A stretch of DNA of 64,000 nt from a virus, in IMG/VR virus record IMGVR_UViG_3300011113_000640, positions 248,001 to 312,000 of that record; one strand, written 5' to 3'. Shown here in pieces: positions 1 to 64,000 of this stretch (positions within the stretch are counted from its first letter, which is position 1; the number at the start of each line of letters is the position of its first letter). The position numbers and the translations under genes were made by a program. Under the pieces are notes generated by a model. That model did not search any database. It saw only the letters and a list, made by a program, of their open reading frames with translations, and was not told where the DNA came from.

Positions 1-1
1 C

Positions 2-799
2 GAAGAGTTACAATGGCTCAAACGCGGTGAAGACAAAAAACAAAGCCATCACTATCAAATGTTGCGACAAGGTGCTTGGCCCAGAGAAAATCAGCAGTTT
101 TGGTCAGAGATAGATCAGATAGTGAATCAAATACGATACATAGAATTCACTGGTGGCGAACCTTTCATGATACAAGAACACTTTGACATGTTGCAAGGGT
201 TGATAGATCGTGGCATAGCCCATCAGGTAGAAATACACTACAACACCAATGGAACCCAATGGCCAGAACAAGCCGAAGCGATATGGCGTCATTTCAAAAC
301 TGTTGAGATTGCGTTCAGCATTGATGATGTGGGTGCTAGATTTGAATATCAACGGACCAATGCAGTTTGGGATGAAGTAGTGGCCAACATTGAAAAATTT
401 AAACAGTTGCGTCAACGTCACAGCAACATAAAACTACAAGCGTGCATCACAGTCAATGTTTTCAATGTATATTATTTGGAATCAGTGGCCTTATGGGTTG
501 CACAGCAAGGTTTTAATTTCGTTTATTGGAACATGTTGCATGATGCATATTATTTTAGCATAGCCACACTGCCAGAATCAGCCAAGATTGGAATAGCCAA
601 AAAATTACAACAGGCACAGGTACCAGAATCAATCCGACGAGAGTTTGAAAAAATAATTGAATTTATGAACAACGGTGCTGGTCTTGATGGCAAGTTATTG
701 AAAATTAGAACCACAGATTTTGACTACAAACGCGGTCAAAACTTGGCCGTGGTTGCACCTGAATATGCTGCCCTGATAGATTATGCCGGCCCCAATTAA
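2..799 (+). CDS. Radical SAM protein, 5' end cut by window edge
   Basis: The frame is open from base 2, so the N-terminus, including the expected CxxxCxxC iron-sulfur motif, lies outside the window. The visible part has the radical SAM glycine-rich motif IEFTGGEPF, followed by a strand ending in YNTNGT and IAFSIDDVG, the usual layout of the core barrel. It overlaps the next radical SAM gene by 17 bases, so the two are probably translated together and may act on the same substrate. The substrate is unknown. Similar twitch-type radical SAM proteins occur next to glycosyltransferases in marine T4-like phages. Confidence 0.75.
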   Translation, partial: EELQWLKRGEDKKQSHHYQMLRQGAWPRENQQFWSEIDQIVNQIRYIEFTGGEPFMIQEHFDMLQGLIDRGIAHQVEIHYNTNGTQWPEQAEAIWRHFKTVEIAFSIDDVGARFEYQRTNAVWDEVVANIEKFKQLRQRHSNIKLQACITVNVFNVYYLESVALWVAQQGFNFVYWNMLHDAYYFSIATLPESAKIGIAKKLQQAQVPESIRREFEKIIEFMNNGAGLDGKLLKIRTTDFDYKRGQNLAVVAPEYAALIDYAGPN

Positions 800-2090
800 T
801 CGTCCTGAAACCCTGTGCATGGCCCCATGGACACACACATATCTCAGTCCACAAACCGAAAGACGCATGTGCTGTGCCAGCCGAGAACCCGCACAAAACT
901 TCGAACAGTATATAGACACAGCTGCAGGTTCTGGAAAATATACACCTGTGAGCCTGGATGAGCACTGGAACAATCCTCACATACGAAGTGTGCGACTGAG
1001 GATGATGCAGGGAGAAATTTTGCCCGAGTGTGAAGTATGTAACAATAAGTTATTGAACACTGACGTATACAGAGACTACTTCAATCGATTATTTGGTCAC
1101 AAATATGAAGAGTGCATGCGTGCCACCGATCGCTATGGGTTCACCAAAGTAAGACCAGTCAGTTGGGATTATAGGTTCAGTAATCTATGTAACTTCAAAT
1201 GTCGCATGTGTGGAGACATGCTGAGCAGTGCCTGGGAAAGTGAACAACGACAGCACAATATGATTGACTGGTCAAATCCAAAAAATACATGGATGCGACC
1301 CGAGGTACGAGAAAAGATTTCAGCTTATCAAGATTCGCAGATTGAGGCCGAATTCGCTTTGGCGGTAGAGCAACATCGTGTGGAAGAAGTATACTGGGTG
1401 GGTGGTGAACCACTCATGTACGAACAACACTGGCGTTATATGCAACGTATTATTGAACTTGGAGATGGACCACGTGTGTATGCCAGATACAACACCAATC
1501 TCAGTAGGGTAGATTATCGCGGAACAAATCTTTATCGTGATATTCTGGCACACATACGTGATTGGCAAATCTGTGCAAGCCTGGATGGCACTGGTGCTAC
1601 GGGCGAATATATAAGGACAGGGTTGGATTATGTTGCATGGTTAGAGAATTTCAAACAAGGGCTAGAAATTACACATCATCGCAGACAGATGCGCATTGAT
1701 TTCACGTTGACATTGCCTGGCCTGTTTGAAGTTGTAAATATCCAGAGACTGGCCGATGAGTTAAATGTAGACATACTGGCCAAAGTAATATTTAGTTTTA
1801 CTCCAGACATTGTAATGAGTCCCTTGGCATTGCCCAGACCTGTTTTAGAGAGAGTGGTTGATGAACTTGCTGACCAAATACCCAACGGAGCACTCCGAGA
1901 TGTGCTAAATCAACTCAAACAACGACCGACCTTTGCCGAACAATGGCCAGATTCTTATCAGGCAGGACTTGCAAAAGGCAAGGCTCGTGTGCTAAAATTA
2001 GAACAGATCCGTGGAGACAGTTACACCATGGCCGACATTTTACAATCTAACAAAGACATATATGACTGGTACCAAGCGATTGCTACTTGA
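783..2090 (+). CDS. Radical SAM protein (twitch/SPASM-like)
   Basis: 435 aa. The iron-sulfur motif CNFKCRMC lies near residue 138, followed by VYWVGGEPL (GGE motif) and YNTNLS, so the [4Fe-4S]/SAM core is intact. The N-terminus carries LCMAPWTHTYLSP and MCCASR and a later cysteine pair (CEVCN), resembling the extra cluster region that in such proteins often sits C-terminally. The ATG overlaps the upstream radical SAM gene. Its neighbours (another radical SAM, carbamoyltransferase, amidinotransferase) suggest modification of a small molecule, peptide or sugar. The substrate cannot be told from sequence. Confidence 0.8.
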   Translation: MPAPINRPETLCMAPWTHTYLSPQTERRMCCASREPAQNFEQYIDTAAGSGKYTPVSLDEHWNNPHIRSVRLRMMQGEILPECEVCNNKLLNTDVYRDYFNRLFGHKYEECMRATDRYGFTKVRPVSWDYRFSNLCNFKCRMCGDMLSSAWESEQRQHNMIDWSNPKNTWMRPEVREKISAYQDSQIEAEFALAVEQHRVEEVYWVGGEPLMYEQHWRYMQRIIELGDGPRVYARYNTNLSRVDYRGTNLYRDILAHIRDWQICASLDGTGATGEYIRTGLDYVAWLENFKQGLEITHHRRQMRIDFTLTLPGLFEVVNIQRLADELNVDILAKVIFSFTPDIVMSPLALPRPVLERVVDELADQIPNGALRDVLNQLKQRPTFAEQWPDSYQAGLAKGKARVLKLEQIRGDSYTMADILQSNKDIYDWYQAIAT

Positions 2091-3117
2091 TGTTGTTGAG
2101 CTAGACCTAGGCACGCCCGAAGATCTGTTGCGTGTGTATGTCAACATCTACGACAATAGTCTCAGCCGCAAATGGCTGATTGCCTTGAACAATTTGCTCG
2201 AGAACAATTATCATCTGGAAAAAAATTACTGTTTTTTTGGATTTGCAGACGGTCCTAGGAATGGGTCATATATCCTGGATCAAATAAATCGTAGTATACA
2301 GTCCATCAATGATAGCGATCTAGGATACCGTATCAATGATCATTTTGACATGAATAACAGTGTTGATGATCGAGGTGCAGTTGCCCGTGAACATTTCAAT
2401 CAGCTGCACAGATACTTTGAAGACCTACAAGGTGGCAGCGGCCACATCAGTGATTACTACTGGCGGGCAGATAATGCCACACGGTGGCATATCAGACAAT
2501 TGAATCTTTTGTGTCACGAATTTGAATCATGGCAACTGAGTTGGCGGAAGAAACACACAGCACCCGAATGGCAACGCCCGAGCCAACTCATGTGTTGGCT
2601 ATCAGCCCCAAGATTTGTATTGGACGAGGAAGACTATGAACTGTTTGGAATTGATACTATCAATCGCAGTCTGGGCGGAGTATATGTAGGAGTTAATAAA
2701 GCAGTTGGCAAACACCATTGGGAAGTATTCCAAGACGAAGGCCGCGACAGCCGGCTAAATGAACTCACAACCACTAGCCTCAAGGCACAGACCGAAGCCG
2801 CTGGCGACTTTGACATAGAGTGGGCCAACAATCCCGGCACATTTCCTTGGCAGATCAAACAGCTAAAGGAGTTTCGTGAATGGTTAACAGTCAACGGAAT
2901 TGATCCCGAAGATAAAAGTCTGACCATTGGTCATCCACAAGTAGGTCAGGTGGATCTGGTCCGCAGTTTTGATTCAGAAGATTACAAGCATATATGGAAC
3001 CAATTAAATACACACCTTAATGTTCATGCCATACGCACCAGCACGGTCAGTGCTGTGTACGAATATTGCTGGAGTGACCCTGATTACATGGAGAAACAAA
3101 TCAAATGTCTTGGATAA
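2062..3117 (+). CDS. Conserved phage-type protein of unknown function
   Basis: About 351 aa from the ATG at 2062; a GTG at 2011 in the same frame would make it longer but overlaps the upstream gene more. It is soluble and rich in aromatic residues, with no signal peptide, membrane segment or catalytic motif that I recognise. It sits between two radical SAM genes and a carbamoyltransferase, overlapping both neighbours, so it probably belongs to the same pathway. The start is uncertain because neither candidate has a strong ribosome binding site. Confidence 0.6.
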   Translation: MTGTKRLLLDVVELDLGTPEDLLRVYVNIYDNSLSRKWLIALNNLLENNYHLEKNYCFFGFADGPRNGSYILDQINRSIQSINDSDLGYRINDHFDMNNSVDDRGAVAREHFNQLHRYFEDLQGGSGHISDYYWRADNATRWHIRQLNLLCHEFESWQLSWRKKHTAPEWQRPSQLMCWLSAPRFVLDEEDYELFGIDTINRSLGGVYVGVNKAVGKHHWEVFQDEGRDSRLNELTTTSLKAQTEAAGDFDIEWANNPGTFPWQIKQLKEFREWLTVNGIDPEDKSLTIGHPQVGQVDLVRSFDSEDYKHIWNQLNTHLNVHAIRTSTVSAVYEYCWSDPDYMEKQIKCLG

Positions 3118-3206
3118 AAAACTTAATCAATCGCGTCAAATTAGAAATAAGATACAGAAAAAAGTTAAAAGAACTTCGCAAAAGAGATCCTTTTATCTAT
3201 AAATGA
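3105..3206 (+). CDS. Tiny basic peptide linking two genes
   Basis: 33 aa, starting MSWIKNLINR and ending RKKLKELRKRDPFIYK. Its start overlaps the end of the upstream gene and its TGA overlaps the ATG of the carbamoyltransferase (ATGA), so it is placed for translational coupling. From memory, a similar short peptide with the RKKLKELRKRDPFIY ending sits in the same position in cyanophage genomes. It is predicted to be a highly charged amphipathic helix. Function unknown; it might be a coupling leader or a membrane- or RNA-associated peptide. Confidence 0.65.
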   Translation: MSWIKNLINRVKLEIRYRKKLKELRKRDPFIYK

Positions 3207-4669
3207 AACATCAGTATATACTGGGACTCAGTGCCGGATTCCATGATGCGGCCGCCGCCGTGATCCGCAACGACGGTGAGATCGTTTTTGCTGGACACAG
3301 CGAACGCTATTCAAAAAAGAAAAATGATGCAGATACCTGTCCAGGTCTGCTGGAAGAATTTTGTAACTATCCTATAGACACCATTGCTTATTATGAACGC
3401 CCTTGGCTTAAACAGTTACGTAATCTTGTGAGTGGGCAAGGCATAGATTGGTCAAACATCACAGTACAACAAGTTCTTAAAAATCAACTGGGTTCATGGT
3501 TGCAACACCCACCCAGGCAAACTAAAACTTACAGTCATCACCTGTGCCATGCGGCTGCAGGTTTCCAAACAAGTCCATATGATCGCGCCACCTGTGTGGT
3601 CATAGATGCCATCGGCGAGTTTGACACCATTAGTATCTGGGGAGCAGAATATGACAAGCAAGATCGTGCGCAGTATAAAAAGTTATGGAGCCAAACTTAT
3701 CCTAGGAGCATCGGGCTCTTTTATAGTGCAATTACTCAGCGCATTGGCCTACACCCGTTAGACGAAGAATACATAACCATGGGCATGGCCGCATATGGCC
3801 AACCTCTGTATGTGGAAGAATGCAGAGCCTTGTTGGAAGACAATCTACACATAGGCATAGATCCTGCCTGGCTGTGGCTGGCCAGCAATGAAGATATTGC
3901 GGCCAGTGCCCAGGTGCTAACAGAAGAATTGATATATAGTATTATGCGCCGTGCCCAAGAATTTGGATGGAGTTCTAATCTAGTCTACCAGGGCGGCGTG
4001 GCTTTGAACTGTCTTGCTAATAGAAAACTCGGTGAATATTTTGAAAACATTTGGATTATGCCTTGTCCTGGTGACGCTGGCAATAGCCTTGGTGCTGCCG
4101 CATTGGCCCATGGAAGACGTTTACGCTGGACAGATGCGTACCTTGGCCACGAGATCCCAGGAGAATATCCTGTTCGCGCCCTCGTTGATCATTTACAAAG
4201 TGATAGAATCGTCGGTGTCGCTAGTGGTCGAGCAGAATTTGGGCCCCGAGCCTTGGGAAACAGAAGTTTGCTCGCAGACCCAAGAGGATCAGATATAAAG
4301 GATCAAGTCAATGAAATCAAACGCCGCCAAAAGTTTAGACCGTTTGCGCCGGTTATCCTGGCAGAGCAAGCTCATGAATTTTTTGATATGCCCCGGGGTT
4401 GGGATCACAGTCCTTATATGCAGTCAATCGCAACTTGCCGCAGTCCTGACTTATACCCTGCTATCTGTCATGTGGATAACACTAGCCGAGTACAGACTGT
4501 GTCAGCTGATGGTTCAGGCATTAGAGCACTGTTAGAAGCCTGGTATGAGCTCACAGGTTGTCCCATGTTGCTGAACACCAGTCTTAACATACGTGGTGAA
4601 CCCATGGTCAATGATCGTGCGGATGCCGACAGATTTGAACAGAAGTATAATGTAAAAGTGTTTAGTTAA
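3203..4669 (+). CDS. Carbamoyltransferase, NodU/CmcH family
   Basis: 488 aa. Members transfer a carbamoyl group from carbamoyl phosphate, via carbamoyl-adenylate, to a hydroxyl of a sugar or antibiotic. Visible family motifs are the N-terminal GLSAGFHDAAAAVI, the metal-binding HHLCHAAAGF, the actin-like PCPGDAGNSLGAAALA, and the C-terminal YrdC-like part with GRAEFGPRALGNRSLLADPR and FRPFAPVIL. The family is usually 480-600 aa, so this is near full length. With the adjacent sugar genes, O-carbamoylation of a phage or host glycan is a reasonable inference. Confidence 0.9.
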   Translation: MKHQYILGLSAGFHDAAAAVIRNDGEIVFAGHSERYSKKKNDADTCPGLLEEFCNYPIDTIAYYERPWLKQLRNLVSGQGIDWSNITVQQVLKNQLGSWLQHPPRQTKTYSHHLCHAAAGFQTSPYDRATCVVIDAIGEFDTISIWGAEYDKQDRAQYKKLWSQTYPRSIGLFYSAITQRIGLHPLDEEYITMGMAAYGQPLYVEECRALLEDNLHIGIDPAWLWLASNEDIAASAQVLTEELIYSIMRRAQEFGWSSNLVYQGGVALNCLANRKLGEYFENIWIMPCPGDAGNSLGAAALAHGRRLRWTDAYLGHEIPGEYPVRALVDHLQSDRIVGVASGRAEFGPRALGNRSLLADPRGSDIKDQVNEIKRRQKFRPFAPVILAEQAHEFFDMPRGWDHSPYMQSIATCRSPDLYPAICHVDNTSRVQTVSADGSGIRALLEAWYELTGCPMLLNTSLNIRGEPMVNDRADADRFEQKYNVKVFS

Positions 4670-5912
4670 CGAACCATGGAGCCCAGTCTGGAACCACTTC
4701 TCGAAGTGGTTTTTTACTGACTGTGTCTTCGAGTTTGATGTGTTGTACGAATTGATCCAATGCTCGAGGATTGAATTCAACATTTTCCACTGTGCTGATC
4801 AAACGATCTATGGTTTGAACGTAGCCGTATTCATAATTAATGTATTCTGGATTTAGGTAGTGTTCGTAGCGTTTTCTACCAGCTCGTAATCGCTCCAAGG
4901 CCAATGACTTTAATTCAGGAGGCAAAGCAGCCATTCCTAAGTGCTCTTGAAACACATGACTTACACTGACAAATTTTAAATCATTGCTGTGACACCAATC
5001 TACAAAATCCATGGCACCCAGTATGTTGACACCTGTTACCACATGATTTATAATTTCATGCACTGGACTTTGATGTATCTTGGCAACATTCTCTTGTATG
5101 TTTGCCCAACGTGCCCCACGGCGTTGATATTCAATCACATCGCCTACGCCGTCGATGCTAACAGTGTACAATACTTTTTTAAACTGTTTGAATTTTTCAA
5201 CTAGGTCATCTGGAAAGTCACTGGCATTGGTCAATACAGTAATAATCATGTTTGATGCCAAGCCTTGAGCTATCACATGATCAATTAATTTGATCACTTC
5301 AGGTTGTAGAATTGTTTCCCCGCCGGTGAATCCTAAAATTTTCACATCTCGGATCACATCAAAAAAATCCACATCCACAGCATTGATTTGATATTTGGAT
5401 TTTGCACCTTGTTTGATATCAAACACATGGCGTTGGCTGCTGGCACCAGCATAGCACATCACGCAGGCATAATTGCAGTAGTTACTGGGCATGTAGTCCA
5501 GGGCATACACGCTGTCAGCCACAAGACCTGTCTCTACAATTCGTTGGACCTCGGCCATGATATCTATGTCAAGATGTTCAAAAAGATATTCGTTGTTGAG
5601 TTGTCGTGGACTGCTGGCACCAACTCTCTCTGCATTTATACAAGTGCCGCACAAATCAGGCATGACACCATCTAAAAAACTTTGACGCATGTTTTTCCAG
5701 ATGTCACTGTTTCTGGTGTCTGTGATATTGTTGTTTTGTATGTTCCAGCGCTCGCCGGCTTGGATGATGCTACACGGTCTTACAAAATTATCAACTGTTT
5801 GATCAAGACCAACCACACCGCAGGTAGAATAAAAACTGTTGACAAAAGGAGCCAAACACATCTTTTCTCCATATTTGTGGTAAAGTTTCTTTACATCTTC
5901 TTTGCAATTCAT
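4662..5912 (-). CDS. Radical SAM protein (twitch domain)
   Basis: 416 aa from the ATG at 5912, chosen because it overlaps the stop of the upstream amidinotransferase as ATGA; a longer in-frame start lacks support. The cluster motif CNYACVMC is near residue 148, followed by ILGFTGGETIL and VLTNASDF. An N-terminal MCLAPFVNSFYSTCG and two further cysteines (CGTC) resemble those of the plus-strand radical SAM at 783, so the two are probably paralogues. The gene ends convergently, overlapping the carbamoyltransferase by 8 bases. Substrate unknown. Confidence 0.8.
   Translation of the reverse strand: MNCKEDVKKLYHKYGEKMCLAPFVNSFYSTCGVVGLDQTVDNFVRPCSIIQAGERWNIQNNNITDTRNSDIWKNMRQSFLDGVMPDLCGTCINAERVGASSPRQLNNEYLFEHLDIDIMAEVQRIVETGLVADSVYALDYMPSNYCNYACVMCYAGASSQRHVFDIKQGAKSKYQINAVDVDFFDVIRDVKILGFTGGETILQPEVIKLIDHVIAQGLASNMIITVLTNASDFPDDLVEKFKQFKKVLYTVSIDGVGDVIEYQRRGARWANIQENVAKIHQSPVHEIINHVVTGVNILGAMDFVDWCHSNDLKFVSVSHVFQEHLGMAALPPELKSLALERLRAGRKRYEHYLNPEYINYEYGYVQTIDRLISTVENVEFNPRALDQFVQHIKLEDTVSKKPLREVVPDWAPWFVN
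4692..4715 (+). terminator. Rho-independent terminator inside the convergent gene
   Basis: A 7-bp stem (ACCACTT / AAGTGGT) with a CTCG loop is followed by a run of seven T on the plus strand. It lies 23 bases after the carbamoyltransferase stop, within the 3' end of the minus-strand radical SAM gene, and would end the plus-strand operon. Confidence 0.7.
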
Positions 5913-6928
5913 AGATAAGTTTCTAATCCGCCACGTCGACGTAGATCTTGAGTACAACAACTGATACCGCCGTCCCAAAAATAACTATGCCGTAGTTCCG
6001 AGATGATAGGATTGATTCTGTGCTTCTTACAAAAATTAAATACATCTTTGTTGTAAGCACTGAATATCACATTTTCTTCATCTAACACAAGACAGTTGAC
6101 ATCAAACACTGTTTCGGCCACAAAGCCAGTCCATTTTTTCAGATACGCATCTACAAATTCTGTGAATTCTGGAGTAGGAGTTTGTCCTTGTACATACCAT
6201 GCGCCTGGATTGGCTTCCCATTTGAACTTGCCAACTTCCATGGCAGCCCAGATGCTACTATCCCAGATCTTTAACACTTCCCATCCAGGAAAATCTTTAG
6301 CCAGGTGCAAGTGCATGTCGTGTTTGCTTGACAATATTACACCGGGTTTAAGAATGGCAAACACAGCATCTCCATGACCGTCTGTGACTGCCTCGTGAAT
6401 TCGGTATTCGGATCCCAGCACATTGTCAACAATCCATCGGGTTTGTTCTGGTTTGAGATAATCGCTGTTGTCAAAAAATACATCGCGTCCCACACGAACT
6501 ATACAACTGGCACTGGCTCCGTTTAATATGCAATCAGAATCAAATTCGCCCTGGTGAGGATTTACAATTTGATCTGTAAATTGAGAACAAATATCATCCA
6601 ACTCTTTCATGGGTAACACACGCAGTAATTTTTGACCTAAACTTATTTGCCAATCTCTCGGAGTCAATGGTGGCAAAGGCGCACCATAGCTGTTGATTTG
6701 TGCGTTATAAAAGCTATCTCGATTCATCAAGGTTGGTCGGTGCACTTTCGCACCATATTGCTCTATGGTTTGTTGGAGATTGTTTAAGTCTTCTTCAGTT
6801 TCGGCCAGTATGTGTTGCAATTGATTACGAACCTGTGCATTGTCAATGAAGTCAAAATAGTCAGGTGAGTAAGCTCGACCAACTATGACTTCTTCAAGGG
6901 GTTGCCAACTGGTATAGGAATTGATCAT
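5909..6928 (-). CDS. Amidinotransferase / arginine-deiminase fold enzyme
   Basis: 339 aa. Glycine amidinotransferase-type enzymes move an amidino group from arginine to an amine via a cysteine thiouronium intermediate. Visible elements are the catalytic-His motif VTDGHGDAVF, an acidic segment EFDSDCILNGASASCIVRVG before it, and the C-terminal FWDGGISCCTQDLRRRGG holding the presumed nucleophilic cysteine. The start follows the glycosyltransferase-like gene with an ATGA overlap. Phages with carbamoyltransferase and radical SAM neighbours often carry this gene. The acceptor is unknown, and a hydrolase (deiminase) activity is also possible. Confidence 0.8.
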   Translation of the reverse strand: MINSYTSWQPLEEVIVGRAYSPDYFDFIDNAQVRNQLQHILAETEEDLNNLQQTIEQYGAKVHRPTLMNRDSFYNAQINSYGAPLPPLTPRDWQISLGQKLLRVLPMKELDDICSQFTDQIVNPHQGEFDSDCILNGASASCIVRVGRDVFFDNSDYLKPEQTRWIVDNVLGSEYRIHEAVTDGHGDAVFAILKPGVILSSKHDMHLHLAKDFPGWEVLKIWDSSIWAAMEVGKFKWEANPGAWYVQGQTPTPEFTEFVDAYLKKWTGFVAETVFDVNCLVLDEENVIFSAYNKDVFNFCKKHRINPIISELRHSYFWDGGISCCTQDLRRRGGLETYL

Positions 6929-8037
6929 GATAATTGTTTGTGTAGGTTATTTAACATGTGCGTGAGCTCCTGCCACAAAATGTCAGCAAACCCGCCGCGG
7001 TAAAAATGATTGTAGTTGTGTTCAACCATTGGCAAACAGGCTCGATGTATCTCAGCACGTTCTTGAACACTGAGATTATCTAGATCTTTTAATAATTTTG
7101 TAACTTTTTCCAATCTCAAGATGTCATCGGTTTCGCAGTCATAGCTTTCGTCCAGTATACCGCTGAATGTTTTGAATCCATAACTTCTAAGGTACTCTAG
7201 GCTACCAGCAGGAGCTACCAAAACAAAAGGCATTTCCAAGACAATGGCTTTAAAAGTTTTTTCTGTGAGGTGTGTTCTACGTCCGAAATAAACAGTTTCA
7301 GTTGGTACATATACTAAGCTGTCGGCCGCTTCATTGAAATTGGTCAACCAACAGCTGGTCATGTTTTGTGTTGTTTCACCAGAAAAAAATCTGGGCAAAT
7401 CGGCCTGTTCAAACACTTGGATGATGTCCCGGTATACATTGGTATATTTTTGTGCTATACTAGTGATATCTATATTTTCAATCGGACATATCCTAGGTGC
7501 TGATATATGATTATTTTGCAGTTCTTGCTTGAACACATGATAAAGAAACAACACACGATGATCTCTTCTCCCGCCAACAATGCGGTTTGGACTCATGAAA
7601 GTTCGTGTGGGCTTTCTATCACGTGCCCGATCAATCAAGAAAGTTCGATCATATCCGCGAAACCAGTCAAGACAGGCCCAGCCGTGGAAAAAATAATAGT
7701 GACTGGTCCATTCATAGGTTTGGCACAGTTGTTCGACCTTTTCTCCAAGTTCACTTACTACAACATGTCCAAATGGGTGTGGTTTGTTGGGCCACCATAC
7801 ATCGGTATTTCTACGCAATACGTCTTGAAAAAGTGGATCAAACAATTCAATATCAACGGGTTCTTGATCGTGCATGAAAACATAATTGGTTTCTTTGATG
7901 TCATCTCTGCCAAGATTAAATAAGTGCTCAGGATCTGTGTGTCCAAACGGATCACAAAAAAACAATCTTGTTCCTGGACAGTTTTTATCTAGCCAAGGCC
8001 AAAATGTATTGTTGTAAATCTCATCTATTCTAATCAT
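6925..8037 (-). CDS. Glycosyltransferase-like phage protein (EKTFK family)
   Basis: 370 aa. The C-terminal half has THLTEKTFKAIVLEMPFVL and then LEYLRSYGFKTFSGILDESYD, a signature of a phage glycosyltransferase-like family loosely similar to fucosyltransferase-type donor sites. The same signature is in the genes at 12588-13679 and 25870-26808, so this phage has three family members. The ATG at 8037 shares the palindrome CATG with the divergent plus-strand gene. The N-terminal half is divergent. Donor and acceptor are unknown. Confidence 0.65.
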   Translation of the reverse strand: MIRIDEIYNNTFWPWLDKNCPGTRLFFCDPFGHTDPEHLFNLGRDDIKETNYVFMHDQEPVDIELFDPLFQDVLRRNTDVWWPNKPHPFGHVVVSELGEKVEQLCQTYEWTSHYYFFHGWACLDWFRGYDRTFLIDRARDRKPTRTFMSPNRIVGGRRDHRVLFLYHVFKQELQNNHISAPRICPIENIDITSIAQKYTNVYRDIIQVFEQADLPRFFSGETTQNMTSCWLTNFNEAADSLVYVPTETVYFGRRTHLTEKTFKAIVLEMPFVLVAPAGSLEYLRSYGFKTFSGILDESYDCETDDILRLEKVTKLLKDLDNLSVQERAEIHRACLPMVEHNYNHFYRGGFADILWQELTHMLNNLHKQLS

Positions 8038-9832
8038 GTTTGATATTTTTTATACAGGAACCAAACCAAATTTATTTCCTCATGAACAAGAGGCCGATAG
8101 TATCGAACATGCACAACAGTTGTCAAGGACTAGATATTTTTGGTGGACGAACTATTTAACTGACTACTCAGGTTGGGACTTTCTTTGGGAACCAGTGCCT
8201 TGGCAAAGCCATCAACGACACGCCTGGCCCAGCCAATGGCAAAAAGATTCGGGAACCTATTTGGTTCCCAAATCGGGCTACACAGAAACCCACTATAGAA
8301 CTGAAAAACAATTAACTCGCTATTACGATTTACCCAGCTGGACTATACCCGCAGGATTTGACGTAGAAAGTTTTGATTGGTCATGGCATCCTGATCCCAC
8401 CGATCCACCTTTTATATATCAGTTTGGCACACAACACCAACGCACAGGTGGACCACAGTATCAAGTACCGGGAGCTACTGATTTGAAATTTGTGGATCAA
8501 ATCCGTGGCAGTGTCAAAATAGGTACAACACCAATCATAGAAATTGATCACATGGATGGCAATGCTGGCCAAGCGCCAGGTACGATCAAAACTGTGAGAT
8601 ATTTTGACAATTATCGAGATGTGTTGACTAGGATCGCCAACACAGTAGAACATGAATATGTGTGGATCATCAGCAGTGTGTGTGATTACACCAGATTTGA
8701 TTTTTCGTGGCATCCAGAGTTTTGGCAAAGCACCATGCTCCATGTATTTGCCAGCGATGGTGAAAAGTTCGGCGACACGTTCTACATGCATGTGCCCAGC
8801 TTCCGTCAACGCATAGGTCAATTTGAACTGTTGGATTGGTATGACCTAAATTTTGTTGGCACATCAGTTCCACGCCGGCCTCTGCCAGTGATCGAACATG
8901 ATCATGATACGCATGTTGAAGCTGTCAAAACTATTTCTTGGACTGGTCCGCTAGCGGTGTTTGCCAAAGAACCAGTCTCACAGGTTCCTCCAGTGCCTCT
9001 GTGGCGAGAAAAAACCAAGACTGTTGTGCCACTCAGTACCGGAGCCAGTCAAGTCATTGTTCCCAAGACAGCAGTGCCGTATATCAAAACACAGCTCTAT
9101 GATTATTCCTATATAGATCGAACACAACGACATCTGCACAACGAACAACCTCTAGACATAGTGTTTATAGAAAATGGCGAACCCAATGCCCTAGATAACT
9201 TGCGTGTATTGTCTTTGGCAACAGCCGGCCTAGACAATCGCGTGGTTCGTAGTTCGGGCGTGAATGGACGTGTGGCAGCTTATCATGCCGCGGCAGAACT
9301 TAGCACCACTCCTTGGTTCTTTGCGGTGTTTGCCAAGTTGCGAGTCAATGACGACTTTGATTGGACCTGGCAACCAGATCGCATGCAGGAACCCAAGCAC
9401 TACATCTTTCACGCAAGGAATCCTGTGAATGGTTTGGAGTATGGACATCAGGCCATGATTGCCTATAACAAAAAACTGGTGTTGAACAATCCAGGCCAAG
9501 GATTGGACTTTACCTTGGATTCAGCACACGAAGTAGTGCCCATACTTTCAGGCACAGCAGAATATGCCTACACCCCATGGATGGCTTGGCGCACAGCATT
9601 TCGCGAGTGTGTAAAATTGTGTGACCAAACTGATGTGGAAAGCAAACACAGACTTGACAAATGGCTGAACCGCGGCGCATTGGAACATGGTGAGTGGAGT
9701 ATCCATGGTGCCGAAGATGCTGTGGAATACTACCGTGCAGTCAACGGAGACACGGCAGAACTGCGCAAGAGCTACGACTGGGCCTGGTTGGCCTCGTATG
9801 CTTTGTTGAAAAGAAATCTTGTGGCAGATTAG
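8036..9832 (+). CDS. Large protein with repeated FDWSWHPD motif, function unknown
   Basis: 598 aa. Three segments centred on FDWSWHPDPTDPPFIY, FDFSWHPEFW and FDWTWQPDRM suggest three related domains, each followed by an aromatic strand such as YQFGTQH or HVFASDG. The middle of the protein has DIVFIENGEPNALDNLRVL, which looks like the first strand of a GT-A glycosyltransferase fold. Lengths and repeats recall large glycosyltransferase-like phage proteins, but no DxD site is clear. Its start shares CATG with the divergent gene and its TAG overlaps the convergent gene's TAA. Confidence 0.6.
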   Translation: MFDIFYTGTKPNLFPHEQEADSIEHAQQLSRTRYFWWTNYLTDYSGWDFLWEPVPWQSHQRHAWPSQWQKDSGTYLVPKSGYTETHYRTEKQLTRYYDLPSWTIPAGFDVESFDWSWHPDPTDPPFIYQFGTQHQRTGGPQYQVPGATDLKFVDQIRGSVKIGTTPIIEIDHMDGNAGQAPGTIKTVRYFDNYRDVLTRIANTVEHEYVWIISSVCDYTRFDFSWHPEFWQSTMLHVFASDGEKFGDTFYMHVPSFRQRIGQFELLDWYDLNFVGTSVPRRPLPVIEHDHDTHVEAVKTISWTGPLAVFAKEPVSQVPPVPLWREKTKTVVPLSTGASQVIVPKTAVPYIKTQLYDYSYIDRTQRHLHNEQPLDIVFIENGEPNALDNLRVLSLATAGLDNRVVRSSGVNGRVAAYHAAAELSTTPWFFAVFAKLRVNDDFDWTWQPDRMQEPKHYIFHARNPVNGLEYGHQAMIAYNKKLVLNNPGQGLDFTLDSAHEVVPILSGTAEYAYTPWMAWRTAFRECVKLCDQTDVESKHRLDKWLNRGALEHGEWSIHGAEDAVEYYRAVNGDTAELRKSYDWAWLASYALLKRNLVAD

Positions 9833-10908
9833 ATGTTATCCAACACTTGATCCACAATATATTCAACTTCTAAATCAGTTAGTTCGGGATACAAGGGCAA
9901 GGTCAACACTCTACGGGCCATGGCCGATGCCGCACTCAGCACGTCAGGTCCTGCCAAGTGCTGATAGGCCGGTAACTCGTGCAAGGGTTCTCGGTAGTGT
10001 ATCTTTGTTTCTATGCCGTGCAGGGCCAAATTACGTTGCAAGATATCGCGATTTGACACTTCAATCACAAACTTGTGATAGGCATGATGCTTGTGATTGC
10101 TTTCGTCGATAAGACTACGAGCCGCAGTGCCTTTGAGACGTTGCATCCAATAGCCACTGATCTTGGCTCTGCGCTCTTGCCAGGCATCAATATGTTGAGT
10201 TTTAACCAACATCTGAGCACAATCTGTTTCGCTCATACGACTGTTTGATCCGGTGTCCATGTGTGTGGGCTTGCCGTTGTTGCGAGAGCTACGGGCATAC
10301 TCCAAAAGATTAACATCGTCTGTGACAATGGCACCACCGTTGCCATAGTTGTTCAAGTTCTTCATAGGATCGAAGCTGATAGCGGCACTGTTGGCCACAC
10401 GCCTGCATCCATAACCCAACCAGTGCTGTGCAGCATCTTCTATGACCACTGCGGCATTGTTGTTGAGCCACTCATGTTTGTTGAGTGCATGTCCATACAA
10501 GCCCACGGCCACTAAGGCCTGTACACTCATGTTACGATCAATCTTGCGCAGATCCATGATGCCGTAGTAGTCGGTATCAACTATGACCACGTCCCAGCCC
10601 ACACGCATGAAAGCATTGATAGTGGCCGGATAGGTCATGGCCGGGACCAACACTCGGGGAGGATTGGGCCAGAACTTCTGCGACGCATAGTATTCGGCAA
10701 TGATCTCTAAAGCGTGGGTGCCCGAGTGACATGTGGCCGCATACTTGACACCATTTTTCTTGGCCAACCAGGATTCGAACTCAGCGGTGTAGTTTCCATC
10801 CATGAGATGACCAGACCTTAGGACCACATCAGTGACGTCTAAGATTTCATTGCGGAGATTATTATACTGTTTTTTTAGACCAGTAAACGGAATTGTCAAG
10901 CCATTCAT
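9829..10908 (-). CDS. DegT/DnrJ/EryC1 family sugar aminotransferase
   Basis: About 359 aa from ATG 10908; a TTG further upstream is less likely. PLP-dependent enzymes of this family convert keto-sugar nucleotides into amino sugars. Visible motifs are CHSGTHALEIIAEYY (substrate and phosphate binding), VVIEDAAQHW with the pyridine-contacting Asp, and SFDPMKNLNNYGNGGAIVTD with the Schiff-base lysine in FDPMK. Length is typical (360-400 aa). It overlaps the epimerase stop by 47 bases and probably acts on that enzyme's product pathway. Confidence 0.85.
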   Translation of the reverse strand: MNGLTIPFTGLKKQYNNLRNEILDVTDVVLRSGHLMDGNYTAEFESWLAKKNGVKYAATCHSGTHALEIIAEYYASQKFWPNPPRVLVPAMTYPATINAFMRVGWDVVIVDTDYYGIMDLRKIDRNMSVQALVAVGLYGHALNKHEWLNNNAAVVIEDAAQHWLGYGCRRVANSAAISFDPMKNLNNYGNGGAIVTDDVNLLEYARSSRNNGKPTHMDTGSNSRMSETDCAQMLVKTQHIDAWQERRAKISGYWMQRLKGTAARSLIDESNHKHHAYHKFVIEVSNRDILQRNLALHGIETKIHYREPLHELPAYQHLAGPDVLSAASAMARRVLTLPLYPELTDLEVEYIVDQVLDNI

Positions 10909-11842
10909 AGTATCGTTGGAAGCCTTCTTCAATGTCTACTTTGGGATCATAGCCAAAATCTCTACGAGCCGCATCTATATTTAATGCTCCGCGGCTGGGA
11001 AAATCTGCATCTTTGTCGCGCACTTCAACTGTGCCTTTTCCTACTATCTGCACAGCCAAGTTGGCAGCATCCAGCAGGCTCCATGAATGGCTCTTGGTTA
11101 TGTTATAGATGTTGTTGCCAGAGCAGTCGCTTAATGTCGCTGCAACAATACCAGTGGCAGCATCGTCAACATAGGTAAAATCCAAGGTTTCGCTGGCACC
11201 ATTTACTTTCAGCACACCACCGCGCATGGCTGTGAGCAAGAACTTGCTGATAACTCGATCTTCCACATCCAGTTCACCATACACAGCACTGGGACGTATG
11301 ATCACATGATCAAAGAATCCTCGTCGGCTGTAATCTTGCACCAGCCATTCACCGGCCAGCTTCATGATGCCATACTGTCCTTGCGGCCGGCATTCTGCGT
11401 CTTCACGCACATCGTCGGTAAAATCTCCGTAGACCATGCTTGAACTGATATAAACAAATCTCTTTACGTCATAATTTTTTGAAGCTTCTAACAAGTTGAG
11501 TAGACCCTGACTCATGGTCTGGCTGCCTAGTTGTGGATTTACATTCACAACCTTTTGTCTAGGAAAACTAGCCAGGTGGATGACTGCGTCGGGTTGATGA
11601 GTGCGCATGATCCAATCTATGCCATCTTGATCGGTGATGTCCATGCTGTAGATTCTGTCAGTAGAGATCTTGCGTCTGCGCTCAACCATCAAATAATCTA
11701 ATTCTTCTTGAGGTATTAGCCCATAGGTAGTCTTGGTGTCAACGATGATCACACGGTGACCCTGTTGTTCTAGTCTAGCTGCCACATTGTGCCCAATAAG
11801 TCCTAGGCCACCTGTTACCAGGATTGTTCTTGTTGATTCCAT
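10862..11842 (-). CDS. NAD-dependent sugar epimerase/dehydratase (extended SDR)
   Basis: 326 aa. The N-terminus has the Rossmann motif TGGLGLIGHNVA, followed by VIHLASFPR, YISSSMVYGD and the catalytic QYGIMKLAGEW (YxxxK). C-terminal substrate-domain motifs include VIIRPSAVYGE and LDFTYVDDAATG. This is the layout of UDP- or dTDP-sugar epimerases and dehydratases. It overlaps both the small gene upstream and the DegT aminotransferase downstream, consistent with an amino-sugar pathway. The exact sugar cannot be assigned. Confidence 0.85.
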   Translation of the reverse strand: MESTRTILVTGGLGLIGHNVAARLEQQGHRVIIVDTKTTYGLIPQEELDYLMVERRRKISTDRIYSMDITDQDGIDWIMRTHQPDAVIHLASFPRQKVVNVNPQLGSQTMSQGLLNLLEASKNYDVKRFVYISSSMVYGDFTDDVREDAECRPQGQYGIMKLAGEWLVQDYSRRGFFDHVIIRPSAVYGELDVEDRVISKFLLTAMRGGVLKVNGASETLDFTYVDDAATGIVAATLSDCSGNNIYNITKSHSWSLLDAANLAVQIVGKGTVEVRDKDADFPSRGALNIDAARRDFGYDPKVDIEEGFQRYYEWLDNSVYWSKKTV

Positions 11843-12069
11843 TTTAAGTAATACTCCGTTGCTAATTTGTCCTCTACTTCACCATACACAATAACTCGTG
11901 TTCCAAATGTGTGTGGGTCAGGACGGATAATGTATTGTGGATCTGTACAGTTCGCTCTGATCCATTGTCCTTTTTCAGTCTCCATGAATTCGCCCAAGGG
12001 CAAGGCTGCATATATTTCAGGATCATCAACATCGCCCATGCCAAAACTGTGGAAGGTTATCTTAGGCAA
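11815..12069 (-). CDS. Small phage protein, FxLKW-tail family
   Basis: 84 aa, starting MPKITFHSFGMGDVDDPEIY. The centre has GQWIRANC and the tail has EDKLATEYYLKWN. This tail pattern (acidic residues, a hydrophobic pair, then LKW) matches the small proteins arrayed at 16.4-18.7 kb, so it is probably a dispersed member of that family. It lies between a cytidylyltransferase and an epimerase and overlaps the epimerase start. Function unknown. Confidence 0.6.
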   Translation of the reverse strand: MPKITFHSFGMGDVDDPEIYAALPLGEFMETEKGQWIRANCTDPQYIIRPDPHTFGTRVIVYGEVEDKLATEYYLKWNQQEQSW

Positions 12070-12543
12070 TTATTGTTTCAATGCCTTGATGGTTTCTGCT
12101 TCTACCACACGTCGACGTAAACTACTACTGGAGAATGAATGATCTCTACCGTTGAATACAATTTCAATGCCACGCTGATAGCATTCTTGTCGCCCACTGT
12201 AGTCCTTGTCCTCATACTCTACACCCAAGATTCGCACGTCCACGGGTAGAATCAACAACAAGTCTACCAGATCCTGTTCAGTCTGATATACCACTACTTC
12301 ATCCACATAACGACATGCGGCCAACTGTATCTGTCGTTCCACAATGCTTTGCACGGGTTTGTTTTTAGTGTCTGGGCGATCTATAGTGGGGTCAGTTTGC
12401 AAGCCACAGATAAGATAATCGCAGTGATTTTTGGCTTCTGATAGCATGGCGATATGCCCGGCGTGTAGCATGTCAAATGTGCTGAATGTGATACCGATCT
12501 TTTTGCCTTCGGCATGCAGTTGTTTGATGTGATTGAATATCAT
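12070..12543 (-). CDS. Cytidylyltransferase-like nucleotidyltransferase (TagD/RfaE type)
   Basis: 157 aa. The nucleotidyltransferase HIGH-type motif appears as TFDMLHAGHIAML, and the C-terminal loop as SSSSLRRRV in place of ISTTxI/SSSxLR. VILGVEYEDKDY-like strands and GRDHSFSS fit the rfaE C-terminal/TagD fold, which activates glycerol phosphate or heptose phosphate with CTP or ATP. Length is normal for TagD-like proteins. It stands at the start of a sugar operon, so a nucleotide-activated polyol or heptose for a surface glycan is the likely product. Confidence 0.8.
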   Translation of the reverse strand: MIFNHIKQLHAEGKKIGITFSTFDMLHAGHIAMLSEAKNHCDYLICGLQTDPTIDRPDTKNKPVQSIVERQIQLAACRYVDEVVVYQTEQDLVDLLLILPVDVRILGVEYEDKDYSGRQECYQRGIEIVFNGRDHSFSSSSLRRRVVEAETIKALKQ

Positions 12544-12587
12544 AGTTGTATAATAACATGTTTAAGTAATAAACACAACCGTTTTGA

Positions 12588-13679
12588 CTAGACCAAATGC
12601 TGATAATTGTTGCACTGGCTAGTCAAATAATTTTCTAACTCCTTGCTGCGAAATCTATCTATATTGGCTAGTCGACGAGGCAAAGTCTCTTTCCAAATTC
12701 GCTCAACGTCCATGGTCATCACTTTATCGATCAAAGAATGAATCATGTCTATCCGGTAATTCAAATTGGTTTCTAGATCGTAACTGTGACCATCAAAAAT
12801 ATCATCAAACAAATCAAACCCACATGATCTAAGATGATCTACCGTTCCAGGATTGCCTAACCAAAGGCCAAACTGACCACTCATAAAAGGTTTCCAGGTC
12901 TTTTCGCTGATAAAAATAGTATCATTGAAGATAGAAGTTTCTGTAACTAAATTTATATAACTATCATTGAACGCAGGCAAATTTATCGAGTGAGGATCAT
13001 CATTCATTGAATCAACGGTTTCTGGTAGCATTGACTCAAATTCTTCAATTATATCTTTGTTGTAAAACGGTCTAGGACATTGATGTTTGACTGTTTTTTT
13101 GTCATACCAGTACCACATATGAAACAACAACTCTGCAAAGTAAGGTTTTTGTCGCAATTTAATAAAATTTTCAATACGATGATATCTTGCTATGTTATTC
13201 ATGCAAGAAATTTTATACTGTCGTGGCCGATCAGAAATTTCTCCAAGGTCATATGTGTACTTTTGCCATAAAAACAAATATGGTAAAAAACACACGTGTT
13301 TTTTTGGCTGTTGCAAATAGTTTATACCACCAGAGAGCACTATGAAATTATCGGTGTGTTGACTCAGTTGTTCAACGATACGATCTTCCCACGTTCTAAA
13401 CGGATCGCACGACATGTTGACAATTATAAAATCATCAACCATGTGCTGTTTTAGTTTTTCTGGGACTATGTTCCAACTGCGTCCTAGATCCACTAGCAAA
13501 TTAATATGCGTGGAATTTCTTAGCAATTTGCTCCAGGAACGATCAAGGTCAACACGGTTACAAATTCTTGCGGTATGGACTCCTAACCAAGGATCGTGTT
13601 TTACTGAGATGTTGTGATTAAAGGTTTCCAAGCAGTTTATCTGTTTCGGGTTGGACCAGATTGGCCACAGCAGTGACAT
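12588..13679 (-). CDS. Glycosyltransferase-like phage protein (second paralogue)
   Basis: 363 aa. The C-terminal TIFISEKTWKPFMSGQFGLWL and VDHLRSCGFDLFDDIFDG match the EKTxK...LRxxGF signature of the genes at 6925-8037 and 25870-26808. The N-terminal half is different, with a possible Rossmann-like region (DDFIIVNMSCDP). The ATG at 13679 overlaps the upstream small gene by 62 bases, so the true start may be further downstream. No signal or membrane segment. Donor and acceptor unknown. Confidence 0.6.
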   Translation of the reverse strand: MSLLWPIWSNPKQINCLETFNHNISVKHDPWLGVHTARICNRVDLDRSWSKLLRNSTHINLLVDLGRSWNIVPEKLKQHMVDDFIIVNMSCDPFRTWEDRIVEQLSQHTDNFIVLSGGINYLQQPKKHVCFLPYLFLWQKYTYDLGEISDRPRQYKISCMNNIARYHRIENFIKLRQKPYFAELLFHMWYWYDKKTVKHQCPRPFYNKDIIEEFESMLPETVDSMNDDPHSINLPAFNDSYINLVTETSIFNDTIFISEKTWKPFMSGQFGLWLGNPGTVDHLRSCGFDLFDDIFDGHSYDLETNLNYRIDMIHSLIDKVMTMDVERIWKETLPRRLANIDRFRSKELENYLTSQCNNYQHLV

Positions 13680-13920
13680 CTACCACAAAGTCTACGTCAC
13701 GAATCTGCTCGTTGTTTTCGTTGAAAAAACGGGTAAGCATGCTTTCAACTTCTTCCAATTCAAGACCTTGTTTTAATAAAGTATGAACATTTATGGTCTT
13801 TTGACGGCCACCACTCAGTTTAACAACAACTTTTTTTATGCACTCCAAGGGAACGTCAGTTTTGTTTACTTCGTTGACTATGCGTTCCCAGTGGTCTAAA
13901 AAGTCTTCATTGTGCAGCAT
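13618..13920 (-). CDS. Conserved small phage protein
   Basis: 100 aa, soluble and acidic at the C-terminus. It starts MLHNEDFLDHWERIVNE and has VPLECIKKVVVKLSGGRQKTI, a pattern I recall from conserved hypothetical proteins in T4-like cyanophages and pelagiphages. It overlaps the end of the 245-aa gene upstream by 14 bases, so it is coupled to that gene. No catalytic motif is visible. Confidence 0.65.
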   Translation of the reverse strand: MLHNEDFLDHWERIVNEVNKTDVPLECIKKVVVKLSGGRQKTINVHTLLKQGLELEEVESMLTRFFNENNEQIRDVDFVVDVTAVANLVQPETDKLLGNL

Positions 13921-14644
13921 CGGCCATCACTGACTTGGGTTTACGACCGCGTGCTTTGGGGGCAGGTGCGGCTTCAGTGACTGGAACTGCGGCCTTGGCA
14001 GAAACTGTGGGATCTAATTTCTCAGCTTCCTTCTTCATACGACCAGCTTCGGCGATCATGGAACGGGCGTTCTGTTCCATGGACTTGGCCTGTGACAGCA
14101 TGTTGGCAGCAATGTCTCTGTCAGATAGTGCACCATCCTGTCCAGCACGCAAGGGAGGAACCATACTGGCCACTGCTTCGCCCTTGGCAACCTGTGAGGC
14201 TTTGAATTCAGCTTCGGCTTTGCGCTTAACTTCGGGAGCAACCAGGCCACGGCTGGCATCATTCTCAGCCATTTTCTTGATAGCAGCTTCGCCGGTTTTC
14301 ATTTCGTTCAACATTTTGTTGAGTTCATCAAGACGAATGGTGGCTGTGGGTGTAGGTGTTACGATCACATCAGCTGTGCGTAGTTTTTTGATCATGCGCT
14401 CTTGATGCAAGGTGGCCAAGACAGCGCGACCATCGGGCAAGAAACTGCGATGCAAGGCATCAGCCAACTCTTCGCTTTGTTGAGCCACTTCGCTTTCCAA
14501 GGCTTTTTGTATAGAATCTTGCCAGTGTGCTGGCATGACTTCGGGATAGATCACCAAACACATGTGGTCTTCGCCAGGAACCTGACGGAACAGGATGCAG
14601 ACCTTGCGGTCTCCGTGTTTGCCTACGTGTTTCATAAATGCCAT
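13907..14644 (-). CDS. Conserved phage protein with basic C-terminal tail
   Basis: 245 aa. The N-terminal 80 residues (MAFMKHVGKHGDRKVCILF, then PGEDHMCLVIYPE) are a conserved phage domain as I recall it. The middle is a long Ala/Lys/Glu-rich probable coiled coil. The end is KARGRKPKSVMADAAQ, which contains an AT-hook-like RGRKP core. The ATG follows a clear AGGAG one base pair-length spacer downstream of the 67-aa gene. A DNA-associated or structural-scaffold role is possible but not shown. Confidence 0.65.
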   Translation of the reverse strand: MAFMKHVGKHGDRKVCILFRQVPGEDHMCLVIYPEVMPAHWQDSIQKALESEVAQQSEELADALHRSFLPDGRAVLATLHQERMIKKLRTADVIVTPTPTATIRLDELNKMLNEMKTGEAAIKKMAENDASRGLVAPEVKRKAEAEFKASQVAKGEAVASMVPPLRAGQDGALSDRDIAANMLSQAKSMEQNARSMIAEAGRMKKEAEKLDPTVSAKAAVPVTEAAPAPKARGRKPKSVMADAAQ

Positions 14645-14645
14645 G

Positions 14646-14849
14646 TTATTCTCCTTGGGATTGGTCTGCTTGAGCCTCTTGTTGCTCTTTGGCCTGTGCT
14701 ATGACCGCTTGTAAAAATGCTGACAGCTTGTCGTAGACCGCGCCTACCTGACTGACTTCTGCGCCGCGGAATGCACCACGTGTGCAGGCCAGGTCAATGA
14801 TGTTCTTGATGGTATCAAGATCTGCTATTGTAATTTGTTTGTCGTCCAT
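14646..14849 (-). CDS. Small acidic phage protein
   Basis: 67 aa from the ATG at 14849 (MDDKQITIADLDTIKNIID). It contains RGAFRGAEVSQVGAVYDKL and ends in a Gln/Ala-rich tail (AKEQQEAQADQSQGE). The sequence resembles small helical accessory proteins found in T4-like marine phages, but I cannot name it. It ends one base before the next gene and is cotranscribed with it. Confidence 0.65.
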   Translation of the reverse strand: MDDKQITIADLDTIKNIIDLACTRGAFRGAEVSQVGAVYDKLSAFLQAVIAQAKEQQEAQADQSQGE

Positions 14850-14893
14850 GCAGATATTTACGATTGAGAACACACACGACTTTATTTTTGCCG

Positions 14894-14922
14894 CAAAAAA
14901 ACACCCCAAACTGGGGTGTTTT
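14894..14922 (-). terminator. Rho-independent terminator
   Basis: A 9-bp stem (AACACCCCA / TGGGGTGTT) is followed by seven T on the minus strand. It closes the VWA-gene transcript after the small membrane protein gene and separates it from the 67-aa gene. Confidence 0.8.
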
Positions 14923-14938
14923 GGCTAAACTGACGGAG

Positions 14939-15109
14939 TTATTTGTTACGAAACCAGTAGTTGGCCCCAGCTACAAACCAGCAAAGCACAGCATTTACGT
15001 ACTGCTCCTGACCAAAGTAGATCAAGCCACTCATGATCATGGCACCAATGATGAACCAGGTTATTTCTACTGCGTTGGCCAAATACCAATGTCTAAAACG
15101 TTCAAGCAT
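14939..15109 (-). CDS. Small two-segment membrane protein
   Basis: 56 aa from the ATG at 15109, chosen because AAGGA lies nine bases upstream; two earlier ATGs are deeper inside the VWA gene. Two hydrophobic segments (ITWFIIGAMIMSGLIYF and AVLCWFVAGANYWF) make it an inner-membrane candidate. It overlaps the VWA gene stop by eight bases and is followed by a terminator, so it is the last gene of that transcript. Function unknown. Confidence 0.65.
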   Translation of the reverse strand: MLERFRHWYLANAVEITWFIIGAMIMSGLIYFGQEQYVNAVLCWFVAGANYWFRNK

Positions 15110-16394
15110 GTGCTGTTTCCTTTTCATAGTAAGCATACTGACCCCAGGGAGGAACTACCGTCGTGTTACCATGAATAATCCATACCGTGTCGGCATAGTT
15201 TTCATCACCCCAGGATCCAAATGGGTAACCGTCTGTGAACACGACCAGGCGCTTGGGCTCGATCTGTTCTTCTTTCAAGTAGTTGTAGATAGCGTCAAAG
15301 TCTGTGCCACCACCACCCTTGACTTCATAATCGCAGATGCTGTCCAGGTTGTCACTGTTATATTGTGCTGGATTATACACTCCAGTATCAAAGGTAAAGA
15401 TATGGATCTTGTAGCTCTGGAACTGGTCCATGATACCCTGGGTTTCTGCCAAGAAGTCTCGCAACATGCGTTCATCAATCGACCCCGATGCATCAATGCC
15501 TATGGCAATATCGATCAGCTCGTCATTCTTCATACCGGGCATGACAGCGTCCATGTGCCAGCCACGTCGGCTGGCCCGCATCCAGGTAAAGTCACTCTTG
15601 ATGGTACTTTCCAACTGCATACGCAACAACTCACGCCAATTCATCTTGGGTGCAGTCATGTCTTGGATAAGACGTCGGACACCTGCTGGCAAGTTGCCAG
15701 CACCATCACTCGCCGCGGCTGCGGCTAGCACTGCTTCTTTGATTTCATCGCGGATCTTTTGACGCTCTTCGGCGCTCAGCTTGGGCTTCTTGCCTTTGCC
15801 ATCTTTTTCGTCACCGTCATCGTCCGTATCACTGTCACCTTCGCCATCCAGATGATCATCTAGGAGCTTGTCTATGAGATCACTCATGTTAATCTTTTCT
15901 GCATTTTCATACAGATCATCGTAAATCTCTTCACTACTCTTGCCTTCATATTTTGAATCATACAGGCAAGGAACTGATGTGATAAACTCGCCCACACGGT
16001 GTTTTTTCAAGTCGCCGTTGACAGCATAATCATTGGCCACATTGAACAGCATGGGATCACGATCACCTCTACGACCAAAATGATCATACACACAATGCAA
16101 GACCTCGTGACCAAACAAGAATTCGATCTCTTTGGGCTTGAGCATGTCAATGAATCTGCTATTGTAATAGAAATGACGACCATCTGTGGCCGCGGTGCCA
16201 CACCATTCGTCGGCATTGACTAGTTTGAGTCGAGTAGCCAAGTTACCAAAAAAACTGGCACGGAGCAATAATCCCACACGAGCTGTGATCAGTTTTTCAC
16301 GCACTTCACGGTCCAGTTTAGGATCCATGGGTCCAATCAAGTCTTTGAACTTGTCGGCTTCTTTCTTGTTCTGACTTGTAGCGGCTGTGCTCAT
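15102..16394 (-). CDS. VWA-like protein with metallopeptidase-like N-terminus (DUF2201 type)
   Basis: 430 aa. The N-terminal half has a zinc-protease-like helix, FLFGHEVLHCVYDHFGRRGD (HExxH plus a further His). The middle is an acidic linker (DGEGDSDTDDDGDEKDG). The C-terminal half is a von Willebrand A domain with the MIDAS motif DASGS in IAIGIDASGSIDERM, then FTFDTGVYN and VVFTDGYPFG. Such proteins pair with MoxR AAA+ ATPases as chaperone-like or metal-insertion machines; a MoxR gene lies 2.4 kb upstream. It has its own strong promoter. The natural target is unknown. Confidence 0.85.
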   Translation of the reverse strand: MSTAATSQNKKEADKFKDLIGPMDPKLDREVREKLITARVGLLLRASFFGNLATRLKLVNADEWCGTAATDGRHFYYNSRFIDMLKPKEIEFLFGHEVLHCVYDHFGRRGDRDPMLFNVANDYAVNGDLKKHRVGEFITSVPCLYDSKYEGKSSEEIYDDLYENAEKINMSDLIDKLLDDHLDGEGDSDTDDDGDEKDGKGKKPKLSAEERQKIRDEIKEAVLAAAAASDGAGNLPAGVRRLIQDMTAPKMNWRELLRMQLESTIKSDFTWMRASRRGWHMDAVMPGMKNDELIDIAIGIDASGSIDERMLRDFLAETQGIMDQFQSYKIHIFTFDTGVYNPAQYNSDNLDSICDYEVKGGGGTDFDAIYNYLKEEQIEPKRLVVFTDGYPFGSWGDENYADTVWIIHGNTTVVPPWGQYAYYEKETAHA

Positions 16395-16423
16395 ACTGCT
16401 CCTATTATCTGACTGTATATAAT

Positions 16424-16452
16424 ATTATAGCAAAAACGGATTTATTGGTCAA
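16424..16452 (-). promoter_or_regulatory. Sigma70-type promoter for the VWA gene
   Basis: On the minus strand, TTGACC (16447-16452) and TATAAT (16424-16429) are 17 bases apart. The spacer, AATAAATCCGTTTTTGC, is nearly the same as in the MoxR promoter. The leader to the ATG is about 25 bases, with a GGAG-type ribosome binding site. Confidence 0.85.
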
Positions 16453-16774
16453 CCGTGCAGTTATTTAGATATTTTAGCACAAACCAAGTTTGTTGGGCTT
16501 GATCATAGAAATCCAGGTGTATTTCCATCTGATGGGTATAACGACCAGACAAATCCCGACCAATGCTGAAAAGAAACTCATTTTCGTCATCGCTGTATTT
16601 TTCACTACAGGGCACCCAGGCCTTGTGTCTGCGCACAGTGAATCCCAACTCTCGCTTGCAAACATAACTGATCAACACACGGGTTCCGTGGTCAATTCCA
16701 AGTCGGTATTGTATGGGTTCCCAATCCTTGGGATCATGGAATATAATAAGGCCAGGTTTGATAGTTACTTTCAT
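16442..16774 (-). CDS. Small array protein 1 (FxLK tail)
   Basis: 110 aa. The N-terminus is MKVTIKPGLIIFHDPKDW; the centre has RELGFTVRRHKAWVPCSEKY; the tail LDFYDQAQQTWFVLKYLNN fits the array's shared tail (hydrophobic strand, D, five to six residues, F-x-L-K). Its ATG overlaps the stop of the 69-aa gene upstream. The VWA promoter lies over its last codons. Soluble, function unknown. Confidence 0.65.
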   Translation of the reverse strand: MKVTIKPGLIIFHDPKDWEPIQYRLGIDHGTRVLISYVCKRELGFTVRRHKAWVPCSEKYSDDENEFLFSIGRDLSGRYTHQMEIHLDFYDQAQQTWFVLKYLNNCTVDQ

Positions 16775-16980
16775 GGCAATCCTCGCACGGTGTCTATGGC
16801 CCTGCGAGCATACTGTTTAATCCGAGGTTCTTGACTCATGCGTTCTATGTCTTCTAATGCTGTCATCATGATTTCGGCTTCCTCGGCCATCTTGAAGCAA
16901 CGGTTTCGCAAGTTGCTGGCTTCGATCCATGATCCAATAGCACCAACCAATCTAGCGACAATGTAGGCCCAGTTGATCAT
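16771..16980 (-). CDS. Small array protein 2, helical, possible membrane anchor
   Basis: 69 aa. Unlike its neighbours it lacks the FxLKW tail. It starts with a moderately hydrophobic helix (INWAYIVARLVGAIGSWI) followed by charged helices (MMTALEDIERMSQEPRIKQ). Both ends overlap adjacent genes by ATGA, so it belongs to the array transcript. It may anchor or bridge the other products, but this is only inference from composition. Confidence 0.6.
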   Translation of the reverse strand: MINWAYIVARLVGAIGSWIEASNLRNRCFKMAEEAEIMMTALEDIERMSQEPRIKQYARRAIDTVRGLP

Positions 16981-17300
16981 GTGCCAAACTTCAACAAGAA
17001 CAAGGTATGCCTCTGTTCATCCAATATTTTATAGCGTAAATCCACACCTTCGGGCTGTATGGTCATTTCTATGCCATAAACTTCACGCAGGTATCCCGGA
17101 AAACTCATGTCATGAACACCAGACTTCCAACGCTGATCCCATTCCTGTTTGACTTTCATTAGACGTCGGTAGATATCTTGATTTTCACCCAATATGGTAT
17201 CAATCCTGGCTTCGGGTGTGGCATAGTATTCATCCTTGGCCTTGTCCACCAAGCGTTGGCCAAATTCATACACACGAGTTCGAATATCGTCTTTACTCAT
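16977..17300 (-). CDS. Small array protein 3 (helical domain plus FxLK tail)
   Basis: 107 aa. The first 70 residues form predicted charged helices (RTRVYEFGQRLVDKAKDEYY, then KVKQEWDQRW). The end is LRYKILDEQRHTLFLLKFGT, matching the shared tail. It overlaps the next gene upstream by eight bases. It is longer than the other members because of the helical N-terminal part. Function unknown. Confidence 0.65.
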   Translation of the reverse strand: MSKDDIRTRVYEFGQRLVDKAKDEYYATPEARIDTILGENQDIYRRLMKVKQEWDQRWKSGVHDMSFPGYLREVYGIEMTIQPEGVDLRYKILDEQRHTLFLLKFGT

Positions 17301-17574
17301 CTTCCCACCACTTTATGGTCCGGGCACGCAGTTTGATCATGGTAAACTCACGATCATCCACACGACCTCTGTATATACCCCAGTGCGGTTTGACCAGGTA
17401 AACACCATTGGCATTCTCCAACCAAACTCTACGGCTATTGGACATGAAGTCGTCGTGCGTCTTGAAACACATGCGGCCGCCTTCGGCCGGAGAACAGTTG
17501 GGCATGCACCAAAGATGCCACTGTTCCAGGTTGGCTTTTTGAGTGCGTTCATCAAGTTCGTAGTAGTAGTTCAT
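17293..17574 (-). CDS. Small array protein 4
   Basis: 93 aa, starting MNYYYELDERTQKANLEQW. It has three cysteines (LWCMPNCSP, RMCFKT) and ends VDDREFTMIKLRARTIKWWE, a variant of the shared tail with the last residues repeated or extended. Its ATG overlaps the upstream stop as ATGA. No enzyme motif recognised. Confidence 0.65.
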   Translation of the reverse strand: MNYYYELDERTQKANLEQWHLWCMPNCSPAEGGRMCFKTHDDFMSNSRRVWLENANGVYLVKPHWGIYRGRVDDREFTMIKLRARTIKWWEDE

Positions 17575-17801
17575 CGATCCCAGACCAATTTAAATGTAGT
17601 AGCGTCTCGGGCATCCTCAAATCTAAAAGCAAATCCTTCAGTTTTCTTCCAACCATGCAAGTGCCAACGACCATATCCTGGATGATGATCGCACCACTTG
17701 GTTATGGCATTAGGGCTACGGTCAGCGTTGTTTAACATGGTATCCCAGGAAATCACAACTTCAGTCCAGTCAGGTGGCGGCCATGTTTCTAACTGTGTCA
17801 T
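17571..17801 (-). CDS. Small array protein 5
   Basis: 76 aa. The N-terminal WPPPDWTEVVISWDTML is followed by the family core ITKWCDHHPGYGRWHLHGW and the tail FRFEDARDATTFKLVWDR. The KWC-D-H-x3-G-x-W core aligns by eye with the products of 18007-18177 (KWCRDHCEGTW) and 18174-18392 (DWCRANIGEFDQEW). Coupled to both neighbours by ATGA overlaps. Function unknown. Confidence 0.7.
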   Translation of the reverse strand: MTQLETWPPPDWTEVVISWDTMLNNADRSPNAITKWCDHHPGYGRWHLHGWKKTEGFAFRFEDARDATTFKLVWDR

Positions 17802-18010
17802 TCGAACCGCATCCTAAAAAACGTTTCCTGAGCAGGATCACGAAATATGAATCTGACCTCAGGATGTGCATGTGATGAGTCATCATAGCCGTCATAGGGA
17901 TCTGGTCTGTATTCCCAGGTAAAATCTTGATTGATTACCAAGCCAGCGATCAAGACCTGTTCCTTGAGATCCAGGGCCTGTTGTGCGTTTTGAACAAGAA
18001 TTCGTATCAT
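17798..18010 (-). CDS. Small array protein 6
   Basis: 70 aa from the ATG at 18010, which overlaps the upstream TGA as ATGA; a GTG two codons earlier is less likely. It starts MIRILVQNAQQALDLKEQV, has FTWEYRPDPYDGYDD, and ends RFIFRDPAQETFFRMRFE, a clear version of the shared tail. Function unknown. Confidence 0.7.
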   Translation of the reverse strand: MIRILVQNAQQALDLKEQVLIAGLVINQDFTWEYRPDPYDGYDDSSHAHPEVRFIFRDPAQETFFRMRFE

Positions 18011-18177
18011 GCCCACCTTAACATAAAAATCATATAGTCCGAATCCAAATCAAATTCAAATACACCTTCGCTAATGAACCGCCAGGTGCCTTCACAGTGA
18101 TCTCTACACCACTTGATACAAGGTGTCCAACCCACATACTTGGGACTATCAGGAGGCAATATGCTAGCCACTTTCAT
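18007..18177 (-). CDS. Small array protein 7 (56 aa)
   Basis: 56 aa, starting MKVASILPPDSPKYVGW, with the core PCIKWCRDHCEGTWRF and the tail FEFDLDSDYMIFMLRWA. It is the shortest member and consists of little more than the core plus tail, so it may represent the minimal domain. Its start and stop overlap both neighbours by four bases, which is why it is easily missed. Confidence 0.7.
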   Translation of the reverse strand: MKVASILPPDSPKYVGWTPCIKWCRDHCEGTWRFISEGVFEFDLDSDYMIFMLRWA

Positions 18178-18392
18178 TCCCACCTCAATTTAAACAACAC
18201 AGCATGTCGCTCATCTCGGAACATGTAGGTGCTCTTGTAGTCTGTATATATGCTTTGAGCTGCTATGTCTTCGCCCAGCTTGTACCACTCCTGATCAAAC
18301 TCACCAATGTTTGCCCGGCACCAGTCGCACACTTCTGGCCAAGGGTGGCTGGTATAGCAGATGTATGGCCATTCAGGATCAGGCAGGCGCAT
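18174..18392 (-). CDS. Small array protein 8
   Basis: 72 aa from the ATG at 18392; a TTG start 21 bases further upstream is possible. It has MRLPDPEWPYICYTSHPWPE, the core VCDWCRANIGEFDQEWYKL, and the tail YMFRDERHAVLFKLRWE, the best match to the family consensus. It overlaps the upstream gene by 14 bases. Function unknown. Confidence 0.7.
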   Translation of the reverse strand: MRLPDPEWPYICYTSHPWPEVCDWCRANIGEFDQEWYKLGEDIAAQSIYTDYKSTYMFRDERHAVLFKLRWE

Positions 18393-18723
18393 GCTGTCTC
18401 CACCGGAGTTCAAACATGGTCAGGGCTGGATCGCTGACGTAGATCCTGTATTCTTGATATCTACAACTCCAGGCCCAGTCGGTGTTGAGGTAGCTGAAAT
18501 CGTGGATGTCTATGTTCATACGCACCTTGCTGGCAACCATTTCTCTGCGGGTGTCTACTTCCTGGCTCCACCCGTAGGTTTCGTTGAACCATTTTCTAGC
18601 ACGGTCAAAGTCTAACACTCCTGTGCCCATGCCCCAGTCACGATTTTTATGGAATTCAATCATGTAGTTGAATTCTTCCCAGTAAGCGTATCTACGATCC
18701 AGTCGGGTAACGGTATAGTTCAT
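18379..18723 (-). CDS. Small array protein 9
   Basis: 114 aa. The N-terminal part (MNYTVTRLDRRYAYWEEFNY, then LDFDRARKWFNETYGW) is longer than in its neighbours; the end is YRIYVSDPALTMFELRWRQ, the shared tail. It is the first gene of the array after the MoxR gene and is preceded by the alternative hairpins at 18742-18782. Function unknown. Confidence 0.7.
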   Translation of the reverse strand: MNYTVTRLDRRYAYWEEFNYMIEFHKNRDWGMGTGVLDFDRARKWFNETYGWSQEVDTRREMVASKVRMNIDIHDFSYLNTDWAWSCRYQEYRIYVSDPALTMFELRWRQHAPA

Positions 18724-18741
18724 ATGCAGTTAATCAAAGGC

Positions 18742-18782
18742 GGAAGGCTGTGAGACACAGCCTTGTTGAACCACAGCCTTCC
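18742..18782 (-). promoter_or_regulatory. Mutually exclusive RNA hairpins after the MoxR gene
   Basis: In the minus-strand RNA, GGAAGGCTGTG, AAGGCTGTG and CACAGCCTTCC follow one another. The third element can pair with the first (11 bp, 19-nt interior) or with the second (9 bp, 3-nt loop TCT). No T-run follows, so this is not a simple terminator. It lies between the MoxR stop and the first array gene and could control read-through, processing or stability. Confidence 0.6.
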
Positions 18783-18792
18783 GGGCCTATTC

Positions 18793-19878
18793 CTAGGCCG
18801 AAGCTTGCAAAATATACTTGCCGAAGCGGTTGTGGAACTCATCAAAGTTCTTGAGCTTGGTAGGCTGGAACGGAAGATTGTAGGTGGTAAGTGCAATACG
18901 GGCACCCATGACCACAAGCTCAGTCTCAAAGTTTTGCATCATGTACTTGAAGAAATGGTCGGCCATTTCATGGAACTGTTTGTCTGGCACTTTCTTCTCG
19001 ATAGCACCTTTGAGCTCGTAGCACATGCTGATAACCAGAGAGTACATGGCACTGACTTCTTTGACATTGAGATCTTTCTCTTTGCCGCTCAGGATGTCTT
19101 CGGGCTTGGGCATGCGTCCAGCAACCTTGCGGTGTGCCATGAATTTCACAGCCAGACCTTCGCCTACTGTACCTGCAATCAAGTTCATGATGGTGTCATC
19201 ATCGCCGTCTTCATCTTCAAGAATCTGGCTTACGAATGTCCATGACCTTGGTGTAGCAAAGGCACGGCTGGCTGATTTGGGATCAAAGTCATACAGGTCC
19301 TGCTTGGCAAAACTCAAATAACCAACCACGTCTTTGTGGATGTTGTTGTTGACTGCCCACTCTTGATATGACGCAAAGTCCACACGCATTTCTTGGTGTA
19401 TGAAACGATTTGCCAAGGGCGTGGGCATGCGATAGGTCACACCCTTGTCGCTTTCGCGATTACCGGCAGCAACCAAGACCACGTTTTCAGGCAAGAAGTA
19501 TTTGCCCACACGACGATTCAGGATCAACTGATAGGCCGCGGCTTGCACCGAAGGAGCGGCACTATTCATCTCATCCAAGAATAGCACCACGATGGGATAC
19601 TGGCTGGCAAATTCCGCAGTTGGCAAATCCACTGGCTCGGCCCAGTCCATTTTGCCCGACTCTTTGTTGTAAAACGGAATACCACGGATATCCGTAGGCT
19701 CCATCTGACCAAGTCGGAGATCGATCATGTAACCACCAAGTTCGGCAGCAATATCGGCCACCAGTTCACTTTTACCGATACCAGGAGGACCCCAGAGGAA
19801 TAAGGGGCGTTTTTTGCTGAATGCTTTGAGCAAGCTCTTACGGGCCTGCACCGATGTTACGGTTCTTGTTTCTGACAT
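18793..19878 (-). CDS. MoxR-type AAA+ ATPase
   Basis: 361 aa. Walker A is FLWGPPGIGKSELV near residue 30, Walker B is PIVVLFLDEMNSA, sensor 1 is VVLVAAGNRES, and the arginine-finger region is MPTPLANRFIHQEM. The C-terminal lid is helical. MoxR ATPases act with VWA proteins; the VWA gene lies downstream in the same orientation. It has its own TTGACC/TATAAT promoter and an about 40-base leader with a weak ribosome binding site. The last codons contain a 6-bp inverted repeat (GGCCTA...TAGGCC). Likely a cytoplasmic remodelling ATPase with an unknown phage or host target. Confidence 0.9.
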   Translation of the reverse strand: MSETRTVTSVQARKSLLKAFSKKRPLFLWGPPGIGKSELVADIAAELGGYMIDLRLGQMEPTDIRGIPFYNKESGKMDWAEPVDLPTAEFASQYPIVVLFLDEMNSAAPSVQAAAYQLILNRRVGKYFLPENVVLVAAGNRESDKGVTYRMPTPLANRFIHQEMRVDFASYQEWAVNNNIHKDVVGYLSFAKQDLYDFDPKSASRAFATPRSWTFVSQILEDEDGDDDTIMNLIAGTVGEGLAVKFMAHRKVAGRMPKPEDILSGKEKDLNVKEVSAMYSLVISMCYELKGAIEKKVPDKQFHEMADHFFKYMMQNFETELVVMGARIALTTYNLPFQPTKLKNFDEFHNRFGKYILQASA

Positions 19879-19924
19879 GGCTGTGTCCTATAAAAAGTTG
19901 AAGAAATTTTACTACTATAGAACT

Positions 19925-19953
19925 ATTATACAACAAACGGAATTATTGGTCAA
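19925..19953 (-). promoter_or_regulatory. Sigma70-type promoter for the MoxR operon
   Basis: Minus strand TTGACC (19948-19953), 17-base spacer AATAATTCCGTTTGTTG, TATAAT (19925-19930). The spacer start AATAAxTCCGTTT is shared with the VWA promoter, so both may bind the same regulator. The -35 box lies over the last codons of the PP-loop gene. Confidence 0.85.
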
Positions 19954-21091
19954 CCTGTGTGTAAGTGCCAATTTTATACAAGTGACTTAGATGCCCACGT
20001 AACCCTTCATACACGGTTCCGCTGTTGAACCATTGTTTGCCACAGATTCTTTCTAGTTCGTGTAAACTATTTACCCATTTGGTTTTGGCTTCAAATTCGC
20101 CTTCGATGAACCAGCGGCTTAACTCGTTCCATACAGCTCGCGTGGGCTTTTTGATTTGCCAGGTATCATGTTTCCAGTCTGGATAAATGCTGAAATTCAC
20201 TTCGCGATAATAGTCTTCGTCGTGAAAATTGGCAATGTTGTTGGTGTGCTTGATAAGATGTATCCGATTGGTTGACTTCAGCCAGTTTACCACCACGTGA
20301 CTTTGTTTGACCGCCAACTCGGGCAGATTTGGCGACCAATAAAAGTATTCATCGTTTTCCCAATACTCGCCAAGAATATCATTGGTAGGCAAGGTTCCGG
20401 TGGTCATGATCACATCTAAAAAAGCAAAATAAATGTTTGTATCATCTCTCAACAGTCGGGGTTTGTCTACCCCATAAACAAACCCAACCTTTTTGCCCCG
20501 GTGTAATAATTCATTGTGCTCGCGAAATATCTTGTGAAATCGCGATCGTACCATACAGGTAGGATCAAATCTAACTCCAGCGGTCCAGAACCAATCAGGA
20601 TTGTTGGCTGCTTCTAGTATGTTCTTGGTCCAGTCATATACATTGACCTTGATGTTGTGATCGGCCACCAACCTGCGAAGTTGCGGCAAGGCCTGCTGGA
20701 TTTCTCGGGTGTAGTAGCCTGGTGTAGTATCAGATCCCAAACGTGCATATTCTTGTTCTTCAGCTTCGAATGCTCCAAACATATAAACTTCGTCCAGCTT
20801 GATGTTGTTTTTGATAAAAGTTCGAAGGATATACCAGGAATCAACTCCTCCGGAATAAAACAGCACCAAATGATCATAGGCTTCTCGCAGTTGCAAGGCA
20901 CGTTGACGATACAGCTCTTCCAGAGCTACCGGAGGATCTAGGTCCCAGCGGGCAGTACCAAAGATACTGTCATGATAATCCCATTCTATATGTTGCCCAG
21001 AAGAGTTGGCTTCCAGTATGGCTTCTAGTTTGTTGAAAAAGGGCCGACCATTGCAGGTATAAACCCCTTTGTTGTGATACAAATATGTCAT
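19943..21091 (-). CDS. PP-loop ATP pyrophosphatase-like protein
   Basis: 382 aa. The PP-loop LVLFYSGGVDSWYILRTFIK near residue 75 marks an ATP-pyrophosphatase fold, as in asparagine synthetase C-domains, QueC, ThiI and PAPS reductases. It is preceded by a short domain with DPPVALEELYRQRALQLREA, which resembles the asparagine-synthetase lead-in helix. The C-terminal cysteine cluster of QueC is absent, so I do not call it QueC. The start overlaps the Bug gene stop as ATGA. Substrate unknown. Confidence 0.7.
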   Translation of the reverse strand: MTYLYHNKGVYTCNGRPFFNKLEAILEANSSGQHIEWDYHDSIFGTARWDLDPPVALEELYRQRALQLREAYDHLVLFYSGGVDSWYILRTFIKNNIKLDEVYMFGAFEAEEQEYARLGSDTTPGYYTREIQQALPQLRRLVADHNIKVNVYDWTKNILEAANNPDWFWTAGVRFDPTCMVRSRFHKIFREHNELLHRGKKVGFVYGVDKPRLLRDDTNIYFAFLDVIMTTGTLPTNDILGEYWENDEYFYWSPNLPELAVKQSHVVVNWLKSTNRIHLIKHTNNIANFHDEDYYREVNFSIYPDWKHDTWQIKKPTRAVWNELSRWFIEGEFEAKTKWVNSLHELERICGKQWFNSGTVYEGLRGHLSHLYKIGTYTQVDQ

Positions 21092-22002
21092 TGGGCGATG
21101 TTGTTTCTATGTCTGTAAAGTAATTGTTCTAACAATCTCACATGTTTGTTATAATACATGGTCACAGGAACATTGTCAAATTGACTGGGTCGCATGTCAC
21201 TGAGACTTTGTATGGTAGCAAGGCCAATTTGACTGGTGGCCTGTGTCAGGATTCGTGCAATCTCATCCTGACGCTGAGATCGCATGGTACGATTGGCAAT
21301 CACAATATTGAACACTGTGGGTGCAGTTATGCCTTGTTCCGCCAGAGTTTTCACTGCCGGCAAGTCTGGATGACGCTTGGGGCAACTCATGGCCAACATT
21401 TGTAGCCGTGGATTTCTGGCTTTCATTTGTTGATAGTTGGCCACTCGTTCCAATACCATGTTCACAGAACCATCACCGGTCATCAGCAACAAGGCATCCA
21501 TGTTGCTTTTGAAAGGCACATACCGCACTGTGAAACCATAGCGTGATGCTAATTGTAAAGCGGTCAAGTGTGCGGCATTGCCTATGCCCACACCGCCCAC
21601 GACCAATTCACGCCGACCTTGTAGGCTGGCCACACCCTGACGTTCATCGCCGACATTGGTTATAACCCCCCAGCAGGCATCGCCCATGCTCCATACAGGA
21701 TCATAGTCCGTGAGATTCAAGCGTCCGGCCACGGTTTGTTCTACAAATTTGGGTGCCACGATGGCTACACGGTTCTGTGGTTGTTCGTCCATGTACCGCA
21801 CGGCCAAGATTTGTTCGCCGCCGGGCCGGAATTCCAATATAAAATTGTATTGTGATTGGTTGCGATTGGCCTGTTCTATAATTCGAAACATAGCCGGCGA
21901 TCCTGAGTGGCTGGCACTGTAAGGACTTACTATGGTTATAGTTTCTGCACTCAATACAAAATTTGACCAAAAGGTCAACATTATTAATGCTAATTTTATC
22001 AT
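21088..22002 (-). CDS. Bug/TctC-type periplasmic solute-binding protein
   Basis: 304 aa. A signal peptide (MIKLALIMLTFWSNFVLSA, cleavage before ET) is followed by TITIVSPYSASHSGSP in the family's ligand-loop position, then VGGVGIGNAAHLTALQLA, VRYVPFKSNMDALLLMTGDG and AMSCPKRHPDLPAVKTLAEQ, close to Bug motifs such as SPKR-P-L-P-V-T-x-E-G. Family members bind carboxylates for tripartite tricarboxylate transporters and are abundant in Burkholderiales. Slightly shorter than usual (about 320 aa). It has a promoter, a 70-base leader and an AGGAGA site. It was probably acquired from a host. Confidence 0.75.
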   Translation of the reverse strand: MIKLALIMLTFWSNFVLSAETITIVSPYSASHSGSPAMFRIIEQANRNQSQYNFILEFRPGGEQILAVRYMDEQPQNRVAIVAPKFVEQTVAGRLNLTDYDPVWSMGDACWGVITNVGDERQGVASLQGRRELVVGGVGIGNAAHLTALQLASRYGFTVRYVPFKSNMDALLLMTGDGSVNMVLERVANYQQMKARNPRLQMLAMSCPKRHPDLPAVKTLAEQGITAPTVFNIVIANRTMRSQRQDEIARILTQATSQIGLATIQSLSDMRPSQFDNVPVTMYYNKHVRLLEQLLYRHRNNIAQ

Positions 22003-22071
22003 TGTTTCTCCTAAATTTTTAATTTTTAAGAGCTTGCAGAAGAACTCTGCTACGGCTCGGCGTTATGTATT

Positions 22072-22100
22072 ATGATACAATAAAGACATCACTATGTCAA
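22072..22100 (-). promoter_or_regulatory. Sigma70-type promoter for the Bug gene
   Basis: Minus strand TTGACA (22095-22100), 17 bases, TATCAT (22072-22077). It reads into a 70-base leader that contains a small hairpin (GCAGA-TCTGC) and ends in AGGAGAAACA before the ATG at 22002. Confidence 0.7.
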
Positions 22101-22147
22101 GCGTCGATTTGAATGCCGACGTCGGAGTGATCCGGCGTTGCAGGATT

Positions 22148-22155
22148 TATTTATA
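22148..22155 (-). promoter_or_regulatory. T4-type late promoter box
   Basis: TATAAATA on the minus strand, the consensus of T4 late promoters, upstream of the early-type promoter of the Bug gene. Together they would allow early and late expression of that gene. Confidence 0.5.
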
Positions 22156-22158
22156 TGT

Positions 22159-22323
22159 TCAACGGCCTCGGCCGGCACTTCTTGTTGGAGGTTTTTTGCC
22201 TATCACAGGTGCCCGTTGTTTGACGGTTTTCCTTTCCACCTGTGGAGCATCATCATTTTCAGGATGATGGATTCCTTTTTTCTTGTCTGCGGCCTTCTTT
22301 AAGAAATCGCTCATTTTGCTCAT
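22159..22323 (-). CDS. Small basic protein
   Basis: 54 aa from ATG 22323 (MSKMSDFLKKAADKKKGIHH), ending in a Lys/Arg/Pro-rich tail (KKPPTRSAGRGR). The start is set by AAGGA upstream; the longer open frame runs through the tRNA and is not coding. It follows the tRNA by 17 bases and may be transcribed with it. It probably binds nucleic acid, judged from charge alone. Confidence 0.6.
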   Translation of the reverse strand: MSKMSDFLKKAADKKKGIHHPENDDAPQVERKTVKQRAPVIGKKPPTRSAGRGR

Positions 22324-22340
22324 AGTTGTTTCCTTGTTAA

Positions 22341-22424
22341 TGGTGCCCCCGGGGTGAATCGAACACCCTTTGAGTTTCCTCGACGGATTACAAATCCGTT
22401 GCAATCCCACTATGCGACAGGGGC
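22341..22424 (-). tRNA. tRNA with TGT anticodon and long variable arm
   Basis: 84 bases including CCA. The acceptor stem GCCCCTG/CGGGGGC, the T arm GGGTG-TTCGATT-CACCC and the anticodon stem ACGGA/TCCGT are all complete. The loop TTTGTAA puts TGT at positions 34-36 (Thr, ACA codons). The variable region is 14 bases and forms GAG-GAAA-CTC, a class II arm normal for Tyr, Leu or Ser but not Thr. A73 fits Tyr or Leu. The body resembles tRNA-Tyr with GTA slipped one base within the loop. Confidence 0.8.
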
Positions 22425-22437
22425 TTGGTTGTGATCA

Positions 22438-22908
22438 TTAAATGATTTTTCCTGTCGCAGCATCAACTGTCACAGGTGTGTGTTGCGCAAATGTAAATGT
22501 GTATGCAGGATTTTTCTGACTGGCCGTCTGTTTCAATGTGCAGTCAGACCAAACTTCTGTTATGCCGCTTTTGGTCAAAATCTCCACGGCCTGACTGCAA
22601 TTTATCGCAGGCGGATAAGTCCAGGGCTGACAATCCTTTACACGACTGTCATCTGGAAAGGGACCTGTGGCATGACCCGTGTTGCTGATCACAATGGCTG
22701 TAGGCCGATTGTCACGGGCACCCAGCCAGCAAGTGTAACAGTCACCACCATTGACACTGTTGGCCAACAGGAATTTACTTCCGTGTTGTACCAAATCAAT
22801 AACACTTTTGGCGCCCCAGACCTGCTGATCAAAACTCAACGTCGACATCAGTCCAACTTGTCTGACATAACTCAAAATGCGATTCAGTATGTTGTTAAAG
22901 ATTTTCAT
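22438..22908 (-). CDS. Hypothetical protein with cysteine pairs
   Basis: 156 aa. It starts MKIFNNILNRILSYVRQVG and has DCYTCWLGARDNRPTAIVIS, VKDCQPW and INCSQAVEILTKSGI. Four or five cysteines in a short soluble protein could bind metal or form disulfides. There is no clear signal peptide. The ATG overlaps the stop of the 73-aa basic gene upstream. I do not recognise the family. Confidence 0.6.
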   Translation of the reverse strand: MKIFNNILNRILSYVRQVGLMSTLSFDQQVWGAKSVIDLVQHGSKFLLANSVNGGDCYTCWLGARDNRPTAIVISNTGHATGPFPDDSRVKDCQPWTYPPAINCSQAVEILTKSGITEVWSDCTLKQTASQKNPAYTFTFAQHTPVTVDAATGKII

Positions 22909-23126
22909 GATTGCTCCGGGGATATTTGATCAGCCATGTCAATTGCAGGCTCTTTGTAGCCAGCTCTGCGTTTCAACAAGTCGATCCTGCGTTGAATTTT
23001 GGCCTGTTTCTTATTGGCCTGTGTTTTTTCTTTTAATTCGGTGAGTTGCTTTACACTGAGACTGACGATCCGGACCTCACCGTTTTTGGTGTAGCCAGGT
23101 TTTTTGCGATTGAGAGTTTTTGCCAT
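22905..23126 (-). CDS. Small basic protein, probably nucleic-acid binding
   Basis: 73 aa, starting MAKTLNRKKPGYTKNGEVRI, with a long Lys/Arg-rich helix (KEKTQANKKQAKIQRRIDLL) and an acidic end. It is linked by ATGA to the next gene. The composition suggests RNA or DNA binding. Family not recognised. Confidence 0.6.
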   Translation of the reverse strand: MAKTLNRKKPGYTKNGEVRIVSLSVKQLTELKEKTQANKKQAKIQRRIDLLKRRAGYKEPAIDMADQISPEQS

Positions 23127-23181
23127 GATTGTGATCCTGTTTGATAATTTTACTTAGTGTTATCACGGCAAGTTTTTAAAA

Positions 23182-24033
23182 TTATTGACATTCCTGCCAG
23201 GTCCAAAATCCGTTGTAAAATTCCGGCAAACGCCGGGCTGTTGGATCCCACGAAAACAGGAATTTTTTTCCAGCCCGAGGAACTAGTAATTTTTGTGGCG
23301 GAGGCCAATCGGTGGTATAGCTTATGCCTAGACATGGCAATCCTTGATAACTGGTATGATCTTTGACAACCACCGTGGCAGATTTGTATTCTGTGAGATC
23401 CAAAACGAACTCAATTTTTTGATCACAGGTGCCGGGTCCAATCTTGACTATGCCGTCAAATGTTTGACTGGGTTTTATCAAGTTTGTGTTGTTCACAGCA
23501 TCGTAAAAACCTCGGGGCAAGGAATCATAGTTCAGCATGACTCTTGGTTGGCAGTCTGATAAATTGTTATCGAGCTGACCTTCGTAGACCGCAACATCTA
23601 TGGCCCAGACATCAGGCACACTGACGTAAGGTGTTTTGAATATCTGGTTGGCATGACTCCAGATTTTTTTCATGGTTGAGTTGGTTATAAACTGACATCC
23701 TAAGGGTTCGCACAGAAAAATGTCAATATTTTGGGGAACATCGTCGGGAGTCAGTGAGAGAAAATCAGCAGTGCTCACTGAGTGCCTGCCATGGTATCCT
23801 GCGTGATCCAGGATGTCACGGGTCAACGCAGTTCTGGCCGATCTAACGTCAACTCCGTAGTAGTGGCTGGCACCAAATTCAAGACAGTATGCACCCAGCA
23901 AACCAACGCCGGTGCCTACTTCGAATACAGTTCGATCTTTGACAAGATTTTTAAGGATTTCTCGATACCAATTAGATCTAGGTGTATCATTGATGTAGGT
24001 CAAGGCCACATTTACTTCAGGATGTCTTATCAT
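23182..24033 (-). CDS. SAM-dependent methyltransferase, class I (PRMT-like layout)
   Basis: 283 aa. Motif I is TVFEVGTGVGLLGAYCLEFG, the acidic strand 2 is YYGVDVRSART, and the motif IV position is NIDIFLCEPLGCQF. The C-terminal half is a beta-rich domain (VEFVLDLTEYKSATVVV and GLPCLGISYTTDW), as in arginine methyltransferase-type enzymes. The double-E loop is only partly kept. The start overlaps the SDR gene end by 17 bases. Target unknown: protein, nucleic acid and small molecule are all possible. Confidence 0.75.
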   Translation of the reverse strand: MIRHPEVNVALTYINDTPRSNWYREILKNLVKDRTVFEVGTGVGLLGAYCLEFGASHYYGVDVRSARTALTRDILDHAGYHGRHSVSTADFLSLTPDDVPQNIDIFLCEPLGCQFITNSTMKKIWSHANQIFKTPYVSVPDVWAIDVAVYEGQLDNNLSDCQPRVMLNYDSLPRGFYDAVNNTNLIKPSQTFDGIVKIGPGTCDQKIEFVLDLTEYKSATVVVKDHTSYQGLPCLGISYTTDWPPPQKLLVPRAGKKFLFSWDPTARRLPEFYNGFWTWQECQ

Positions 24034-24619
24034 GATCTAGGTTGACCCATGTGGTTATTTCTCCTATGCAAGTATTGGATTTAGAATTTATACAAAGTTC
24101 TAGCTGGCTGATAATATCTTGGACATTGACGCCATGGCCAGTCCAAGTAGGTCTGGAACGACCTATGGGAGTATCCAGTCTATCTACTGTTATCAAACTG
24201 GTACGAAAATTTACCTGGCCAATTCGAAAGGCCTGAGTCCATTGTAGACTTGCATGTTTGAGAGCCGCCTTGTTGGAATTGTAGCTTTCCCAACCCGGAA
24301 AAGGTGCAGATGTATCTTCACTGCCCACCCCACCTATGTTTATGATATGTCCACCCTTGCCACGTTCTTGCCACAGCATAGCCACTTCGGTCAGCAGCTG
24401 AGTTTGACCATATAGTGTTTGGCTTTGACCAAACACTCCATCATAGGCGTTGTTGACGAATACATCATAATTCAAACTGAGTTCGGCTATCTTAGCACGC
24501 TGGGTCAAAATATCATGACCGGTTGATCTACTGACACTGGTGGCATCAAACTTTTTAACCAATTCTAAACCCAGACCTTGGTTGCCACCTGTGACTAGAA
24601 AAGTTTTGAGATTGGCCAT
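24017..24619 (-). CDS. Short-chain dehydrogenase/reductase
   Basis: 200 aa. The NAD(P) motif is VTGGNQGLGLELVKKF, followed by VNNAYDGVF (NNAG-like), IINIGGVGSED (catalytic Ser region) and the catalytic ESYNSNKAALKHA (YxxxK). It is shorter than usual SDRs (about 250 aa) because the C-terminal substrate loop is reduced. It is located just after tRNA-Glu. Substrate unknown. Confidence 0.8.
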   Translation of the reverse strand: MANLKTFLVTGGNQGLGLELVKKFDATSVSRSTGHDILTQRAKIAELSLNYDVFVNNAYDGVFGQSQTLYGQTQLLTEVAMLWQERGKGGHIINIGGVGSEDTSAPFPGWESYNSNKAALKHASLQWTQAFRIGQVNFRTSLITVDRLDTPIGRSRPTWTGHGVNVQDIISQLELCINSKSNTCIGEITTWVNLDHDKTS

Positions 24620-24625
24620 TTAATT

Positions 24626-24701
24626 TGGTACACCCAAGGGGATTCGAACCCCTGTTGCAGCCGTGAAAGGGCCGAGTCCTGGGCCTCTAGACGATGGGTG
24701 C
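24626..24701 (-). tRNA. tRNA-Glu (TTC)
   Basis: 76 bases with encoded CCA. The acceptor stem is GCACCCA/TGGGTGT, the anticodon arm has CCTTTCACGG with TTC at 34-36, and the T arm is AGGGG-TTCGAAT-CCCCT. The D arm and anticodon region closely resemble bacterial tRNA-Glu. The discriminator is A and pair 1-72 is G-T, both unusual for Glu. Confidence 0.9.
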
Positions 24702-24704
24702 ATG

Positions 24705-24863
24705 TTACTTCATTCTCAACTGCTGAGCAAATTTTTTGACAATCAGATTTGCCTTCTTGTTGGATTCTGTGATGCTTCTGCTGGCAGCCGATCGTTTTTC
24801 GGTCTTGGTCCACTGTCCAGCGATAGTTCTGCTTAGTTCACCTGCACTTTGACGCTTTGCCAT
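24705..24863 (-). CDS. Small basic protein
   Basis: 52 aa, starting MAKRQSAGELSRTIAGQW and ending KKFAQQLRMK. Lys/Arg/Ser-rich and mostly helical. It sits between the omega-like gene and tRNA-Glu, three bases before the tRNA 5' end, so it is probably cotranscribed with both. No family recognised. Confidence 0.55.
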   Translation of the reverse strand: MAKRQSAGELSRTIAGQWTKTEKRSAASRSITESNKKANLIVKKFAQQLRMK

Positions 24864-24865
24864 GT

Positions 24866-25087
24866 TTATTTTACCTTTATCAAATAATCAGTCATATTAA
24901 AAGTGCCACTCTGTACTTCTTTGAGTGCATCAATGGGCGTGACCCAAGAGTTGGTTTCTCGAGCCCGGCGCTTCATTTCTCTCAGTCGTTGCGCAGCAGC
25001 GATCACAAGATCATATCGGCCGCCGGCATAGGCCACACAGCGTTCGGTATCAATTTCACTGCTACGACTTTCGATTCTGGTGCTCAT
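24866..25087 (-). CDS. rpoZ-like: RNA polymerase omega subunit-like protein
   Basis: 73 aa. The segment YAGGRYDLVIAAAQRLREMK matches the omega core (NRFDLVLVAAKRARQL in bacteria), and TPIDALKEVQSGTF matches the C-terminal AL-E-x-G region. Bacterial omega (70-90 aa) binds the beta' subunit and helps assemble RNA polymerase. T4-like phages use host polymerase, so a phage omega could replace the host one and change promoter choice. It has its own strong promoter. Identification rests on motif reading only. Confidence 0.65.
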   Translation of the reverse strand: MSTRIESRSSEIDTERCVAYAGGRYDLVIAAAQRLREMKRRARETNSWVTPIDALKEVQSGTFNMTDYLIKVK

Positions 25088-25109
25088 GACTTCTCCTTGT
25101 AAAAAGTTA

Positions 25110-25138
25110 ATTATACACTAAAATATGGCGCTGGTCAA
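25110..25138 (-). promoter_or_regulatory. Sigma70-type promoter for the omega-like gene
   Basis: Minus strand TTGACC (25133-25138), 17 bases, TATAAT (25110-25115), 22 bases before the ATG at 25087, with AAGGAG in the leader. Confidence 0.85.
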
Positions 25139-25144
25139 ACACTT

Positions 25145-25152
25145 TATAAATA
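25145..25152 (+). promoter_or_regulatory. T4-type late promoter box on the plus strand
   Basis: TATAAATA lies four bases before the ATG of the lone plus-strand SGNH-like gene at 25157. It is back to back with the minus-strand omega promoter. A transcript started here would have almost no leader. Confidence 0.65.
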
Positions 25153-25156
25153 TCCA

Positions 25157-25873
25157 ATGTGCCCGCAACACCTTAGTTCACATTTTGCCAATCAAGAACT
25201 TAATTGGATTCAGACTGACTCATATGAACAATATCAAAAAAATCTCATTGAAAAACAAGATGAACTAGAACAGTTTGGTTGGATCGATCAAACTTTTACC
25301 TATCGATATAACAGTCAAGGATTCAGAAGTGCCGAGTTTGAAGAATCTGTTCCCAGTGCGATGTTTCTTGGATGTAGCCACACGCTGGGAGTAGGATTAC
25401 CTATGGAAGCTACCTTTTCGCACATAGTCAGCACCAGTTTAAATCTTAAAAATTTCAATCTGGGTGTTCCGGGTAGTAGCAATGATACTGCATTCCGTTT
25501 GGCGCATTATTACATTCCTCGATTGAAACCAACCATTGTGGTTTTTCTATCAACTGAACGAACCAGATTTGAATTGTTTACAGAAAACAACGAAAACGAT
25601 ATTTTATCCTATAACAACATGACCAATTCTCTTCAATTTGTCAGAGAAGAGTTGAAGCTATTTTATCGTCATTGGATAATGAATAACAACAACGTTGATA
25701 TGCATTATGCAAAAAATGTTGGAGCCATTCAACAGCTATGTTCTGCAAACAATATCAAATTTTATCACAGAGAATTTTTAAAGTTTCCGTTGATAGACAA
25801 AGCAAGAGATCTAGCGCACTATGGAATTAAATCTAACAATATTGTCGCCAAGAAAATTCTAGCAGATCTTTAA
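25157..25873 (+). CDS. SGNH/GDSL hydrolase-like protein
   Basis: 238 aa. Block I is AMFLGCSHTLGVGLP, with serine in the GxSH position. The NLGVPGSSNDTAFRLAHYY region fits blocks II/III (oxyanion Gly and Asn), and the C-terminal ARDLAHYGIKSN supplies the D-x-x-H pair. Such enzymes act as sugar O-acetylesterases or acyl transferases. It is one of three SGNH-like genes here. Its stop shares TTAA with the convergent gene. Probably late-expressed, which would suit a virion or glycan-modifying role. Confidence 0.75.
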   Translation: MCPQHLSSHFANQELNWIQTDSYEQYQKNLIEKQDELEQFGWIDQTFTYRYNSQGFRSAEFEESVPSAMFLGCSHTLGVGLPMEATFSHIVSTSLNLKNFNLGVPGSSNDTAFRLAHYYIPRLKPTIVVFLSTERTRFELFTENNENDILSYNNMTNSLQFVREELKLFYRHWIMNNNNVDMHYAKNVGAIQQLCSANNIKFYHREFLKFPLIDKARDLAHYGIKSNNIVAKKILADL

Positions 25874-26808
25874 CCTATTAGCTTGGCCAGGTGTGATCTA
25901 TTGTAGCGAGCAATAGTTTGTAAATTGTCAATGATGTCAATGGTAGACATTGTTTCTTTCATGGCTTGCCATCTAGCCGGCCCTTCGAGTCGATCGTAGC
26001 TTTCATCCCAACAACTACTATAAGTTTGGAATCCAATATCTTGTAACCTTTTTAAATAATTTCGCGGACCATAAACCAACACAGGCTTGCCAGCCATGAT
26101 AGGCCTTACAGTTTTTTCAGTGGGAAAGAATGTATCACCCAGTGTATATGTTTCGGCAACAATTTCAATTTGGAATTGATTGTAGTAACCTAGTATGCCG
26201 CTGTTGGTCTTTGGCTCTCTGACAAATTGATCTCTAACCCTGTGTCCGTCAATGCTGGTAACTGGACAACAAGTAAGCCACCCAATAATGTCGGTGTTGA
26301 GCCAATCATCGGGTTTTTCTAAATTAATTGGAGCAGTTTCTTTGATCCAAGGCGGCGCCTCGTCTGTGTTCATAACACTTAACAATGTGTTTCCTTGTTG
26401 CCAAAGATCATAGAGTATTCTTGCTCGAGCAAAAGTTCTGCGACCCATAAAGTAGCCAAACAAGCAAGCACCATCGGCAACAGGTGCAACATCGGTCCAG
26501 TACTTGCGGCTCATTTCAAAAAAATGACTAAGGGAGACTTTACCTATGTTTAAATTTGCGTACGGTGTTTGCTCGTGCATGTTAGGATTTCTAGCAATAC
26601 TGATTGTTTTGGGGTCTCTGCCGGTGGCAACACAGTGTTGATTTAACATGTCCACAATGCCCAGTGCTTGCATGCTAGGACCTTCATAACGGAAATCTAT
26701 TTCGACATGGGCAGAAGGATCAATATTGCTGAGACAATTTTTAACCTCCGCTGGGTTGCTCCAAGAATCTCCACACACTCTTAAAGGAATAACAATCGGT
26801 TTATTCAA
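25870..26808 (-). CDS. Glycosyltransferase-like phage protein (third paralogue)
   Basis: 312 aa. The signature DTFFPTEKTVRPIMAGKPVLV, then YLKRLQDIGFQTYSSCWDES, matches the genes at 6925 and 12588. The N-terminal part has VCGDSWSNPAEVKN and a possible sugar-binding segment (HCVATGRDPKTISIARN). It converges on the SGNH-like gene with shared stop bases. Donor and acceptor unknown. Confidence 0.65.
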   Translation of the reverse strand: MNKPIVIPLRVCGDSWSNPAEVKNCLSNIDPSAHVEIDFRYEGPSMQALGIVDMLNQHCVATGRDPKTISIARNPNMHEQTPYANLNIGKVSLSHFFEMSRKYWTDVAPVADGACLFGYFMGRRTFARARILYDLWQQGNTLLSVMNTDEAPPWIKETAPINLEKPDDWLNTDIIGWLTCCPVTSIDGHRVRDQFVREPKTNSGILGYYNQFQIEIVAETYTLGDTFFPTEKTVRPIMAGKPVLVYGPRNYLKRLQDIGFQTYSSCWDESYDRLEGPARWQAMKETMSTIDIIDNLQTIARYNRSHLAKLIG

Positions 26809-26855
26809 ACTACTCTTTGCTTTCTTTTTTCAATATTTAATAATTATAGTTAATC

Positions 26856-26932
26856 TGGTGCCCCGGGAAGGATTCGAACCTTCAACAGCTCCCTTCTGAG
26901 GAGAGTGCGTCTACCTGTTGCGCCACCGGGGT
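26856..26932 (-). tRNA. tRNA, probable Leu (CAG), short variable loop
   Basis: 77 bases with encoded CCA. The D arm (GGTGGCGCAACAGGTAGACGC) is like bacterial tRNA-Leu. The anticodon stem CTCTC/GGGAG encloses CTCAGAA, giving CAG with U33 in place. However the variable region is only five bases (CTGTT), whereas Leu tRNAs carry a long arm. The 1-72 pair is A-C. The anticodon assignment is the best-paired option; a one-base shift would give an opal-type TCA but breaks U33. Confidence 0.75.
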
Positions 26933-26938
26933 TGACCT

Positions 26939-27529
26939 TTACGTTACTTGCGTGGTACCGTTGCCGTTTTTAAAACCAATCTCGCCACCTTCTGCTTCAA
27001 TCCTTTTGATCACATCTTCAAACAGGATAGGAGCAAAGTCGGTTTGTTCCACGCACACGCAATGATAACGAACATCAACTATGTCGGTGATCTTGCCATT
27101 GAATCCTGGCAACATCACCCGGTTGGCATGCAAGTGCCCGTGGATGTTGACACCAAAGCGACCAAGGCTTTCTGAGTGAATAGGAATATGGCTGAGTATC
27201 ATGCCATTCATCACATGGTATCCACGCAGGCTACGGAAGTAAGGAGTGTAATCCTCATCCTTAAAGATATCGTGATTACCACGGATAAGAATCTTGTCAC
27301 CATTGAGTCTATTCATAATAGGTAAACTCTTGCGGTTGATCACTACATCACCCAAGTGATATACTTTATCGTTTGGACGCACACGCTCGTTCCAGGCCCG
27401 GACCATGAACTCGTCCATTTCGTTGGGATCTGTCCAAGGGCGAAGTTTTGTAACTCCATCGTTACGTGTGAAGCGACATACACCTGCGTGACCAAAGTGC
27501 GTATCGCTGACTAAAAATACTGCTGGCAT
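26939..27529 (-). CDS. Metallophosphoesterase
   Basis: 196 aa from the ATG at 27529, set by a strong AAAGGAGG upstream. Dinuclear metal motifs are complete: FLVSDTHFGH, VYHLGDVV, LIRGNHDIF, ILSHIPIH and NIHGHLHANR. This is the small calcineurin-like type common in phages, hydrolysing phosphodiesters or nucleotides. It lies within the tRNA cluster, between tRNA-Leu and tRNA-Trp. Possible roles are RNA 2',3'-cyclic phosphate or nucleotide turnover; the substrate is not shown by sequence. Confidence 0.9.
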   Translation of the reverse strand: MPAVFLVSDTHFGHAGVCRFTRNDGVTKLRPWTDPNEMDEFMVRAWNERVRPNDKVYHLGDVVINRKSLPIMNRLNGDKILIRGNHDIFKDEDYTPYFRSLRGYHVMNGMILSHIPIHSESLGRFGVNIHGHLHANRVMLPGFNGKITDIVDVRYHCVCVEQTDFAPILFEDVIKRIEAEGGEIGFKNGNGTTQVT

Positions 27530-27554
27530 AAGTGCCTCCTTTCTTTGTAAAACA

Positions 27555-27628
27555 TGGCGCCGGTCTAAGGAATCGAACCTCAATTAACGGTTTTGGAGAC
27601 CGCTGTAATGCCATTATACCAGACCGAC
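27555..27628 (-). tRNA. tRNA-Trp (CCA)
   Basis: 74 bases ending GCCA. The acceptor stem GTCGGTC/GACCGGC has one G-T pair, the anticodon arm GCGGT-CTCCAAA-ACCGT gives CCA, and the T arm is TGAGG-TTCGATT-CCTTA. The discriminator is G, as expected for bacterial Trp. Confidence 0.92.
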
Positions 27629-27634
27629 CAAACT

Positions 27635-27712
27635 TGGAAGTGAGGGTGAGATTCGAACTCACGGCTTTAGGGATTTGCAGTCCCTTGCATTGGGCCACTC
27701 TGCCACCTCACT
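27635..27712 (-). tRNA. tRNA-Cys (GCA)
   Basis: 78 bases with CCA. The acceptor stem is AGTGAGG/CCTCACT, the anticodon arm AGGGA-CTGCAAA-TCCCT gives GCA, and the T arm is GTGAG-TTCGAAT-CTCAC. The discriminator T73 is the Cys identity base. Confidence 0.9.
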
Positions 27713-27753
27713 GTAATAAGCTCATAACAAAAATGTATTGGATCCCTGGCAAA

Positions 27754-27772
27754 ATCGCATATCGAATGCGAT
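27754..27772 (+). promoter_or_regulatory. Perfect 7-bp hairpin upstream of a plus-strand small gene
   Basis: ATCGCAT-ATCGA-ATGCGAT, a perfect inverted repeat 24 bases before the ATG of the lone plus-strand gene at 27796 and just outside tRNA-Cys. There is no T-run. It may be an operator, a leader hairpin or an RNase processing site. Confidence 0.5.
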
Positions 27773-27795
27773 ATATATTACTAGGAGTTATACAC

Positions 27796-27957
27796 ATGGA
27801 ATACATTTTAACCTTATTTGTTTACTTCAACGGAGATCTCATCCGTAAACTGGAACAACCAGTGGCCACTGCGGCCGTATGTCAACAACTCAGTGCAGGT
27901 CTCAACTTCCGTGATCCTGCTGTGACAGCCTTTGCCACTTGTCGTCCCAGATCATAA
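27796..27957 (+). CDS. Small protein, only plus-strand gene in the tRNA cluster
   Basis: 53 aa from ATG 27796, with TAGGAG ten bases upstream; the longer frame upstream runs through two tRNAs and is not coding. It starts MEYILTLFVYFNGDLIRKL and has AAVCQQLSAGLNF and CRPRS near the end. The first segment is weakly hydrophobic. It ends two bases before the 3' end of the opposite-strand tRNA-fMet. No family recognised. Confidence 0.6.
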   Translation: MEYILTLFVYFNGDLIRKLEQPVATAAVCQQLSAGLNFRDPAVTAFATCRPRS

Positions 27958-27958
27958 T

Positions 27959-28032
27959 TGGTTGCGGGTGACGGAGTTGAACCGCCAACTGGAGCTTATG
28001 AGACTCCCGAGATACCATTTCTCTAACCCGCG
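27959..28032 (-). tRNA. Initiator-like tRNA-fMet (CAT)
   Basis: 74 bases. The 5' end CGCGGGT pairs with ACCCGCA, leaving the C1-A72 mismatch that marks bacterial initiator tRNA, and the 3' end CGCAACCA equals that of E. coli fMet. The anticodon arm GGAGT-CTCATAA-GCTCC gives CAT but lacks the usual three G-C pairs next to the loop. The T arm is GGCGG-TTCAACT-CCGTC. Confidence 0.85.
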
Positions 28033-28038
28033 TCTGTT

Positions 28039-28212
28039 TCACTGTTCCTGTTCCATTCTACGGAACTGTTCCTGCGCCCGAATCATAGCAGACGCACGAT
28101 CGATCTTGTTCTGAAACAGTTGTTGCTTTTGTGCTTCGGTCAAGAATGCCGAACTCACATCATAAGCCTGTTTCACAATAGCGTCGTTGAGTTTTTTGTA
28201 ATCAATTGACAT
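28039..28212 (-). CDS. Small helical protein
   Basis: 57 aa from ATG 28212 (MSIDYKKLNDAIVKQAYDVS), with AGGAAA upstream. It is predicted helical and charged, ending QFRRMEQEQ. It lies six bases before tRNA-fMet and is transcribed with it from the promoter at 28400-28428. Function unknown. Confidence 0.6.
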   Translation of the reverse strand: MSIDYKKLNDAIVKQAYDVSSAFLTEAQKQQLFQNKIDRASAMIRAQEQFRRMEQEQ

Positions 28213-28291
28213 CTTTTTCCTTTCCTCTATAAAATAAAAAACCCCGGAGTGTTTAGTTCCAGGGCTTTTGAATATCGTATGATGTTTCGTA

Positions 28292-28393
28292 CTATTCCGT
28301 GCCCTGAATCTCATCCTCGCAAATCTGCCATAGACCAACCACCTCATTGAAGTTGGGTTGTGGTACAAGATAGGTCACTTTGCGATTCAACAT
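28292..28393 (-). CDS. Tiny protein, possibly from a leaderless transcript
   Basis: 33 aa, starting MLNRKVTYLVPQPNFNEVVG and ending IQGTE. Its ATG lies only six bases after a consensus TATAAT, so the mRNA would start at or next to the ATG. The following 79 bases before the next gene hold a weak stem (CCCCGGA/TCCAGGG) and AGGAAA. Function unknown. Confidence 0.55.
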   Translation of the reverse strand: MLNRKVTYLVPQPNFNEVVGLWQICEDEIQGTE

Positions 28394-28399
28394 AGTAGT

Positions 28400-28428
28400 A
28401 TTATATAGAGTTATTTATATCTTGTCAA
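28400..28428 (-). promoter_or_regulatory. Sigma70-type promoter with an embedded late box
   Basis: Minus strand TTGACA (28423-28428), 17 bases, TATAAT (28400-28405). The spacer contains TATAAATA (28412-28419), so the same site could serve early and T4-type late transcription of the small genes and tRNA-fMet downstream. Confidence 0.8.
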
Positions 28429-28444
28429 CCGGGTTTGGTCAACA

Positions 28445-28474
28445 AAAAAGCCCCCGGGGGAGCTTTTTTTTTTT
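28445..28474 (-). terminator. Terminator after the porin gene
   Basis: A GC-rich stem (AGCTCCCCC / GGGGGCT, one bulge) has T-runs on both sides, so it can work in either direction. It ends the porin transcript. Confidence 0.75.
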
Positions 28475-28490
28475 GGATCACTTTTAAAAA

Positions 28491-29231
28491 TTAATTAAAA
28501 GTTTTTGTCAAGCCAACTACCACGGCATTCTTGTAGAGCTTTTGACCGCTCACAGTGTTTGCAGTTTCAAAAGTTCTTGTTGTGCCAGAGTTGGTGAAAT
28601 ACTTTACACTGACGTCAAAGTCTTTGGGTAGACTGTAAACAAAACCAGCATTGATGTCATTGTAATCGTAGGCTGTGCTGTTGGCCACATTGGTACGACC
28701 ATAGTGTGCTACAACAGCCAGATTCTTGATCACAGGAACTGGTAACTTGCCATCTGCTTGCACGTAGGTTGTGCCTTGAGCATTGGCTGTACCGAAATAG
28801 CCATCTCCCAAGGTTCTGCTATACTTGGCAGAAATGATGTCTTTGTAACCTAGGCCGACATAGCCTTCATAGGTGTCAAAGTTTGAACCAGTTTTTGCTG
28901 AAGTGGTGGCACGTGGATAGAAATAGTTGTAGCTACCGATGTCGATCGAGATGCCCTTGAAGATTTCTTTCTTGTAACCAGCGTAGAGATCACTCTCTAC
29001 ACCTGCACCATTGGTGTAGACTTGGCTAGAAACACTGCTGTTCCAGTTACCAATGTACAAGCCACTCTTGTGTGCATAGTCGATGCCGCCCTGAACTGCA
29101 GGAGCATTTTGGGTTTGGCTAACACCGCGGAAACGGTAGTCGCTGGTCAAACCTAAATTGCCGGTGAGTTGAGCTTGAGCCGAGGCAACAAAGCCAGCGG
29201 ACAAGGCCAATGCTAATAATAATTTTTTCAT
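28491..29231 (-). CDS. TorF-family outer-membrane porin-like protein
   Basis: 246 aa. The signal peptide MKKLLLALALSAGFVASAQA is followed by LTGNLGLTSDYRFRGVSQTQ and then NAPAVQGGIDYAHKSGLYIG, typical of the TorF family of putative porins in Proteobacteria. Alternating beta strands run to the terminal VVGLTKTFN, with the C-terminal Phe/Asn end of outer-membrane barrels. Length fits the family (220-260 aa). AAAAGGAAA precedes the ATG and a terminator follows. Probably acquired from a betaproteobacterial host. In the phage it may alter host permeability or mask a receptor. Confidence 0.85.
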   Translation of the reverse strand: MKKLLLALALSAGFVASAQAQLTGNLGLTSDYRFRGVSQTQNAPAVQGGIDYAHKSGLYIGNWNSSVSSQVYTNGAGVESDLYAGYKKEIFKGISIDIGSYNYFYPRATTSAKTGSNFDTYEGYVGLGYKDIISAKYSRTLGDGYFGTANAQGTTYVQADGKLPVPVIKNLAVVAHYGRTNVANSTAYDYNDINAGFVYSLPKDFDVSVKYFTNSGTTRTFETANTVSGQKLYKNAVVVGLTKTFN

Positions 29232-29307
29232 GCTTGAAGTTTCCTTTTAAAAGAATGCTGGGTGATCACCCAACTCTTTATTTAGTGGTTTTTACTTAGT
29301 GACCAAC

Positions 29308-29335
29308 AAAAAAGCCTGATTTCTCAGGCTTTTTA
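29308..29335 (-). terminator. Terminator after the second barrel gene
   Basis: The stem AAAGCCTGA/TCAGGCTTT with a short loop is flanked by A- and T-runs. It ends the minus-strand transcript of the 184-aa barrel gene and separates it from the porin gene. Confidence 0.8.
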
Positions 29336-29355
29336 TTTTGAAACAACAAAAACTA

Positions 29356-29910
29356 TTAGAAATTCCGAGTATAATTAAAATTTATAATTTTTTGATCTAC
29401 ATCACCTTGCACACGATCATATCTTACACCAATTGTATCTTTTTTGGTAACAGCATAACCTACTCCGGCTCTCCAGGTGCGAGTAGTATCGTTCATGGCA
29501 GTGTTAAATGGAGTGCGAAAACGCCAGCCAGCACGAACAGTAAAGCCTGATGAGCCAAATGGAGCGGTAACCCCGGGTTCTACGCTATAGTATCCATAAC
29601 TGCCAGTGCTGATATATCGTTCGCCAACACCTGTGCGAGTGTACAAGGTCGCAAACTTTGTCGGCAACAATCCAGTTACTCCGGCTTCAAGGCGAGTGCT
29701 GGCCAATGCATTGCTACCATTTTGGTTGATTTGTAAAACTCCTACATCACCAAGAAAGTTTTTGTTGATGTTTTCTCTGACTGCCAAGCTCCAACTGTTT
29801 TGATCTGCTGATTTGACATTGTCGACATTGCCATATTCGACCGTGGCGGATCCTGCGTGGACCAAACCTGCGGCAAACACCAAACTTAGAATAGTTAATA
29901 GTTTTTTCAT
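29356..29910 (-). CDS. Small outer-membrane beta-barrel protein
   Basis: 184 aa. The signal peptide MKKLLTILSLVFAAGLVHA is followed by eight or so amphipathic strands, including RLEAGVTGLLPTKFATLYTR, FTVRAGWRFRTPFN and TWRAGVGYAVTKKDTIGVRY, and a terminal IINFNYTRNF ending in Phe, the assembly signal for the BAM machine. The size suits an eight-stranded barrel (OmpA- or OmpX-like fold). It is next to the porin gene in the same orientation but with its own terminator. Function unknown; it may block adsorption of other phages. Confidence 0.8.
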   Translation of the reverse strand: MKKLLTILSLVFAAGLVHAGSATVEYGNVDNVKSADQNSWSLAVRENINKNFLGDVGVLQINQNGSNALASTRLEAGVTGLLPTKFATLYTRTGVGERYISTGSYGYYSVEPGVTAPFGSSGFTVRAGWRFRTPFNTAMNDTTRTWRAGVGYAVTKKDTIGVRYDRVQGDVDQKIINFNYTRNF

Positions 29911-29977
29911 AATTGTCCTTAAAGGTAATTTAATGATATCGTATCTAGATTTAGTTATGACTCAAGATTAACGGATC

Positions 29978-30003
29978 AAAAAAAACCCGCCGAAGCGGGT
30001 TTT
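29978..30003 (-). terminator. Terminator of the tmRNA gene
   Basis: The stem ACCCGC-TTCG-GCGGGT is followed by eight T on the minus strand. The stable TTCG tetraloop is typical. It ends the tmRNA precursor. Confidence 0.85.
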
Positions 30004-30004
30004 G

Positions 30005-30287
30005 ACATTTTTGGTAACAAGGCATGTCTGCCCCGGAGATCATGCCGCTAAGGCAAAGACCTCGTCGTTAGCTGCGTTTGCAGTTATCATTTTGCTTCTA
30101 CGACCAGGCTTTCCCAGTCCTAACGGGTTTCGCATTCCCGTGTTGCCGTCCGCATTGGCTCACCATGTCGATCCTGATTCATCCCCACCCAAGCATACTG
30201 GACAATACACTTGGGTGGAGATGCTGGGATTTGCACCCAGGTCCATAGTGCCTTCACTTGGAAGGGATTACAACAATTCGAAAAACG
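30005..30287 (-). ncRNA. ssrA: Two-piece (circularly permuted) tmRNA
   Basis: In transcription order, an acceptor piece (about 30287-30214) comes first, then a spacer, then the coding piece (30186 to about 30005). The acceptor piece has a T arm CTGGG-TGCAAAT-CCCAG and ends CATCTCC-A-CC; the coding piece starts GGGGATGAATCAGGATCGACA, like a tmRNA 5' end. GGGGATG pairs with CATCTCC over seven pairs, with G3-T70, the alanine identity pair. The tag frame (30040-30081) reads ANAANDEVFALAA followed by TGA. The spacer folds as ACCCAAG/CTTGGGT and is presumably cut out. Ends are approximate. CCA is only partly encoded (CCC). Confidence 0.9.
30187..30216 (-). other. Excised hairpin between tmRNA pieces
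   Basis: ACCCAAG (30216-30210) and CTTGGGT (30193-30187) form a 7-bp stem around a 16-base loop. It joins the acceptor 3' end to the coding-piece 5' end in the precursor, where RNase P and 3' processing enzymes would be expected to cut. Confidence 0.75.
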
Positions 30288-30545
30288 TTAACTCAACTTA
30301 CGTGCCATTTGAGGCGCTGGCGTAAACGAATTCACTATAGCCAAATAACCGTCGGCTGACGCTTCAGTGCTGAATAATCTTATAAAATTGTCTGAGTAAG
30401 TGATTCCGTCTGAATTTGTAGTCGTCTGAGTATTAACTGACATGGTAACCGCTGCCACGGCTGGATCAGTGAGATATGCACTTAATTGATTCGTTTCTGC
30501 TTCAGTGCGAGCACGTCCGTAAATAACTTCTGTAAAATATAGCAT
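30288..30545 (-). CDS. Small phage protein
   Basis: 85 aa, starting MLYFTEVIYGRARTEAETNQ. It contains LSAYLTDPAVAAVTMSVNTQ and ends FTPAPQMARKLS. Soluble, with no signal peptide. Its stop lies directly at the start of the tmRNA precursor, and a late-type box at 30570-30577 precedes it, so the tmRNA may be cotranscribed with it. Function unknown. Confidence 0.6.
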   Translation of the reverse strand: MLYFTEVIYGRARTEAETNQLSAYLTDPAVAAVTMSVNTQTTTNSDGITYSDNFIRLFSTEASADGYLAIVNSFTPAPQMARKLS

Positions 30546-30569
30546 GGCAATTCCTTATATTAATGTTGT

Positions 30570-30577
30570 TATTTATA
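30570..30577 (-). promoter_or_regulatory. T4-type late promoter box
   Basis: TATAAATA on the minus strand, 24 bases before the ATG at 30545, with AAGGAA between. It probably drives the 85-aa gene and may continue into the tmRNA. Confidence 0.6.
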
Positions 30578-30629
30578 CGAACTCAAGATATACGAACTCA
30601 AGACTTATGTTTGGATTAACAATCAAATC

Positions 30630-30722
30630 CTACTTGCCAAACAAATGAGCCACAATGCCCATGCCCACAAATACTGTCATGGCCGCAACGGCCGCCCAGG
30701 GGATGTTTTTTAATATGTTCAT
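30630..30722 (-). CDS. Tiny membrane protein (30 aa)
   Basis: 30 aa, MNILKNIPWAAVAAM then a hydrophobic run ending HLFGK, giving one transmembrane segment. The ATG overlaps the TGA of the 27-aa gene as ATGA, so the two are made together. Function unknown; lysis-related or envelope-directed micropeptides are possibilities. Confidence 0.55.
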   Translation of the reverse strand: MNILKNIPWAAVAAMTVFVGMGIVAHLFGK

Positions 30723-30802
30723 TGCTCGTCCTGATGTTCGTTGATCCACATGATACCATAACAAACTACCACAGCCAACAAGGCAAAAAATATCAACCAC
30801 AT
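30719..30802 (-). CDS. Tiny membrane protein (27 aa)
   Basis: 27 aa: the hydrophobic segment MWLIFFALLAVVVCYGIMW followed by a polar tail INEHQDEQ. The ATG lies five bases after a consensus TATAAT, so the transcript may be leaderless. Coupled to the 30-aa membrane peptide gene. Function unknown. Confidence 0.55.
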   Translation of the reverse strand: MWLIFFALLAVVVCYGIMWINEHQDEQ

Positions 30803-30804
30803 GA

Positions 30805-30996
30805 TTAATTATAGCCTTTTATGTGATTGTTGTCAATCGGGGGATTTCCTCGGGCCATGACATTTTCTAACTGCCGGGCACGATCACGTTCGGGCGGCAA
30901 CGGACCACAACCCAGTCTTGCCCACTCGTCTTCGGAGTAGTAATAGCGTTCCACGGGCGGTTTCTTTTGCTGTTCCACGGTCATCGTATTTACCAT
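30805..30996 (-). CDS. Small hypothetical protein
   Basis: 63 aa from ATG 30996, or 59 aa from the ATG at 30984. It has EQQKKPPVERYYYSEDEWAR and LPPERDRARQLENVM; charged and proline-rich. It begins five bases after the 3' end of the upstream tRNA and is probably cotranscribed with it. Function unknown. Confidence 0.5.
   Translation of the reverse strand: MVNTMTVEQQKKPPVERYYYSEDEWARLGCGPLPPERDRARQLENVMARGNPPIDNNHIKGYN
30808..30836 (-). promoter_or_regulatory. Sigma70-type promoter for the tiny membrane pair
   Basis: Minus strand TTGACA (30831-30836), 17 bases, TATAAT (30808-30813), then five bases to the ATG. It lies over the last codons of the 63-aa gene. Confidence 0.8.
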
Positions 30997-31000
30997 GTTT

Positions 31001-31075
31001 TGGTAGGCCTTGAAAGAATTGAACTTTCACTCCATCGATTATGAGTCGATTGCTTTACCATTAAGCTAAAGGCCC
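31001..31075 (-). tRNA. tRNA with CAT anticodon (Met or Ile2)
   Basis: 75 bases with CCA. The acceptor stem is GGGCCTT/AAGGCCT (G1-T72), the D arm AGCTTAATGGTAAAGC, the anticodon arm ATCGA-CTCATAA-TCGAT, and the T arm GAAAG-TTCAATT-CTTTC. There is no initiator mismatch, so it is elongator Met or, if C34 becomes lysidine, Ile for ATA codons. Confidence 0.9.
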
Positions 31076-31093
31076 AATAATTGTATTGTAGCA

Positions 31094-32050
31094 TCATGGC
31101 CCATAGTTGTCAAGCCTGTCACGCAAACCAAGGTAATTTTTGAAATAAAGAAGATCCTTTTGTTGAGCGGTAATGGGCAAAGATTCTACTGTGTTTACAT
31201 CATGCAAGCTGTTGGCACCGCCCATGTCTCGGTCATGTGGCCAGTCTGTGGCAAACAACATGCGATTCCATCCCAATAGTTCGGCATTTTCAATAAAACC
31301 CGGCATTTCTGGTTCGGTGGTAAACCAAAAATTTCTGCGGAGATATAGCATGGGATCTGCAAATCCCAACTCCAGCATGCGGTCCTGCAGTTCATAGATC
31401 CAGTTGGTATCACGTTCGGCAATTACAATTTTGAGATCGGGGTAGCGATCCAGGGTTCCACCAATGATAAGGCTGGCTATGGTTCTTTTCCAAAAATGAT
31501 GTGCTGGCCAGATTTCTTTAAGTAGTTGTAGTTCTTTGGCCCAGATGCTGGTGTCAGATTCAATAACGTCATTGATTTCGGTATGGTGCAGATACACCGG
31601 CATTTTTGTCTTGGCTATTTTCGCAAACAACACATCGTATTCTGGCATGAATCCCCAGGCTGGTGTTTCGCTCAAAAACACAGCCAAAAAATTCTGTTCA
31701 GCACGCAGTTCTAATTCTGCCAGGCTAGCCGTTAGATCCTGCAGGGCCAACCAAATAGTGGCACTGAAACCAGAGTTGTGGCTGACAATTTGATGCAGGT
31801 GTTCATTGTAGATCTGCATGACTTTGCGACCCACGTGTTTGGGTAATCTATAGTTGATGTTCAAACTGATGCCCATGAAGTTCAGCAACTGGTGATCAAT
31901 TTTGAGTGCAGAGAATTCTTTCAGGCGATCATCGATATTGGTATAGCTGTGTCGTTTTTTTTCACAATACTGCTGATACCATTCCTGTATGTCAGGATGA
32001 TCAAACACCGCAGGTGGAGGAGTATAGTGTGCATCAGCGTCAATGATCAT
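31094..32050 (-). CDS. Amidohydrolase-2 family metal-dependent hydrolase or decarboxylase
   Basis: 318 aa from the ATG at 32050 (MIIDADAHYTPP); a TTG at 32071 overlapping the previous stop is an alternative. TIM-barrel metal motifs are visible: DADAH at the N-terminus, MPVYLHHTEIN, KIVIAERDTNW and LFATDWPHDRD. The family includes aminocarboxymuconate-semialdehyde and hydroxybenzoate decarboxylases (300-340 aa). It is unusual in a phage. The C-terminus RLDNYGP resembles that of the gene just upstream (FLDNYGP). Substrate unknown. Confidence 0.75.
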   Translation of the reverse strand: MIIDADAHYTPPPAVFDHPDIQEWYQQYCEKKRHSYTNIDDRLKEFSALKIDHQLLNFMGISLNINYRLPKHVGRKVMQIYNEHLHQIVSHNSGFSATIWLALQDLTASLAELELRAEQNFLAVFLSETPAWGFMPEYDVLFAKIAKTKMPVYLHHTEINDVIESDTSIWAKELQLLKEIWPAHHFWKRTIASLIIGGTLDRYPDLKIVIAERDTNWIYELQDRMLELGFADPMLYLRRNFWFTTEPEMPGFIENAELLGWNRMLFATDWPHDRDMGGANSLHDVNTVESLPITAQQKDLLYFKNYLGLRDRLDNYGP

Positions 32051-32067
32051 ATGATATTTATTGTTGT

Positions 32068-32439
32068 TCAAGGCCCGTAGTTGTCAAGAAATTGTTCCAA
32101 ATTACCGTAGAGATTGACCATGACCGCTTCTCGGCTTCCAAAAAACACTATCTTTTTGGGTATGCCTTTGGTTGCCGAAATATAGTAAGGCATCTGCATT
32201 TTTCTATCCAATTTGAGCATGAGACGCTTGTTGAACGTCAAGGGATCTGTGATGGCATACTCGTAGTGCTCAAGATCCAACCGCCGAGACAATACATCAT
32301 ATCCAATGCCGGTCAAGCGCATGCCACCGGTACGTCTGATGTTGAACCACCAACTTGGCAAAGCTGTGTCCACAGGCACACGATCACTTTCGGGCAAGAG
32401 CTCGATGAGTTGTTGAGTCAGTAGATGTTTGTCACGCAC
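32068..32439 (-). CDS. Conserved T4-like phage protein
   Basis: 123 aa from GTG 32439, just after the upstream TGA; no ATG fits. It has RDKHLLTQQLIELLPESDRV, SWWFNIRRTGGMRLTGIGYD and LTFNKRLMLKLDRKMQMPYY, and I recall similar proteins in T4-like cyanophages. It may bind or modify a phage replication component, but there is no catalytic motif. It ends FLDNYGP. Confidence 0.6.
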   Translation of the reverse strand: MRDKHLLTQQLIELLPESDRVPVDTALPSWWFNIRRTGGMRLTGIGYDVLSRRLDLEHYEYAITDPLTFNKRLMLKLDRKMQMPYYISATKGIPKKIVFFGSREAVMVNLYGNLEQFLDNYGP

Positions 32440-32440
32440 A

Positions 32441-32728
32441 TCAAGGATATACCTGATCACCGGCTCGTAGCAACACCACGGTGAATCGGTCGGTCTTGAA
32501 CTGTGTGTTGAGTTTCTTGGCCAAGTTGCGGGCATGTCCAGGATTGCTGAAACTAACCTTTTTGTATTTGGGCCCAGGATACTGCACCAGGAGATTTGAT
32601 GTTTTGAGATTGATGGGTTGATTGTCAAAGAACACAGCCCAGATACCTTCACTGGCCAGGACCTGTTCGGTCTTGTAAGTGGTCTTGTTGGTGTGTTCGA
32701 TCAACACCGTGGGTTTTGGGCGACTCAT
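32441..32728 (-). CDS. Conserved small phage protein
   Basis: 95 aa, starting MSRPKPTVLIEHTNKTTYKT. It is an alpha/beta protein with GIWAVFFDNQPINLKTSNLL and HARNLAKKLNTQF. Its stop is one base from the next gene's GTG start. Function unknown. Confidence 0.6.
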   Translation of the reverse strand: MSRPKPTVLIEHTNKTTYKTEQVLASEGIWAVFFDNQPINLKTSNLLVQYPGPKYKKVSFSNPGHARNLAKKLNTQFKTDRFTVVLLRAGDQVYP

Positions 32729-32773
32729 GTCATTATATTCCTATATTTTATTTATCTAAAAATATGGGTATAT

Positions 32774-32980
32774 TTAGAATGTGCCGCCTCCTATTTTGAC
32801 CTCTACAACAGGCTCTTGACCAATTTTGTTAATTCGATCATGTAAAACATGTAGCTCAGCCAACAGTCTGGTGATATCTGCATGCAGGGCACGGGCATCC
32901 GTCATGCTCATCACAAAGTCTCGATTGCCACGAGCATCATGCCCTTCTACTCGGTCAATGAACTTATTGAGATGAAGCAT
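32774..32980 (-). CDS. Small helical phage protein
   Basis: 68 aa, starting MLHLNKFIDRVEGHDARGNR, with a probable coiled coil (ARALHADITRLLAELHVLHDR) and a C-terminal beta strand VVEVKIGGGTF. It overlaps the end of the 152-aa gene by 17 bases. Function unknown. Confidence 0.6.
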   Translation of the reverse strand: MLHLNKFIDRVEGHDARGNRDFVMSMTDARALHADITRLLAELHVLHDRINKIGQEPVVEVKIGGGTF

Positions 32981-33422
32981 CGCCGGCTTGTTGTTCGGTG
33001 TAGAATGGCCCTTGATAGGGATATCGTTGTAGCACTATGAGTTTGGGAGCCAACACAGTGCGCCAATGACGTCCGCGGCGCACATTGTACCAACCTGCGG
33101 CAAACCACGATTTGCTCTTGGTTGTTTTGGTGTACACCGGCAACTGTTGCGGAACGTCCCACATGGGATTATGCACACGGCCTGCCACGGGATAACCATG
33201 CACATGGTCTAGCACTGCCCGAGGTCGAGTTTTTTTGATTGCAGGTTCAAACTGTATGTTCACCCGCTGTGCTGCCAGGCGTATGGTCTTGAACTGTGCT
33301 ATCTGATTGTTGATCTTGACCTGATAACCGCCGGCACAGGCTTCCACATTGCCAACCTTTTGATCTCCGTCTTGCAAGATCCAAAACTTTTTGTCTATCA
33401 CGGGTTTAGCTATTAGTTTCAT
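32964..33422 (-). CDS. Conserved phage protein
   Basis: 152 aa from ATG 33422 (MKLIAKPVIDKKFWILQDGD). It has KVGNVEACAGGYQVKINN and a second domain with HVHGYPVAGRVHNPMWDV and SKSWFAAGWYNVRRGRHWR, basic and aromatic. The pattern is familiar from conserved hypothetical proteins in T4-like phages. It overlaps the exonuclease gene end by 17 bases, so it may serve in replication. Function unknown. Confidence 0.65.
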   Translation of the reverse strand: MKLIAKPVIDKKFWILQDGDQKVGNVEACAGGYQVKINNQIAQFKTIRLAAQRVNIQFEPAIKKTRPRAVLDHVHGYPVAGRVHNPMWDVPQQLPVYTKTTKSKSWFAAGWYNVRRGRHWRTVLAPKLIVLQRYPYQGPFYTEQQAGDASSQ

Positions 33423-34416
33423 TGAGCACTCCTTTGTATGTTTCATTCATCCAACGCCCAAAGCTGTCGGCGCTTTCACTGCATTTGTTTAATTCGTATT
33501 TGCCACAGAACTGCATGAATCTCACGCCCACTTGCCCCACATCCTTGTGACTGACCTGTTCACGTATGGCTGCATCCACTGTGGCCTTGACGTCTGCAGG
33601 TTGTGCTGTCAAATCAATCAAGGTCCTGTTGCGTTCATAGTCATCCAACACACGATGTTCTACACCGTCGGGATCTGACCAGCGTTGCAACATCATGTTG
33701 TTCCAGTTGTAGCCTTTTTTGTCTTTGTCCGCAAACGCTTCCTGGAGTCCAACCTTGTTCTTAGTGCCCTTAGTTCTGACACCGGGATACGCTGAGAAGA
33801 CGTTATCCGAACTATCTCCTCGCATACACTTTTCAAAGAGTAGCCATTCTGGGTTCGGCGTTGACTTAGGTTCTTTAGTTTTCTTATCGATAACCGCTTT
33901 GCCTTTGGCATCAAAGATTCCTTCCGTGGTGATTAGTTCGTCGGTGATTCCATTGTATTGTTTGACGTTGGCGGCTACCAGTTGGACAAAGTCAGTGTCA
34001 CTGCTGATAACAACATGCTCATCTTGGGGATGTAGTGCGATCCAGCGAGCTATGACGTCGTCGCCTTCGGCTGTAGCACAACGAATCACGCTACAGTTGG
34101 TTTTCTCACTCAAGTATTTAGTCAGATTATCATAGGTTTCCCAGAACATCTTGTCTTCTTCGACTTCCGCTTCTGTGAGTGCGGCACGGGCCACAGCACG
34201 GTTGTTTTTGTAGGGTTTGTACATGTCCTTGCGCCAGCTACGGCCCTCCAGGGCAAACACCATATGATCGGCTTCAAAACGCCGGGCCATTTTGTTGGCG
34301 GCCATTAGGGTAACATGCAGGGCGAAACCTACTTTTTCCCAGGTATCGCTGGCACGGAAAGCACCGTGTCGGGCACGGAAGAAAAGATTGGCAGTATCTA
34401 CGAGAACATATTTCAT
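33406..34416 (-). CDS. rnh-like: 5'-3' exonuclease / RNase H-type flap nuclease
   Basis: 336 aa. The FEN/PIN-like acidic sites are visible: VDTANLFFRAR at the N-terminus, ATAEGDDVIARW, ISSDTDFVQL and MRGDSSDNVFSAYPGVRTKG (helix-hairpin region with metal-binding Asp residues). In T4 the homologue removes RNA primers of Okazaki fragments. Length is close to T4 RNase H (305 aa). The promoter at 34423-34452 leaves only six bases between the -10 box and the ATG. Confidence 0.85.
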   Translation of the reverse strand: MKYVLVDTANLFFRARHGAFRASDTWEKVGFALHVTLMAANKMARRFEADHMVFALEGRSWRKDMYKPYKNNRAVARAALTEAEVEEDKMFWETYDNLTKYLSEKTNCSVIRCATAEGDDVIARWIALHPQDEHVVISSDTDFVQLVAANVKQYNGITDELITTEGIFDAKGKAVIDKKTKEPKSTPNPEWLLFEKCMRGDSSDNVFSAYPGVRTKGTKNKVGLQEAFADKDKKGYNWNNMMLQRWSDPDGVEHRVLDDYERNRTLIDLTAQPADVKATVDAAIREQVSHKDVGQVGVRFMQFCGKYELNKCSESADSFGRWMNETYKGVLNETNS

Positions 34417-34422
34417 GTTAAT

Positions 34423-34452
34423 ATTATAACATGGATCTGGTCAAAAAGTCAA
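34423..34452 (-). promoter_or_regulatory. Sigma70-type promoter for the exonuclease gene
   Basis: Minus strand TTGACT (34447-34452), 18 bases, TATAAT (34423-34428), then ATTAAC and the ATG at 34416. The mRNA would be leaderless or nearly so. It overlaps the last codon of the SGNH gene upstream. Confidence 0.75.
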
Positions 34453-35153
34453 ACGAATTTTTGTTTGATGATGTAATCTATTATAAATCGGTGGAATGCC
34501 GAATGCCCATCTCGTCCAAAATGCCAACTATTGGGCATGACTGTTTCTATGCCTTGAGACCGTATGATAGCATCGTAGGTCTTTGTGGGATCATAAGGTG
34601 CGATATAATTTTTGCCCCAATTGTAGTGGGTTTTAATTGAAGAAAAATCATTGTTGCCATTGAAAAATATATGACGGATTTTTTGGCGTTCGAGCTCCTG
34701 ATGGAATTGCCAGATTTCTTCATGCGCTTGTTGCACTTTCTGTCGCCAGTCTACATTTACAACAAACTCCTTGTATCTGGATTCCAGACCAGGCGGCACC
34801 CAATCCATGCCACTGGCTCCAATTTGATAGTATTTTCCATCATACAACCACTCTTCGCGTTCCCAGGTGCTCCACTGTATGACAACCAGTTGATCGGGAA
34901 AATCTGCACCTGCTCCAGCCAGCCATTCCAGGGTGGTACGCATGATGCGGCTGTTTGCGCTGGCACTTTCTGCGTCACAGCGAAATGCGGATTTAAGGGT
35001 AGTGGCCAGCAATCGACCCCAGCTGACTGCCAGGTTGTCTGGATGCGGTGCACGGCCTAAGTAAAATAGGGATGAATCATCTTCGGCGAAGGCATGTGGA
35101 TTTACAGCTTCAGCTGCCGCGGTGTGACTGTCACCGTTGACATACAACATCAT
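34449..35153 (-). CDS. SGNH-hydrolase-like protein (second)
   Basis: 234 aa. Block I YVNGDSHTAAAEA, the block II/III region AESASANSRIMRT, and the C-terminal WHFGRDGHSAFHRF (D-x-x-H). In the middle is QWSTWEREEWLYDGKYYQIG, shared with the next gene upstream (GWTSWEREEWPWLYN), so the two are tandem paralogues. They overlap as ATGA. Possible sugar esterases or acyl transferases. Confidence 0.7.
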   Translation of the reverse strand: MMLYVNGDSHTAAAEAVNPHAFAEDDSSLFYLGRAPHPDNLAVSWGRLLATTLKSAFRCDAESASANSRIMRTTLEWLAGAGADFPDQLVVIQWSTWEREEWLYDGKYYQIGASGMDWVPPGLESRYKEFVVNVDWRQKVQQAHEEIWQFHQELERQKIRHIFFNGNNDFSSIKTHYNWGKNYIAPYDPTKTYDAIIRSQGIETVMPNSWHFGRDGHSAFHRFIIDYIIKQKFV

Positions 35154-35800
35154 AACAAGTTTGTCTTGACATAGTTGGCCAGTTCAGTGCCCCAGGCCTG
35201 GTGACCAGCCACACCATAATGGAAAGGATCTCCGGCTATGGCTTGAACATTGTTGGCTTCAAACCACTTGCTCATACACCCATGGGAATCATAAGGTCGA
35301 TAAAATGCACCATGCCAATCTTTGTGATCTGATAAATCTTTGAAATTGTCATAAGTGGTCCAGAACAAATGCGGAACGCCACGTTCATTCAGTTGTTCAT
35401 GCACCTGATAAATTCTTTCATGCCATATCTCTAAACAGGCCTGCATGTAGTCTCTAGTCAAGGTGGTTTTCCATTGCTCGTATCGGGCTTTCATTGCTGC
35501 CGGGACACCAAAATCTGGGCCACCACACACTGAAATATTGTTGTACAACCAGGGCCATTCCTCGCGCTCCCAACTGGTCCAACCGATTAGCAGAAAGGTA
35601 TCTGGACTCCAGGTTTCGTCAGATAGAAAATACTCTACATGAGTTTGTATCCAGTAATTGCTGGCACCATTTTTGCCCCAACAACGAAAAGGTTGGTTCA
35701 ATGAGTCTGCAAACACAGGAACCGTGTTGGTAGAATCTATGGGTTGATCGGATTCAGTGCAGGCAGGATATACGTTGCTGTCACCAATGGCCAGGATCAT
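35150..35800 (-). CDS. SGNH-hydrolase-like protein (third)
   Basis: 216 aa. Block I MILAIGDSNVYPACTE, block III GKNGASNYWIQTHV, and the C-terminal DPFHYGVAGHQAWG. The central GWTSWEREEWPWLYN pairs with the downstream paralogue. Each ATG/TGA is shared with its neighbours. The target may be a glycan decoration. The serine-site Asn (GDSN) and GASN are in the expected places. Confidence 0.7.
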   Translation of the reverse strand: MILAIGDSNVYPACTESDQPIDSTNTVPVFADSLNQPFRCWGKNGASNYWIQTHVEYFLSDETWSPDTFLLIGWTSWEREEWPWLYNNISVCGGPDFGVPAAMKARYEQWKTTLTRDYMQACLEIWHERIYQVHEQLNERGVPHLFWTTYDNFKDLSDHKDWHGAFYRPYDSHGCMSKWFEANNVQAIAGDPFHYGVAGHQAWGTELANYVKTNLL

Positions 35801-36186
35801 GATACTTCGCTCCTGCCGTCGCCGATGTTGCGAGTCTTGACCACTCGATCGCGTTCGGGATTCATTGCTTCATACTGCTCAAATGTTTCCAAAACCACGT
35901 TACGGCACACTGCCGTAAACCAACGATCCACGATGTCTGAATCGGTATCCTTGGCATCCATCTGATAACCAGCACGTATGAGATTGGCCACAAATTTGTC
36001 ATTCCAGTCAAGTTCAAATGCACCAGCTTGCATGTTTTCAGGGTCGACTTCCATACTGAGTATGGTCACATAAGGCTCGCCCTTTTCTGTGGCCAATTCT
36101 TTTTCGCTTTTTTCTACTTTCTTGGGTCGTGGTTCTGCTTTGGGTTCGGGTTTTTTCTTTTTAAAGAAACGATCTAGTAGTCCCAT
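35797..36186 (-). CDS. Conserved phage protein with charged N-terminus
   Basis: 129 aa. The start is MGLLDRFFKKKKPEPKAEPR, a Lys/Pro/Glu-rich flexible region of about 35 residues, then a folded domain with VTILSMEVDPENMQAGAFEL and NLIRAGYQMD. I recall this pair of parts in T4-like cyanophage hypothetical proteins. It may associate with membranes through the N-terminal helix. Function unknown. Confidence 0.6.
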   Translation of the reverse strand: MGLLDRFFKKKKPEPKAEPRPKKVEKSEKELATEKGEPYVTILSMEVDPENMQAGAFELDWNDKFVANLIRAGYQMDAKDTDSDIVDRWFTAVCRNVVLETFEQYEAMNPERDRVVKTRNIGDGRSEVS

Positions 36187-36193
36187 GGAATCC

Positions 36194-37429
36194 TTATAGT
36201 CTGGTATTACCGTAATGTACTACAGTTATTCCCGGTGCGTCAACCATTTTGCGCCATGGATCGACCACAACTGATCCTGGCAAAATTGGGCAGTATGGTA
36301 GTGTGTCTGGAGTATTGCCAGTGTATTCGTATGTGATCTTGCGATTGTGTGCCCATAAGAACACCGCAGGATAATCCAAAGCGTCTACCACTTCGTCTCG
36401 GTTGTCTGCAAGCGGATCGACATAGACCACAGGCAAGCCTGCTTCCTTGATATAAAATCCAACCAGGGTTGAGTATGAGCCAATGCAATATTCTACATCT
36501 GGCTTGTAGGCTTTACCGTGTATCACAACAGGCAAATTGTATTTCTTGGCTTGTTCGACCAAAAATAATGCCAAGTTTTTTGCTTGAACTTCTCTGGCAT
36601 GCATCACAGTATCAAACAGGTCGTATCCAATGTTGTATTCTTCGGCCAACCAACGCAGAGCAATGTTGTCGCGGGGATGGCATGCACCTGCATCGCCCAT
36701 GCCGGCGGTCATGTACTTGGGTCCCATGATACGCATGGTGCTACGGGCCAAGGCATTGGTCACAACATCCACATTGATATTGCCAATCTTCAAGGCAAAG
36801 TCCTGGATCATGTTTACCAAGCCAACCTTGGCACTAATAAATGTGTTGTAGAAAATCTTGATAGCTTCGCATTCGTCCCATGTGCCAATTTCATAGCGTG
36901 GATTGTTCTGCATGATGGTTTCATACAAGTCGTGAAGTTCACCGGCAACACCGGTCAAACTACCATCTTCGGTGCCCAACATGATCATTTCTGGGTTGAC
37001 CATGTCCCACTTTACACTGCCCATGGCAATCAAGTAAGGGTTATAAACAAACTCGTGTCGGGCATCTAATAAAGGAACAAACTTCTTGCGAGTAGTTCCT
37101 GGCAATACTGTGCTAATTAGCACCACTTTCTTGGGCGTGGTAGCGTACTGATTTACATTTTTAATAGCATCAACAACAGCATCGTGACCAAAGTCTCGAG
37201 GAGTCATATGGCTTGACGGAACACTGCCATCGTAGCCTTCGGCATGTGGAGTGGGCACTGCAATAAAGATCCACTCGCTTTTGTCGACTAATTCTTCAAT
37301 GCTACATACTTTTACACTATCGCTGGTGCGTGGGTAAATGTCGTAACCGCGTACTTCATGCTTTTCAGCAAATACTTCGGCACAGTCTAGCCCAAGTTTA
37401 CCTATACCAATAAATCCTATTTTAGCCAT
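36194..37429 (-). CDS. UDP-glucose/GDP-mannose dehydrogenase family protein
   Basis: 411 aa. The N-terminal NAD motif GFIGIGKLGLDCAEVF, the central FIAVPTPHAEG and VVLISTVLPGTTRK, and the catalytic cysteine region GMGDAGACHPRDNIALRWL (Cys near residue 255) are present. The C-terminal UDP-binding domain has VVIHGKAYKPDVEYCIGS. Such enzymes oxidise NDP-hexoses to uronic acids, using NAD. It is the first gene of a sugar block. The substrate could be UDP-Glc, UDP-HexNAc or GDP-Man. Confidence 0.85.
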   Translation of the reverse strand: MAKIGFIGIGKLGLDCAEVFAEKHEVRGYDIYPRTSDSVKVCSIEELVDKSEWIFIAVPTPHAEGYDGSVPSSHMTPRDFGHDAVVDAIKNVNQYATTPKKVVLISTVLPGTTRKKFVPLLDARHEFVYNPYLIAMGSVKWDMVNPEMIMLGTEDGSLTGVAGELHDLYETIMQNNPRYEIGTWDECEAIKIFYNTFISAKVGLVNMIQDFALKIGNINVDVVTNALARSTMRIMGPKYMTAGMGDAGACHPRDNIALRWLAEEYNIGYDLFDTVMHAREVQAKNLALFLVEQAKKYNLPVVIHGKAYKPDVEYCIGSYSTLVGFYIKEAGLPVVYVDPLADNRDEVVDALDYPAVFLWAHNRKITYEYTGNTPDTLPYCPILPGSVVVDPWRKMVDAPGITVVHYGNTRL

Positions 37430-37486
37430 GCGAGTCCTTTATTCTTAGAGTGCTACAGACTAATTTATCTGGTATCTGTGTGGCCT

Positions 37487-38242
37487 TTAGGATTTTTTAA
37501 ACACAGGTATGGGCAACATCTTGTGCAGGCTACGGGCCCGGATCCTGCGATACTGTAACAACAGGTTGCGATCTGCGTCATACGCAGGGTCAACGCCCTG
37601 TTCATCCCAGGACATGGCACGCTCTAACTGTGCATAAGTGAGTCCGCCCAGCTGATCTTGATCAGTGCGACCGTCGGACCAAAGTCCATCTGTGGGTGCT
37701 GCATCAATGATATCTTGTATGATACCCAGTTCTCGTCCTAGATCCCACACTTCGGTTTTCATTAGGTCACCAATGGGACTGATGTCCACGCCACCATCGC
37801 CGTATTTGGTATAAAAGCCCACACCAAAGTCTTCGACACGATTGCCGGTGCCCACCACGATGCCGTGATTGTGCTGTGCTATCTGATACAGTGTGGTCAT
37901 TCTCAATCTGGCTCGACTGTTGGCCATGCCCAACAAGTTGTCGTACGGTCCTAGTGTGGTTTCAAACTGATCAAACACTGGCGTGAGATCCACTGTTTCG
38001 TGTTTGACATTGCTGAAGTTTTCGGTGAGCCAAGCACCGTGTCTCAGGCTGAGATCATGCAGTTCGGGCCGTTGTCGTATGGGCATGGTCACTGCCGTGA
38101 CTGGCATGCCAGTTTTAGCACACAGGGTACTAACCACACTAGAATCTATGCCCCCACTGATACCCACTACCAACCACTCGATGTTGTTGTCGGCAGCGTA
38201 GTCTCGTATCCATGTCGATATGTCGTTTGCAAGTTGTTTCAT
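37487..38242 (-). CDS. nadE: NH3-dependent NAD synthetase
   Basis: 251 aa. The PP-loop VVGISGGIDSSVVSTLCAKT near residue 27, GMANSRARLRMTTLYQIA, GTGNRVEDFGVGFYTKYGDG and DISPIGDLMKTEVWDLG are diagnostic for NadE. It makes NAD from nicotinate adenine dinucleotide. Length fits the short, ammonia-using form. A phage copy could keep up NAD during infection or counter NAD-depleting host defences. It ends with KSLHKMLPIPVF-like residues and follows a short sugar-independent gene. Confidence 0.9.
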   Translation of the reverse strand: MKQLANDISTWIRDYAADNNIEWLVVGISGGIDSSVVSTLCAKTGMPVTAVTMPIRQRPELHDLSLRHGAWLTENFSNVKHETVDLTPVFDQFETTLGPYDNLLGMANSRARLRMTTLYQIAQHNHGIVVGTGNRVEDFGVGFYTKYGDGGVDISPIGDLMKTEVWDLGRELGIIQDIIDAAPTDGLWSDGRTDQDQLGGLTYAQLERAMSWDEQGVDPAYDADRNLLLQYRRIRARSLHKMLPIPVFKKS

Positions 38243-38246
38243 AATT

Positions 38247-38480
38247 TTATTCCTTTAGTTGCCACATTAAATGCTCCTGACGAGCATGCCATTTGTATTC
38301 AATCACAGGTGTTCCTGGACCGGTCCAGGTAGCAATTCCACGATAGGCCAAGGTTCCGGGCCATAGTCTACGTCCTGTGATCTCGCAGGTTTTGGGCCAT
38401 ACCACCCTGCACAGTTTCCACTCGGCCCGAATATAAAAACTGCCATTGGGGCGATTGATACGTTCTGGTATTGGACTCAT
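38247..38480 (-). CDS. Small hypothetical protein between queE and nadE
   Basis: 77 aa from ATG 38480, overlapping the QueE stop as ATGA. It starts MSPIPERINRPNGSFYIRAE and has CRVVWPKTCEITGRRLWPGT, aromatic and basic. The two Cys residues and the CEITGRRLWPG pattern look like a small zinc-less treble-clef remnant or a nucleic-acid binder. Not recognised. Confidence 0.6.
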   Translation of the reverse strand: MSPIPERINRPNGSFYIRAEWKLCRVVWPKTCEITGRRLWPGTLAYRGIATWTGPGTPVIEYKWHARQEHLMWQLKE

Positions 38481-39352
38481 TTGCCCCAGCCGTTGCCCCA
38501 CAGGTCCACATGCAATCTAGGACTGTAGTTCCAGCCCTGCGCACAACAGATGTCTGCTATGCGTAGTTTATTTTTATCGTAGGGTTCAACCACGCCACCC
38601 TGTGGCATCAAATAAATTGTGCCCTTAAATCCTGCACGGCGATACGCATCCGTGGCACGTATGGCCTCCGCAATGTGCTCATCGGTTTCAACCACAAACT
38701 TCAAATAAGTGTGTCCGATGTCGGCATAGCTCATCACAACTTCGGGACGTATGGCTTCATCCCAAGACTCGCCAGAAGCCGACAACTTGGCACTGACACT
38801 AAATGTCAACGCTGACGGACCTTTCTTGCCCAATTTAGGATTCAGGGTCCAGTCCAACAAAAAGTGTCGGAAGTCTTTGTGCAACTCTTGAGTACCATTG
38901 GTTTCAAAGGTGATGTTCTTCAAGTCCAACATTCTTGGATGGCTCAACAGTTCGCTGTAGGCACGTTGCCAGCCCAGCAAAGGCTCGCCGCCGGTAATTA
39001 CCAAATGCACATCGTTGCCATTGTTCTGCATCCATGCATTGTTGGGTGTCAGTGCCAACATCTTATCCACAAGTTCTTCTGTGGTGTAGTTAGGACTGAG
39101 ATGTTTGAATGCTGGATGCCACGATGCATAACTGTCACAACCTGTTTCTACCAAGGGCAGATCATTGAATGTGGGATACATGTGAACAACTTCGGCCACA
39201 TCGTCGGCACCTGTTGACTTTTCGCCTGGCTTGCATCCAAAACCTGCACAGGTAAAGTTGCAACCATAGGTTCTCAAGAACACACTGGGCACCCCTACAA
39301 AACGACCTTCGCCTTGTAAGCTATAAAATACTTCAGATACTTTTATTTTCAT
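38477..39352 (-). CDS. queE: 7-carboxy-7-deazaguanine synthase
   Basis: 291 aa. Start of family: EVFYSLQGEGRFVGVPSVFL and RTYGCNFTC; the radical SAM cluster is split by an insertion of about 37 residues, the next cysteine being in ETGCDSYASWHP, as I recall for phage QueE proteins. Then HLVITGGEPLLGWQ, FETNGTQ and the C-terminal IYLMPQGG. QueE turns 6-carboxytetrahydropterin into CDG. It pairs with QueD at 48462, FolE at 52950 and DpdA at 59351. Confidence 0.9.
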   Translation of the reverse strand: MKIKVSEVFYSLQGEGRFVGVPSVFLRTYGCNFTCAGFGCKPGEKSTGADDVAEVVHMYPTFNDLPLVETGCDSYASWHPAFKHLSPNYTTEELVDKMLALTPNNAWMQNNGNDVHLVITGGEPLLGWQRAYSELLSHPRMLDLKNITFETNGTQELHKDFRHFLLDWTLNPKLGKKGPSALTFSVSAKLSASGESWDEAIRPEVVMSYADIGHTYLKFVVETDEHIAEAIRATDAYRRAGFKGTIYLMPQGGVVEPYDKNKLRIADICCAQGWNYSPRLHVDLWGNGWGK

Positions 39353-39945
39353 TCACATCCTCTTGTGGCGTAATCTCTGGGGGCATGTTCATGCTTGCTG
39401 TGCATTTTAAATCCATTTTCTAACAACAAAGGAATGGCTGTGGCACACTTGCCACTCAATTGATTAGTGTCATAATTATAATAGGTATCATCCATAATTA
39501 CAACCGATTGTTCATCTAAATAAGGCAAACAATATTCTAATTGCAATCGATGTTCTTCTTGACAATTGGCATTGTTCATTGTTATTCCTCTTAGGGAATA
39601 TTCTCTAATCTGTCGTCGAACCCAGGCAGGAATATCTACTGTATTATAAATCCAATCAAAGTTGTCCAAATATAAAACTTTGATTTTTTTATTTAGACCT
39701 GGCAAAGTGTTCTTGCACCAATCACTGCCGGAACTTGCCACTACCCAATTGATTTCTGGATAATCCTGTTCTCTCTTACCGTGCTCAACATCAACAGAAT
39801 AAAATTCTATATTGCGTTTTTTTGCCCACTCATACAACCATACAGAACTACCGTCACCATTCTCACTGCCAATTTCCAACACAATGTTGTTTTGATCAAC
39901 AGTAAGAGTAGTGTTTTCTAATTTAGTATAAGGTTTGGTGCCCAC
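39349..39945 (-). CDS. Class I methyltransferase-like protein (Methyltransf_24 type)
   Basis: 198 aa. Motif I is VLEIGSENGDGSSVWLYEWA, strand 2 ends YSVDVEHGK, and IKVLYLDNFDWIYN and SVVIMDDTYYN supply the later motifs. The YLDNFDWxY element, CATAIPLLLENGF and the MNNANCQEEHRLQLE helix also occur in the tandem genes at 45337 and 45961, so the three are paralogues. Overlaps the QueE start. Possibly a sugar O-methyltransferase. Confidence 0.75.
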   Translation of the reverse strand: MGTKPYTKLENTTLTVDQNNIVLEIGSENGDGSSVWLYEWAKKRNIEFYSVDVEHGKREQDYPEINWVVASSGSDWCKNTLPGLNKKIKVLYLDNFDWIYNTVDIPAWVRRQIREYSLRGITMNNANCQEEHRLQLEYCLPYLDEQSVVIMDDTYYNYDTNQLSGKCATAIPLLLENGFKMHSKHEHAPRDYATRGCE

Positions 39946-40010
39946 TTATTTCCACCTCTCTCGCATTTTCATTTAATGGTTGTTACAACCAGATGCCAAT
40001 AGTCTACCTG

Positions 40011-40559
40011 TTATCTTTGCCACCATGACTCCCAAGGAAATACAATCCAAACGTCTTCTTCGGCTTTGTTTATTGTGATAGCCGAATATGCGACATCTAG
40101 TTTACTTTTACTGCTTTCATTGTCATACAAGCAGGCCACACGCACATTGTTGCCCCAGACTCCAGACCAGCGTTCGTGTTCAGGAAGACACCCACTGATC
40201 CAATCTTGTTGTATCCAGTTGAGTGTGGCACCGGTGTCGTTGATATCATCTACTATCAAGATATTTTTGGCATGCAAGGCAAAATCAAACTCGGCTAATA
40301 AACGTTCTTCTTTGGGCATATAACCAAAAGCATCTTCGGCCATCCACAAGTTGCTTTCTTGTTCGGCACCATCACGTAGACTTACTTTCAGTGTTTCCAT
40401 TCTGCACTCTAGATACTGGCTGATTAAATTTGCTGGAACCAGGCCGCCGCGGGTGAGACCAACCACATAGTCAGGCCTCCATCTGTCCAAGTTAATTTGA
40501 CGCAGGATTTCCTGTGTTTGACGCTCAACGTCCTGCCAAGTATGATAGATTTTTTTCAT
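40011..40559 (-). CDS. Phosphoribosyltransferase (Gpt/hypoxanthine type)
   Basis: 182 aa. The PRPP motif is NILIVDDINDTGATLNW, preceded by the type I fold strand DYVVGLTRGGLVPANLISQY. These enzymes salvage purine bases using PRPP. The hood sequence LKVSLRDGAEQES is short. It has its own promoter, leaving five bases between -10 and ATG. A role in guanine or 7-deazaguanine base salvage would fit the neighbouring Que genes, but this is inference. Confidence 0.85.
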   Translation of the reverse strand: MKKIYHTWQDVERQTQEILRQINLDRWRPDYVVGLTRGGLVPANLISQYLECRMETLKVSLRDGAEQESNLWMAEDAFGYMPKEERLLAEFDFALHAKNILIVDDINDTGATLNWIQQDWISGCLPEHERWSGVWGNNVRVACLYDNESSKSKLDVAYSAITINKAEEDVWIVFPWESWWQR

Positions 40560-40564
40560 ACTTT

Positions 40565-40594
40565 ATTATACAATAATCCAAGGTGAGTTGTCAA
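40565..40594 (-). promoter_or_regulatory. Sigma70-type promoter for the phosphoribosyltransferase
   Basis: Minus strand TTGACA (40589-40594), 18 bases, TATAAT (40565-40570), then AAAGT and ATG. Another nearly leaderless arrangement. Confidence 0.8.
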
Positions 40595-41533
40595 TTAACG
40601 TGTGAGCCATTTGGGATTGTCTTGATACCATTCAACTGTTTCGGTCAGACGTTGTTCAAATGATCTGGGTGCTTGCCATCCTAAACTGTACAATTTTTCC
40701 GGATTCACACTGAAACACAAGTCGTGTCCAGGACGATCAACTGGAACTAAACGATAAGATAATTCGCAACCCATTATCTGGGCAATGTGTTGGGCAAACT
40801 CAAGATTGTTGATAAACTTGTTGCCGGCACTGTTCCATTTTTCACAACGAGCGGACTGTGTTTCTAATATAAATCTAGTATGGCTGGCCACATCGCCGGC
40901 ATAGAACCAACGACGTCCGCCAATCAATTCACTAGGCCCTACGTGTATGTCCAAGGTTTCATTGTTGAGTACTTTGCGTATGATAATCACCGGCAAGCGA
41001 TTGCTTTGACAACGTGGACCAAAGGTATTGTTGATGTGTATGATGCTGGCAGGAACAGCAAACGAGTTGGCATAGGCCAGACACAATTCTTCACCAGCGG
41101 CTTTGCCGGCCGCATAAGGGCTATTGCTGTTGTAGGCATCTGTGAGTTGGCTGTCTTGACCAATGGTCACGGGTCCGTAAACTTCGCCCGAACTGTAATA
41201 CATGAATCGTTGCGTGCCAGTGTGTCGGGCATGTTCCAGCAGATTCAGTGTGCCCAACACATTGTCCATGATGGATGCGGTCGGGTTACTAAGACTGTCA
41301 GCAGCACTGGGATTGGCACCAGCATGCAGTATGATATCAGCGGCCGGCAGACCCGTACAAGGGTTTTTGATATCGTGTTCGATGATTTCGACGCTGTCAA
41401 TCAAGTGTTGTAGCCGATCCATGTTGGTGGTTCCTGGACGCACCACGCATATCACACGATGATCTCTGACAAATTCTTCCGCCAGGTAATGACCGATGAA
41501 TCCATTGGCCCCGGTGATCAATACTGTTTTCAT
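40595..41533 (-). CDS. NAD-dependent sugar epimerase/dehydratase
   Basis: 312 aa from ATG 41533, overlapping the FkbM gene as ATGA. Motifs: VLITGANGFIGHYLAEEF, IILHAGANPSAADS, FMYYSSGEVYGPVT and the catalytic SPYAAGKAAGEEL. The C-terminus has RRWFYAGDVASHTRFIL. This is a typical extended SDR for GDP- or dTDP-sugars. It is the last gene of a six-gene sugar block with transketolase-like and E1-dehydrase genes. Confidence 0.85.
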   Translation of the reverse strand: MKTVLITGANGFIGHYLAEEFVRDHRVICVVRPGTTNMDRLQHLIDSVEIIEHDIKNPCTGLPAADIILHAGANPSAADSLSNPTASIMDNVLGTLNLLEHARHTGTQRFMYYSSGEVYGPVTIGQDSQLTDAYNSNSPYAAGKAAGEELCLAYANSFAVPASIIHINNTFGPRCQSNRLPVIIIRKVLNNETLDIHVGPSELIGGRRWFYAGDVASHTRFILETQSARCEKWNSAGNKFINNLEFAQHIAQIMGCELSYRLVPVDRPGHDLCFSVNPEKLYSLGWQAPRSFEQRLTETVEWYQDNPKWLTR

Positions 41534-42213
41534 TGTGTCCACTTGTATATGATATCGGTGTCTTTGACTAGCACTTTTTCGTATTCCAACTCTGCGAAAA
41601 AGACATCCATCATGTCTTGGCTTATGCCATATCTTTTGGCCCAGGGTTCGCACCATTCAATCATGACGACGGGATGGAACTTTTCAATGGTGTTTTTGGC
41701 TCCCATCAAGGCAAAATATTCATAGCCTTCAATATCCAATTGTATAAGATCACAGGCCGGCAAGTTTATTTCATCAATGATCACAGTGGGCACATTGCCG
41801 GCCTGTGTGCCCACATGGATGGCACCTGCATCTTGACCGCGATTTATTTCAACAAACTTGTGTTCGTTGCCCACGCAGGCCTGTGTTTTTATCACATTGG
41901 AGTCGCAATTCAAGGTCAGGCACATGAAATTCATTGGATCCGGTTCAAAAGTGTACACCGTACCAAATCTTTTGCTGAACTGGCGCACAAGTTGGCCACA
42001 GTTACCACCGGCCTGCACCATCACACCAGGAGAATCCACATGGGTCATCAGCAGGTCAAGAAATTCTGGTTCTATGCGGTACTGGTGCATGTAATTCCAA
42101 CAGGCCCGGTCGTAACGAGGCCACCACAGATCTTTTAGTTCGACATGCGGCGAATCGTGTCTGAGCTCGATTAATTCACCCAGATTACCAGGAATGGTTT
42201 TATAATCGTCCAT
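41530..42213 (-). CDS. FkbM-family methyltransferase
   Basis: 227 aa. Motifs VMVQAGGNCGQLVRQFSKRF (SAM binding), VYTFEPDPMNFMCL and CDLIQLDIEGYEYFALMGA are the FkbM pattern. Such enzymes methylate sugar hydroxyls. It sits between the split transketolase and an epimerase, start overlapping the transketolase stop. Likely acceptor: a surface sugar. Confidence 0.85.
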   Translation of the reverse strand: MDDYKTIPGNLGELIELRHDSPHVELKDLWWPRYDRACWNYMHQYRIEPEFLDLLMTHVDSPGVMVQAGGNCGQLVRQFSKRFGTVYTFEPDPMNFMCLTLNCDSNVIKTQACVGNEHKFVEINRGQDAGAIHVGTQAGNVPTVIIDEINLPACDLIQLDIEGYEYFALMGAKNTIEKFHPVVMIEWCEPWAKRYGISQDMMDVFFAELEYEKVLVKDTDIIYKWTQ

Positions 42214-42692
42214 CAGGTCCTTCGCACATTCAAATAAGCTGGTTGATTGCTGTACAAAAATTCACTCCAAACAGATTCTAATTCTTCAACAGTGTTAGGC
42301 TGATAAATTTTGATGTTAGGGAACACTTCAACAGCACGAACAGCATCTTCGGCCCAGTGACTGAAACCCAAATGACCATAGTCCTGATCACGGCCGACTC
42401 CTACCAGTTTGACCGGTGCAAGTTCATGATCAAGATAGTTGCGTAGCCACTCATAAGGGCGGAAGATCACAAACGGAGTAATGCTGTAACACACAGGTAT
42501 CTTGCCGCAATGAGTAAGTCCTACAGCAGTTCCCAGCATGAGTTGTTCTGCAGCACCTACATTAAGAGCACGGTCTGGTGCTACTTCTCTTGATCGATTA
42601 AGCACACCAAACCCAAGATCACCTGATAACAACCATACATCGGGATCTTTGGCCAATGAGTCAGCCATGAGTTCACCAAATCTATTTCTCAT
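42213..42692 (-). CDS. Transketolase-like protein, pyrimidine-binding subunit
   Basis: 159 aa from ATG 42692, overlapping the partner gene as ATGA. It has WLLSGDLGFGVLNRSRE, NVGAAEQLMLGTAVGLTHCG with the TPP-activating Glu in GAAEQ, and GVGRDQDYGHLGFSHWAEDA. This is the middle domain of transketolase; the C-terminal domain of the full enzyme is missing. With the TPP-binding partner it forms a split transketolase, as in some antibiotic and LPS branched-sugar pathways. Confidence 0.85.
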   Translation of the reverse strand: MRNRFGELMADSLAKDPDVWLLSGDLGFGVLNRSREVAPDRALNVGAAEQLMLGTAVGLTHCGKIPVCYSITPFVIFRPYEWLRNYLDHELAPVKLVGVGRDQDYGHLGFSHWAEDAVRAVEVFPNIKIYQPNTVEELESVWSEFLYSNQPAYLNVRRT

Positions 42693-43297
42693 AGTTGCTC
42701 TAGATCCTCGGGTTTGAGCACATAGTAGTGCGTGAGTATGCCCTTGGCAAACGACCAATCCGGTGGCGCAGTTTCACGTATGTTGATTCTTGGCAAAAAT
42801 GCCCGCAACCTACGGATGATATATTCTTTGTCGATAAAGTCATAGGCAATCATGCCATTGACATTGACGTATACTTCTAAATTGTCTAACTTGGCTTCGT
42901 AGATAAAACGTAATGCTTCCCATATACTTCCTTCACCACACTCACCGTCACTGATCAAACAATGCACTCGACGAGTACGATCAGCCAGAGCATATCCACA
43001 AGCCACAGTAAGGCCCATGCCTAAACTACCAGAGCTACAAGGCAGTCCGTCTTCGATGTTTCTGTGTGGATGGACTCCGTGTTTGTGAAATAAGTGTTCA
43101 GCATCTTTGCCAAGATATTTTTCTAAAATCACGTACCAAGCCAGGGCCGCGTGACCAGAACTTAAGATAAACGGTTCGTTGGGTTGTCGATTTTTGTAAA
43201 TTTCTTCAATGATATTGACAGCATTAAGATTGGAACTTAGATGTCCAATCTTTTCTCGATAGCTGATATCAATGATTCTTTGTTCAACGTCGTTCAT
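42689..43297 (-). CDS. Transketolase-like protein, TPP-binding subunit
   Basis: 202 aa. The TPP motif is ISDGECGEGSIWEALRFIYE with VYVNVNG completing the GDG-N box; KIGHLSSNLNAVNIIEEIY and FILSSGHAALAWYVIL are the N-terminal transketolase motifs, GLPCSSGSLGMGLTVACGYA the loop. It begins four bases before the end of the E1-dehydrase gene. Two-carbon transfer onto a deoxysugar is plausible given its neighbours. Confidence 0.85.
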   Translation of the reverse strand: MNDVEQRIIDISYREKIGHLSSNLNAVNIIEEIYKNRQPNEPFILSSGHAALAWYVILEKYLGKDAEHLFHKHGVHPHRNIEDGLPCSSGSLGMGLTVACGYALADRTRRVHCLISDGECGEGSIWEALRFIYEAKLDNLEVYVNVNGMIAYDFIDKEYIIRRLRAFLPRINIRETAPPDWSFAKGILTHYYVLKPEDLEQL

Positions 43298-44613
43298 AGA
43301 TATAAACTCATAAATCCATCAACCTTTTCTCCAATGTACTCAATCTGTTCAGGAGTAATAACTGGACTGCATCCATGGAAGTAGGTATTCTTCATTGTGA
43401 ATGTGGCCACAGGATAATTGTCACGTGCTGCCACAGGATCCATCAAATGACTATACGCAGGTTGCAACATGATGTTGCCAGCAAAGTATGGGCGTGTCTG
43501 TATCAAGTTTTCTTCAAGATAATCAACAATGTCCATGCGTGAGAACGGAGCATCCGCACGTATGGTCAATGGGAAAGCAAACCAACTGACATCGGCTTTG
43601 TCTCTGGCACGTGGCAAGTGGAAAAACTGTTCATACTTTTCATAGATGGCAAACAATAGATTGTAGTTGCGTTGACGTAAAGCATGTATCTCTGGCAATT
43701 TTTTAAGTTGCTCAAGTCCCATGGCTGCTTGTAGTTCAATGGGTTTTAAGTTATAACCAATTTCATCATACACATACTTGTGATCAAAAATCTGATCTGG
43801 CATTTCTGGTATCCACTCATTGAATCGCTTGCCACAGGTGCCACATTTTAATTTGTTGGCCTCGGGTCCTACGCAATAGCAACCGCGTCCCCACTCACGC
43901 AGGCTACGCACAATGATTTCTTGTTGTGGATCATTCATGGCCACAAAGCCACCTTCGCCCATGGTCATGTGATGTGCCGGATAAAAACTGCATGACGCCA
44001 TTTCACCAAAGCTACCTAACGGCTTGCCGTCATAGGTTGTGCCTAGTCCATCACAGCAGTCTTCAAGCAGAACAAGATTGTACTTGTTAACTAGTTCCAT
44101 AACCCGGTCCATATTAGGTGGATTGCCTAAAACATGAGCAAAGGTAATAATCTTAATATCTGTATCTGCCGCAAGCAAACGCTCTGCATGGTCCAAATCA
44201 ATGTTTAGTGTATCAATTTCAATATCACAGAACACTGGCGTAAATCCATTTTGCAAGGTTGGATTCAGTGTGGTTGGAAATCCTGCGATTGGCATCAGTA
44301 CTTTGGTGCCGGGTGGAAAATTATGTCCACGCTTGCTTTTCATGGCGGTCATCATCAAGAGATTTGCGCTACTACCACTGTTGGTAAGCACGCCGCGTGT
44401 CTTGCCAAACTCCCTAGGAAATTTTTGTTCAAAGCGCAGGCTTTTGTTGCCCATGACCAGCCACCCATTAAGCAAGGCTTCTGCGGCCGCCACATACTCG
44501 TCGGATGAAAAATGCGGGCCAGCATAATTAACAAAGTCTTTGCCGGCCACCCAGGTTTTGTCTGCCTGTTTGGCGTCAATGTACTGTTTAATCAAGTTTA
44601 AAATTTCATTCAT
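43294..44613 (-). CDS. CDP-sugar 3-dehydrase E1-like (RfbH/ColD type, PLP)
   Basis: 439 aa. The PLP site reads CSFYPAHHMTMGEGGFVAM: histidine replaces the usual Schiff-base lysine, as in E1/ColD dehydrases. RGCYCVGPEANKLKCGTCGKRF supplies cysteines for the [2Fe-2S] cluster of E1. Other DegT-type motifs are LTNSGSSANLLMMTAMKSKR and LLEDCCDGLGTTYDG. These enzymes remove the 3-hydroxyl of CDP-4-keto-6-deoxyglucose, giving 3,6-dideoxysugars. Together with RmlB-like and transketolase-like genes this points to an unusual deoxysugar. Confidence 0.85.
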   Translation of the reverse strand: MNEILNLIKQYIDAKQADKTWVAGKDFVNYAGPHFSSDEYVAAAEALLNGWLVMGNKSLRFEQKFPREFGKTRGVLTNSGSSANLLMMTAMKSKRGHNFPPGTKVLMPIAGFPTTLNPTLQNGFTPVFCDIEIDTLNIDLDHAERLLAADTDIKIITFAHVLGNPPNMDRVMELVNKYNLVLLEDCCDGLGTTYDGKPLGSFGEMASCSFYPAHHMTMGEGGFVAMNDPQQEIIVRSLREWGRGCYCVGPEANKLKCGTCGKRFNEWIPEMPDQIFDHKYVYDEIGYNLKPIELQAAMGLEQLKKLPEIHALRQRNYNLLFAIYEKYEQFFHLPRARDKADVSWFAFPLTIRADAPFSRMDIVDYLEENLIQTRPYFAGNIMLQPAYSHLMDPVAARDNYPVATFTMKNTYFHGCSPVITPEQIEYIGEKVDGFMSLYL

Positions 44614-45340
44614 AGTCGACTCCGAGTTCTTGGCAAAGCACTTTCATGATTTCAATGACTTTCAAGCTACCTCGACTGGCAGCAAAATGCAAAATGTTTG
44701 CATCGGCAATCGGCACTCCGGAATTCCAGAGTCTGGTAGCTTCTAGTTCAGCAGGATGGTCGCTTCTTAAGTTATGACACATGTAATTCATTTCTGGGTG
44801 TAGTCGATCTGTTTCTGGAATATCTTGTGCCCAAAACATTGCGTTGTGTCTTAGTTGGTCAAATCCCCAGTGCCGATCCGGATGTGTTTCCCTTGCTTGA
44901 AAATACTTTTCACCCAGGTCCCAAATTTCTTTTGACATGGTATGCGGATAATATTGCACGTCATCATTGAAATGATGTCGAAATTCTCTATGATTCCGCG
45001 GTTCTGTGTAGTTGAACAATCTGTATTCTTTGTAGCGGTCTCCAAACAAACTGGTGGGTCGTATCATAAAAGTATCAGCACCGGACCAAAAAACGTTGCA
45101 GGGTTCGCTGTCCCATAATGCTTTGATCTCGTTCCAGTTGGCCTCAGTACAGGTGTCGCTGTCGTCGGCAGGATCGGTCCATAACACAGCTTCGAAAGGC
45201 TCCAGACAAAATTTGCGAAATGAAGACAGCCTTATCTTGTACATTTCACCATAGGCCTTGTACAGGTCTTGATTCTTTTCTATGTGCCAGCCATTACGGA
45301 TAGGCCTTACTGAAGAAACCAAATAATTTTTAACTGTCAT
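44606..45340 (-). CDS. Glycosyltransferase-like protein
   Basis: 244 aa. It starts MTVKNYLVSSVRPIRNGWHI, has FEAVLWTDPADDSDTCTEAN and NVFWSGADTFMIRPTSLFGD, in which SGADTFM looks like the D-x-D region of a GT-A fold, and a C-terminal GVPIADANILHFAASRGSL. It overlaps the flanking genes by four to eight bases. No membrane segment. Substrates unknown; assignment is moderate. Confidence 0.6.
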   Translation of the reverse strand: MTVKNYLVSSVRPIRNGWHIEKNQDLYKAYGEMYKIRLSSFRKFCLEPFEAVLWTDPADDSDTCTEANWNEIKALWDSEPCNVFWSGADTFMIRPTSLFGDRYKEYRLFNYTEPRNHREFRHHFNDDVQYYPHTMSKEIWDLGEKYFQARETHPDRHWGFDQLRHNAMFWAQDIPETDRLHPEMNYMCHNLRSDHPAELEATRLWNSGVPIADANILHFAASRGSLKVIEIMKVLCQELGVDYE

Positions 45341-45957
45341 TTCGATCTGCCTAATATAGCACCGCTGTTGTGACGATGCCCTTCACTGTGTAATAGCCGA
45401 TAACCTTCGGATAACAAATAAGGAATAGCCGCTGAACACTTGCCAATAAACACACCTTCATCTGGCTCGTACCAGGTGTCGTCGCATACAATAATACTAT
45501 TATCGCACATCAATGGCATTAACCGAATAGCTTGTTTTAAGTGGGCTTGTTGACTATTTAGATTGGTCATTTCGATTCCCATTTTTTGTAAATAACGTTC
45601 TTTTTGTGCCGGCACAAAAGGTTTGGCTTTTCTATTGACCCAATAGTCCCAATCAAAATTATCTAAGTAAACTAAACTTACTCGAGACTCGGGTTCTAGA
45701 TTTCTAAAATTGTCCAGAAAGTCTTCACCTTTGGCCTGTATGACTCGAACATGATTGGGCATGTTCACAAATCTTTCTTTGAGGCCGTCGATTTGATCTT
45801 GGTCATAGTCTACAGCATAAAATCTTGTGGCACGGTCTTTGGCCAGGTCTGCAAAAAACTTGGTGCTGCCTTCGCCACGATCAACACCAATCTCAATCCA
45901 AACACCTGGATCAATTTGATGTATAAAATTTTCTACATTTCGATAGTATGTGCCCAT
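45337..45957 (-). CDS. Class I methyltransferase-like (tandem copy 2)
   Basis: 206 aa from ATG 45957. It has VWIEIGVDRGEGSTKFFADL, YAVDYDQDQ, LVYLDNFDWDYWVNRKAKPF and SIIVCDDTWYEPDEGVFIGK. It is closely similar to the next gene upstream (45961-46647) over nearly the full length, so it is a recent tandem duplicate. The FDWDYW element also relates it to 39349-39945. Possibly sugar O-methylation. Confidence 0.75.
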   Translation of the reverse strand: MGTYYRNVENFIHQIDPGVWIEIGVDRGEGSTKFFADLAKDRATRFYAVDYDQDQIDGLKERFVNMPNHVRVIQAKGEDFLDNFRNLEPESRVSLVYLDNFDWDYWVNRKAKPFVPAQKERYLQKMGIEMTNLNSQQAHLKQAIRLMPLMCDNSIIVCDDTWYEPDEGVFIGKCSAAIPYLLSEGYRLLHSEGHRHNSGAILGRSK

Positions 45958-45960
45958 CAA

Positions 45961-46647
45961 TTAACTCGCTTTAGTAAATCTGCCTAATATAGCACCACTG
46001 TTTTGTCTATAGCCTTGATTGTTCAACACTTCATAACCGTGCAACAATAGGTAAGGTATCACAGCCGAACACTTGCCAACGAATACTCCTTCATTGGGAT
46101 GGTACCAGGTATCGTCACACACTATGATACTTTTTTCAGTCATCAACGGCATCAGTCTCATGGCCTGAAGCAAGTGGGCTTTTTGGCTGTTGATATTGGT
46201 CATCTCAGTGCCCATGTAGTCTCTATAGTGTTGCTTTTGTGCAGGTACAAAAGATTCTTCTTGACCGCCAACCCAATAGTCCCAGTCAAAGTTGTCAAGA
46301 TACACCAACGAAAATTTCTCGCCAGGATTGTTGCGTGCGAATTGTTCCAGAAAGTTTTCACCAAAAGCATGTACTAGTTCTACGTGATCTGGCAAAGGCC
46401 CTTCGGCTAATCGAAATTGTCCGTCGGCACCTAATACCGCTTGTCCTTGCGATGACAACACCGCACGAGCCCTTGCGATTTGATTTTCATCTGCGTCAAC
46501 ACCGTAAAACTTAACGCCTTTTGTTTTTGCTATGTCAGCAAAGAATTTAGTACTACCTTCTCCGCGGTCAACGCCAATCTCAACCCACGCACCAGAGGGA
46601 TCGACTGCATCCATAAATCGTTCTACTTCTTTGTAATATGTTCCCAT
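45961..46647 (-). CDS. Class I methyltransferase-like (tandem copy 1)
   Basis: 228 aa. It has AWVEIGVDRGEGSTKFFADI, FYGVDADENQIARARAV, LVYLDNFDWDYWVGGQEESF and IIVCDDTWYHPNEGVFVGKC. It differs from the following copy mainly by about 20 extra residues (AVLSSQGQAVLGADGQFRLA) after strand 2. The two are separated by three bases. Function as for its sibling. Confidence 0.75.
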   Translation of the reverse strand: MGTYYKEVERFMDAVDPSGAWVEIGVDRGEGSTKFFADIAKTKGVKFYGVDADENQIARARAVLSSQGQAVLGADGQFRLAEGPLPDHVELVHAFGENFLEQFARNNPGEKFSLVYLDNFDWDYWVGGQEESFVPAQKQHYRDYMGTEMTNINSQKAHLLQAMRLMPLMTEKSIIVCDDTWYHPNEGVFVGKCSAVIPYLLLHGYEVLNNQGYRQNSGAILGRFTKAS

Positions 46648-46650
46648 AGA

Positions 46651-47601
46651 TCACCAAATAAAATTTAACATGTAATACTCTATAACTCTTTGTAATTCTT
46701 GATCAAAGTTGGCCAGGGGTTGCCACCCCAAGGCCTTGAGTTTAGAGTCATTGATTGCATAACGCACATCTTGGCCTTGTCGGTGGCTGCCAGTGATGTA
46801 ATCTTCCCAACGATCTTCAGCTCCACCACCGGGATAGTAATGCAACAGCTTTTTGATAACTTCCTTGTTGGGCATTTCTGCATTGCCTGAAATGTTATAA
46901 ATTTCGTTGATGCTACCGTGATCGATCACAGTCATTACTGCACGAGCAGTGTCTTCGACATGCAACCAAGTCCTCTGCGGCTCACCACGATCATGCAGGT
47001 CAATTTTCCTGCCTATTTTGAGATACTTGATTGACTTGGGGATTAATTTTTCAACATATTGACCAATACCATAGTTGTTGGTAGGACGCACAATTACATA
47101 TCGGATGCCATAGGTTCTTGCCCAGGCCAGGATCAACATGTCGGCCGCTGCCTTTGAAGCTGAATAAGGATTGCTGGGTTTCAGCAGATCAGTTTCGGCG
47201 TGGGCACCCGAATCGATATCACCATACACTTCGTCGGTTGAAAAATGCAACAATGTTGGTTGCTTTTGAACAGGCTGTTGTCGGATCAGTTCCAACAGAC
47301 GGTGTACTCCGTTGATGTTACTGTGCAGGAATACCTCAGAACTCATGATCGAATTGTCCACATGAGTTTCAGCTGCTGTGTTTATGATATAATCGCAGTC
47401 ATACAGTCGGTCAAGATCATTGATGTCTTTGTGTATGAACTTAAATGTATCGTATTTTTGAAACTCACTTAGAAAATCAAAATTGCTGGCATAGGTACCT
47501 TTGTCCACACCAATCACATGCCATCCACGTGCCAGACATTGTCGTGTGACATGTACTCCTATGAATCCCAAACAACCTGTGACATATACAATTTTTTTCA
47601 T
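46651..47601 (-). CDS. dTDP-glucose 4,6-dehydratase-like (RmlB family)
   Basis: 316 aa. Motifs: VYVTGCLGFIGVHVTRQCLA, NTAAETHVDNSIMSSEVFLH, LLHFSTDEVYGDI with catalytic Thr-Asp-Glu, and NPYSASKAAADMLILAWART with YxxxK. VRPTNNYGIGQYVEKLIP and RGEPQRTWLHVEDTARAV are the sugar-binding parts. RmlB makes the 4-keto-6-deoxyglucose intermediate. In this cluster the product may feed the E1-like dehydrase. Confidence 0.9.
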   Translation of the reverse strand: MKKIVYVTGCLGFIGVHVTRQCLARGWHVIGVDKGTYASNFDFLSEFQKYDTFKFIHKDINDLDRLYDCDYIINTAAETHVDNSIMSSEVFLHSNINGVHRLLELIRQQPVQKQPTLLHFSTDEVYGDIDSGAHAETDLLKPSNPYSASKAAADMLILAWARTYGIRYVIVRPTNNYGIGQYVEKLIPKSIKYLKIGRKIDLHDRGEPQRTWLHVEDTARAVMTVIDHGSINEIYNISGNAEMPNKEVIKKLLHYYPGGGAEDRWEDYITGSHRQGQDVRYAINDSKLKALGWQPLANFDQELQRVIEYYMLNFIW

Positions 47602-48419
47602 TTCATCTTTATTTGGAATTGTCGCATCTGATTGTTTATATCATTTTCTCTGAGTCGTTGCCAGGGATCTTGTTGTTGAGCTTTGACGGCATCCCAGAAA
47701 GTGGGATTCAGCCCCTGAGATTTAAGATAATCGTTGAGCTTGTCGCATTCTTTAAAGCGTTTGGTTGAGGTAGGAGGATAATGGAAGTCTTTGGGATTGC
47801 TGGGATTACCCTCTAATAGTTCTCGCTGTTTGTAGGTGGCATCAAGATTATTGCCGGTAAGATCGGCTCGGTCATGCGTGACATGCACATCGATCCTTTG
47901 GTATATGTCCACACAATAAGCATTTTGACTCAACCAAGCATCATTCATGCTATGCAGGCTGAGATGTCCTATAACATCCAGCCAGGCTCGAGGAACTATG
48001 GGAAATATGCTGTAGGGGTGATCATTGTGGGTATGCACCGCCAACAGTTTGAATTGTCCAGTGTACCGGCAAATTTCCGTATCCCAGGCTTCGCTGTCCA
48101 TTACAGCATCGTCATTCCAGAAAAACACCCAATCTGCCGAACTGGCCCGGGCCAAGGTGTTTACATAATCATGCAGTTGGCTGTAGCCCATGGGCTCAAA
48201 TGTCATGGCAGTATAGTTCACTCCCATGTCATCCAGTCTGGGTTGCAACACAGTTTGGAAATGTTCAATGCCCACAGTGTCATCTGTGTCCAGGCCCAAT
48301 AACACTTGTATGCTATCAAGATCCGCGGCCTTTTCTAACAGGCCAATTAGACTGCGTGTCAAGGCATTGGTGCGGCCTCGTGTGGGAAGTAATATTGCTA
48401 TTTTATAGTCGTTTGCCAT
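47598..48419 (-). CDS. Glycosyltransferase-like protein (GT-A fold)
   Basis: 273 aa. The N-terminus KIAILLPTRGRTNALTRSL is a GT2-like first strand; VFFWNDDAVMDSEAWDTEIC supplies the D-x-D region (NDDA); the C-terminal part contains HDRADLTGNNLDATY. It overlaps the RmlB gene by ATGA. A T4-type late box lies eight bases before its ATG. Acceptor unknown. Confidence 0.75.
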   Translation of the reverse strand: MANDYKIAILLPTRGRTNALTRSLIGLLEKAADLDSIQVLLGLDTDDTVGIEHFQTVLQPRLDDMGVNYTAMTFEPMGYSQLHDYVNTLARASSADWVFFWNDDAVMDSEAWDTEICRYTGQFKLLAVHTHNDHPYSIFPIVPRAWLDVIGHLSLHSMNDAWLSQNAYCVDIYQRIDVHVTHDRADLTGNNLDATYKQRELLEGNPSNPKDFHYPPTSTKRFKECDKLNDYLKSQGLNPTFWDAVKAQQQDPWQRLRENDINNQMRQFQIKMK

Positions 48420-48427
48420 AGTGCGAA

Positions 48428-48435
48428 TATTTATA
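48428..48435 (-). promoter_or_regulatory. T4-type late promoter box
   Basis: TATAAATA on the minus strand, eight bases before the ATG at 48419, with no room for a ribosome binding site. It would drive the sugar cluster downstream late in infection. Confidence 0.6.
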
Positions 48436-48461
48436 TACGCCGTTTACGGTGCAAACAAATA

Positions 48462-48911
48462 CTAACCTTCGTAGATGGCACTGTTGGCACCGTGTTCGGC
48501 ACATTCTACACGCACACAGTAACAACGGTCATTGGTCTTTTTGCGGATTAGTTGATCAGCAAAGTTAAAAGCATGTTCGGCAAACTTCTCTGCACCCACT
48601 CCATTGAATATTCTAATCTCTACTAGGTCCAATGCTTGTAATTCTTCAAACTTAGCCAAGTGTGGATCTCGTTTATCCAGGGCCAACTTGTGATCAAAAT
48701 GATCTTCCAACCAGGCTTTTAGTTCTTTGAGTCCGCCAAAGTCCACTGCCCAGTTTTTATCGTCCAGACTGTCACAACCAAAAGTGAATGTGAACGCCAG
48801 ACTGTAACCATGTAGCAAGTGACAGTGACTGTGATCAGCATTGGGCTGTCTAAATACAGCACTCAAGCCAATGTTGTGCCCGTAGTGTTTTGTTGAATAA
48901 TACTTTGCCAT
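48462..48911 (-). CDS. queD: 6-carboxy-5,6,7,8-tetrahydropterin synthase-like
   Basis: 149 aa. The core is HSHCHLLHGYSLAFTFTFG, where the second zinc His of the usual HGH is Tyr (HGY), as in a QueD variant I recall from phages. VDFGGLKELKAWLEDHFDHK is the conserved D-F-G...H-x-L region and CAEHGANSAIYEG the C-terminal Glu-His site. It converts dihydroneopterin triphosphate to CPH4 for QueE. It has its own promoter and AGGAG. Confidence 0.85.
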   Translation of the reverse strand: MAKYYSTKHYGHNIGLSAVFRQPNADHSHCHLLHGYSLAFTFTFGCDSLDDKNWAVDFGGLKELKAWLEDHFDHKLALDKRDPHLAKFEELQALDLVEIRIFNGVGAEKFAEHAFNFADQLIRKKTNDRCYCVRVECAEHGANSAIYEG

Positions 48912-48929
48912 TATAATTCTCCTATGTTA

Positions 48930-48958
48930 ATTATAGCATAGGCGGCAGAGTTTGTAAA
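48930..48958 (-). promoter_or_regulatory. Sigma70-type promoter for queD
   Basis: Minus strand TTTACA (48953-48958), 17 bases, TATAAT (48930-48935), 18 bases before the ATG, with AGGAG in the leader. Confidence 0.75.
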
Positions 48959-48986
48959 GCGGGAGTGACGCCAAGACCGCTGGATA

Positions 48987-49211
48987 TTATTTTTTGTTTT
49001 TGGGTGCTACAGATTTTTCCGGTGCTGTTTTTCTTGCAGATTTGGTCTGGGTGGTATCTGTCATGTCAATGAGTTGTTGCACCGTATCAAGAGCTTGTGT
49101 AGTAGCAAACATCTGCCAAAGTTGATTGTTGGCTACCTCAATGCTGGTGAATTCTAGTTCAATGATCTGATCATTTTTTAACTGGAGTTGGAATTTTCTT
49201 TGTTGGCTCAT
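48987..49211 (-). CDS. Small phage protein
   Basis: 74 aa. It begins MSQQRKFQLQLKNDQIIELE, a beta strand pattern, has VANNQLWQMFATTQALDTVQ, and ends with a Lys-rich tail (KTAPEKSVAPKNKK). Eight bases separate it from the 59-aa gene. Function unknown. Confidence 0.55.
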   Translation of the reverse strand: MSQQRKFQLQLKNDQIIELEFTSIEVANNQLWQMFATTQALDTVQQLIDMTDTTQTKSARKTAPEKSVAPKNKK

Positions 49212-49219
49212 GTGTGTCC

Positions 49220-49399
49220 TTAATCGTAGTAAACGTATCCTGATTGTTTATTAGTTATGTTTGCACCAGGTCGATCTATTTCTTTTGAGGGCTTGTCCCA
49301 AAGTCTAGCGCGACCTTCTCTCTGCTGTTGTTCGGTGTCGGGGTGCTGTTGTTTATACCGTGTTAACCATTGATCAAATTCGCTGATGTATTTTACCAT
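49220..49399 (-). CDS. Small conserved phage protein
   Basis: 59 aa, starting MVKYISEFDQWLTRYKQQHP. It has EQQQREGRARLWDKPSKEID and ends SGYVYYD. Similar EFD-W-L-T-Y...RLWDKPSKEIDRP sequences are familiar from T4-like cyanophages. Its ATG overlaps the end of the HIT gene. Function unknown. Confidence 0.65.
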   Translation of the reverse strand: MVKYISEFDQWLTRYKQQHPDTEQQQREGRARLWDKPSKEIDRPGANITNKQSGYVYYD

Positions 49400-49764
49400 T
49401 TTTTGTAATTGCCTTTGCCGGGTATTGTATTACGGACACCGCCCACTGGATCTTCTACATCGCCCTTTTGACGTGGAATAAGATGTATGTGTGGATACAT
49501 CACAGTTTGACCCGCTGCTTCTCCTGAATTATAACCAATGTTGAATGCATCGCATTCTCCTTCTGCAACCATGTGGATGCCGTCGGCTAGGGCATCTTCA
49601 AAGGCCCTGACTATCCAATTAGGATTGTCGTTGTCTTTGGGCACATACAATCTATGACCGGGTGTGCATGGATAGCGATCAAGATACACCATGGTCGTGG
49701 TTTTTTCATCTACCTGTTGGTCCCAGGGTGCTATGCCTGCCTTTTGTGCTTCGATCAATTTCAT
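49393..49764 (-). CDS. HIT-family protein
   Basis: 123 aa from ATG 49764. The histidine-triad motif appears as TVMYPHIHLIPRQKGD, and DRYPCTPGHRLYVPKDND and DAFNIGYNSGEAAGQT match the HIT fold (nucleotide-binding loops). HIT enzymes hydrolyse nucleotide phosphoramidates or diadenosine polyphosphates. The last His of the HxHxH triad is replaced by Pro-Arg context as in some Fhit-like variants. It overlaps the 59-aa gene. Confidence 0.8.
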   Translation of the reverse strand: MKLIEAQKAGIAPWDQQVDEKTTTMVYLDRYPCTPGHRLYVPKDNDNPNWIVRAFEDALADGIHMVAEGECDAFNIGYNSGEAAGQTVMYPHIHLIPRQKGDVEDPVGGVRNTIPGKGNYKKW

Positions 49765-49765
49765 T

Positions 49766-52252
49766 TTAGTCAAACCAGTATCTAATTTCGTGCATGACAC
49801 GATAATGATTCAGCCCACTGGTAGCAGTGGTCATCGCGCTGAATCGATATTGTGTGTTTTTGTTTATCATGCTTGTGTATAAACCTCTGACATAAGGTGT
49901 GACCTGATTCTGTACCGACATCTTTTTATGAGTATACTGTATGTTACCTTGATTGTCAATACTGGTCGGCAGTTTTGCTTCTACTGAACCACTTAACACT
50001 ACAGGTTTGACACCACCATACAACCCAAAATGTCCTCCTCTCTTGACATCACCAAATCTATAACCAGTTTCTGCCCAGGCACCGGTCATGTTATTTACAC
50101 GGGTGATCAATCCTGGATTGATGTTGGTAGACACGTGCATCAAGCTGGCCTGCGCACTAAATCCTCTGTGTCGGAAAGTTACCACATTATCCAAGATGCC
50201 AGAACTGTTTATGCTTCCCCAACTGCCACCAAACGCTATCCAAGGGTTGGCGTTGAGATTGGTGTACTGCACCCCATAGGTAAATTTGCCTTTGCTGTAG
50301 ACCTTGGGCAGGCCCACGGTGTATTGCGTGGGTCGGTTCAATCCCATCCCTGTGTTGTCTCTGCCGGCAAAATCGGTGCCAACTCGCATGCCGTTGACCG
50401 TGGTCAAAGCACCGTTGACAAGATATTCTGCATGGCTGGTCAGTTCATATTGATCATTGTGTTCGGTATTGAAACCAAATGCATTCATGCGGTTGACATT
50501 CATTACCGAAATGTTGCTGTTGTAGCCTCGGCCCAGTTGATCCATGACCACAACTGATCCATCACCAAGATTGACTCCTGTCAAATATCCTGTTATGGGC
50601 TTGAGGCCGCTGAGGGTGGCCAAACTCAGTTGCCCTACTGGTTTGAATATGTCTTCTTCGCTGATCACAGCCACACCGTTGAAATAGGTTGCCGCGGTTC
50701 TGGCCAAAACTTCATTGGCCTGAGGCAAGGTCATGTATGGCCATTTTTGCAAAATAAGATTTACTGCACTCTGGGCAGTGGTCACTGTGGATGCGCCAAG
50801 TTCACTCATATACACAGCCAACTGGCGATCAGATCCATTCATAAAGCTCACAGCTGTCAACAAATAAAGTTTGCCGCCTGGACCACGCATCACGTTGACA
50901 GTATTGCCCATGTTGTCGCCGTTTTGCATTTCTGCGGCCTGTTTGACAAAATCAGTCAATAATTTTTGGTGTGCTGCCACGTACTTGCCGTCGGAGCTCT
51001 TTAACAAAAATTGATGGCTGGTGTTATTGCCACTGAAATCGGCTCCGCTGACCAAGATATCTTCTTTGCCGTCGCCGTTGATATCAACAAATTTGGGCTT
51101 GTATGTTGAGTAGGTGTTGGTGTTATAGCCAACTAGCACGTCGTCAGTGACATCAGTGAAATTGCCGCTGCCGTTGTTTTTCAAAAACTGTATTTCACTG
51201 AATTTCGATGCACTGTGATTGGGTCTACTGAAAATCAACACGTCGAGTTTGCTGTCGTCGTTGAAATCATAACTGACAGCTCGCACATTATGACTGCCAC
51301 CAAAATTATTACTGGCCCATTTGGGCAGCTCAAACCTGGGTGTAGGCAAGGTGTGTAATACAGTGAACACCGCTTCGTTGGAAGCATTCAAAGACCAGGA
51401 GAACAGTTTGGTAGCGGCACTGCCCGCGGTCCACTGGTCAGTGGCTATGATTTGTCCTTGTCCATTGCCCAGAAAATCACCAATGGCCACAGCACTGGCT
51501 CCGCGTATAACAGGATTGGTCTGACTTTGAGTATGCACCGAGAAACTGCTGATGCGGTTGTTCAAGGCTATGGTTGTGTTGGTTCCATAGTCAGCAATAA
51601 CAATGTCCTTGTAACCGTCGCCGTTGAGGTCTCCAACCGCACTATCATGGCTCCAGATAGGAACAGTGGTCAGCGTCTGTCGTTCAAAACTTGTACCGTT
51701 ATTACGGAAGAAGTATGCAGGACCATAGTGTTGCATGTCAGTACCAGGAGACACAAACAGATCATGGCGTCCAGTTTTAAAGAAGTCGTCGAGTTTGATG
51801 CTGGGTTCTGTGCCCAGGATCACATTGGTGTCATTGGGGAACCATTGTGCGGTTTTGTCTACCAGTTGACCGTTGTTCCAACTAAACATGCTGAGCCTAA
51901 AACTGCCCCACTCTGGCACTGTGGCCGGCTGTGTCATTCTACCTGCGATGAGCACATCATCTTTACCGGTACCGGTAAGATCTGCTGTAAATGTGTCAGC
52001 CACAGCCCAGGCATGTCCATTGTTGACTCCGGGTGCATTGATCAAGGGATCAATTGTGGCTACCTTGACAGGTGTGGCATAGGGCACTTCAGTTCTGAGA
52101 TAAGGATTTGATGATACCGGAGGAACCATAACTGGCGGAGCCATGTATGCAGTTCCTGGATTGCCAGCGCCTCCACCACCACCACCACCACCGCAACCGG
52201 TAATGACGATAACTGTGCCAAAAAGACAAGTCCAAAGCAGTTTGCGCCGCAT
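49766..52252 (-). CDS. Lipoprotein with FG-GAP propeller repeats and C-terminal barrel-like domain
   Basis: 828 aa. The lipobox is GTVIVITGC near residue 20, followed by eight glycines, a proline-rich linker and repeated FG-GAP/VCBS-type blades: DLTGTGKDDVLIAG, DLNGDGYKDIVIAD, DFNDDSKLDVLIFS and DINGDGKEDILVSG, each with the Ca-binding DxNxDxxxD loop. After residue 560 the sequence turns to alternating strands and ends YRVMHEIRYWFD, like the end of an outer-membrane barrel. It has a strong promoter. It is the longest intact gene here and probably reached the outer membrane. Likely acquired. Confidence 0.75.
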   Translation of the reverse strand: MRRKLLWTCLFGTVIVITGCGGGGGGGGAGNPGTAYMAPPVMVPPVSSNPYLRTEVPYATPVKVATIDPLINAPGVNNGHAWAVADTFTADLTGTGKDDVLIAGRMTQPATVPEWGSFRLSMFSWNNGQLVDKTAQWFPNDTNVILGTEPSIKLDDFFKTGRHDLFVSPGTDMQHYGPAYFFRNNGTSFERQTLTTVPIWSHDSAVGDLNGDGYKDIVIADYGTNTTIALNNRISSFSVHTQSQTNPVIRGASAVAIGDFLGNGQGQIIATDQWTAGSAATKLFSWSLNASNEAVFTVLHTLPTPRFELPKWASNNFGGSHNVRAVSYDFNDDSKLDVLIFSRPNHSASKFSEIQFLKNNGSGNFTDVTDDVLVGYNTNTYSTYKPKFVDINGDGKEDILVSGADFSGNNTSHQFLLKSSDGKYVAAHQKLLTDFVKQAAEMQNGDNMGNTVNVMRGPGGKLYLLTAVSFMNGSDRQLAVYMSELGASTVTTAQSAVNLILQKWPYMTLPQANEVLARTAATYFNGVAVISEEDIFKPVGQLSLATLSGLKPITGYLTGVNLGDGSVVVMDQLGRGYNSNISVMNVNRMNAFGFNTEHNDQYELTSHAEYLVNGALTTVNGMRVGTDFAGRDNTGMGLNRPTQYTVGLPKVYSKGKFTYGVQYTNLNANPWIAFGGSWGSINSSGILDNVVTFRHRGFSAQASLMHVSTNINPGLITRVNNMTGAWAETGYRFGDVKRGGHFGLYGGVKPVVLSGSVEAKLPTSIDNQGNIQYTHKKMSVQNQVTPYVRGLYTSMINKNTQYRFSAMTTATSGLNHYRVMHEIRYWFD

Positions 52253-52283
52253 GCTAACACCTACAAGAGTTTACAATAAAACT

Positions 52284-52312
52284 ATTATAGCACCACGGGT
52301 ATTTTGTGTCAA
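52284..52312 (-). promoter_or_regulatory. Sigma70-type promoter for the FG-GAP lipoprotein
   Basis: Minus strand TTGACA (52307-52312), 17 bases, TATAAT (52284-52289), about 30 bases before the ATG. Confidence 0.85.
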
Positions 52313-52318
52313 ACTAGG

Positions 52319-52747
52319 TTAGTACACGCTAACTTCTTGTTCTAAATAGCGAATCAGCTCTTTGTCTGTGGGTTCTACGGTGTAGTTCTGCTTGAAAAAG
52401 ATTTCGTAGCTGTCCGAACCGTATTTGCCTATGCCGTAGAGCTTGGTGGCATCCACACCATCCCAAGTGGCAAAGTCCAAGGTCATTCGTCGGAGACGTT
52501 CGTAACGCACATTGACCATGCCCAGACTCCAGATCACGTCTTTGACTTCCCGTTCAGTGGCGCCATAAAAAGCTCGGGGCCCGCGCCATTTCGACCAGAA
52601 CACAGGCGCCACGTGTTTAACTGGTTTACGACCAGTTTGGTTCAGCATGATCACGGCCACCATGTGTTGCCAGGCACCATGGGTATACTGAAAACCATCT
52701 GGCAACTGTTGTTGCACCATGAGGTCATCACGGAGAGGCTGGATCAT
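52319..52747 (-). CDS. HhH-GPD DNA glycosylase-like protein (MBD4-like)
   Basis: 142 aa. It has HMVAVIMLNQTGRKPVKHVA, WSKWRGPRAFYGATEREVKD and the helix-hairpin-helix KLYGIGKYGSDSYEIFFKQN, followed by EPTDKELIRYLEQEV with a possible catalytic Asp. This is very like the glycosylase domain of MBD4, which removes mismatched thymine or uracil. It is next to small-membrane and FolE genes. Role could be repair or handling of modified bases. Confidence 0.75.
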   Translation of the reverse strand: MIQPLRDDLMVQQQLPDGFQYTHGAWQHMVAVIMLNQTGRKPVKHVAPVFWSKWRGPRAFYGATEREVKDVIWSLGMVNVRYERLRRMTLDFATWDGVDATKLYGIGKYGSDSYEIFFKQNYTVEPTDKELIRYLEQEVSVY

Positions 52748-52950
52748 TTGGCTTCGGGTTTAGTTTGCGACTGGATAGGTGTGCATCGCATCTCAGGTGG
52801 CTCGCACAATTCCCATCGGCCATTCCTGGTATCCATCCTGTACATTTGGCCGTTGAGCACTATGGGAGTAAAGGCACCATTGTCCACGCTGGGGTGGACG
52901 AATGTGTATCCTGTGAGAACTACTAGCACGCTTGTGAGTATGATTTCCAT
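52744..52950 (-). CDS. Small membrane-anchored or secreted protein
   Basis: 68 aa. The N-terminal segment MEIILTSVLVVLTGYTFVH is a likely signal anchor; the rest (NGAFTPIVLNGQMYRMDTRN, CEPPEMRCTPIQSQ) contains two cysteines. Both ends overlap neighbours. Function unknown. Confidence 0.55.
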   Translation of the reverse strand: MEIILTSVLVVLTGYTFVHPSVDNGAFTPIVLNGQMYRMDTRNGRWELCEPPEMRCTPIQSQTKPEAK

Positions 52951-53789
52951 TATCTAGGTGCGAACTCTTGTTGCAGTTTGATATTGTCCATGAACTCTTT
53001 CTTGGTGCCAGGATCAGTCTTAAACGCACCTCGGAGCACCGTGGTCTGTGTCAGGCTCGAATGTGCCATGATGCCGCGATTTTCACAGCAACCATGAGTG
53101 GCTTGGATATAAACACCAATATGTTCAGAATCTGTAGCACGAGCAATCTCTCGGGCAATGTCGTTGGCTAGTTCCTCTTGAAGAGTACCCCGGCGAGCAC
53201 ACCATTGAGCAATCCTAGTATACTTACTAAGACCAATGAGCTTGTTAGCCGCAATGATTCCGATGTAAGCAACTCCAGACACAGGCTGATGATGATGACT
53301 ACACATACTGCGCAATTCACTGCGTACAACCAACATACCTTCATATCTATCCTCACTATCGTTAGGGAAAGCAGTGGCATCAGGGCGGGGTTCATACCTA
53401 CCTGCCATGATTTCGTTGAAATACATCTTGGCCAATCTACGTGCTGTGCCAGCACTGTTGGGATCTGTTTCTCTATCAATCAACAAGGTATCCAGCACTC
53501 GTTCAAATGCTTCTGTGGCTTCATCAATCAACTGTTTGCGTTCTTGCTCTGATTCGATAAACTCACTGACGTTGTCTCCGGCCCAGAATCGTTTACCGCT
53601 GGCCCGCATGCTGTCTCGGATAACCTGGCTCAGTGGGCGACCTTCGTCGGGATCTACTACAGCATCCTCATAACCAGGATGATATGGCGCCTCTGCCACA
53701 ATACGGCTTTGTTGTAAGGCATCGAATGTTTTTTGGCTGGCATTATTTTTCACTGCGTTCTCTCTATCTTCACTGGTAAATGTTGTCAT
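52950..53789 (-). CDS. folE: GTP cyclohydrolase I
   Basis: 279 aa. The zinc and active-site motifs are ELRSMCSHHHQPVSGVAYIG, KLIGLSKYTRIAQWCARRGT and YIQATHGCCENRGIMAHSSL (zinc Cys in GCCENRG). It opens GTP to dihydroneopterin triphosphate, the first step to 7-deazaguanines. An N-terminal extension of about 80 residues exceeds the usual 190-220-aa enzyme. It has its own promoter, sharing sequence with the clamp promoter. Confidence 0.92.
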   Translation of the reverse strand: MTTFTSEDRENAVKNNASQKTFDALQQSRIVAEAPYHPGYEDAVVDPDEGRPLSQVIRDSMRASGKRFWAGDNVSEFIESEQERKQLIDEATEAFERVLDTLLIDRETDPNSAGTARRLAKMYFNEIMAGRYEPRPDATAFPNDSEDRYEGMLVVRSELRSMCSHHHQPVSGVAYIGIIAANKLIGLSKYTRIAQWCARRGTLQEELANDIAREIARATDSEHIGVYIQATHGCCENRGIMAHSSLTQTTVLRGAFKTDPGTKKEFMDNIKLQQEFAPR

Positions 53790-53800
53790 AGTTTTCTTTC

Positions 53801-53828
53801 ATTATACAGGTTATTTAGATTTTTGCAA
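53801..53828 (-). promoter_or_regulatory. Sigma70-type promoter for folE
   Basis: Minus strand TTGCAA (53823-53828), 16 bases, TATAAT (53801-53806). The stretch GCAAAAATCTAAATAACCTG before the -10 is almost the same as in the clamp promoter (61768-61796). Confidence 0.75.
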
Positions 53829-54402
53829 GATCAAATGGAATTTTTCTCAAGTCTGGATAAATTCCTGGTTGCGATTTGGGGTCAATAGTTGGTAATAGTT
53901 CCAAGCCCTTGGCACACAATTCCAAAGTAGGGCAATAATGCCACCCTAAAATTAATTCTGTTTCTTCTTGCCAAGGTATGTGTAAGTCTCGCCCATCTGC
54001 TCTTTGTCGACTAAACACTTTGTATGCTTCTGCATCGTCCAGCAATATTGCTCCCGCCTTGCCCAACTGCAAAGGTTTGGTCCAACCAAAGCTCAAACAT
54101 TGAAATTGACCTGCACGATACATGTTGCGTTCCAAGCGTCTGGCACTGTCCCATATACGAGAATTGGCAAATTGATATTCGCCTCGCCAGGTTTGATCAG
54201 TAAGTTTGTAATCAACACCCAGATGAGTCAGCATCATAGGAACACTGAGATAAGTGTATGCTGTAAAACTGGTTTGTTTTACCCGATCATATCTGAAACA
54301 TAGTTCAAGAGCATGTGTACAACCATCTGTGAGTACCACATAAGGTGCGCCAGTGTACTCGGCCAAGGCTGATTCAAAGTCAAACAAGGCTTGAAAACTC
54401 AT
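53815..54402 (-). CDS. Short DegT-like aminotransferase-fold protein
   Basis: 195 aa from ATG 54402. It has YVVLTDGCTHALELCFRY and CLSFGWTKPLQLGKAGAILL, matching the substrate loop and PLP lysine (GWTKPL) of DegT aminotransferases, but only about half of the usual 370 aa is present. It may be a shortened phage variant or an internal-deletion form. It overlaps the coiled-coil gene upstream. Activity uncertain. Confidence 0.65.
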   Translation of the reverse strand: MSFQALFDFESALAEYTGAPYVVLTDGCTHALELCFRYDRVKQTSFTAYTYLSVPMMLTHLGVDYKLTDQTWRGEYQFANSRIWDSARRLERNMYRAGQFQCLSFGWTKPLQLGKAGAILLDDAEAYKVFSRQRADGRDLHIPWQEETELILGWHYCPTLELCAKGLELLPTIDPKSQPGIYPDLRKIPFDLAKI

Positions 54403-54761
54403 TCGCTTAGATGATCCTTTTTGATTTCTCGCACCGAACATCCTAGTTGTTCAGCTATGGAATTTTTTAGCTGTATTCTCTGATTATTTAAATTTCTTAT
54501 CATGATAGCTCTACGGCCTAATTCTTCCAACGACAATTCAGATTCTCTGCCTGATTTTAATTCTGCTTCTAAATTCCAAATTTCACTGTGTATGCCATGC
54601 AGTTGAGCTAATTCTTGTTCGACCATGCCAAGATCGTATCCGCTGTCGTTGAGCTGACGATCATAGAAATCAAATTCTTCCTGATTCGCTCCATTGGTCT
54701 TGGCTAATTTTAACTTGGCAATGGCAAATCTGTCTACCAGTTCGATCACAGGAAATATCAT
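54399..54761 (-). CDS. Helical protein often found in glycan clusters (DUF6165-like)
   Basis: 120 aa. The start MIFPVIELVDRFAIAKLKLA and the following helices (QELAQLHGIHSEIWNLEAEL, IMIRNLNNQRIQLKNSIAEQ) resemble the DUF6165-type family near LPS genes, a coiled coil with a KTN-ANQEE break. Coupled to both neighbours by ATGA. Function unknown. Confidence 0.55.
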   Translation of the reverse strand: MIFPVIELVDRFAIAKLKLAKTNGANQEEFDFYDRQLNDSGYDLGMVEQELAQLHGIHSEIWNLEAELKSGRESELSLEELGRRAIMIRNLNNQRIQLKNSIAEQLGCSVREIKKDHLSE

Positions 54762-55786
54762 AGATACATGGTCTCAAGTCGTTTAGGATCATCTAAAATC
54801 TTTTGTATTTCAATATTGTTGACATTGGGCCTGCATGGTCGGCATAGGCCAACATTGGTTCGATTGTAAATCTCTTGGTGTCGTTTGCCCAACCACAGGT
54901 CTCGGAAATCGCCGGAATCCCAAGAACCTAGTTCAAACTGTGGATCACCTTTGCCTTCACAACACACATAAATCTTGCCATTGGCACAAAACACTGGAAA
55001 ATGAAACATTTGGTGGCATTTTTTATAAGTTCTTGGCAGGGTCTTGTTGGTGTTAACCCAATATTTTACATTGTGCTTTTGTCCAAGATGTTCTAACATG
55101 GTCAAGGTAGCATCCGTCAACGTATGTGCCTGATTGTTTACTATCACTGGTCTAAAATACAACATTCTGCCGCCCAGGCGTTTGACCAGGGCAAACAAGT
55201 CATCCATGGCTTGATAATTGTCATTGAGCGGATTGATCAAGCATTTGAAATCTACATTGGCTCCGGCTTCGATCAAGGCCCGGGCATTGTCACACACCTT
55301 GTTGAACAAACTCCTGGCTGTAAGACTGCGTCGGATCTGTTCATACAGATCCTCAGTGCCAGCATCTATATCTATGCCAATCCAGGCTATCTTGCGTAGT
55401 TTTTCCACGGACACACTGCTCAACAATTTGTCTAGATTGCTTCCATTGGTAGTGATACTACAAAAAAATCCCAAGTCAATGGTGTGTTCTATCACATGTT
55501 CATAACCAATCAATACCGTGGGTTCGCCGCCGCCTGGATAGGTAATGGTGTGCGTGGTACCATAACTTCGAGGACTGTGCGCTCGCCACCCGGCCAATTT
55601 ATCCAAGAGGTCAATGTATTCAGTGTATTTTTTTTGCACCGGTTCTTGAGCTCTAAATTCTGCCGAGTTGCAATAGTAACAATCTTGATTGCACACATTG
55701 GTCAGATCGATGTCTACCTGCGCAGGCAAGATACCCATGCTGTCTTGATTTTTCATCCAGTGGACGAGTTCGGCAAATTGATACAT
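54758..55786 (-). CDS. Radical SAM/SPASM protein
   Basis: 342 aa. CNQDCYYCNSAEFR near residue 33 is the CxxxCxxC cluster site; TYPGGGEPTVLIGYEHV, ITTNGSNLDK and WIGIDIDAGTE complete the core. The C-terminal SPASM-type cysteines are in CANGKIYVCCEGKGDPQFEL and NVGLCRPCRPNV. SPASM proteins bind extra clusters and modify peptides or sugars. Next to a GalE-like gene and DegT-like gene. Confidence 0.85.
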   Translation of the reverse strand: MYQFAELVHWMKNQDSMGILPAQVDIDLTNVCNQDCYYCNSAEFRAQEPVQKKYTEYIDLLDKLAGWRAHSPRSYGTTHTITYPGGGEPTVLIGYEHVIEHTIDLGFFCSITTNGSNLDKLLSSVSVEKLRKIAWIGIDIDAGTEDLYEQIRRSLTARSLFNKVCDNARALIEAGANVDFKCLINPLNDNYQAMDDLFALVKRLGGRMLYFRPVIVNNQAHTLTDATLTMLEHLGQKHNVKYWVNTNKTLPRTYKKCHQMFHFPVFCANGKIYVCCEGKGDPQFELGSWDSGDFRDLWLGKRHQEIYNRTNVGLCRPCRPNVNNIEIQKILDDPKRLETMYL

Positions 55787-55789
55787 GTT

Positions 55790-56740
55790 TTACTTAGTGC
55801 TATACCAAGCCCAGGCATGACGAACCATGTCCTCAAGCCCATATTGTGGTTGCCAAGAACTGACCTTTGCAAATTTGGTACTGTCGGCTGTAAGTATGGC
55901 CGGATCTCCTGGCCTTAAAGGTCCTACTCCTAAGTTTACACGTTGACCCGTGATCTGTTCGGCCATGTTGATGATCTCTCGATTGCTGTGGCCGGTGTTG
56001 GTACCAAGATTGTATAGGCCAGTGGGTATTTTCGTGTCGCAGACCAGGATATGTGCATCGGCCAAGTCTTCCACGTGTATGTAATCTCTGATACAGGTAC
56101 CATCCACAGTAGGGTAGTCCGTGCCATTGAGGGTAAAGTGTGTGTTGTCTCTAATGCTTTCTAAGACTCTAGCGACGATGTGTGTGGCTCCAGGTCTTTG
56201 TCCATGTCGTGCCTGGCTGTCTGCTCCGCAGGCGTTGAAATAACGAAAGCTCACATAGTCCAAGTCATAGGCACGATGATAACTCTGCAACATCCAATCC
56301 ACCATGAGCTTGCTTTGACCATAGGGGCTAATGGGCTCTGCAGGATCTATTTCCTGGCAGGGTGTTATTACAGGATTACCATATGTGGCCGCACTTGAAC
56401 TAAAGATCAATCTGGTTTTAATTTGTTTTTGTACCAACCAATCGCAAAGTATCTTGGTCCGAACAAAGTTGTTCTCGTAGTATTCCTCAGGATCCAACAT
56501 GCTAGGACCCACAAGACTGGTGCCGGCACAGTGTATGATGGCATCGGGCTGGAATGTTTCTATGGCACGCAGAGACACTTCACCGGCAAAATCTGCCACC
56601 AGCCACTTGGCACCGCAGTCGATCAAGGGATTGGGATCAAGACTACGATCAATAGCAAACACACTGTGCCCACGATCCAATAAACCAAGAACTGTTTGGC
56701 CACCTATGTAGCCAGCACCACCGGTGACTACTACTCTCAT
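55790..56740 (-). CDS. galE-like: UDP-glucose 4-epimerase-like
   Basis: 316 aa from ATG 56740, overlapping the glycosyltransferase stop as ATGA. Motifs: VVVTGGAGYIGGQTVLGLLD, IIHCAGTSLVGPSM, LIFSSSAATYGNPV, PISPYGQSKLMVDWMLQSYH (YxxxK) and YFNACGADSQARHGQRPGAT, the GalE NAC-GA element. It converts UDP-Glc to UDP-Gal or analogues. Length is near standard (330). Confidence 0.9.
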   Translation of the reverse strand: MRVVVTGGAGYIGGQTVLGLLDRGHSVFAIDRSLDPNPLIDCGAKWLVADFAGEVSLRAIETFQPDAIIHCAGTSLVGPSMLDPEEYYENNFVRTKILCDWLVQKQIKTRLIFSSSAATYGNPVITPCQEIDPAEPISPYGQSKLMVDWMLQSYHRAYDLDYVSFRYFNACGADSQARHGQRPGATHIVARVLESIRDNTHFTLNGTDYPTVDGTCIRDYIHVEDLADAHILVCDTKIPTGLYNLGTNTGHSNREIINMAEQITGQRVNLGVGPLRPGDPAILTADSTKFAKVSSWQPQYGLEDMVRHAWAWYSTK

Positions 56741-57936
56741 ACTTTTCTCACGTGATATTTGGCCTGGCTCACATGGTCTCTGTAGCGATTGCCTGCACGG
56801 TTCCAAGACTCACCCTTGCCCTCCAGGATATCTACGATACGATCCACAGTACCGTCGGTCCAGTCTGAGATAAGACCCTGGTTGTGATGCGGTGCTCCCA
56901 GCAAGTTTTCTAACTTGTGGAAGGCATCATCAATGCTCCAAGGCACATACAGGCGATTAGGATCGTCAGCAAAGGTTTCAGGGAAACTGCGATAAGCAGG
57001 ATACAGCACGTTGCAACCAAGAGTATCGGCTTCTGATACTGTGTTAGATACCCAGTCTTGTAAAGCACAATTAAACAACACACGAGTATCGTTGAGAAGA
57101 TTGTAATAATCATTTTTCTTCAAGTCCTCATAGATTTTGAGTCGGCCTTGTGATTCTAACTCTCTGGCCCGCAGGATATAACGCACATTGTTGCTTCGTA
57201 GTGGTCCGCCTTGAAACACAGCGAACTCGATATCCTTGTGTCGTCCTTGAGCCAGATACATTTCAATCAAGTCCATGTAAAAGTCTGGTTGTTTCTCTTG
57301 ATCAAATCTCGCGGCAAAGCCCACACGCATTTTTCTTTGGTCAAATGGTTTCATATTTTCTGCGCCACCAATGCGTTCCAGCACTTCTTGTTTGCCAAAT
57401 GCTAATCCACTGATGTTGTAGATTGGAGCAGTCCATCCTGCAATACGCATGTGGGCAACCATTTCTTCGTTGGTGGCCAATACCCCTGTCACGAATTGGT
57501 TAACCATCTTTTCATACGTCGACATCCACTCCGCCATGCCCCATACATGAACAAAGTCATCCGGATCAATGGCTTGAGCAAGACAACGTACATAAATGCG
57601 AGGACGCTGAGACTCAGGCACTTGATCCAGAATATAAGGTAAGCTCTCGATACCGGGCTGAAACATGTCTTCAAAGTAGATAATATCTTCACGGGTGACT
57701 TCTCCATTCCTCATCATTTGCACCAGATTCATCATCTGGCTCATGCTAAAGTAACTGCGGCCATGTGCATCCAATACCTGGCCCACGCTGATGCTTTGCG
57801 TGTTGTCAATGGTGGATCCCGGAACATACACAACATCTAGACCGCGGCGTTCAAATACCCTGCGATTCCATTCTGTGAGTTGTAGGGTGTAACGAGCTTC
57901 GTAGCTCTCTAGACCCATGTAGAACAATTTTCTCAT
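56737..57936 (-). CDS. Glycosyltransferase-like protein (GT-B fold)
   Basis: 399 aa from ATG 57936, overlapping the next gene's stop as ATGA. It has MRVGFAARFDQEKQPDFYMD (second Rossmann domain with GFAARFDxEKxP) and DWVSNTVSEADTLGCNVLYP, like the E-x7-E region of GT4-type enzymes. The N-terminal half begins MRKLFYMGLESYEARYTLQL. Acceptor unknown. Confidence 0.8.
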   Translation of the reverse strand: MRKLFYMGLESYEARYTLQLTEWNRRVFERRGLDVVYVPGSTIDNTQSISVGQVLDAHGRSYFSMSQMMNLVQMMRNGEVTREDIIYFEDMFQPGIESLPYILDQVPESQRPRIYVRCLAQAIDPDDFVHVWGMAEWMSTYEKMVNQFVTGVLATNEEMVAHMRIAGWTAPIYNISGLAFGKQEVLERIGGAENMKPFDQRKMRVGFAARFDQEKQPDFYMDLIEMYLAQGRHKDIEFAVFQGGPLRSNNVRYILRARELESQGRLKIYEDLKKNDYYNLLNDTRVLFNCALQDWVSNTVSEADTLGCNVLYPAYRSFPETFADDPNRLYVPWSIDDAFHKLENLLGAPHHNQGLISDWTDGTVDRIVDILEGKGESWNRAGNRYRDHVSQAKYHVRKV

Positions 57937-58154
57937 ATGTTGCGACCCAGCCTGCGAGCATCTTCCACCCACATGTTCTTGGCATTTTTGCCCTGGCTGA
58001 ACTTGTTGTACTGTTGCCAGGCATAGGCCTTGAAGTTGTAGAGATCTTCCTCGCGGAATCTGTAGCCATAGTCGCGACAGAACTCCAGGAAGTTGCTCAA
58101 CTCTTCTAGTGTTTGTAATGCACGTGGATTGGGACGGTATTCACGCTTGCCCAT
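57933..58154 (-). CDS. Small conserved phage protein
   Basis: 73 aa, MGKREYRPNPRALQTLEELS then NFLEFCRDYGYRFREEDLYN and QGKNAKNMWVEDARR. Similar MGKREY-x-PNP proteins are common in T4-like cyanophages as I recall. Coupled to the glycosyltransferase gene. Function unknown. Confidence 0.65.
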   Translation of the reverse strand: MGKREYRPNPRALQTLEELSNFLEFCRDYGYRFREEDLYNFKAYAWQQYNKFSQGKNAKNMWVEDARRLGRNI

Positions 58155-58165
58155 GATGTTTCCTT

Positions 58166-58615
58166 TTAAATTTTGATTGATTGATAAGGGCGAGAAGTTT
58201 CATACTTGATAAGGCAACCGTTCTCGCCATCTTCGGCCACCTCAATCCATACAGCACGCTCGGGATAACGTGCAGCTATCTGTGTATATAGGTCATCTGC
58301 GATCATCTCGCAACTTTTCCAGTCTAGAGCTAGAACGGTATTTTGACCATGATACAACGACTCGAGCCATCGTTTGAACTGGATAAACTCGATGTCCCGG
58401 TCATTGTGCCACACATCGATCCACACCCGGAAATGAAAAATGTGCCTATGAGGACTAGCAAGAAACGATACATCATACTCTCCTGCTGTATTTAACTTGG
58501 GATCAGTGGCAGCTGCCGGATAACAATGGATTCCTTCTCGACGGAACGTGACCCAGATCTTACGCTCTGCATGTTCCTTGATGCGTTCTATATTTTCTCT
58601 TTCGCTTTGAATCAT
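58166..58615 (-). CDS. Conserved T4-like phage protein
   Basis: 149 aa. It has WVTFRREGIHCYPAAATDPK, FLASPHRHIFHFRVWIDVWH, NDRDIEFIQFKRWLESLYHG and WIEVAEDGENGCLIKYETSR. The FRREGxHCYP and DGENG elements are familiar from cyanophages. The strand-helix pattern could be a T-fold like QueD, but the zinc site is not clear. It lies between small genes close to the DpdA gene. Confidence 0.65.
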   Translation of the reverse strand: MIQSERENIERIKEHAERKIWVTFRREGIHCYPAAATDPKLNTAGEYDVSFLASPHRHIFHFRVWIDVWHNDRDIEFIQFKRWLESLYHGQNTVLALDWKSCEMIADDLYTQIAARYPERAVWIEVAEDGENGCLIKYETSRPYQSIKI

Positions 58616-58839
58616 AGTGCGTTCCTCATTTCAGTGATCCACTCATCCACACGTGCCTCGGCTTCCTTCTGCGTCATGGCCGGCACAGTAATACGGTATG
58701 GTGTGCCTGGTCTATGACTGATATCATAGCGTATGGTTCCATTGAGTATCATATCGTTTTCATCACGCAACACTGTAAACTCTTGCAAGTTCATAGCACG
58801 ATAAATCAGTTCTTCTGCTTGCTGTTTTACATCATTCAT
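58612..58839 (-). CDS. Small hypothetical protein
   Basis: 75 aa, MNDVKQQAEELIYRAMNLQE then a beta-rich part TIRYDISHRPGTPYRITVPA and a C-terminal helix. Coupled by four-base overlaps to both neighbours. Function unknown. Confidence 0.6.
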   Translation of the reverse strand: MNDVKQQAEELIYRAMNLQEFTVLRDENDMILNGTIRYDISHRPGTPYRITVPAMTQKEAEARVDEWITEMRNAL

Positions 58840-59354
58840 TTAAGCACCTCATCTTGGGTATATTTAGACCAGTCAGTGAATACTGACCTCCGTTGTAACG
58901 CATGTAGACTGTGGCACCATACTCCAGGATTGGTTGCCGCAAAATCTCGATCATCCAGTTTGAGTGTGGCATTGTAGCCAAACTGACGTATGTAAGGTAG
59001 TTTGACCGAAATCATGGGAATAAAGTTATGGAACTCTACCAAACTGCTTTCCAGTAAGCCTTCGGCCTGTGCTACATCCAGGTCCAAGGTACAATAGTTG
59101 GGAATCTGTTCTAGACAAACACGGATCATCCATTCCCAATCACGCCAACCATCGCCGTCGTTTTTATCTAACGCTGGAAAACTTTGATTGGCACCAAAGT
59201 AAATGTGTTCACAATCATTGTTGTTGAATTGTTGTAGAACAATCTGTGGATCTTGTATGCCCACCACAAACAAGGTCTTGAGACCATATGCTGGCGAGTG
59301 TTCTACTTCGGTTCCAATAAAGAAACTTACCGCTTCATGTCCTTGTCGGTTCAT
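58836..59354 (-). CDS. Unknown protein coupled to DpdA
   Basis: 172 aa, with SFFIGTEVEHSPAYGLKTLF, VGIQDPQIVLQQFNNNDCEH, YCTLDLDVAQAEGLLESSLV and ISVKLPYIRQFGYNATLKLD. The strands DCEHIYFGANQSF and CTLDLDV are barrel-like and recall radical SAM or QueE-type barrels without cysteines. It starts four bases before the DpdA stop, so it is probably a partner in DNA modification. Confidence 0.6.
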   Translation of the reverse strand: MNRQGHEAVSFFIGTEVEHSPAYGLKTLFVVGIQDPQIVLQQFNNNDCEHIYFGANQSFPALDKNDGDGWRDWEWMIRVCLEQIPNYCTLDLDVAQAEGLLESSLVEFHNFIPMISVKLPYIRQFGYNATLKLDDRDFAATNPGVWCHSLHALQRRSVFTDWSKYTQDEVLK

Positions 59355-60922
59355 CGTATCTGATCATGTTCGAGTTGATCTAATCGGGCCTGTTGGTCCG
59401 GGCTAAATTGTTCTTCTAATTGTACACTGTCTGACTCGTTGTCGTCAACTGTTTCGAACAGTTGGTTGAACATGGGTCTGCCGCTCTTGGCTTTTTTGCC
59501 TTTGAATCCACGTGTGCCAATAATTTCCATCCAATAGCGATCATACTTTTCAATGATCTTTTCGGCTTCTGCACGATCTGGTGTGGCAAATATCGCATCT
59601 ACAATATCTCGGAAATATTCATGATCACCATCTTCTTTACGCATCATGTAGGGATACCGGCCAGAATCGTATTCTCTATTGGCACGCTGTACCGCTTCGA
59701 TGTGCATCCAAACATTGTGACCCATCAACAATGCGTAACTAAAGCTATCCCACGATGTCTTGCCTTCTTTGCCAATCTTGTTTAAGTCTCCTGGCTTGTA
59801 GATACAGATGTCTTTCATCTGTAGTTGTTTGCTGATAGGACTTTCGTCAAAGTGATCAATGAGTCCATCGGCCAACACAGCCGGTCCAAACTGGCGTGTG
59901 TCTGTGGCATACTTCTTGTCGTCCACAATGGGACTCATTCTGTAACACCATTTGCCTTCGTGTGGAAGATCAATGTGATGATACACTTGACCGTTGGCAG
60001 TTGCCAAGAATGGACTGGCACAATCAAATGATATAGTAAATGCTGGATTAACATATCGGCGAACCGCACGTTGGATGTCGGTAAGCAACACTGCCCATTC
60101 AAGTTTACTTGTGCCCAAGAAGTGCATCCAATCATGTACGCCTTCTTGCAATAGGCCATCATGCCGCAAGGCCACAAGTCTACGCAAAATCAGGTGTACG
60201 TCACACATGTTCTGACCGCCCATGGCCCAGCCATCAAAGTGTGTGTCTGGATACTTTGCAGGATCACAATACTCTTTCATGATTTCATACCAGTCGTCGG
60301 CATTCTTGTGATTGTCGCCTTGTAATACGTTCAGGATCTTGGTACCGCCATTGGCTTTGCCTTTGCGATTGGCCATGAAGTATTCGTTGTTGTACTTGGT
60401 GGCATCAATTGCCTGCTGCAGAGTTTTAATCTGGCAGGCATCGCTTGCCTTTTGATCATGGATTACCCAGGTTGGAATATCCAATGTCATACAATAGTCA
60501 CTGACACTGTCCAACCAAGTTAGCACTGCCTTGCGTTTGGTTTCAGCTTTTTTACAGCCCGAATTGGCCTTCCAGTCACCTTCCCACAGGCCCTTGGCAA
60601 TCTGGAATCCACCTGAATCGCCCAGCATCAAGGTATTAGGATCACGGTTACGCACCATGTCTTCTGACCAGTCCTGTTTGTTCAAATCAAGATTGGCATG
60701 GCCACCCGAATATAGAGACCACCGGTAAGGAAACAGACCTTTTTGGCTGTTGAGCCAGTTCATCTGCTCCATGTCCTGGATACCAGCGGGCATCCTTGCT
60801 GGATCCACATAAGGTCCAGCAGGATCACGTTGCTTGCCTACGAATGTAGCATAGAAACCACTGATAGCCGGCAAGAACACAGCATAATCATTTTGCTTGG
60901 CGGTAAGGTTATCTTGACTCAT
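59351..60922 (-). CDS. dpdA: DpdA-like DNA 7-deazaguanine transglycosylase
   Basis: 523 aa from ATG 60922; an in-frame TTG 33 bases upstream is less likely. The TGT-fold motifs are MLGDSGGFQIAKGLWEGDW (DSGGFQ) and ISFDCASPFLATANGQVYHH, matching the TGT nucleophile region FDCVxPTxxAxxG, and FDGWAMGGQNMCDVH matches the GGLAVGE loop. The TGT zinc cysteines are missing, as in DpdA. DpdA swaps guanine in DNA for a 7-deazaguanine base. With FolE, QueD and QueE here, base exchange into phage DNA is the likely role. Confidence 0.85.
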   Translation of the reverse strand: MSQDNLTAKQNDYAVFLPAISGFYATFVGKQRDPAGPYVDPARMPAGIQDMEQMNWLNSQKGLFPYRWSLYSGGHANLDLNKQDWSEDMVRNRDPNTLMLGDSGGFQIAKGLWEGDWKANSGCKKAETKRKAVLTWLDSVSDYCMTLDIPTWVIHDQKASDACQIKTLQQAIDATKYNNEYFMANRKGKANGGTKILNVLQGDNHKNADDWYEIMKEYCDPAKYPDTHFDGWAMGGQNMCDVHLILRRLVALRHDGLLQEGVHDWMHFLGTSKLEWAVLLTDIQRAVRRYVNPAFTISFDCASPFLATANGQVYHHIDLPHEGKWCYRMSPIVDDKKYATDTRQFGPAVLADGLIDHFDESPISKQLQMKDICIYKPGDLNKIGKEGKTSWDSFSYALLMGHNVWMHIEAVQRANREYDSGRYPYMMRKEDGDHEYFRDIVDAIFATPDRAEAEKIIEKYDRYWMEIIGTRGFKGKKAKSGRPMFNQLFETVDDNESDSVQLEEQFSPDQQARLDQLEHDQIR

Positions 60923-61025
60923 TGCGTCCTGAAAGCCATCCAGCAAGTTTTCCAATACCCACGCTTAAAAAAATAAGACCGAATATCAACACTACACTGA
61001 GTCCTAAACCAATCAACAGGTCCAT
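60909..61025 (-). CDS. Tiny membrane protein between clamp and DpdA genes
   Basis: 38 aa, starting MDLLIGLGLSVVLIFGLIFL, with a polar end GRNESR. One transmembrane segment. Its ATG overlaps the clamp stop (TAATG) and its stop lies past the DpdA ATG, so translation would couple all three. Function unknown. Confidence 0.55.
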   Translation of the reverse strand: MDLLIGLGLSVVLIFGLIFLSVGIGKLAGWLSGRNESR

Positions 61026-61747
61026 TATTTGCTCTGTGCTGGCAGGATATAGTTGTAAACAGCAAGACCTGAATCCACAGTGATCATGGCCGCACCATCA
61101 TCACTGATTTTAAATGTCTTGTCGCCGGTCAAATCAAGTATGCTGATTACCAGGCCAATGGGCCATGACCAAGAACGCTTGAGTGTGCCCGTTACACCAG
61201 GATGGAACACAAAGTTACCCGAATGAGTTGAGTGATCGCCAAAGCTAAACTTTAGGTCACCGTTTTCGGTTTTGGCCTGGAAGTTTACTTCTTCAGCATT
61301 GGCTTGTGCCTGCATTTTCAGTCGCTGGATAGCGGCCACAGTCGGAACAAACTCAATGTGCCAATTTACACCTTTAAATTTCACAGTCTTGAGTTTTTCG
61401 TTGATGATTTCACTTGCCATGAATCTGTAGTTGTTTTTGAAGTCGCCAGTGGCGTTTTCAAAGTTGATGCCGTCGGGTGCTCCGGTATCTTTTCTCGTGA
61501 TTGACAGTCTGGCGTTGTCTTTATATTCCGACAGGCCCAGTAAGATGCGCAGTTTGCTCAAGTTGGGCATGCCAAAGTTGCCAATGAATTCGGCCACGGG
61601 TGCGGCAAATGCGCCTTCTACTACCACGCTACGATCCTCGGCTACTGCGCCAATCACTGTGGATTTGTCATCACCGGTGATCTTGATTAGGTCAATGCAA
61701 CCTAATTTCTGTGTGTGTTCTACTAAATCTAATAAATGATCTTTCAT
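61025..61747 (-). CDS. DNA polymerase sliding clamp (T4 gp45-like)
   Basis: 240 aa. MKDHLLDLVEHTQKLGCIDL leads a two-domain beta fold with VIGAVAEDRSVVVEGAFAAP, IGNFGMPNLSKLRILLGLSE, typical of gp45 proteins, and ends SGLAVYNYILPAQSK. T4 gp45 is 228 aa. It forms a trimeric ring that tethers the polymerase. An AAGGAG precedes the ATG; the promoter at 61768-61796 shares its sequence with the folE promoter. Confidence 0.85.
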   Translation of the reverse strand: MKDHLLDLVEHTQKLGCIDLIKITGDDKSTVIGAVAEDRSVVVEGAFAAPVAEFIGNFGMPNLSKLRILLGLSEYKDNARLSITRKDTGAPDGINFENATGDFKNNYRFMASEIINEKLKTVKFKGVNWHIEFVPTVAAIQRLKMQAQANAEEVNFQAKTENGDLKFSFGDHSTHSGNFVFHPGVTGTLKRSWSWPIGLVISILDLTGDKTFKISDDGAAMITVDSGLAVYNYILPAQSK

Positions 61748-61767
61748 GTGTTATTCTCCTTGTGTTG

Positions 61768-61796
61768 ATTATACAGTGTTTATTTAGATTTTGCAA
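61768..61796 (-). promoter_or_regulatory. Sigma70-type promoter for the clamp gene
   Basis: Minus strand TTGCAA (61791-61796), 17 bases, TATAAT (61768-61773). The stretch GCAAAATCTAAATAAACACTG before the -10 nearly repeats the folE promoter, so both may be under common control. It overlaps the end of the methyltransferase-like gene. Confidence 0.8.
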
Positions 61797-62757
61797 CAGG
61801 TTTGGGTAGGATTTTTGCCAAGGTCTGGCCTCCTTTGAGAGATTTTAATTTTCCTGGTTTTTTTAGCTCCAACCAAACTGATGGGCCCTCGTCTTGGTGT
61901 CTGAATACTTCTTCAAAGCCCAGATAGTCAATCCAACCCATGACCAAACTGGCAGGGGTATAACAGGTTATTTCTTGTTCTACCATTTGAATTGCCTGGT
62001 ATCTATCACAATCGTTGTAGGTTATTATGGCCACACCACCTGGTGTGAGTTTTTCATAAATCTCTGTCAGATATTTTTGTATCATTTCGAAAGGTTTATA
62101 ATTCAAATAATTGTAAACCAAACAGAAAGCTAGTTGGTTGTCTGGCACCGCAGAAAACAGAGACTCGTCAAAACTTTCCTCAATGATGCTGACTCGCAAT
62201 CTGCTCCGGTAGGTTGGATTAAATTTTTCTAAAACTGGATCCAGCAAATACATGTTTTCATCCAGCACATAAAGTATGTCGCTGCCACTCATGTGATCAA
62301 TGAACCCTTCCTGAGTAGGGTGTACGATCATGGCATTGTAGTGCCAATCACAATAGGCAGCCACACGACGGTGTAGCACAGTGCGGCTGTCGTTGTCTAA
62401 AATTAATAACTTGTTTTTGTGTAGGTCAACCGATTCAGGTTGTTGAAACAATTTTGTTTCTAGTTGCTTTTCGTAGTTGCTCAAACTTTTCTGTAGCCAG
62501 AATTTTCCTTCCTGTTCGACTTTTATTTTTACTTCATTTTTAAATTCATTTATGGCTTTTTCAAAGTCTTGGAAGGCATGCTGTAAGGTTTTATTCTTGT
62601 CTGCTAGATTTAGATGACAATTTTTTTCTATTCCAGAGTCACCCAAGTTGGTTTGATGTATGATGTGCTGAAATCTTTGCTGGCTAAGTTCACTGATATC
62701 CTGCATAGACAAAATATCTAGTTGATTTTTAAGACGGACAAGTTCTACGAAATTCAT
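61780..62757 (-). CDS. Conserved phage protein with methyltransferase-like C-terminus
   Basis: 325 aa from ATG 62757 (MNFVELVRLKNQLDILSMQD). The N-terminal 110 residues form a coiled coil (FQDFEKAINEFKNEVKIKVE). The middle has KNKLLILDNDSRTVLHRRVA and YVLDENMYLLDPVLEKF, and the end EKLTPGGVAIITYNDCDRYQ, like the strand-5 area of a class I methyltransferase, though motif I is poor. It is placed between clamp and polymerase genes. Function unknown. Confidence 0.6.
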   Translation of the reverse strand: MNFVELVRLKNQLDILSMQDISELSQQRFQHIIHQTNLGDSGIEKNCHLNLADKNKTLQHAFQDFEKAINEFKNEVKIKVEQEGKFWLQKSLSNYEKQLETKLFQQPESVDLHKNKLLILDNDSRTVLHRRVAAYCDWHYNAMIVHPTQEGFIDHMSGSDILYVLDENMYLLDPVLEKFNPTYRSRLRVSIIEESFDESLFSAVPDNQLAFCLVYNYLNYKPFEMIQKYLTEIYEKLTPGGVAIITYNDCDRYQAIQMVEQEITCYTPASLVMGWIDYLGFEEVFRHQDEGPSVWLELKKPGKLKSLKGGQTLAKILPKPVAKSK

Positions 62758-62758
62758 G

Positions 62759-64000
62759 TTACCACTCAAATAAAGTTTGGAACGTGTTTTCTGTGTTGGT
62801 GGCACTGGCTAAATCCCATCCCAACACACCCAGCAAGTTGTCAATCTTTTGATCCACCACGGTGGCTTCCATTTCTGTGTCATCAAAGGGAAGTTCCTTG
62901 AACCATGCAGGCAAATGTATTTCGTCTGTGGGATAGCCTATGCTGGTCCAACCCAGGGGATTTGACTTGAGTTTGCACACGATGGTCTTCATGCCATCAA
63001 CAATCTGCATGCTGTACTTGTCTGAGTTCATCCTGCGTAAGTTGTTCCAGTTGATGGCCGCACGCACATGGCCGGGCATGTTAGCCTTGCCCAAGCGTTC
63101 TTCTTCCTTGGCATACTTGGTTAGATTGTTCACACGCTTGGGACTTCCTTTCTCCCAACCTGGACGCTCTTTGAACGCATACTTGAACTCACGTATCTTT
63201 TCAATAATCTCGTCGCGTGTCCGGCCTGTGAGCACATCGTTGAGAATCTCACTGAGGAAGTCCTGGATGACCTTGGGCGTATCTGATCTCTTGAGATCCA
63301 AGCCCATGGCCTTGACTCGACCTGGTTCGCCATGCGTGTCCACACGCTTGTTCTCTTTGTCATAGTACATGACAGCATAACGTTTCTTGGTAATGAACAA
63401 GCCCTTGCTAGCCACAATCTCACGACCGCCACGTATGACTTCGCCCATGGCTCTGGGCACATGAAATGCCTGTTCCATGAATCCAGGAAAACTTTCATTG
63501 ACCTGATCTGCGATTGAATTGTATAGTTGTACCGCAATCTCACGCGACCAGGTCATATTGCCGGCTTCGATCTCAGGTTTTAACACAGGATATGCCGAAA
63601 AGTAGCAGGAGTCTGTGTCACCATAGATGATGGCTTCGCCTACATGGTCGTACACACCTGTGATACACTCGTTGACATAAGCATCCATGTGTCGAGCAAT
63701 GGCACGACCTGTGAGTGTAGTTGATTGACCGATGCGTTTATCAAAGAATCTACAACCAGGATTGAGAATAGCACCATACAATGAATTCAAGTTAATCTTT
63801 TTGACCAACTGACGCTTGTCCCAGTATTCTTCATCCTCGGGATTCTTGCACTCCTTGAGCCGGGCCTGCATTTCTTTGCGTTCAGCATACCAGCGTTTGA
63901 GCAGGCCAGGGATCACTGCCTCTCGCTCATAGGTAAAGATAGTGCCATTGGCTGTGATCATCCAGGGCTGGTTGCTGTCAAAGATCATGCGCCAGACTTC
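62759..64000 (-). CDS. Family B DNA polymerase, C-terminal part
   Basis: Open to the window edge; the N-terminal exonuclease and the palm start lie outside. The visible part has KKINLNSLYGAILNPGCRFF (motif B), AIIYGDTDSCYFSAYP (motif C, catalytic DTD) and ITKKRYAVMYYD (KKRY), and a thumb domain with PGHVRAAINWNNLRR. This is the T4 gp43 type replicative polymerase. The gene ends just before the conserved gene at 62757. Confidence 0.95.
   Translation of the reverse strand, partial: EVWRMIFDSNQPWMITANGTIFTYEREAVIPGLLKRWYAERKEMQARLKECKNPEDEEYWDKRQLVKKINLNSLYGAILNPGCRFFDKRIGQSTTLTGRAIARHMDAYVNECITGVYDHVGEAIIYGDTDSCYFSAYPVLKPEIEAGNMTWSREIAVQLYNSIADQVNESFPGFMEQAFHVPRAMGEVIRGGREIVASKGLFITKKRYAVMYYDKENKRVDTHGEPGRVKAMGLDLKRSDTPKVIQDFLSEILNDVLTGRTRDEIIEKIREFKYAFKERPGWEKGSPKRVNNLTKYAKEEERLGKANMPGHVRAAINWNNLRRMNSDKYSMQIVDGMKTIVCKLKSNPLGWTSIGYPTDEIHLPAWFKELPFDDTEMEATVVDQKIDNLLGVLGWDLASATNTENTFQTLFEW

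Follow-up and report, generated by a model that had tools for sequence, protein, structure and literature searches.

The RNA that frees stuck ribosomes, tmRNA, also occurs in a circularly permuted, two-piece form, and the intervening segment that separates the halves of the permuted gene is usually taken as short waste. In phages, two-piece tmRNA genes have been described for Melnitz and as a set of 53, mostly aquatic, in INPHARED (PMC9004378), and huge phages have been reported to carry tmRNA together with SmpB (PMC7162821). A tmRNA database now includes 79 bacteriophage sequences, and the accompanying 2025 survey describes a tRNA-Ala inside one intervening sequence, which it calls unique, and a repeat in another; the accessible part of that survey makes no mention of protein genes in intervening sequences (PMC11915505). 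Our scans of viral contigs returned at least 120 matches to permuted tmRNA genes. Given these matches and the published cases (PMC9004378), a permuted tmRNA in a phage can no longer count as a surprise, as a sequence-only reading of the DNA studied here had presented it. The gene described below is a sound one, but phage permuted tmRNAs as such are already published, and the lead that goes beyond it is found in its relatives, whose intervening segments carry genes.

The window, that is, the whole stretch of 64,000 nucleotides that was analyzed, corresponds to positions 248001-312000 in a viral record of 320,541 bp and holds the only permuted tmRNA gene of that record. The virus is a T4-like jumbo phage, whose terminase and portal protein share ∼49 to 53% identity with their counterparts in PA5oct-like Pseudomonas phages, Atu_ph07, and Phosso. 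The sequence-only reading had placed a permuted tmRNA at 30005-30287 and proposed a covariance search including permuted forms as a check. Both permuted families match the minus strand above their gathering scores in cmscan: RF01850 (beta_tmRNA) at 30305-29980 with 129.3 bits (E 4.2e-39; cut-off 84), its promoter part remaining unaligned, and RF04321 (tmRNA_permuted) at 30275-30040 with 117.6 bits (E 2.6e-22; cut-off 47). ARAGORN likewise calls a permuted tmRNA, with the tag ANAANDEVFALAA. These matches confirm a real permuted tmRNA gene, far above chance, at the predicted place, with the correction that it lies on the minus strand and reaches beyond 30005 to 29982. Its covariance score, the order of its halves, its acceptor stem with G3-U70 and T-arm, and its tag frame are all those of the beta type.

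The anatomy of the gene bears out most of what had been read from the letters. The tRNA 3′ half does precede the tag half, with a hairpin spacer between them. The acceptor piece (30214..30275, minus strand; RF04321 alignment) comprises a helix strand, the T-arm, the 3′ acceptor strand, and ACC; it is followed by an intervening segment of only 27 nt (30187..30213, minus strand), which is predicted to fold into a hairpin coaxial with the acceptor stem and contains no ORF. The coding piece (30004..30186, minus strand; RF01850 and RF04321) begins at G1 (30186) with the acceptor strand GGGGAUG and the D-loop region UCGAC and also holds the tag frame and a downstream pairing region. As had been proposed, the acceptor stem closes across the two pieces (GGGGAUG/CAUCUCC) with the G3-U70 alanine identity pair, and in the predicted fold it continues through the spacer to form a single 20-bp hairpin. 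This pair is present in 245 of the 247 permuted tmRNAs found with a finder that allowed for its absence, and pairs 4 to 6 of the acceptor stem, where the finder required pairing, are realized by several pair types across the phage copies. The tag frame (30040..30081, minus strand; ARAGORN and translation) encodes ANAANDEVFALAA followed by TGA. It ends in ANDEVFALAA as claimed, but the full tag is longer, with 13 residues made up of ANA and ANDEVFALAA; the ANA insertion is shared with three viral copies (L269, L292, and L351), and the frame is intact up to its FALAA ending. The terminator expected after the tag is an intrinsic one with a 9-bp stem and a T run (29982..30003, minus strand). The gene encodes ACCC, so that the last A of CCA is absent, and 27 of 78 permuted genes from bacteria likewise read ACCC or ACCT. 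The T-loop sequence UGCAAAU does not conform to UUCRANN; we considered it as a special feature and rejected this, as permuted tmRNAs of phages and bacteria commonly deviate from that consensus.

Compared to the described phage systems, the window gene resembles that of Melnitz (MZ577097) in being a phage-borne permuted tmRNA, for which no host copy is needed as an explanation. However, the Melnitz tmRNA is of the alpha type, with the tag ANDNYVPVDYALAA and a downstream glutamine riboswitch, and its intervening segment carries an ORF with SD and ATG, whereas the window copy is of the beta type and its segment is without one. The huge phages of Al-Shayeb et al. (PMC7162821) share with the window phage the combination of a jumbo phage and a tmRNA, but that work is silent on the permuted form and reports SmpB, which we did not detect here. 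The likeness to bacterial beta-type permuted tmRNAs (RF01850; Cupriavidus, Rhodocyclaceae, Azonexaceae, and Zoogloeaceae) is greater in detail and extends to the gene order, the short hairpin segment, the ACCC end, the ANDExFALAA tag, and the terminator; the window copy differs from them by the ANA insertion in its tag, its location in a phage genome, and a strongly supported branch that separates it from the bacterial genes.

This likeness bears on the origin of the gene, which the sequence-only reading had suggested to be captured from a host possessing this form. A recent capture, for instance, as passenger DNA after imprecise excision at an ssrA attachment site, would agree with the beta-type model fitting best and with the short segment and ACCC end that the window copy shares with bacterial copies. 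The phylogeny argues otherwise: among the 112 tmRNAs of the tree, 84 viral copies are set apart from 27 bacterial ones (from Rhodocyclaceae, Azonexaceae, Zoogloeaceae, and Cupriavidus, among the matches listed in one scan) by a single branch supported at 100/100, and the window copy stands beside a viral copy, L292 (95/99). Moreover, the surrounding gene order is common to several phages. Since the phage clade lies well apart from the bacterial copies and synteny is conserved, recent capture from a host is unlikely, and we give it only a slim chance. Such a capture may still hold for a distant ancestor, and an ancient transfer could have gone in either direction. In blastn searches, the window tmRNA gave only short, chance or terminator-like matches against isolate phages and one short match against plasmids.

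While controls were recovered, no SmpB was detected in the window record or in 11 other phage records, which may be incomplete, so that an SmpB gene could lie outside them; the window tmRNA thus most likely relies on the SmpB of the host. The same finding could be taken to favor a role as decoy or modulator, in which the RNA would not be a full tmRNA but would compete with host tmRNA for SmpB or alter tagging, and some phage tmRNAs do have strongly altered long tags, some of them ending in LAV. A model for such a role is the tag-less form of phage DS6A, which reportedly inhibits tmRNA. The window copy, in contrast, retains a complete tag frame, ending in ANDExFALAA, along with every acceptor feature, which makes a decoy quite improbable. 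Nor does the gene look like a decayed, nonfunctional relic: its score of 117.6 bits is below the 161 to 174 bits seen in six bacterial genomes, but all elements are intact, including the terminator, and sister copies that have diverged in sequence retain the tag and the stems, so that we regard decay as next to negligible. Very probably, then, the window gene encodes a circularly permuted tmRNA of the beta type and of phage lineage that serves ordinary trans-translation with host SmpB. By analogy with the permuted tmRNA family, its transcript would be cleaved into two RNAs: the single transcript would fold by pairing the acceptor strands of its halves, RNase P would cut ahead of G1 (30186) and a tRNA 3′-processing nuclease behind the acceptor piece (30214), and the missing A would come from the CCA enzyme. 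The two-piece molecule would then be charged with alanine via G3-U70, bind host SmpB, enter stalled ribosomes, and add ANAANDEVFALAA to nascent proteins as a ClpXP-type degron, with continued ribosome recycling during infection as the most likely benefit for the phage. The window copy shows that a two-piece tmRNA belongs to the inherited equipment of a jumbo-phage lineage with PA5oct and Atu_ph07 among its relatives, and, as no SmpB is detectable beside it, the use of host ribosome rescue by a phage becomes testable.

Several of the genes around the tmRNA recur in other phages. The window contains all seven of the tRNAs that were detected in the record, and one of them, a tRNA-Met(CAT) upstream of the tmRNA (31001..31075, minus strand), has the same position in L292 and L717. 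On the same strand, an 85-aa ORF without a family match (30288..30545) lies directly upstream of the tmRNA, and ORF63 (30805..30996) is a free-standing homologue of an ORF nested in the tmRNA segment of L351 (76% identity over 25 aa). Two putative hydrophobic micro-ORFs, mechanical ORFs of 30 aa (MNILKNIPWAAVAAMTVFVGMGIVAHLFGK; 30630..30722, minus strand) and 27 aa (MWLIFFALLAVVVCYGIMWINEHQDEQ; 30719..30802, minus strand), overlap each other. Free-standing hydrophobic micro-ORFs of 22 to 30 aa are thus found upstream of the tmRNA both in the window (30630-30802, minus strand) and at L717:7271, and they resemble membrane micropeptides nested in the tmRNAs of L324, L343, and L357. A consensus scan identified a sigma-70-like TTGACA-17-TATAAT sequence (12/12 positions; 30808..30836, minus strand), a candidate promoter for a transcript of the small ORFs and the tmRNA; an immediate upstream promoter, as in L717, is not evident at the window tmRNA. 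Differing combinations of homologues of ORF63, Gcw_chp, orf194, and a 5′-3′ exonuclease accompany the permuted tmRNAs of L292, L360, L069, L074, L507, and L078, and no relatives of ORF63 were found among isolate phages. The Gcw_chp (PF09694) gene for an outer-membrane-like protein (28491-29231, minus strand) adjoins the tmRNA and is kept there in several phages. The closest contig is L717, with 87% identity over 3.6 kb, the tmRNA tag ANASNDEVFALAA, and an intervening segment of ∼63 nt; it was also the one viral contig in which our scan found the PF04909 amidohydrolase gene that the window phage carries at 31094-32071 on the minus strand (95% identity).

The relatives of the window gene differ from bacterial permuted genes in the length and content of the intervening segment, which spans 15 to 50 nt in the bacterial genes examined and mostly 54 to 249 nt in phage beta-type genes. 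In many of the long phage segments, AAGGA(G) immediately follows the encoded CCA and belongs to an ORF that starts 10 to 16 nt into the segment (loci L324, L343, L357, L331, L281, L307, L344, L351, L292, L475, L494, L611, and L648, among others); an SD-start ORF filling the segment is absent from the 27-nt segment of the window copy. Seventeen loci, the majority of them nested, were compared with permuted tmRNA models of the beta and alpha types, and every one matched above the gathering score. Among the matches listed, a segment-filling SD ORF occurs in 15 of 63 long segments found by the tag pattern alone, with no selection on the segment, whereas 300 shuffles with both ends kept gave 2.4 on average and never more than 7. 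In a set selected for AAGGA after CCA, the figure is 38 of 49, with 3.1 expected; both counts refer to distinct segments and not to independent lineages. The pN/pS values of the nested ORFs, in 11 clusters, are 0.03 to 0.48 in nine and 0.60 and 0.74 in the other two, a sign of purifying selection on the proteins. Some nested products have recognizable relatives: that of L331 matches PGDYG (PF14083, barely above the curated cut-off) and PHROG 419 (E 1e-11), that of L303 and L371, whose ORF is without a clear start codon, matches Oxidored-like (PF09791, E 3e-12), and a 62-aa family nested in L475, L494, L611, and L648 is 59% identical to Melnitz gp85, the gene of which lies just upstream of the Melnitz tmRNA. 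Two nested families have no relatives among isolate phages. Taken together, these data make it highly likely that real, selected protein genes sit in the intervening segments of many phage permuted tmRNA genes, and the open-licence papers searched yielded no description of ORFs inside such segments. The tRNA-Ala-bearing segment of the 2025 survey is comparable in that an excised segment holds a gene, but it is a single tRNA case, whereas the phage relatives have protein ORFs in many copies and the window copy has none (PMC11915505). The homologies of gp85 and ORF63 show that the same genes occur both beside and inside tmRNA genes and, with a nested-gene homologue upstream of the window tmRNA, genes appear to enter and leave the tmRNA gene.

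At all 67 nested loci considered, pairing is predicted between the SD and the segment's 3′ end, within a stem that extends the acceptor helix. Among 71 nested loci, a few of them counted twice, the stop ends one base before G1, the RNase P site, in 40 and 12 bases before it in 10, and the frame runs past G1 in 21. Of 118 long segments, 105 have a conserved TGAT ahead of G1, with or without an ORF; this conservation is independent of ORFs, so a stop within TGAT is weak evidence by itself, and the nested ORFs may exploit a preexisting motif. If these genes are processed like known permuted tmRNAs, cuts at both ends of the segment would excise a minimal mRNA reaching from SD to stop and, where the frame passes G1, a nonstop mRNA of the kind that tmRNA rescues. 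We speculate that such minimal or nonstop mRNAs are released and that the latter set up an arfA-like feedback loop on tmRNA. If the nested genes are true, a presumed processing waste is a coding unit, and small-protein expression is physically coupled to the maturing of the RNA that rescues ribosomes. A possible test system is the cultured phage Melnitz: from L716:1805 onward, inside its tmRNA segment, it has an unannotated candidate ORF (MFKWLSKTRLVVITRDYFRERNRK...) with GGAG and ATG that runs past G1 and would encode a peptide (MFKWLSKTRLVV...); the ORF is identical in four isolates, and no diverged homologue was found.

Among phage permuted tmRNAs, long tags of ∼26 to 33 residues occur in L078, L069, L074, L696/L466, L507, L490, L532, and L558, and some of them are conserved and end in SLAV or ALAV instead of ALAA, for example, AKASTGEVTVSGKSVKFSARTAKASLAV. 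N-terminally extended beta-type tags are found in L336, L274, and L320 (ANVSTFKFWQSPVSVAANDEAFALAA).

Follow-up and report, generated by a model that had tools for sequence, protein, structure and literature searches.

Gene content of the cassette

The DNA analysed here, hereafter the window, is a stretch of 64,000 nucleotides that corresponds to positions 248,001 to 312,000 of the viral record IMGVR_UViG_3300011113_000640, which is linear, 320,541 bp long, and possibly incomplete. The genes concerned with 7-deazaguanine, together with the genes that accompany them, are listed below in window coordinates, with the basis of each assignment in parentheses.

38477..39352, minus strand: QueE, 7-carboxy-7-deazaguanine synthase (phrog_2076 'QueE-like radical SAM', 178 bits)
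40011..40559, minus strand: purine phosphoribosyltransferase-like protein (PF00156, 60 bits)
48462..48911, minus strand: QueD, 6-carboxytetrahydropterin synthase, phage type (PF01242, 53 bits; phrog_2389, 136 bits)
52950..53789, minus strand: FolE, GTP cyclohydrolase I (PF01227, 135 bits)
56737..57972, minus strand: probable glycosyltransferase, GT4-like (weak Pfam matches, linkage to orf149)
58166..58615, minus strand: orf149 (phrog_17812), QueD/PTPS T-fold paralogue (structure model, retained residues, exclusion with QueC)
58836..59354, minus strand: orf172, accessory cassette member overlapping the end of the dpdA-like gene (co-occurrence)
59351..60922, minus strand: DpdA-like transglycosylase, TGT fold (AlphaFold model, Foldseek/VIA, invariant Asp pair, DpdA2 profile match)
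61025..61747, minus strand: conserved neighbour of dpdA towards the polymerase, a sliding-clamp homologue according to the Phosso annotation (neighbourhood)
62759..63988, minus strand: DNA polymerase family B, which anchors the cassette in the replication module (PF00136, 94 bits; same neighbourhood in distant phages)

The original prediction held that FolE, QueD, QueE and a DpdA-like transglycosylase are all present and intact, and the ORFs, family matches, motifs and fold bear this out: the four genes are minus-strand ORFs with no internal stops. QueE is located some 9 kb away from the interval 48462–60922 to which the pathway had been assigned, in agreement with the prediction's own text. 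Two partners had been overlooked, namely orf149 (58166–58615) and the probable glycosyltransferase (56737–57972).

The characteristic residues of the three synthetic enzymes are retained. In FolE, the zinc-site motifs are intact (CSHHHQPV at residue 163 and HGCC at 232), and in QueD the catalytic Cys30 and Asp73-His74 are conserved across the family. Among 69 QueE sequences, Cys31 and Cys35 are invariant and the third cysteine, C72, is found in 65, while TGGE is also kept; the loop between cluster cysteines 2 and 3 is enlarged, a long loop being common to the phage relatives. Homologues of the phosphoribosyltransferase adjoin QueE in PA5oct and BUCT-ZZ01.

The order polymerase, clamp, dpdA, orf172, orf149, glycosyltransferase, FolE, phosphoribosyltransferase, QueE is kept in distant loci, and homologues of the gene at 61025..61747 adjoin the DpdA-like gene or the polymerase in PA5oct, Phosso and Vibrio phage 2.275. 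The glycosyltransferase is present in all 93 loci that extend 4.5 kb or more past dpdA on its downstream side, and orf172 in 137 of the 160 IMG/VR loci with a DpdA-like gene; orf172 also adjoins DpdA2 in Acidovorax phage ACP17, which has the same cassette partners but a DpdA2-type inserter. The cassette occurs in a great number of environmental phages (at least about 600 IMG/VR matches) and in cultured phages such as PA5oct and Phosso. Because the same genes recur together in other records carrying the DpdA-like gene, their association exceeds chance, although many of the co-occurring loci are related by descent. Seven tRNA genes and one tmRNA gene were also found in the window.

The DpdA-like transglycosylase

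The best start of the DpdA-like protein is the ATG at 60922 (523 aa), which coincides with the end coordinate given originally. The mechanical ORF begins at TTG 60955, from which residues are numbered here; thus D113 and D311 are D102 and D300 when counted from the ATG. The protein has no match in Pfam, NCBIfam or PHROGs, the tRNA-TGT family PF01702 included. PDB sequence searches with the protein or its profile gave nothing credible, a useful match was likewise lacking when single sequences were compared with Iggy DpdA or the transglycosylase of phi38:2, and the PA5oct and Vibrio proteins, used as single scan queries, recovered no contigs. The AlphaFold model (pLDDT 88.8), however, adopts the TIM-barrel fold of tRNA-guanine transglycosylases (Foldseek E 4.5e-8; VIA Z 20.0 over 301 residues).

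Three features characterize this protein. One is that the general-base Asp and the nucleophile Asp, D113 and D311, are invariant in all 163 DpdA-like sequences and align with those of bacterial TGT (E. coli Tgt and T. maritima TGT) and of DpdA2; a DpdA-like protein without the nucleophile, which had been named as an observation that would speak against the pathway, is thus not what was found. Another is that the zinc site of the tRNA-TGTs, three Cys and one His, is not kept: the CxCxxC set is missing, and only C384 (154 of 163) and H413 (162 of 163) are conserved. The bacterial TGTs accordingly share the fold and both catalytic motifs with this protein, whereas the PF01702 match and most of the zinc cysteines are lost in the latter, which is also set apart by its replication-module context. 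The last feature is a probable kinship, at profile level, with DpdA2, the protein of Vibrio phage nt-1 (Hutinet et al. 2019, PMC6884629). In hhalign, the two align over the core with a probability of 93% (E 2.8e-7), although tblastn finds no link between the groups, and the DpdA-like group was handled as a subfamily separate from DpdA2. The nt-1 protein is likewise an inserter of the TGT superfamily with FolE adjoining it in the genome, but nt-1 has QueC and lacks orf149. Because of the position in the replication module and the kinship with DpdA2, DNA rather than tRNA would be the substrate of the DpdA-like enzyme.

The absence of QueC and the occurrence of orf149

Phage pathways for 7-deazaguanine have mostly been described with QueC or with preQ0 supplied by the host. 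QueC had been reported missing from the window, and profile searches of the whole 320,541-bp record, the check then proposed, likewise found neither QueC nor a full-length PF06508 match; the YhhQ transporter was not found in this record either. The sole PF06508 match of the record (window 37982–38170, beside QueE) is part of an NAD synthase (phrog_11189, 263 bits). The weak matches in two other records (G015 and G026) are also NAD synthase, that of Xanthomonas phage X1 is annotated as NAD(+) synthase, and one further record (G009) has one match below the cut-off. Among 30 records with a DpdA-like gene, QueE occurs in 28 and QueC in one; the only inserter-bearing record with QueC is Vibrio phage 2.275, which has neither orf149 nor the glycosyltransferase.

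The product of orf149 has no significant Pfam match. Its model (pLDDT 89.9) is a T-fold, with Z scores of 11.6 to PTPS and 10.6 to QueD (P. horikoshii PTPS and E. coli QueD being the reference proteins). Since hhalign linked orf149 weakly to the aligned phage QueD sequences (E 0.0017), the fold comparison and a global alignment to E. coli QueD were needed. In that alignment, the zinc His triad and the base-anchoring Glu are kept, while the catalytic residues, Cys27 and Asp70-His71 in E. coli QueD, are absent; orf149 is therefore regarded as a QueD paralogue and not as QueD.

In IMG/VR, QueC occurs in none of 80 orf149 loci, and orf149 or this glycosyltransferase in none of 80 QueC loci. This comparison is a fairer test than that across 18 records (11:1:6:0), which were picked because they carry one gene or the other, a choice that weakens the Fisher p-value obtained from them; among these 18, the glycosyltransferase was seen only in orf149-bearing phages. 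The exclusion spans phages of Pseudomonas, Sinorhizobium, Acidovorax, Xanthomonas, Aeromonas, Cellulophaga and Synechococcus, with the exception of Vibrio phage D479, in which orf149 occurs alongside a partial QueC-like gene. The QueC-type phages Iggy, phi38:2, pf16 and Moby resemble the present cassette in having FolE, QueD, QueE and a transglycosylase, but in them QueC takes the place of orf149, and a glycosyltransferase of this family is missing. Orf149 and the glycosyltransferase both recur in que clusters of unrelated phages. The latter protein gives weak PF00534 and PF13692 matches, PF00534 being stronger in the Synechococcus phage homologue.

The proposed pathway and its alternatives

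The gene set is complete and intact for replacing guanine by a modified 7-deazaguanine, most likely in the phage's own DNA, and the core of the original prediction, a 7-deazaguanine pathway that lacks QueC and has a DpdA-type inserter, is supported. FolE, QueD and QueE, which are intact and well identified, would convert GTP to 7-carboxy-7-deazaguanine (CDG). Judging from its fold, its zinc- and base-binding residues and the exclusion of QueC, orf149 would then take CDG as its substrate at the step that QueC performs in other phages. The DpdA-like enzyme would exchange guanine in DNA for the free modified base, and the phosphoribosyltransferase may salvage the guanine so released. That phage DNA receives a 7-deazaguanine base and that orf149 works at the QueC step is, in our judgement, rather likely. 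The likeliest reaction of orf149 is decarboxylation of CDG to 7-deazaguanine, for which the chances appear nearly even; orf149 could instead perform other chemistry, on CDG or on a pterin. A pathway that dispenses with QueC and processes CDG, including a CDG decarboxylase termed DpdL, has reportedly been predicted (Cui et al. 2023).

Once inserted, the base may be modified by the glycosyltransferase with a sugar, perhaps derived from the neighbouring NDP-sugar genes; glycosylation is conceivable but should be regarded as tentative, as the enzyme could act on another substrate. Taken as a whole, the scheme in which phages of this clade carry glycosylated 7-deazaguanine, with a QueD-fold enzyme converting CDG, a new DpdA-like subfamily inserting the base and a glycosyltransferase adding the sugar, is speculative and somewhat more doubtful than its parts. 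The presence of orf149 in the usual place of QueC, together with the linked glycosyltransferase, points to a guanine modification undescribed in the literature searched. The novel part is the predicted glycosylated product: dCDG and dDG have reportedly been found in phage DNA already (Cui et al. 2023), and we know of no report of a glycosylated 7-deazaguanine. If correct, such a base would be of a new kind, represent a new class of DNA hypermodification and add to the known strategies against restriction, escape from host restriction being probably the purpose of the pathway. The cassette is noteworthy for combining an inserter missed by Pfam, PHROGs and NCBIfam, a QueD paralogue replacing QueC, and a glycosyltransferase, and its product can be tested for directly in the cultured relatives.

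As to the end product, CDG or a base made from host-supplied preQ0 had been envisaged; given orf149 and the glycosyltransferase, this account is probably incomplete, and host QueC is an unlikely contributor in view of the mutual exclusion of orf149 and QueC. Since orf149 replaces QueC and the glycosyltransferase was confined, in the phages tested, to those with orf149, processing of the base beyond CDG by phage enzymes is more likely. If the pathway instead ended at CDG, the DpdA-like enzyme would insert CDG itself, and orf149 would be a second pterin enzyme, a CDG-binding helper or the like. This agrees with QueE being the last well-identified enzyme, with the lack of QueC and YhhQ in the record, and with the reported dCDG; we nevertheless consider it unlikely, a role at the CDG step being the more economical explanation of the regular replacement of QueC by orf149. 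Less likely still is that host QueC converts the phage's CDG to preQ0 for insertion by DpdA. Many bacteria carry QueC for queuosine, and host supply is used by known phages (PMC6884629), but the mutual exclusion of orf149 and QueC across phages of seven host genera argues against it, and orf149 and the glycosyltransferase would be left unexplained.

It is highly improbable that the TGT-like enzyme acts on tRNA, as its fold and the tRNA and tmRNA genes of the window might suggest: its divergence from PF01702, the loss of most zinc ligands, its place beside polymerase and clamp in distant phages, and DpdA2 as the nearest profile relative tested all speak against this. The least probable reading is that the genes do not form one pathway, FolE and QueD serving pterin or folate metabolism and the glycosyltransferase, alongside a large sugar-nucleotide gene set, virion or surface sugars; a purely folate or pterin role was set aside because FolE and QueD co-occur throughout with QueE and the inserter, and the glycosyltransferase accompanies orf149 into unrelated phages. 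The sugar-nucleotide genes are likewise located in the window.

Pathway genes and QueC

The window covers 248001-312000 of a virus record that is 320,541 bases long. All four genes named in the original prediction, for FolE, QueD, QueE and a DpdA-like transglycosylase, were found there as intact minus-strand genes. Two further genes, for orf149 (a QueD-fold paralogue) and a probable glycosyltransferase, are likely pathway partners that it missed.

52950-53789, minus strand: FolE, intact
48462-48911, minus strand: QueD, intact
38477-39352, minus strand: QueE, intact
59351-60922 from ATG (mechanical ORF from TTG at 60955), minus strand: DpdA-like gene, intact
58166-58615, minus strand: orf149, T-fold by model, Pfam not significant
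56737-57972, minus strand: probable glycosyltransferase, weak Pfam matches

The reported lack of QueC in the window was borne out by a PF06508 profile search, and extending the search to the rest of the 320,541-base record revealed no queC there either. The single match was rejected as QueC: it is the N-terminal part of an NAD synthase (NadE; 37487-38242, minus strand). This gene directly adjoins QueE, and similar NadE genes in related records also give weak QueC matches. In QueE, about 36 residues separate the second and third cluster cysteines, a long loop common to several other phage QueE proteins. Further radical SAM proteins (window positions ~1-295 and 5034-5477, and elsewhere in the record) weakly match the QueE profile over the radical SAM core only; many such proteins occur in this record and its relatives.

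QueC is absent by rule from records carrying the DpdA-like inserter. Among 30 such records (this one, 26 IMG/VR contigs, PA5oct, Vibrio phage 2.275 and Phosso), 28 have a full QueE match and one, Vibrio phage 2.275, has QueC, false matches having been checked; FolE was found in 13 and QueD in 12 of the 13 tested. Missing sequence does not account for the absence in PA5oct, whose genome is annotated as complete, or in Phosso, whose genome is both complete and circular. Vibrio phage 2.275 (locus L003, 11935-20050) provides a natural contrast case: the same type of inserter is paired with QueC, and orf149 is absent. The locus also carries a QueF-like reductase, a YhhQ transporter, a glutamine amidotransferase and an amidoligase-like protein.

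The DpdA-like inserter

Searches of Pfam, NCBIfam and PHROGs gave no match for the DpdA-like protein. Nevertheless, its AlphaFold model (37 sequences; pLDDT 88.8) matches tRNA-guanine transglycosylases (Foldseek E 4.5e-8), with a VIA Z of 20.0 over 301 residues against T. maritima TGT. The Asp residues of DSGGFQ (D113, TTG numbering) and ISFDCASPF (D311) are invariant in 163 DpdA-like sequences. In profile comparisons, D311 aligns with FDCVMPT of E. coli Tgt, and both residues align with the DpdA2 family of nt-1, pf16, ACP17 and Moby (E 2.8e-7), to which dPreQ0 in phage nt-1 DNA is credited (PMC6884629). Lack of the nucleophile would have counted against the original prediction; this is not the case, as the nucleophile D311, like D113, is invariant and so aligned. 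Most of the canonical TGT zinc cysteines have been lost, and no tblastn match joined this group to the DpdA2 group; the protein is therefore treated as a putative separate DpdA-like subfamily.

orf149, the glycosyltransferase and a proposed route

Although orf149 lacks a significant Pfam match, its model (pLDDT 89.9) is a T-fold closest to PTPS (Z 11.6) and QueD (Z 10.6). By alignment, H30, H56 and H58 correspond to the three zinc histidines of E. coli QueD (130 of 130 sequences) and E128 to its base-anchoring Glu (128 of 130), whereas Cys27 and Asp70-His71 have no counterpart; the zinc-ligand, anchoring and catalytic roles of these QueD residues are established. orf149 retains what is needed to bind a ring resembling a pterin or a deazaguanine, but lacks the QueD chemistry. 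Longer annotated proteins with a C-terminal orf149 domain occur in Chryseobacterium phage MA9V-3 (L242, 6395-7276) and Vibrio phage Bakedbeans (L237, 6212-7363).

orf149 and QueC exclude each other, with one exception. Among 18 QueE-positive records, which were picked for carrying one gene or the other, 11 have orf149 without QueC, six QueC without orf149, none neither, and one has orf149 together with a partial QueC-like gene (Fisher p 3.8e-4, a value weakened by the way the records were picked). In this exception, Vibrio phage D479, the partial gene (L243, 708-1514) adjoins one for a nicotinamide phosphoribosyltransferase. QueC was found in 0 of 80 IMG/VR loci picked by orf149 alone, and orf149, this glycosyltransferase family and the DpdA-like inserter family were each found in 0 of 80 picked by QueC alone; these loci are cut to 10-kb flanks and related by descent, and therefore do not represent 80 independent events. 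QueE occurs in 26 of the 80 former loci versus 73 of the 80 latter.

Wherever 4.5 kb or more of sequence follows dpdA, the probable glycosyltransferase is present (93 of 93 loci). Of the 18 records, 12 carry orf149, and half of these (6) also have the glycosyltransferase, whereas the 6 with QueC only all lack it; this distribution would place it downstream of the orf149 product. Base glycosylation would be the simplest reading of this pattern.

We propose that FolE, QueD and QueE very probably convert GTP to 7-carboxy-7-deazaguanine (CDG), which orf149 would then probably alter, perhaps by decarboxylation to 7-deazaguanine. Base exchange would be performed by the DpdA-like enzyme, whose fold and catalytic residues are shown, with DNA as the presumed substrate, and a sugar might conceivably be added. 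Cui et al. 2023 reportedly identified both dCDG and dDG in the DNA of phages, and are said to predict DpdL, an enzyme that decarboxylates CDG. orf149 may be this enzyme; if so, the QueC-less step is already known, and what is new is the DpdA-like subfamily, how widespread it is, and the glycosyltransferase linked to it. The earlier observation holds and its interpretation is upheld in part; the end product of the cassette is possibly novel.

Gene order and surroundings

In diverse IMG/VR loci, the cassette lies within ~14 kb in the order polymerase, clamp, dpdA, the accessory gene orf172, orf149, glycosyltransferase, FolE and phosphoribosyltransferase (whose order varies), then QueE and exonuclease. 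orf149 also lies near FolE, and often QueE, in the unrelated cultured phages ACP17, X1, RHph_I1_18, BUCT-ZZ01, Ahp1, MA9V-3 and phiST. The ACP17 run comprises QueD, FolE, orf172, DpdA2, glycosyltransferase, orf149 and QueE; the partners therefore travel together even beside a different DpdA subfamily. Near QueE, the window, PA5oct and BUCT-ZZ01 each encode a purine-type phosphoribosyltransferase, which might plausibly salvage the guanine freed when bases are exchanged.

The window holds the same cassette genes, but they are spread apart by a large sugar-nucleotide gene set (36194-37429, 39349-44613 and 53815-56806, all minus strand). This set encodes a UDP-glucose dehydrogenase-like enzyme, two NAD epimerases, DegT-type aminotransferases (one short), split transketolase halves, an FkbM methyltransferase and a radical SAM protein. 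An FG-GAP repeat protein of 828 aa (49766-52252, minus strand) lies between QueD and FolE, and a tmRNA gene (29949-30305, minus strand; tag ANAANDEVFALAA) is located among seven tRNA genes.
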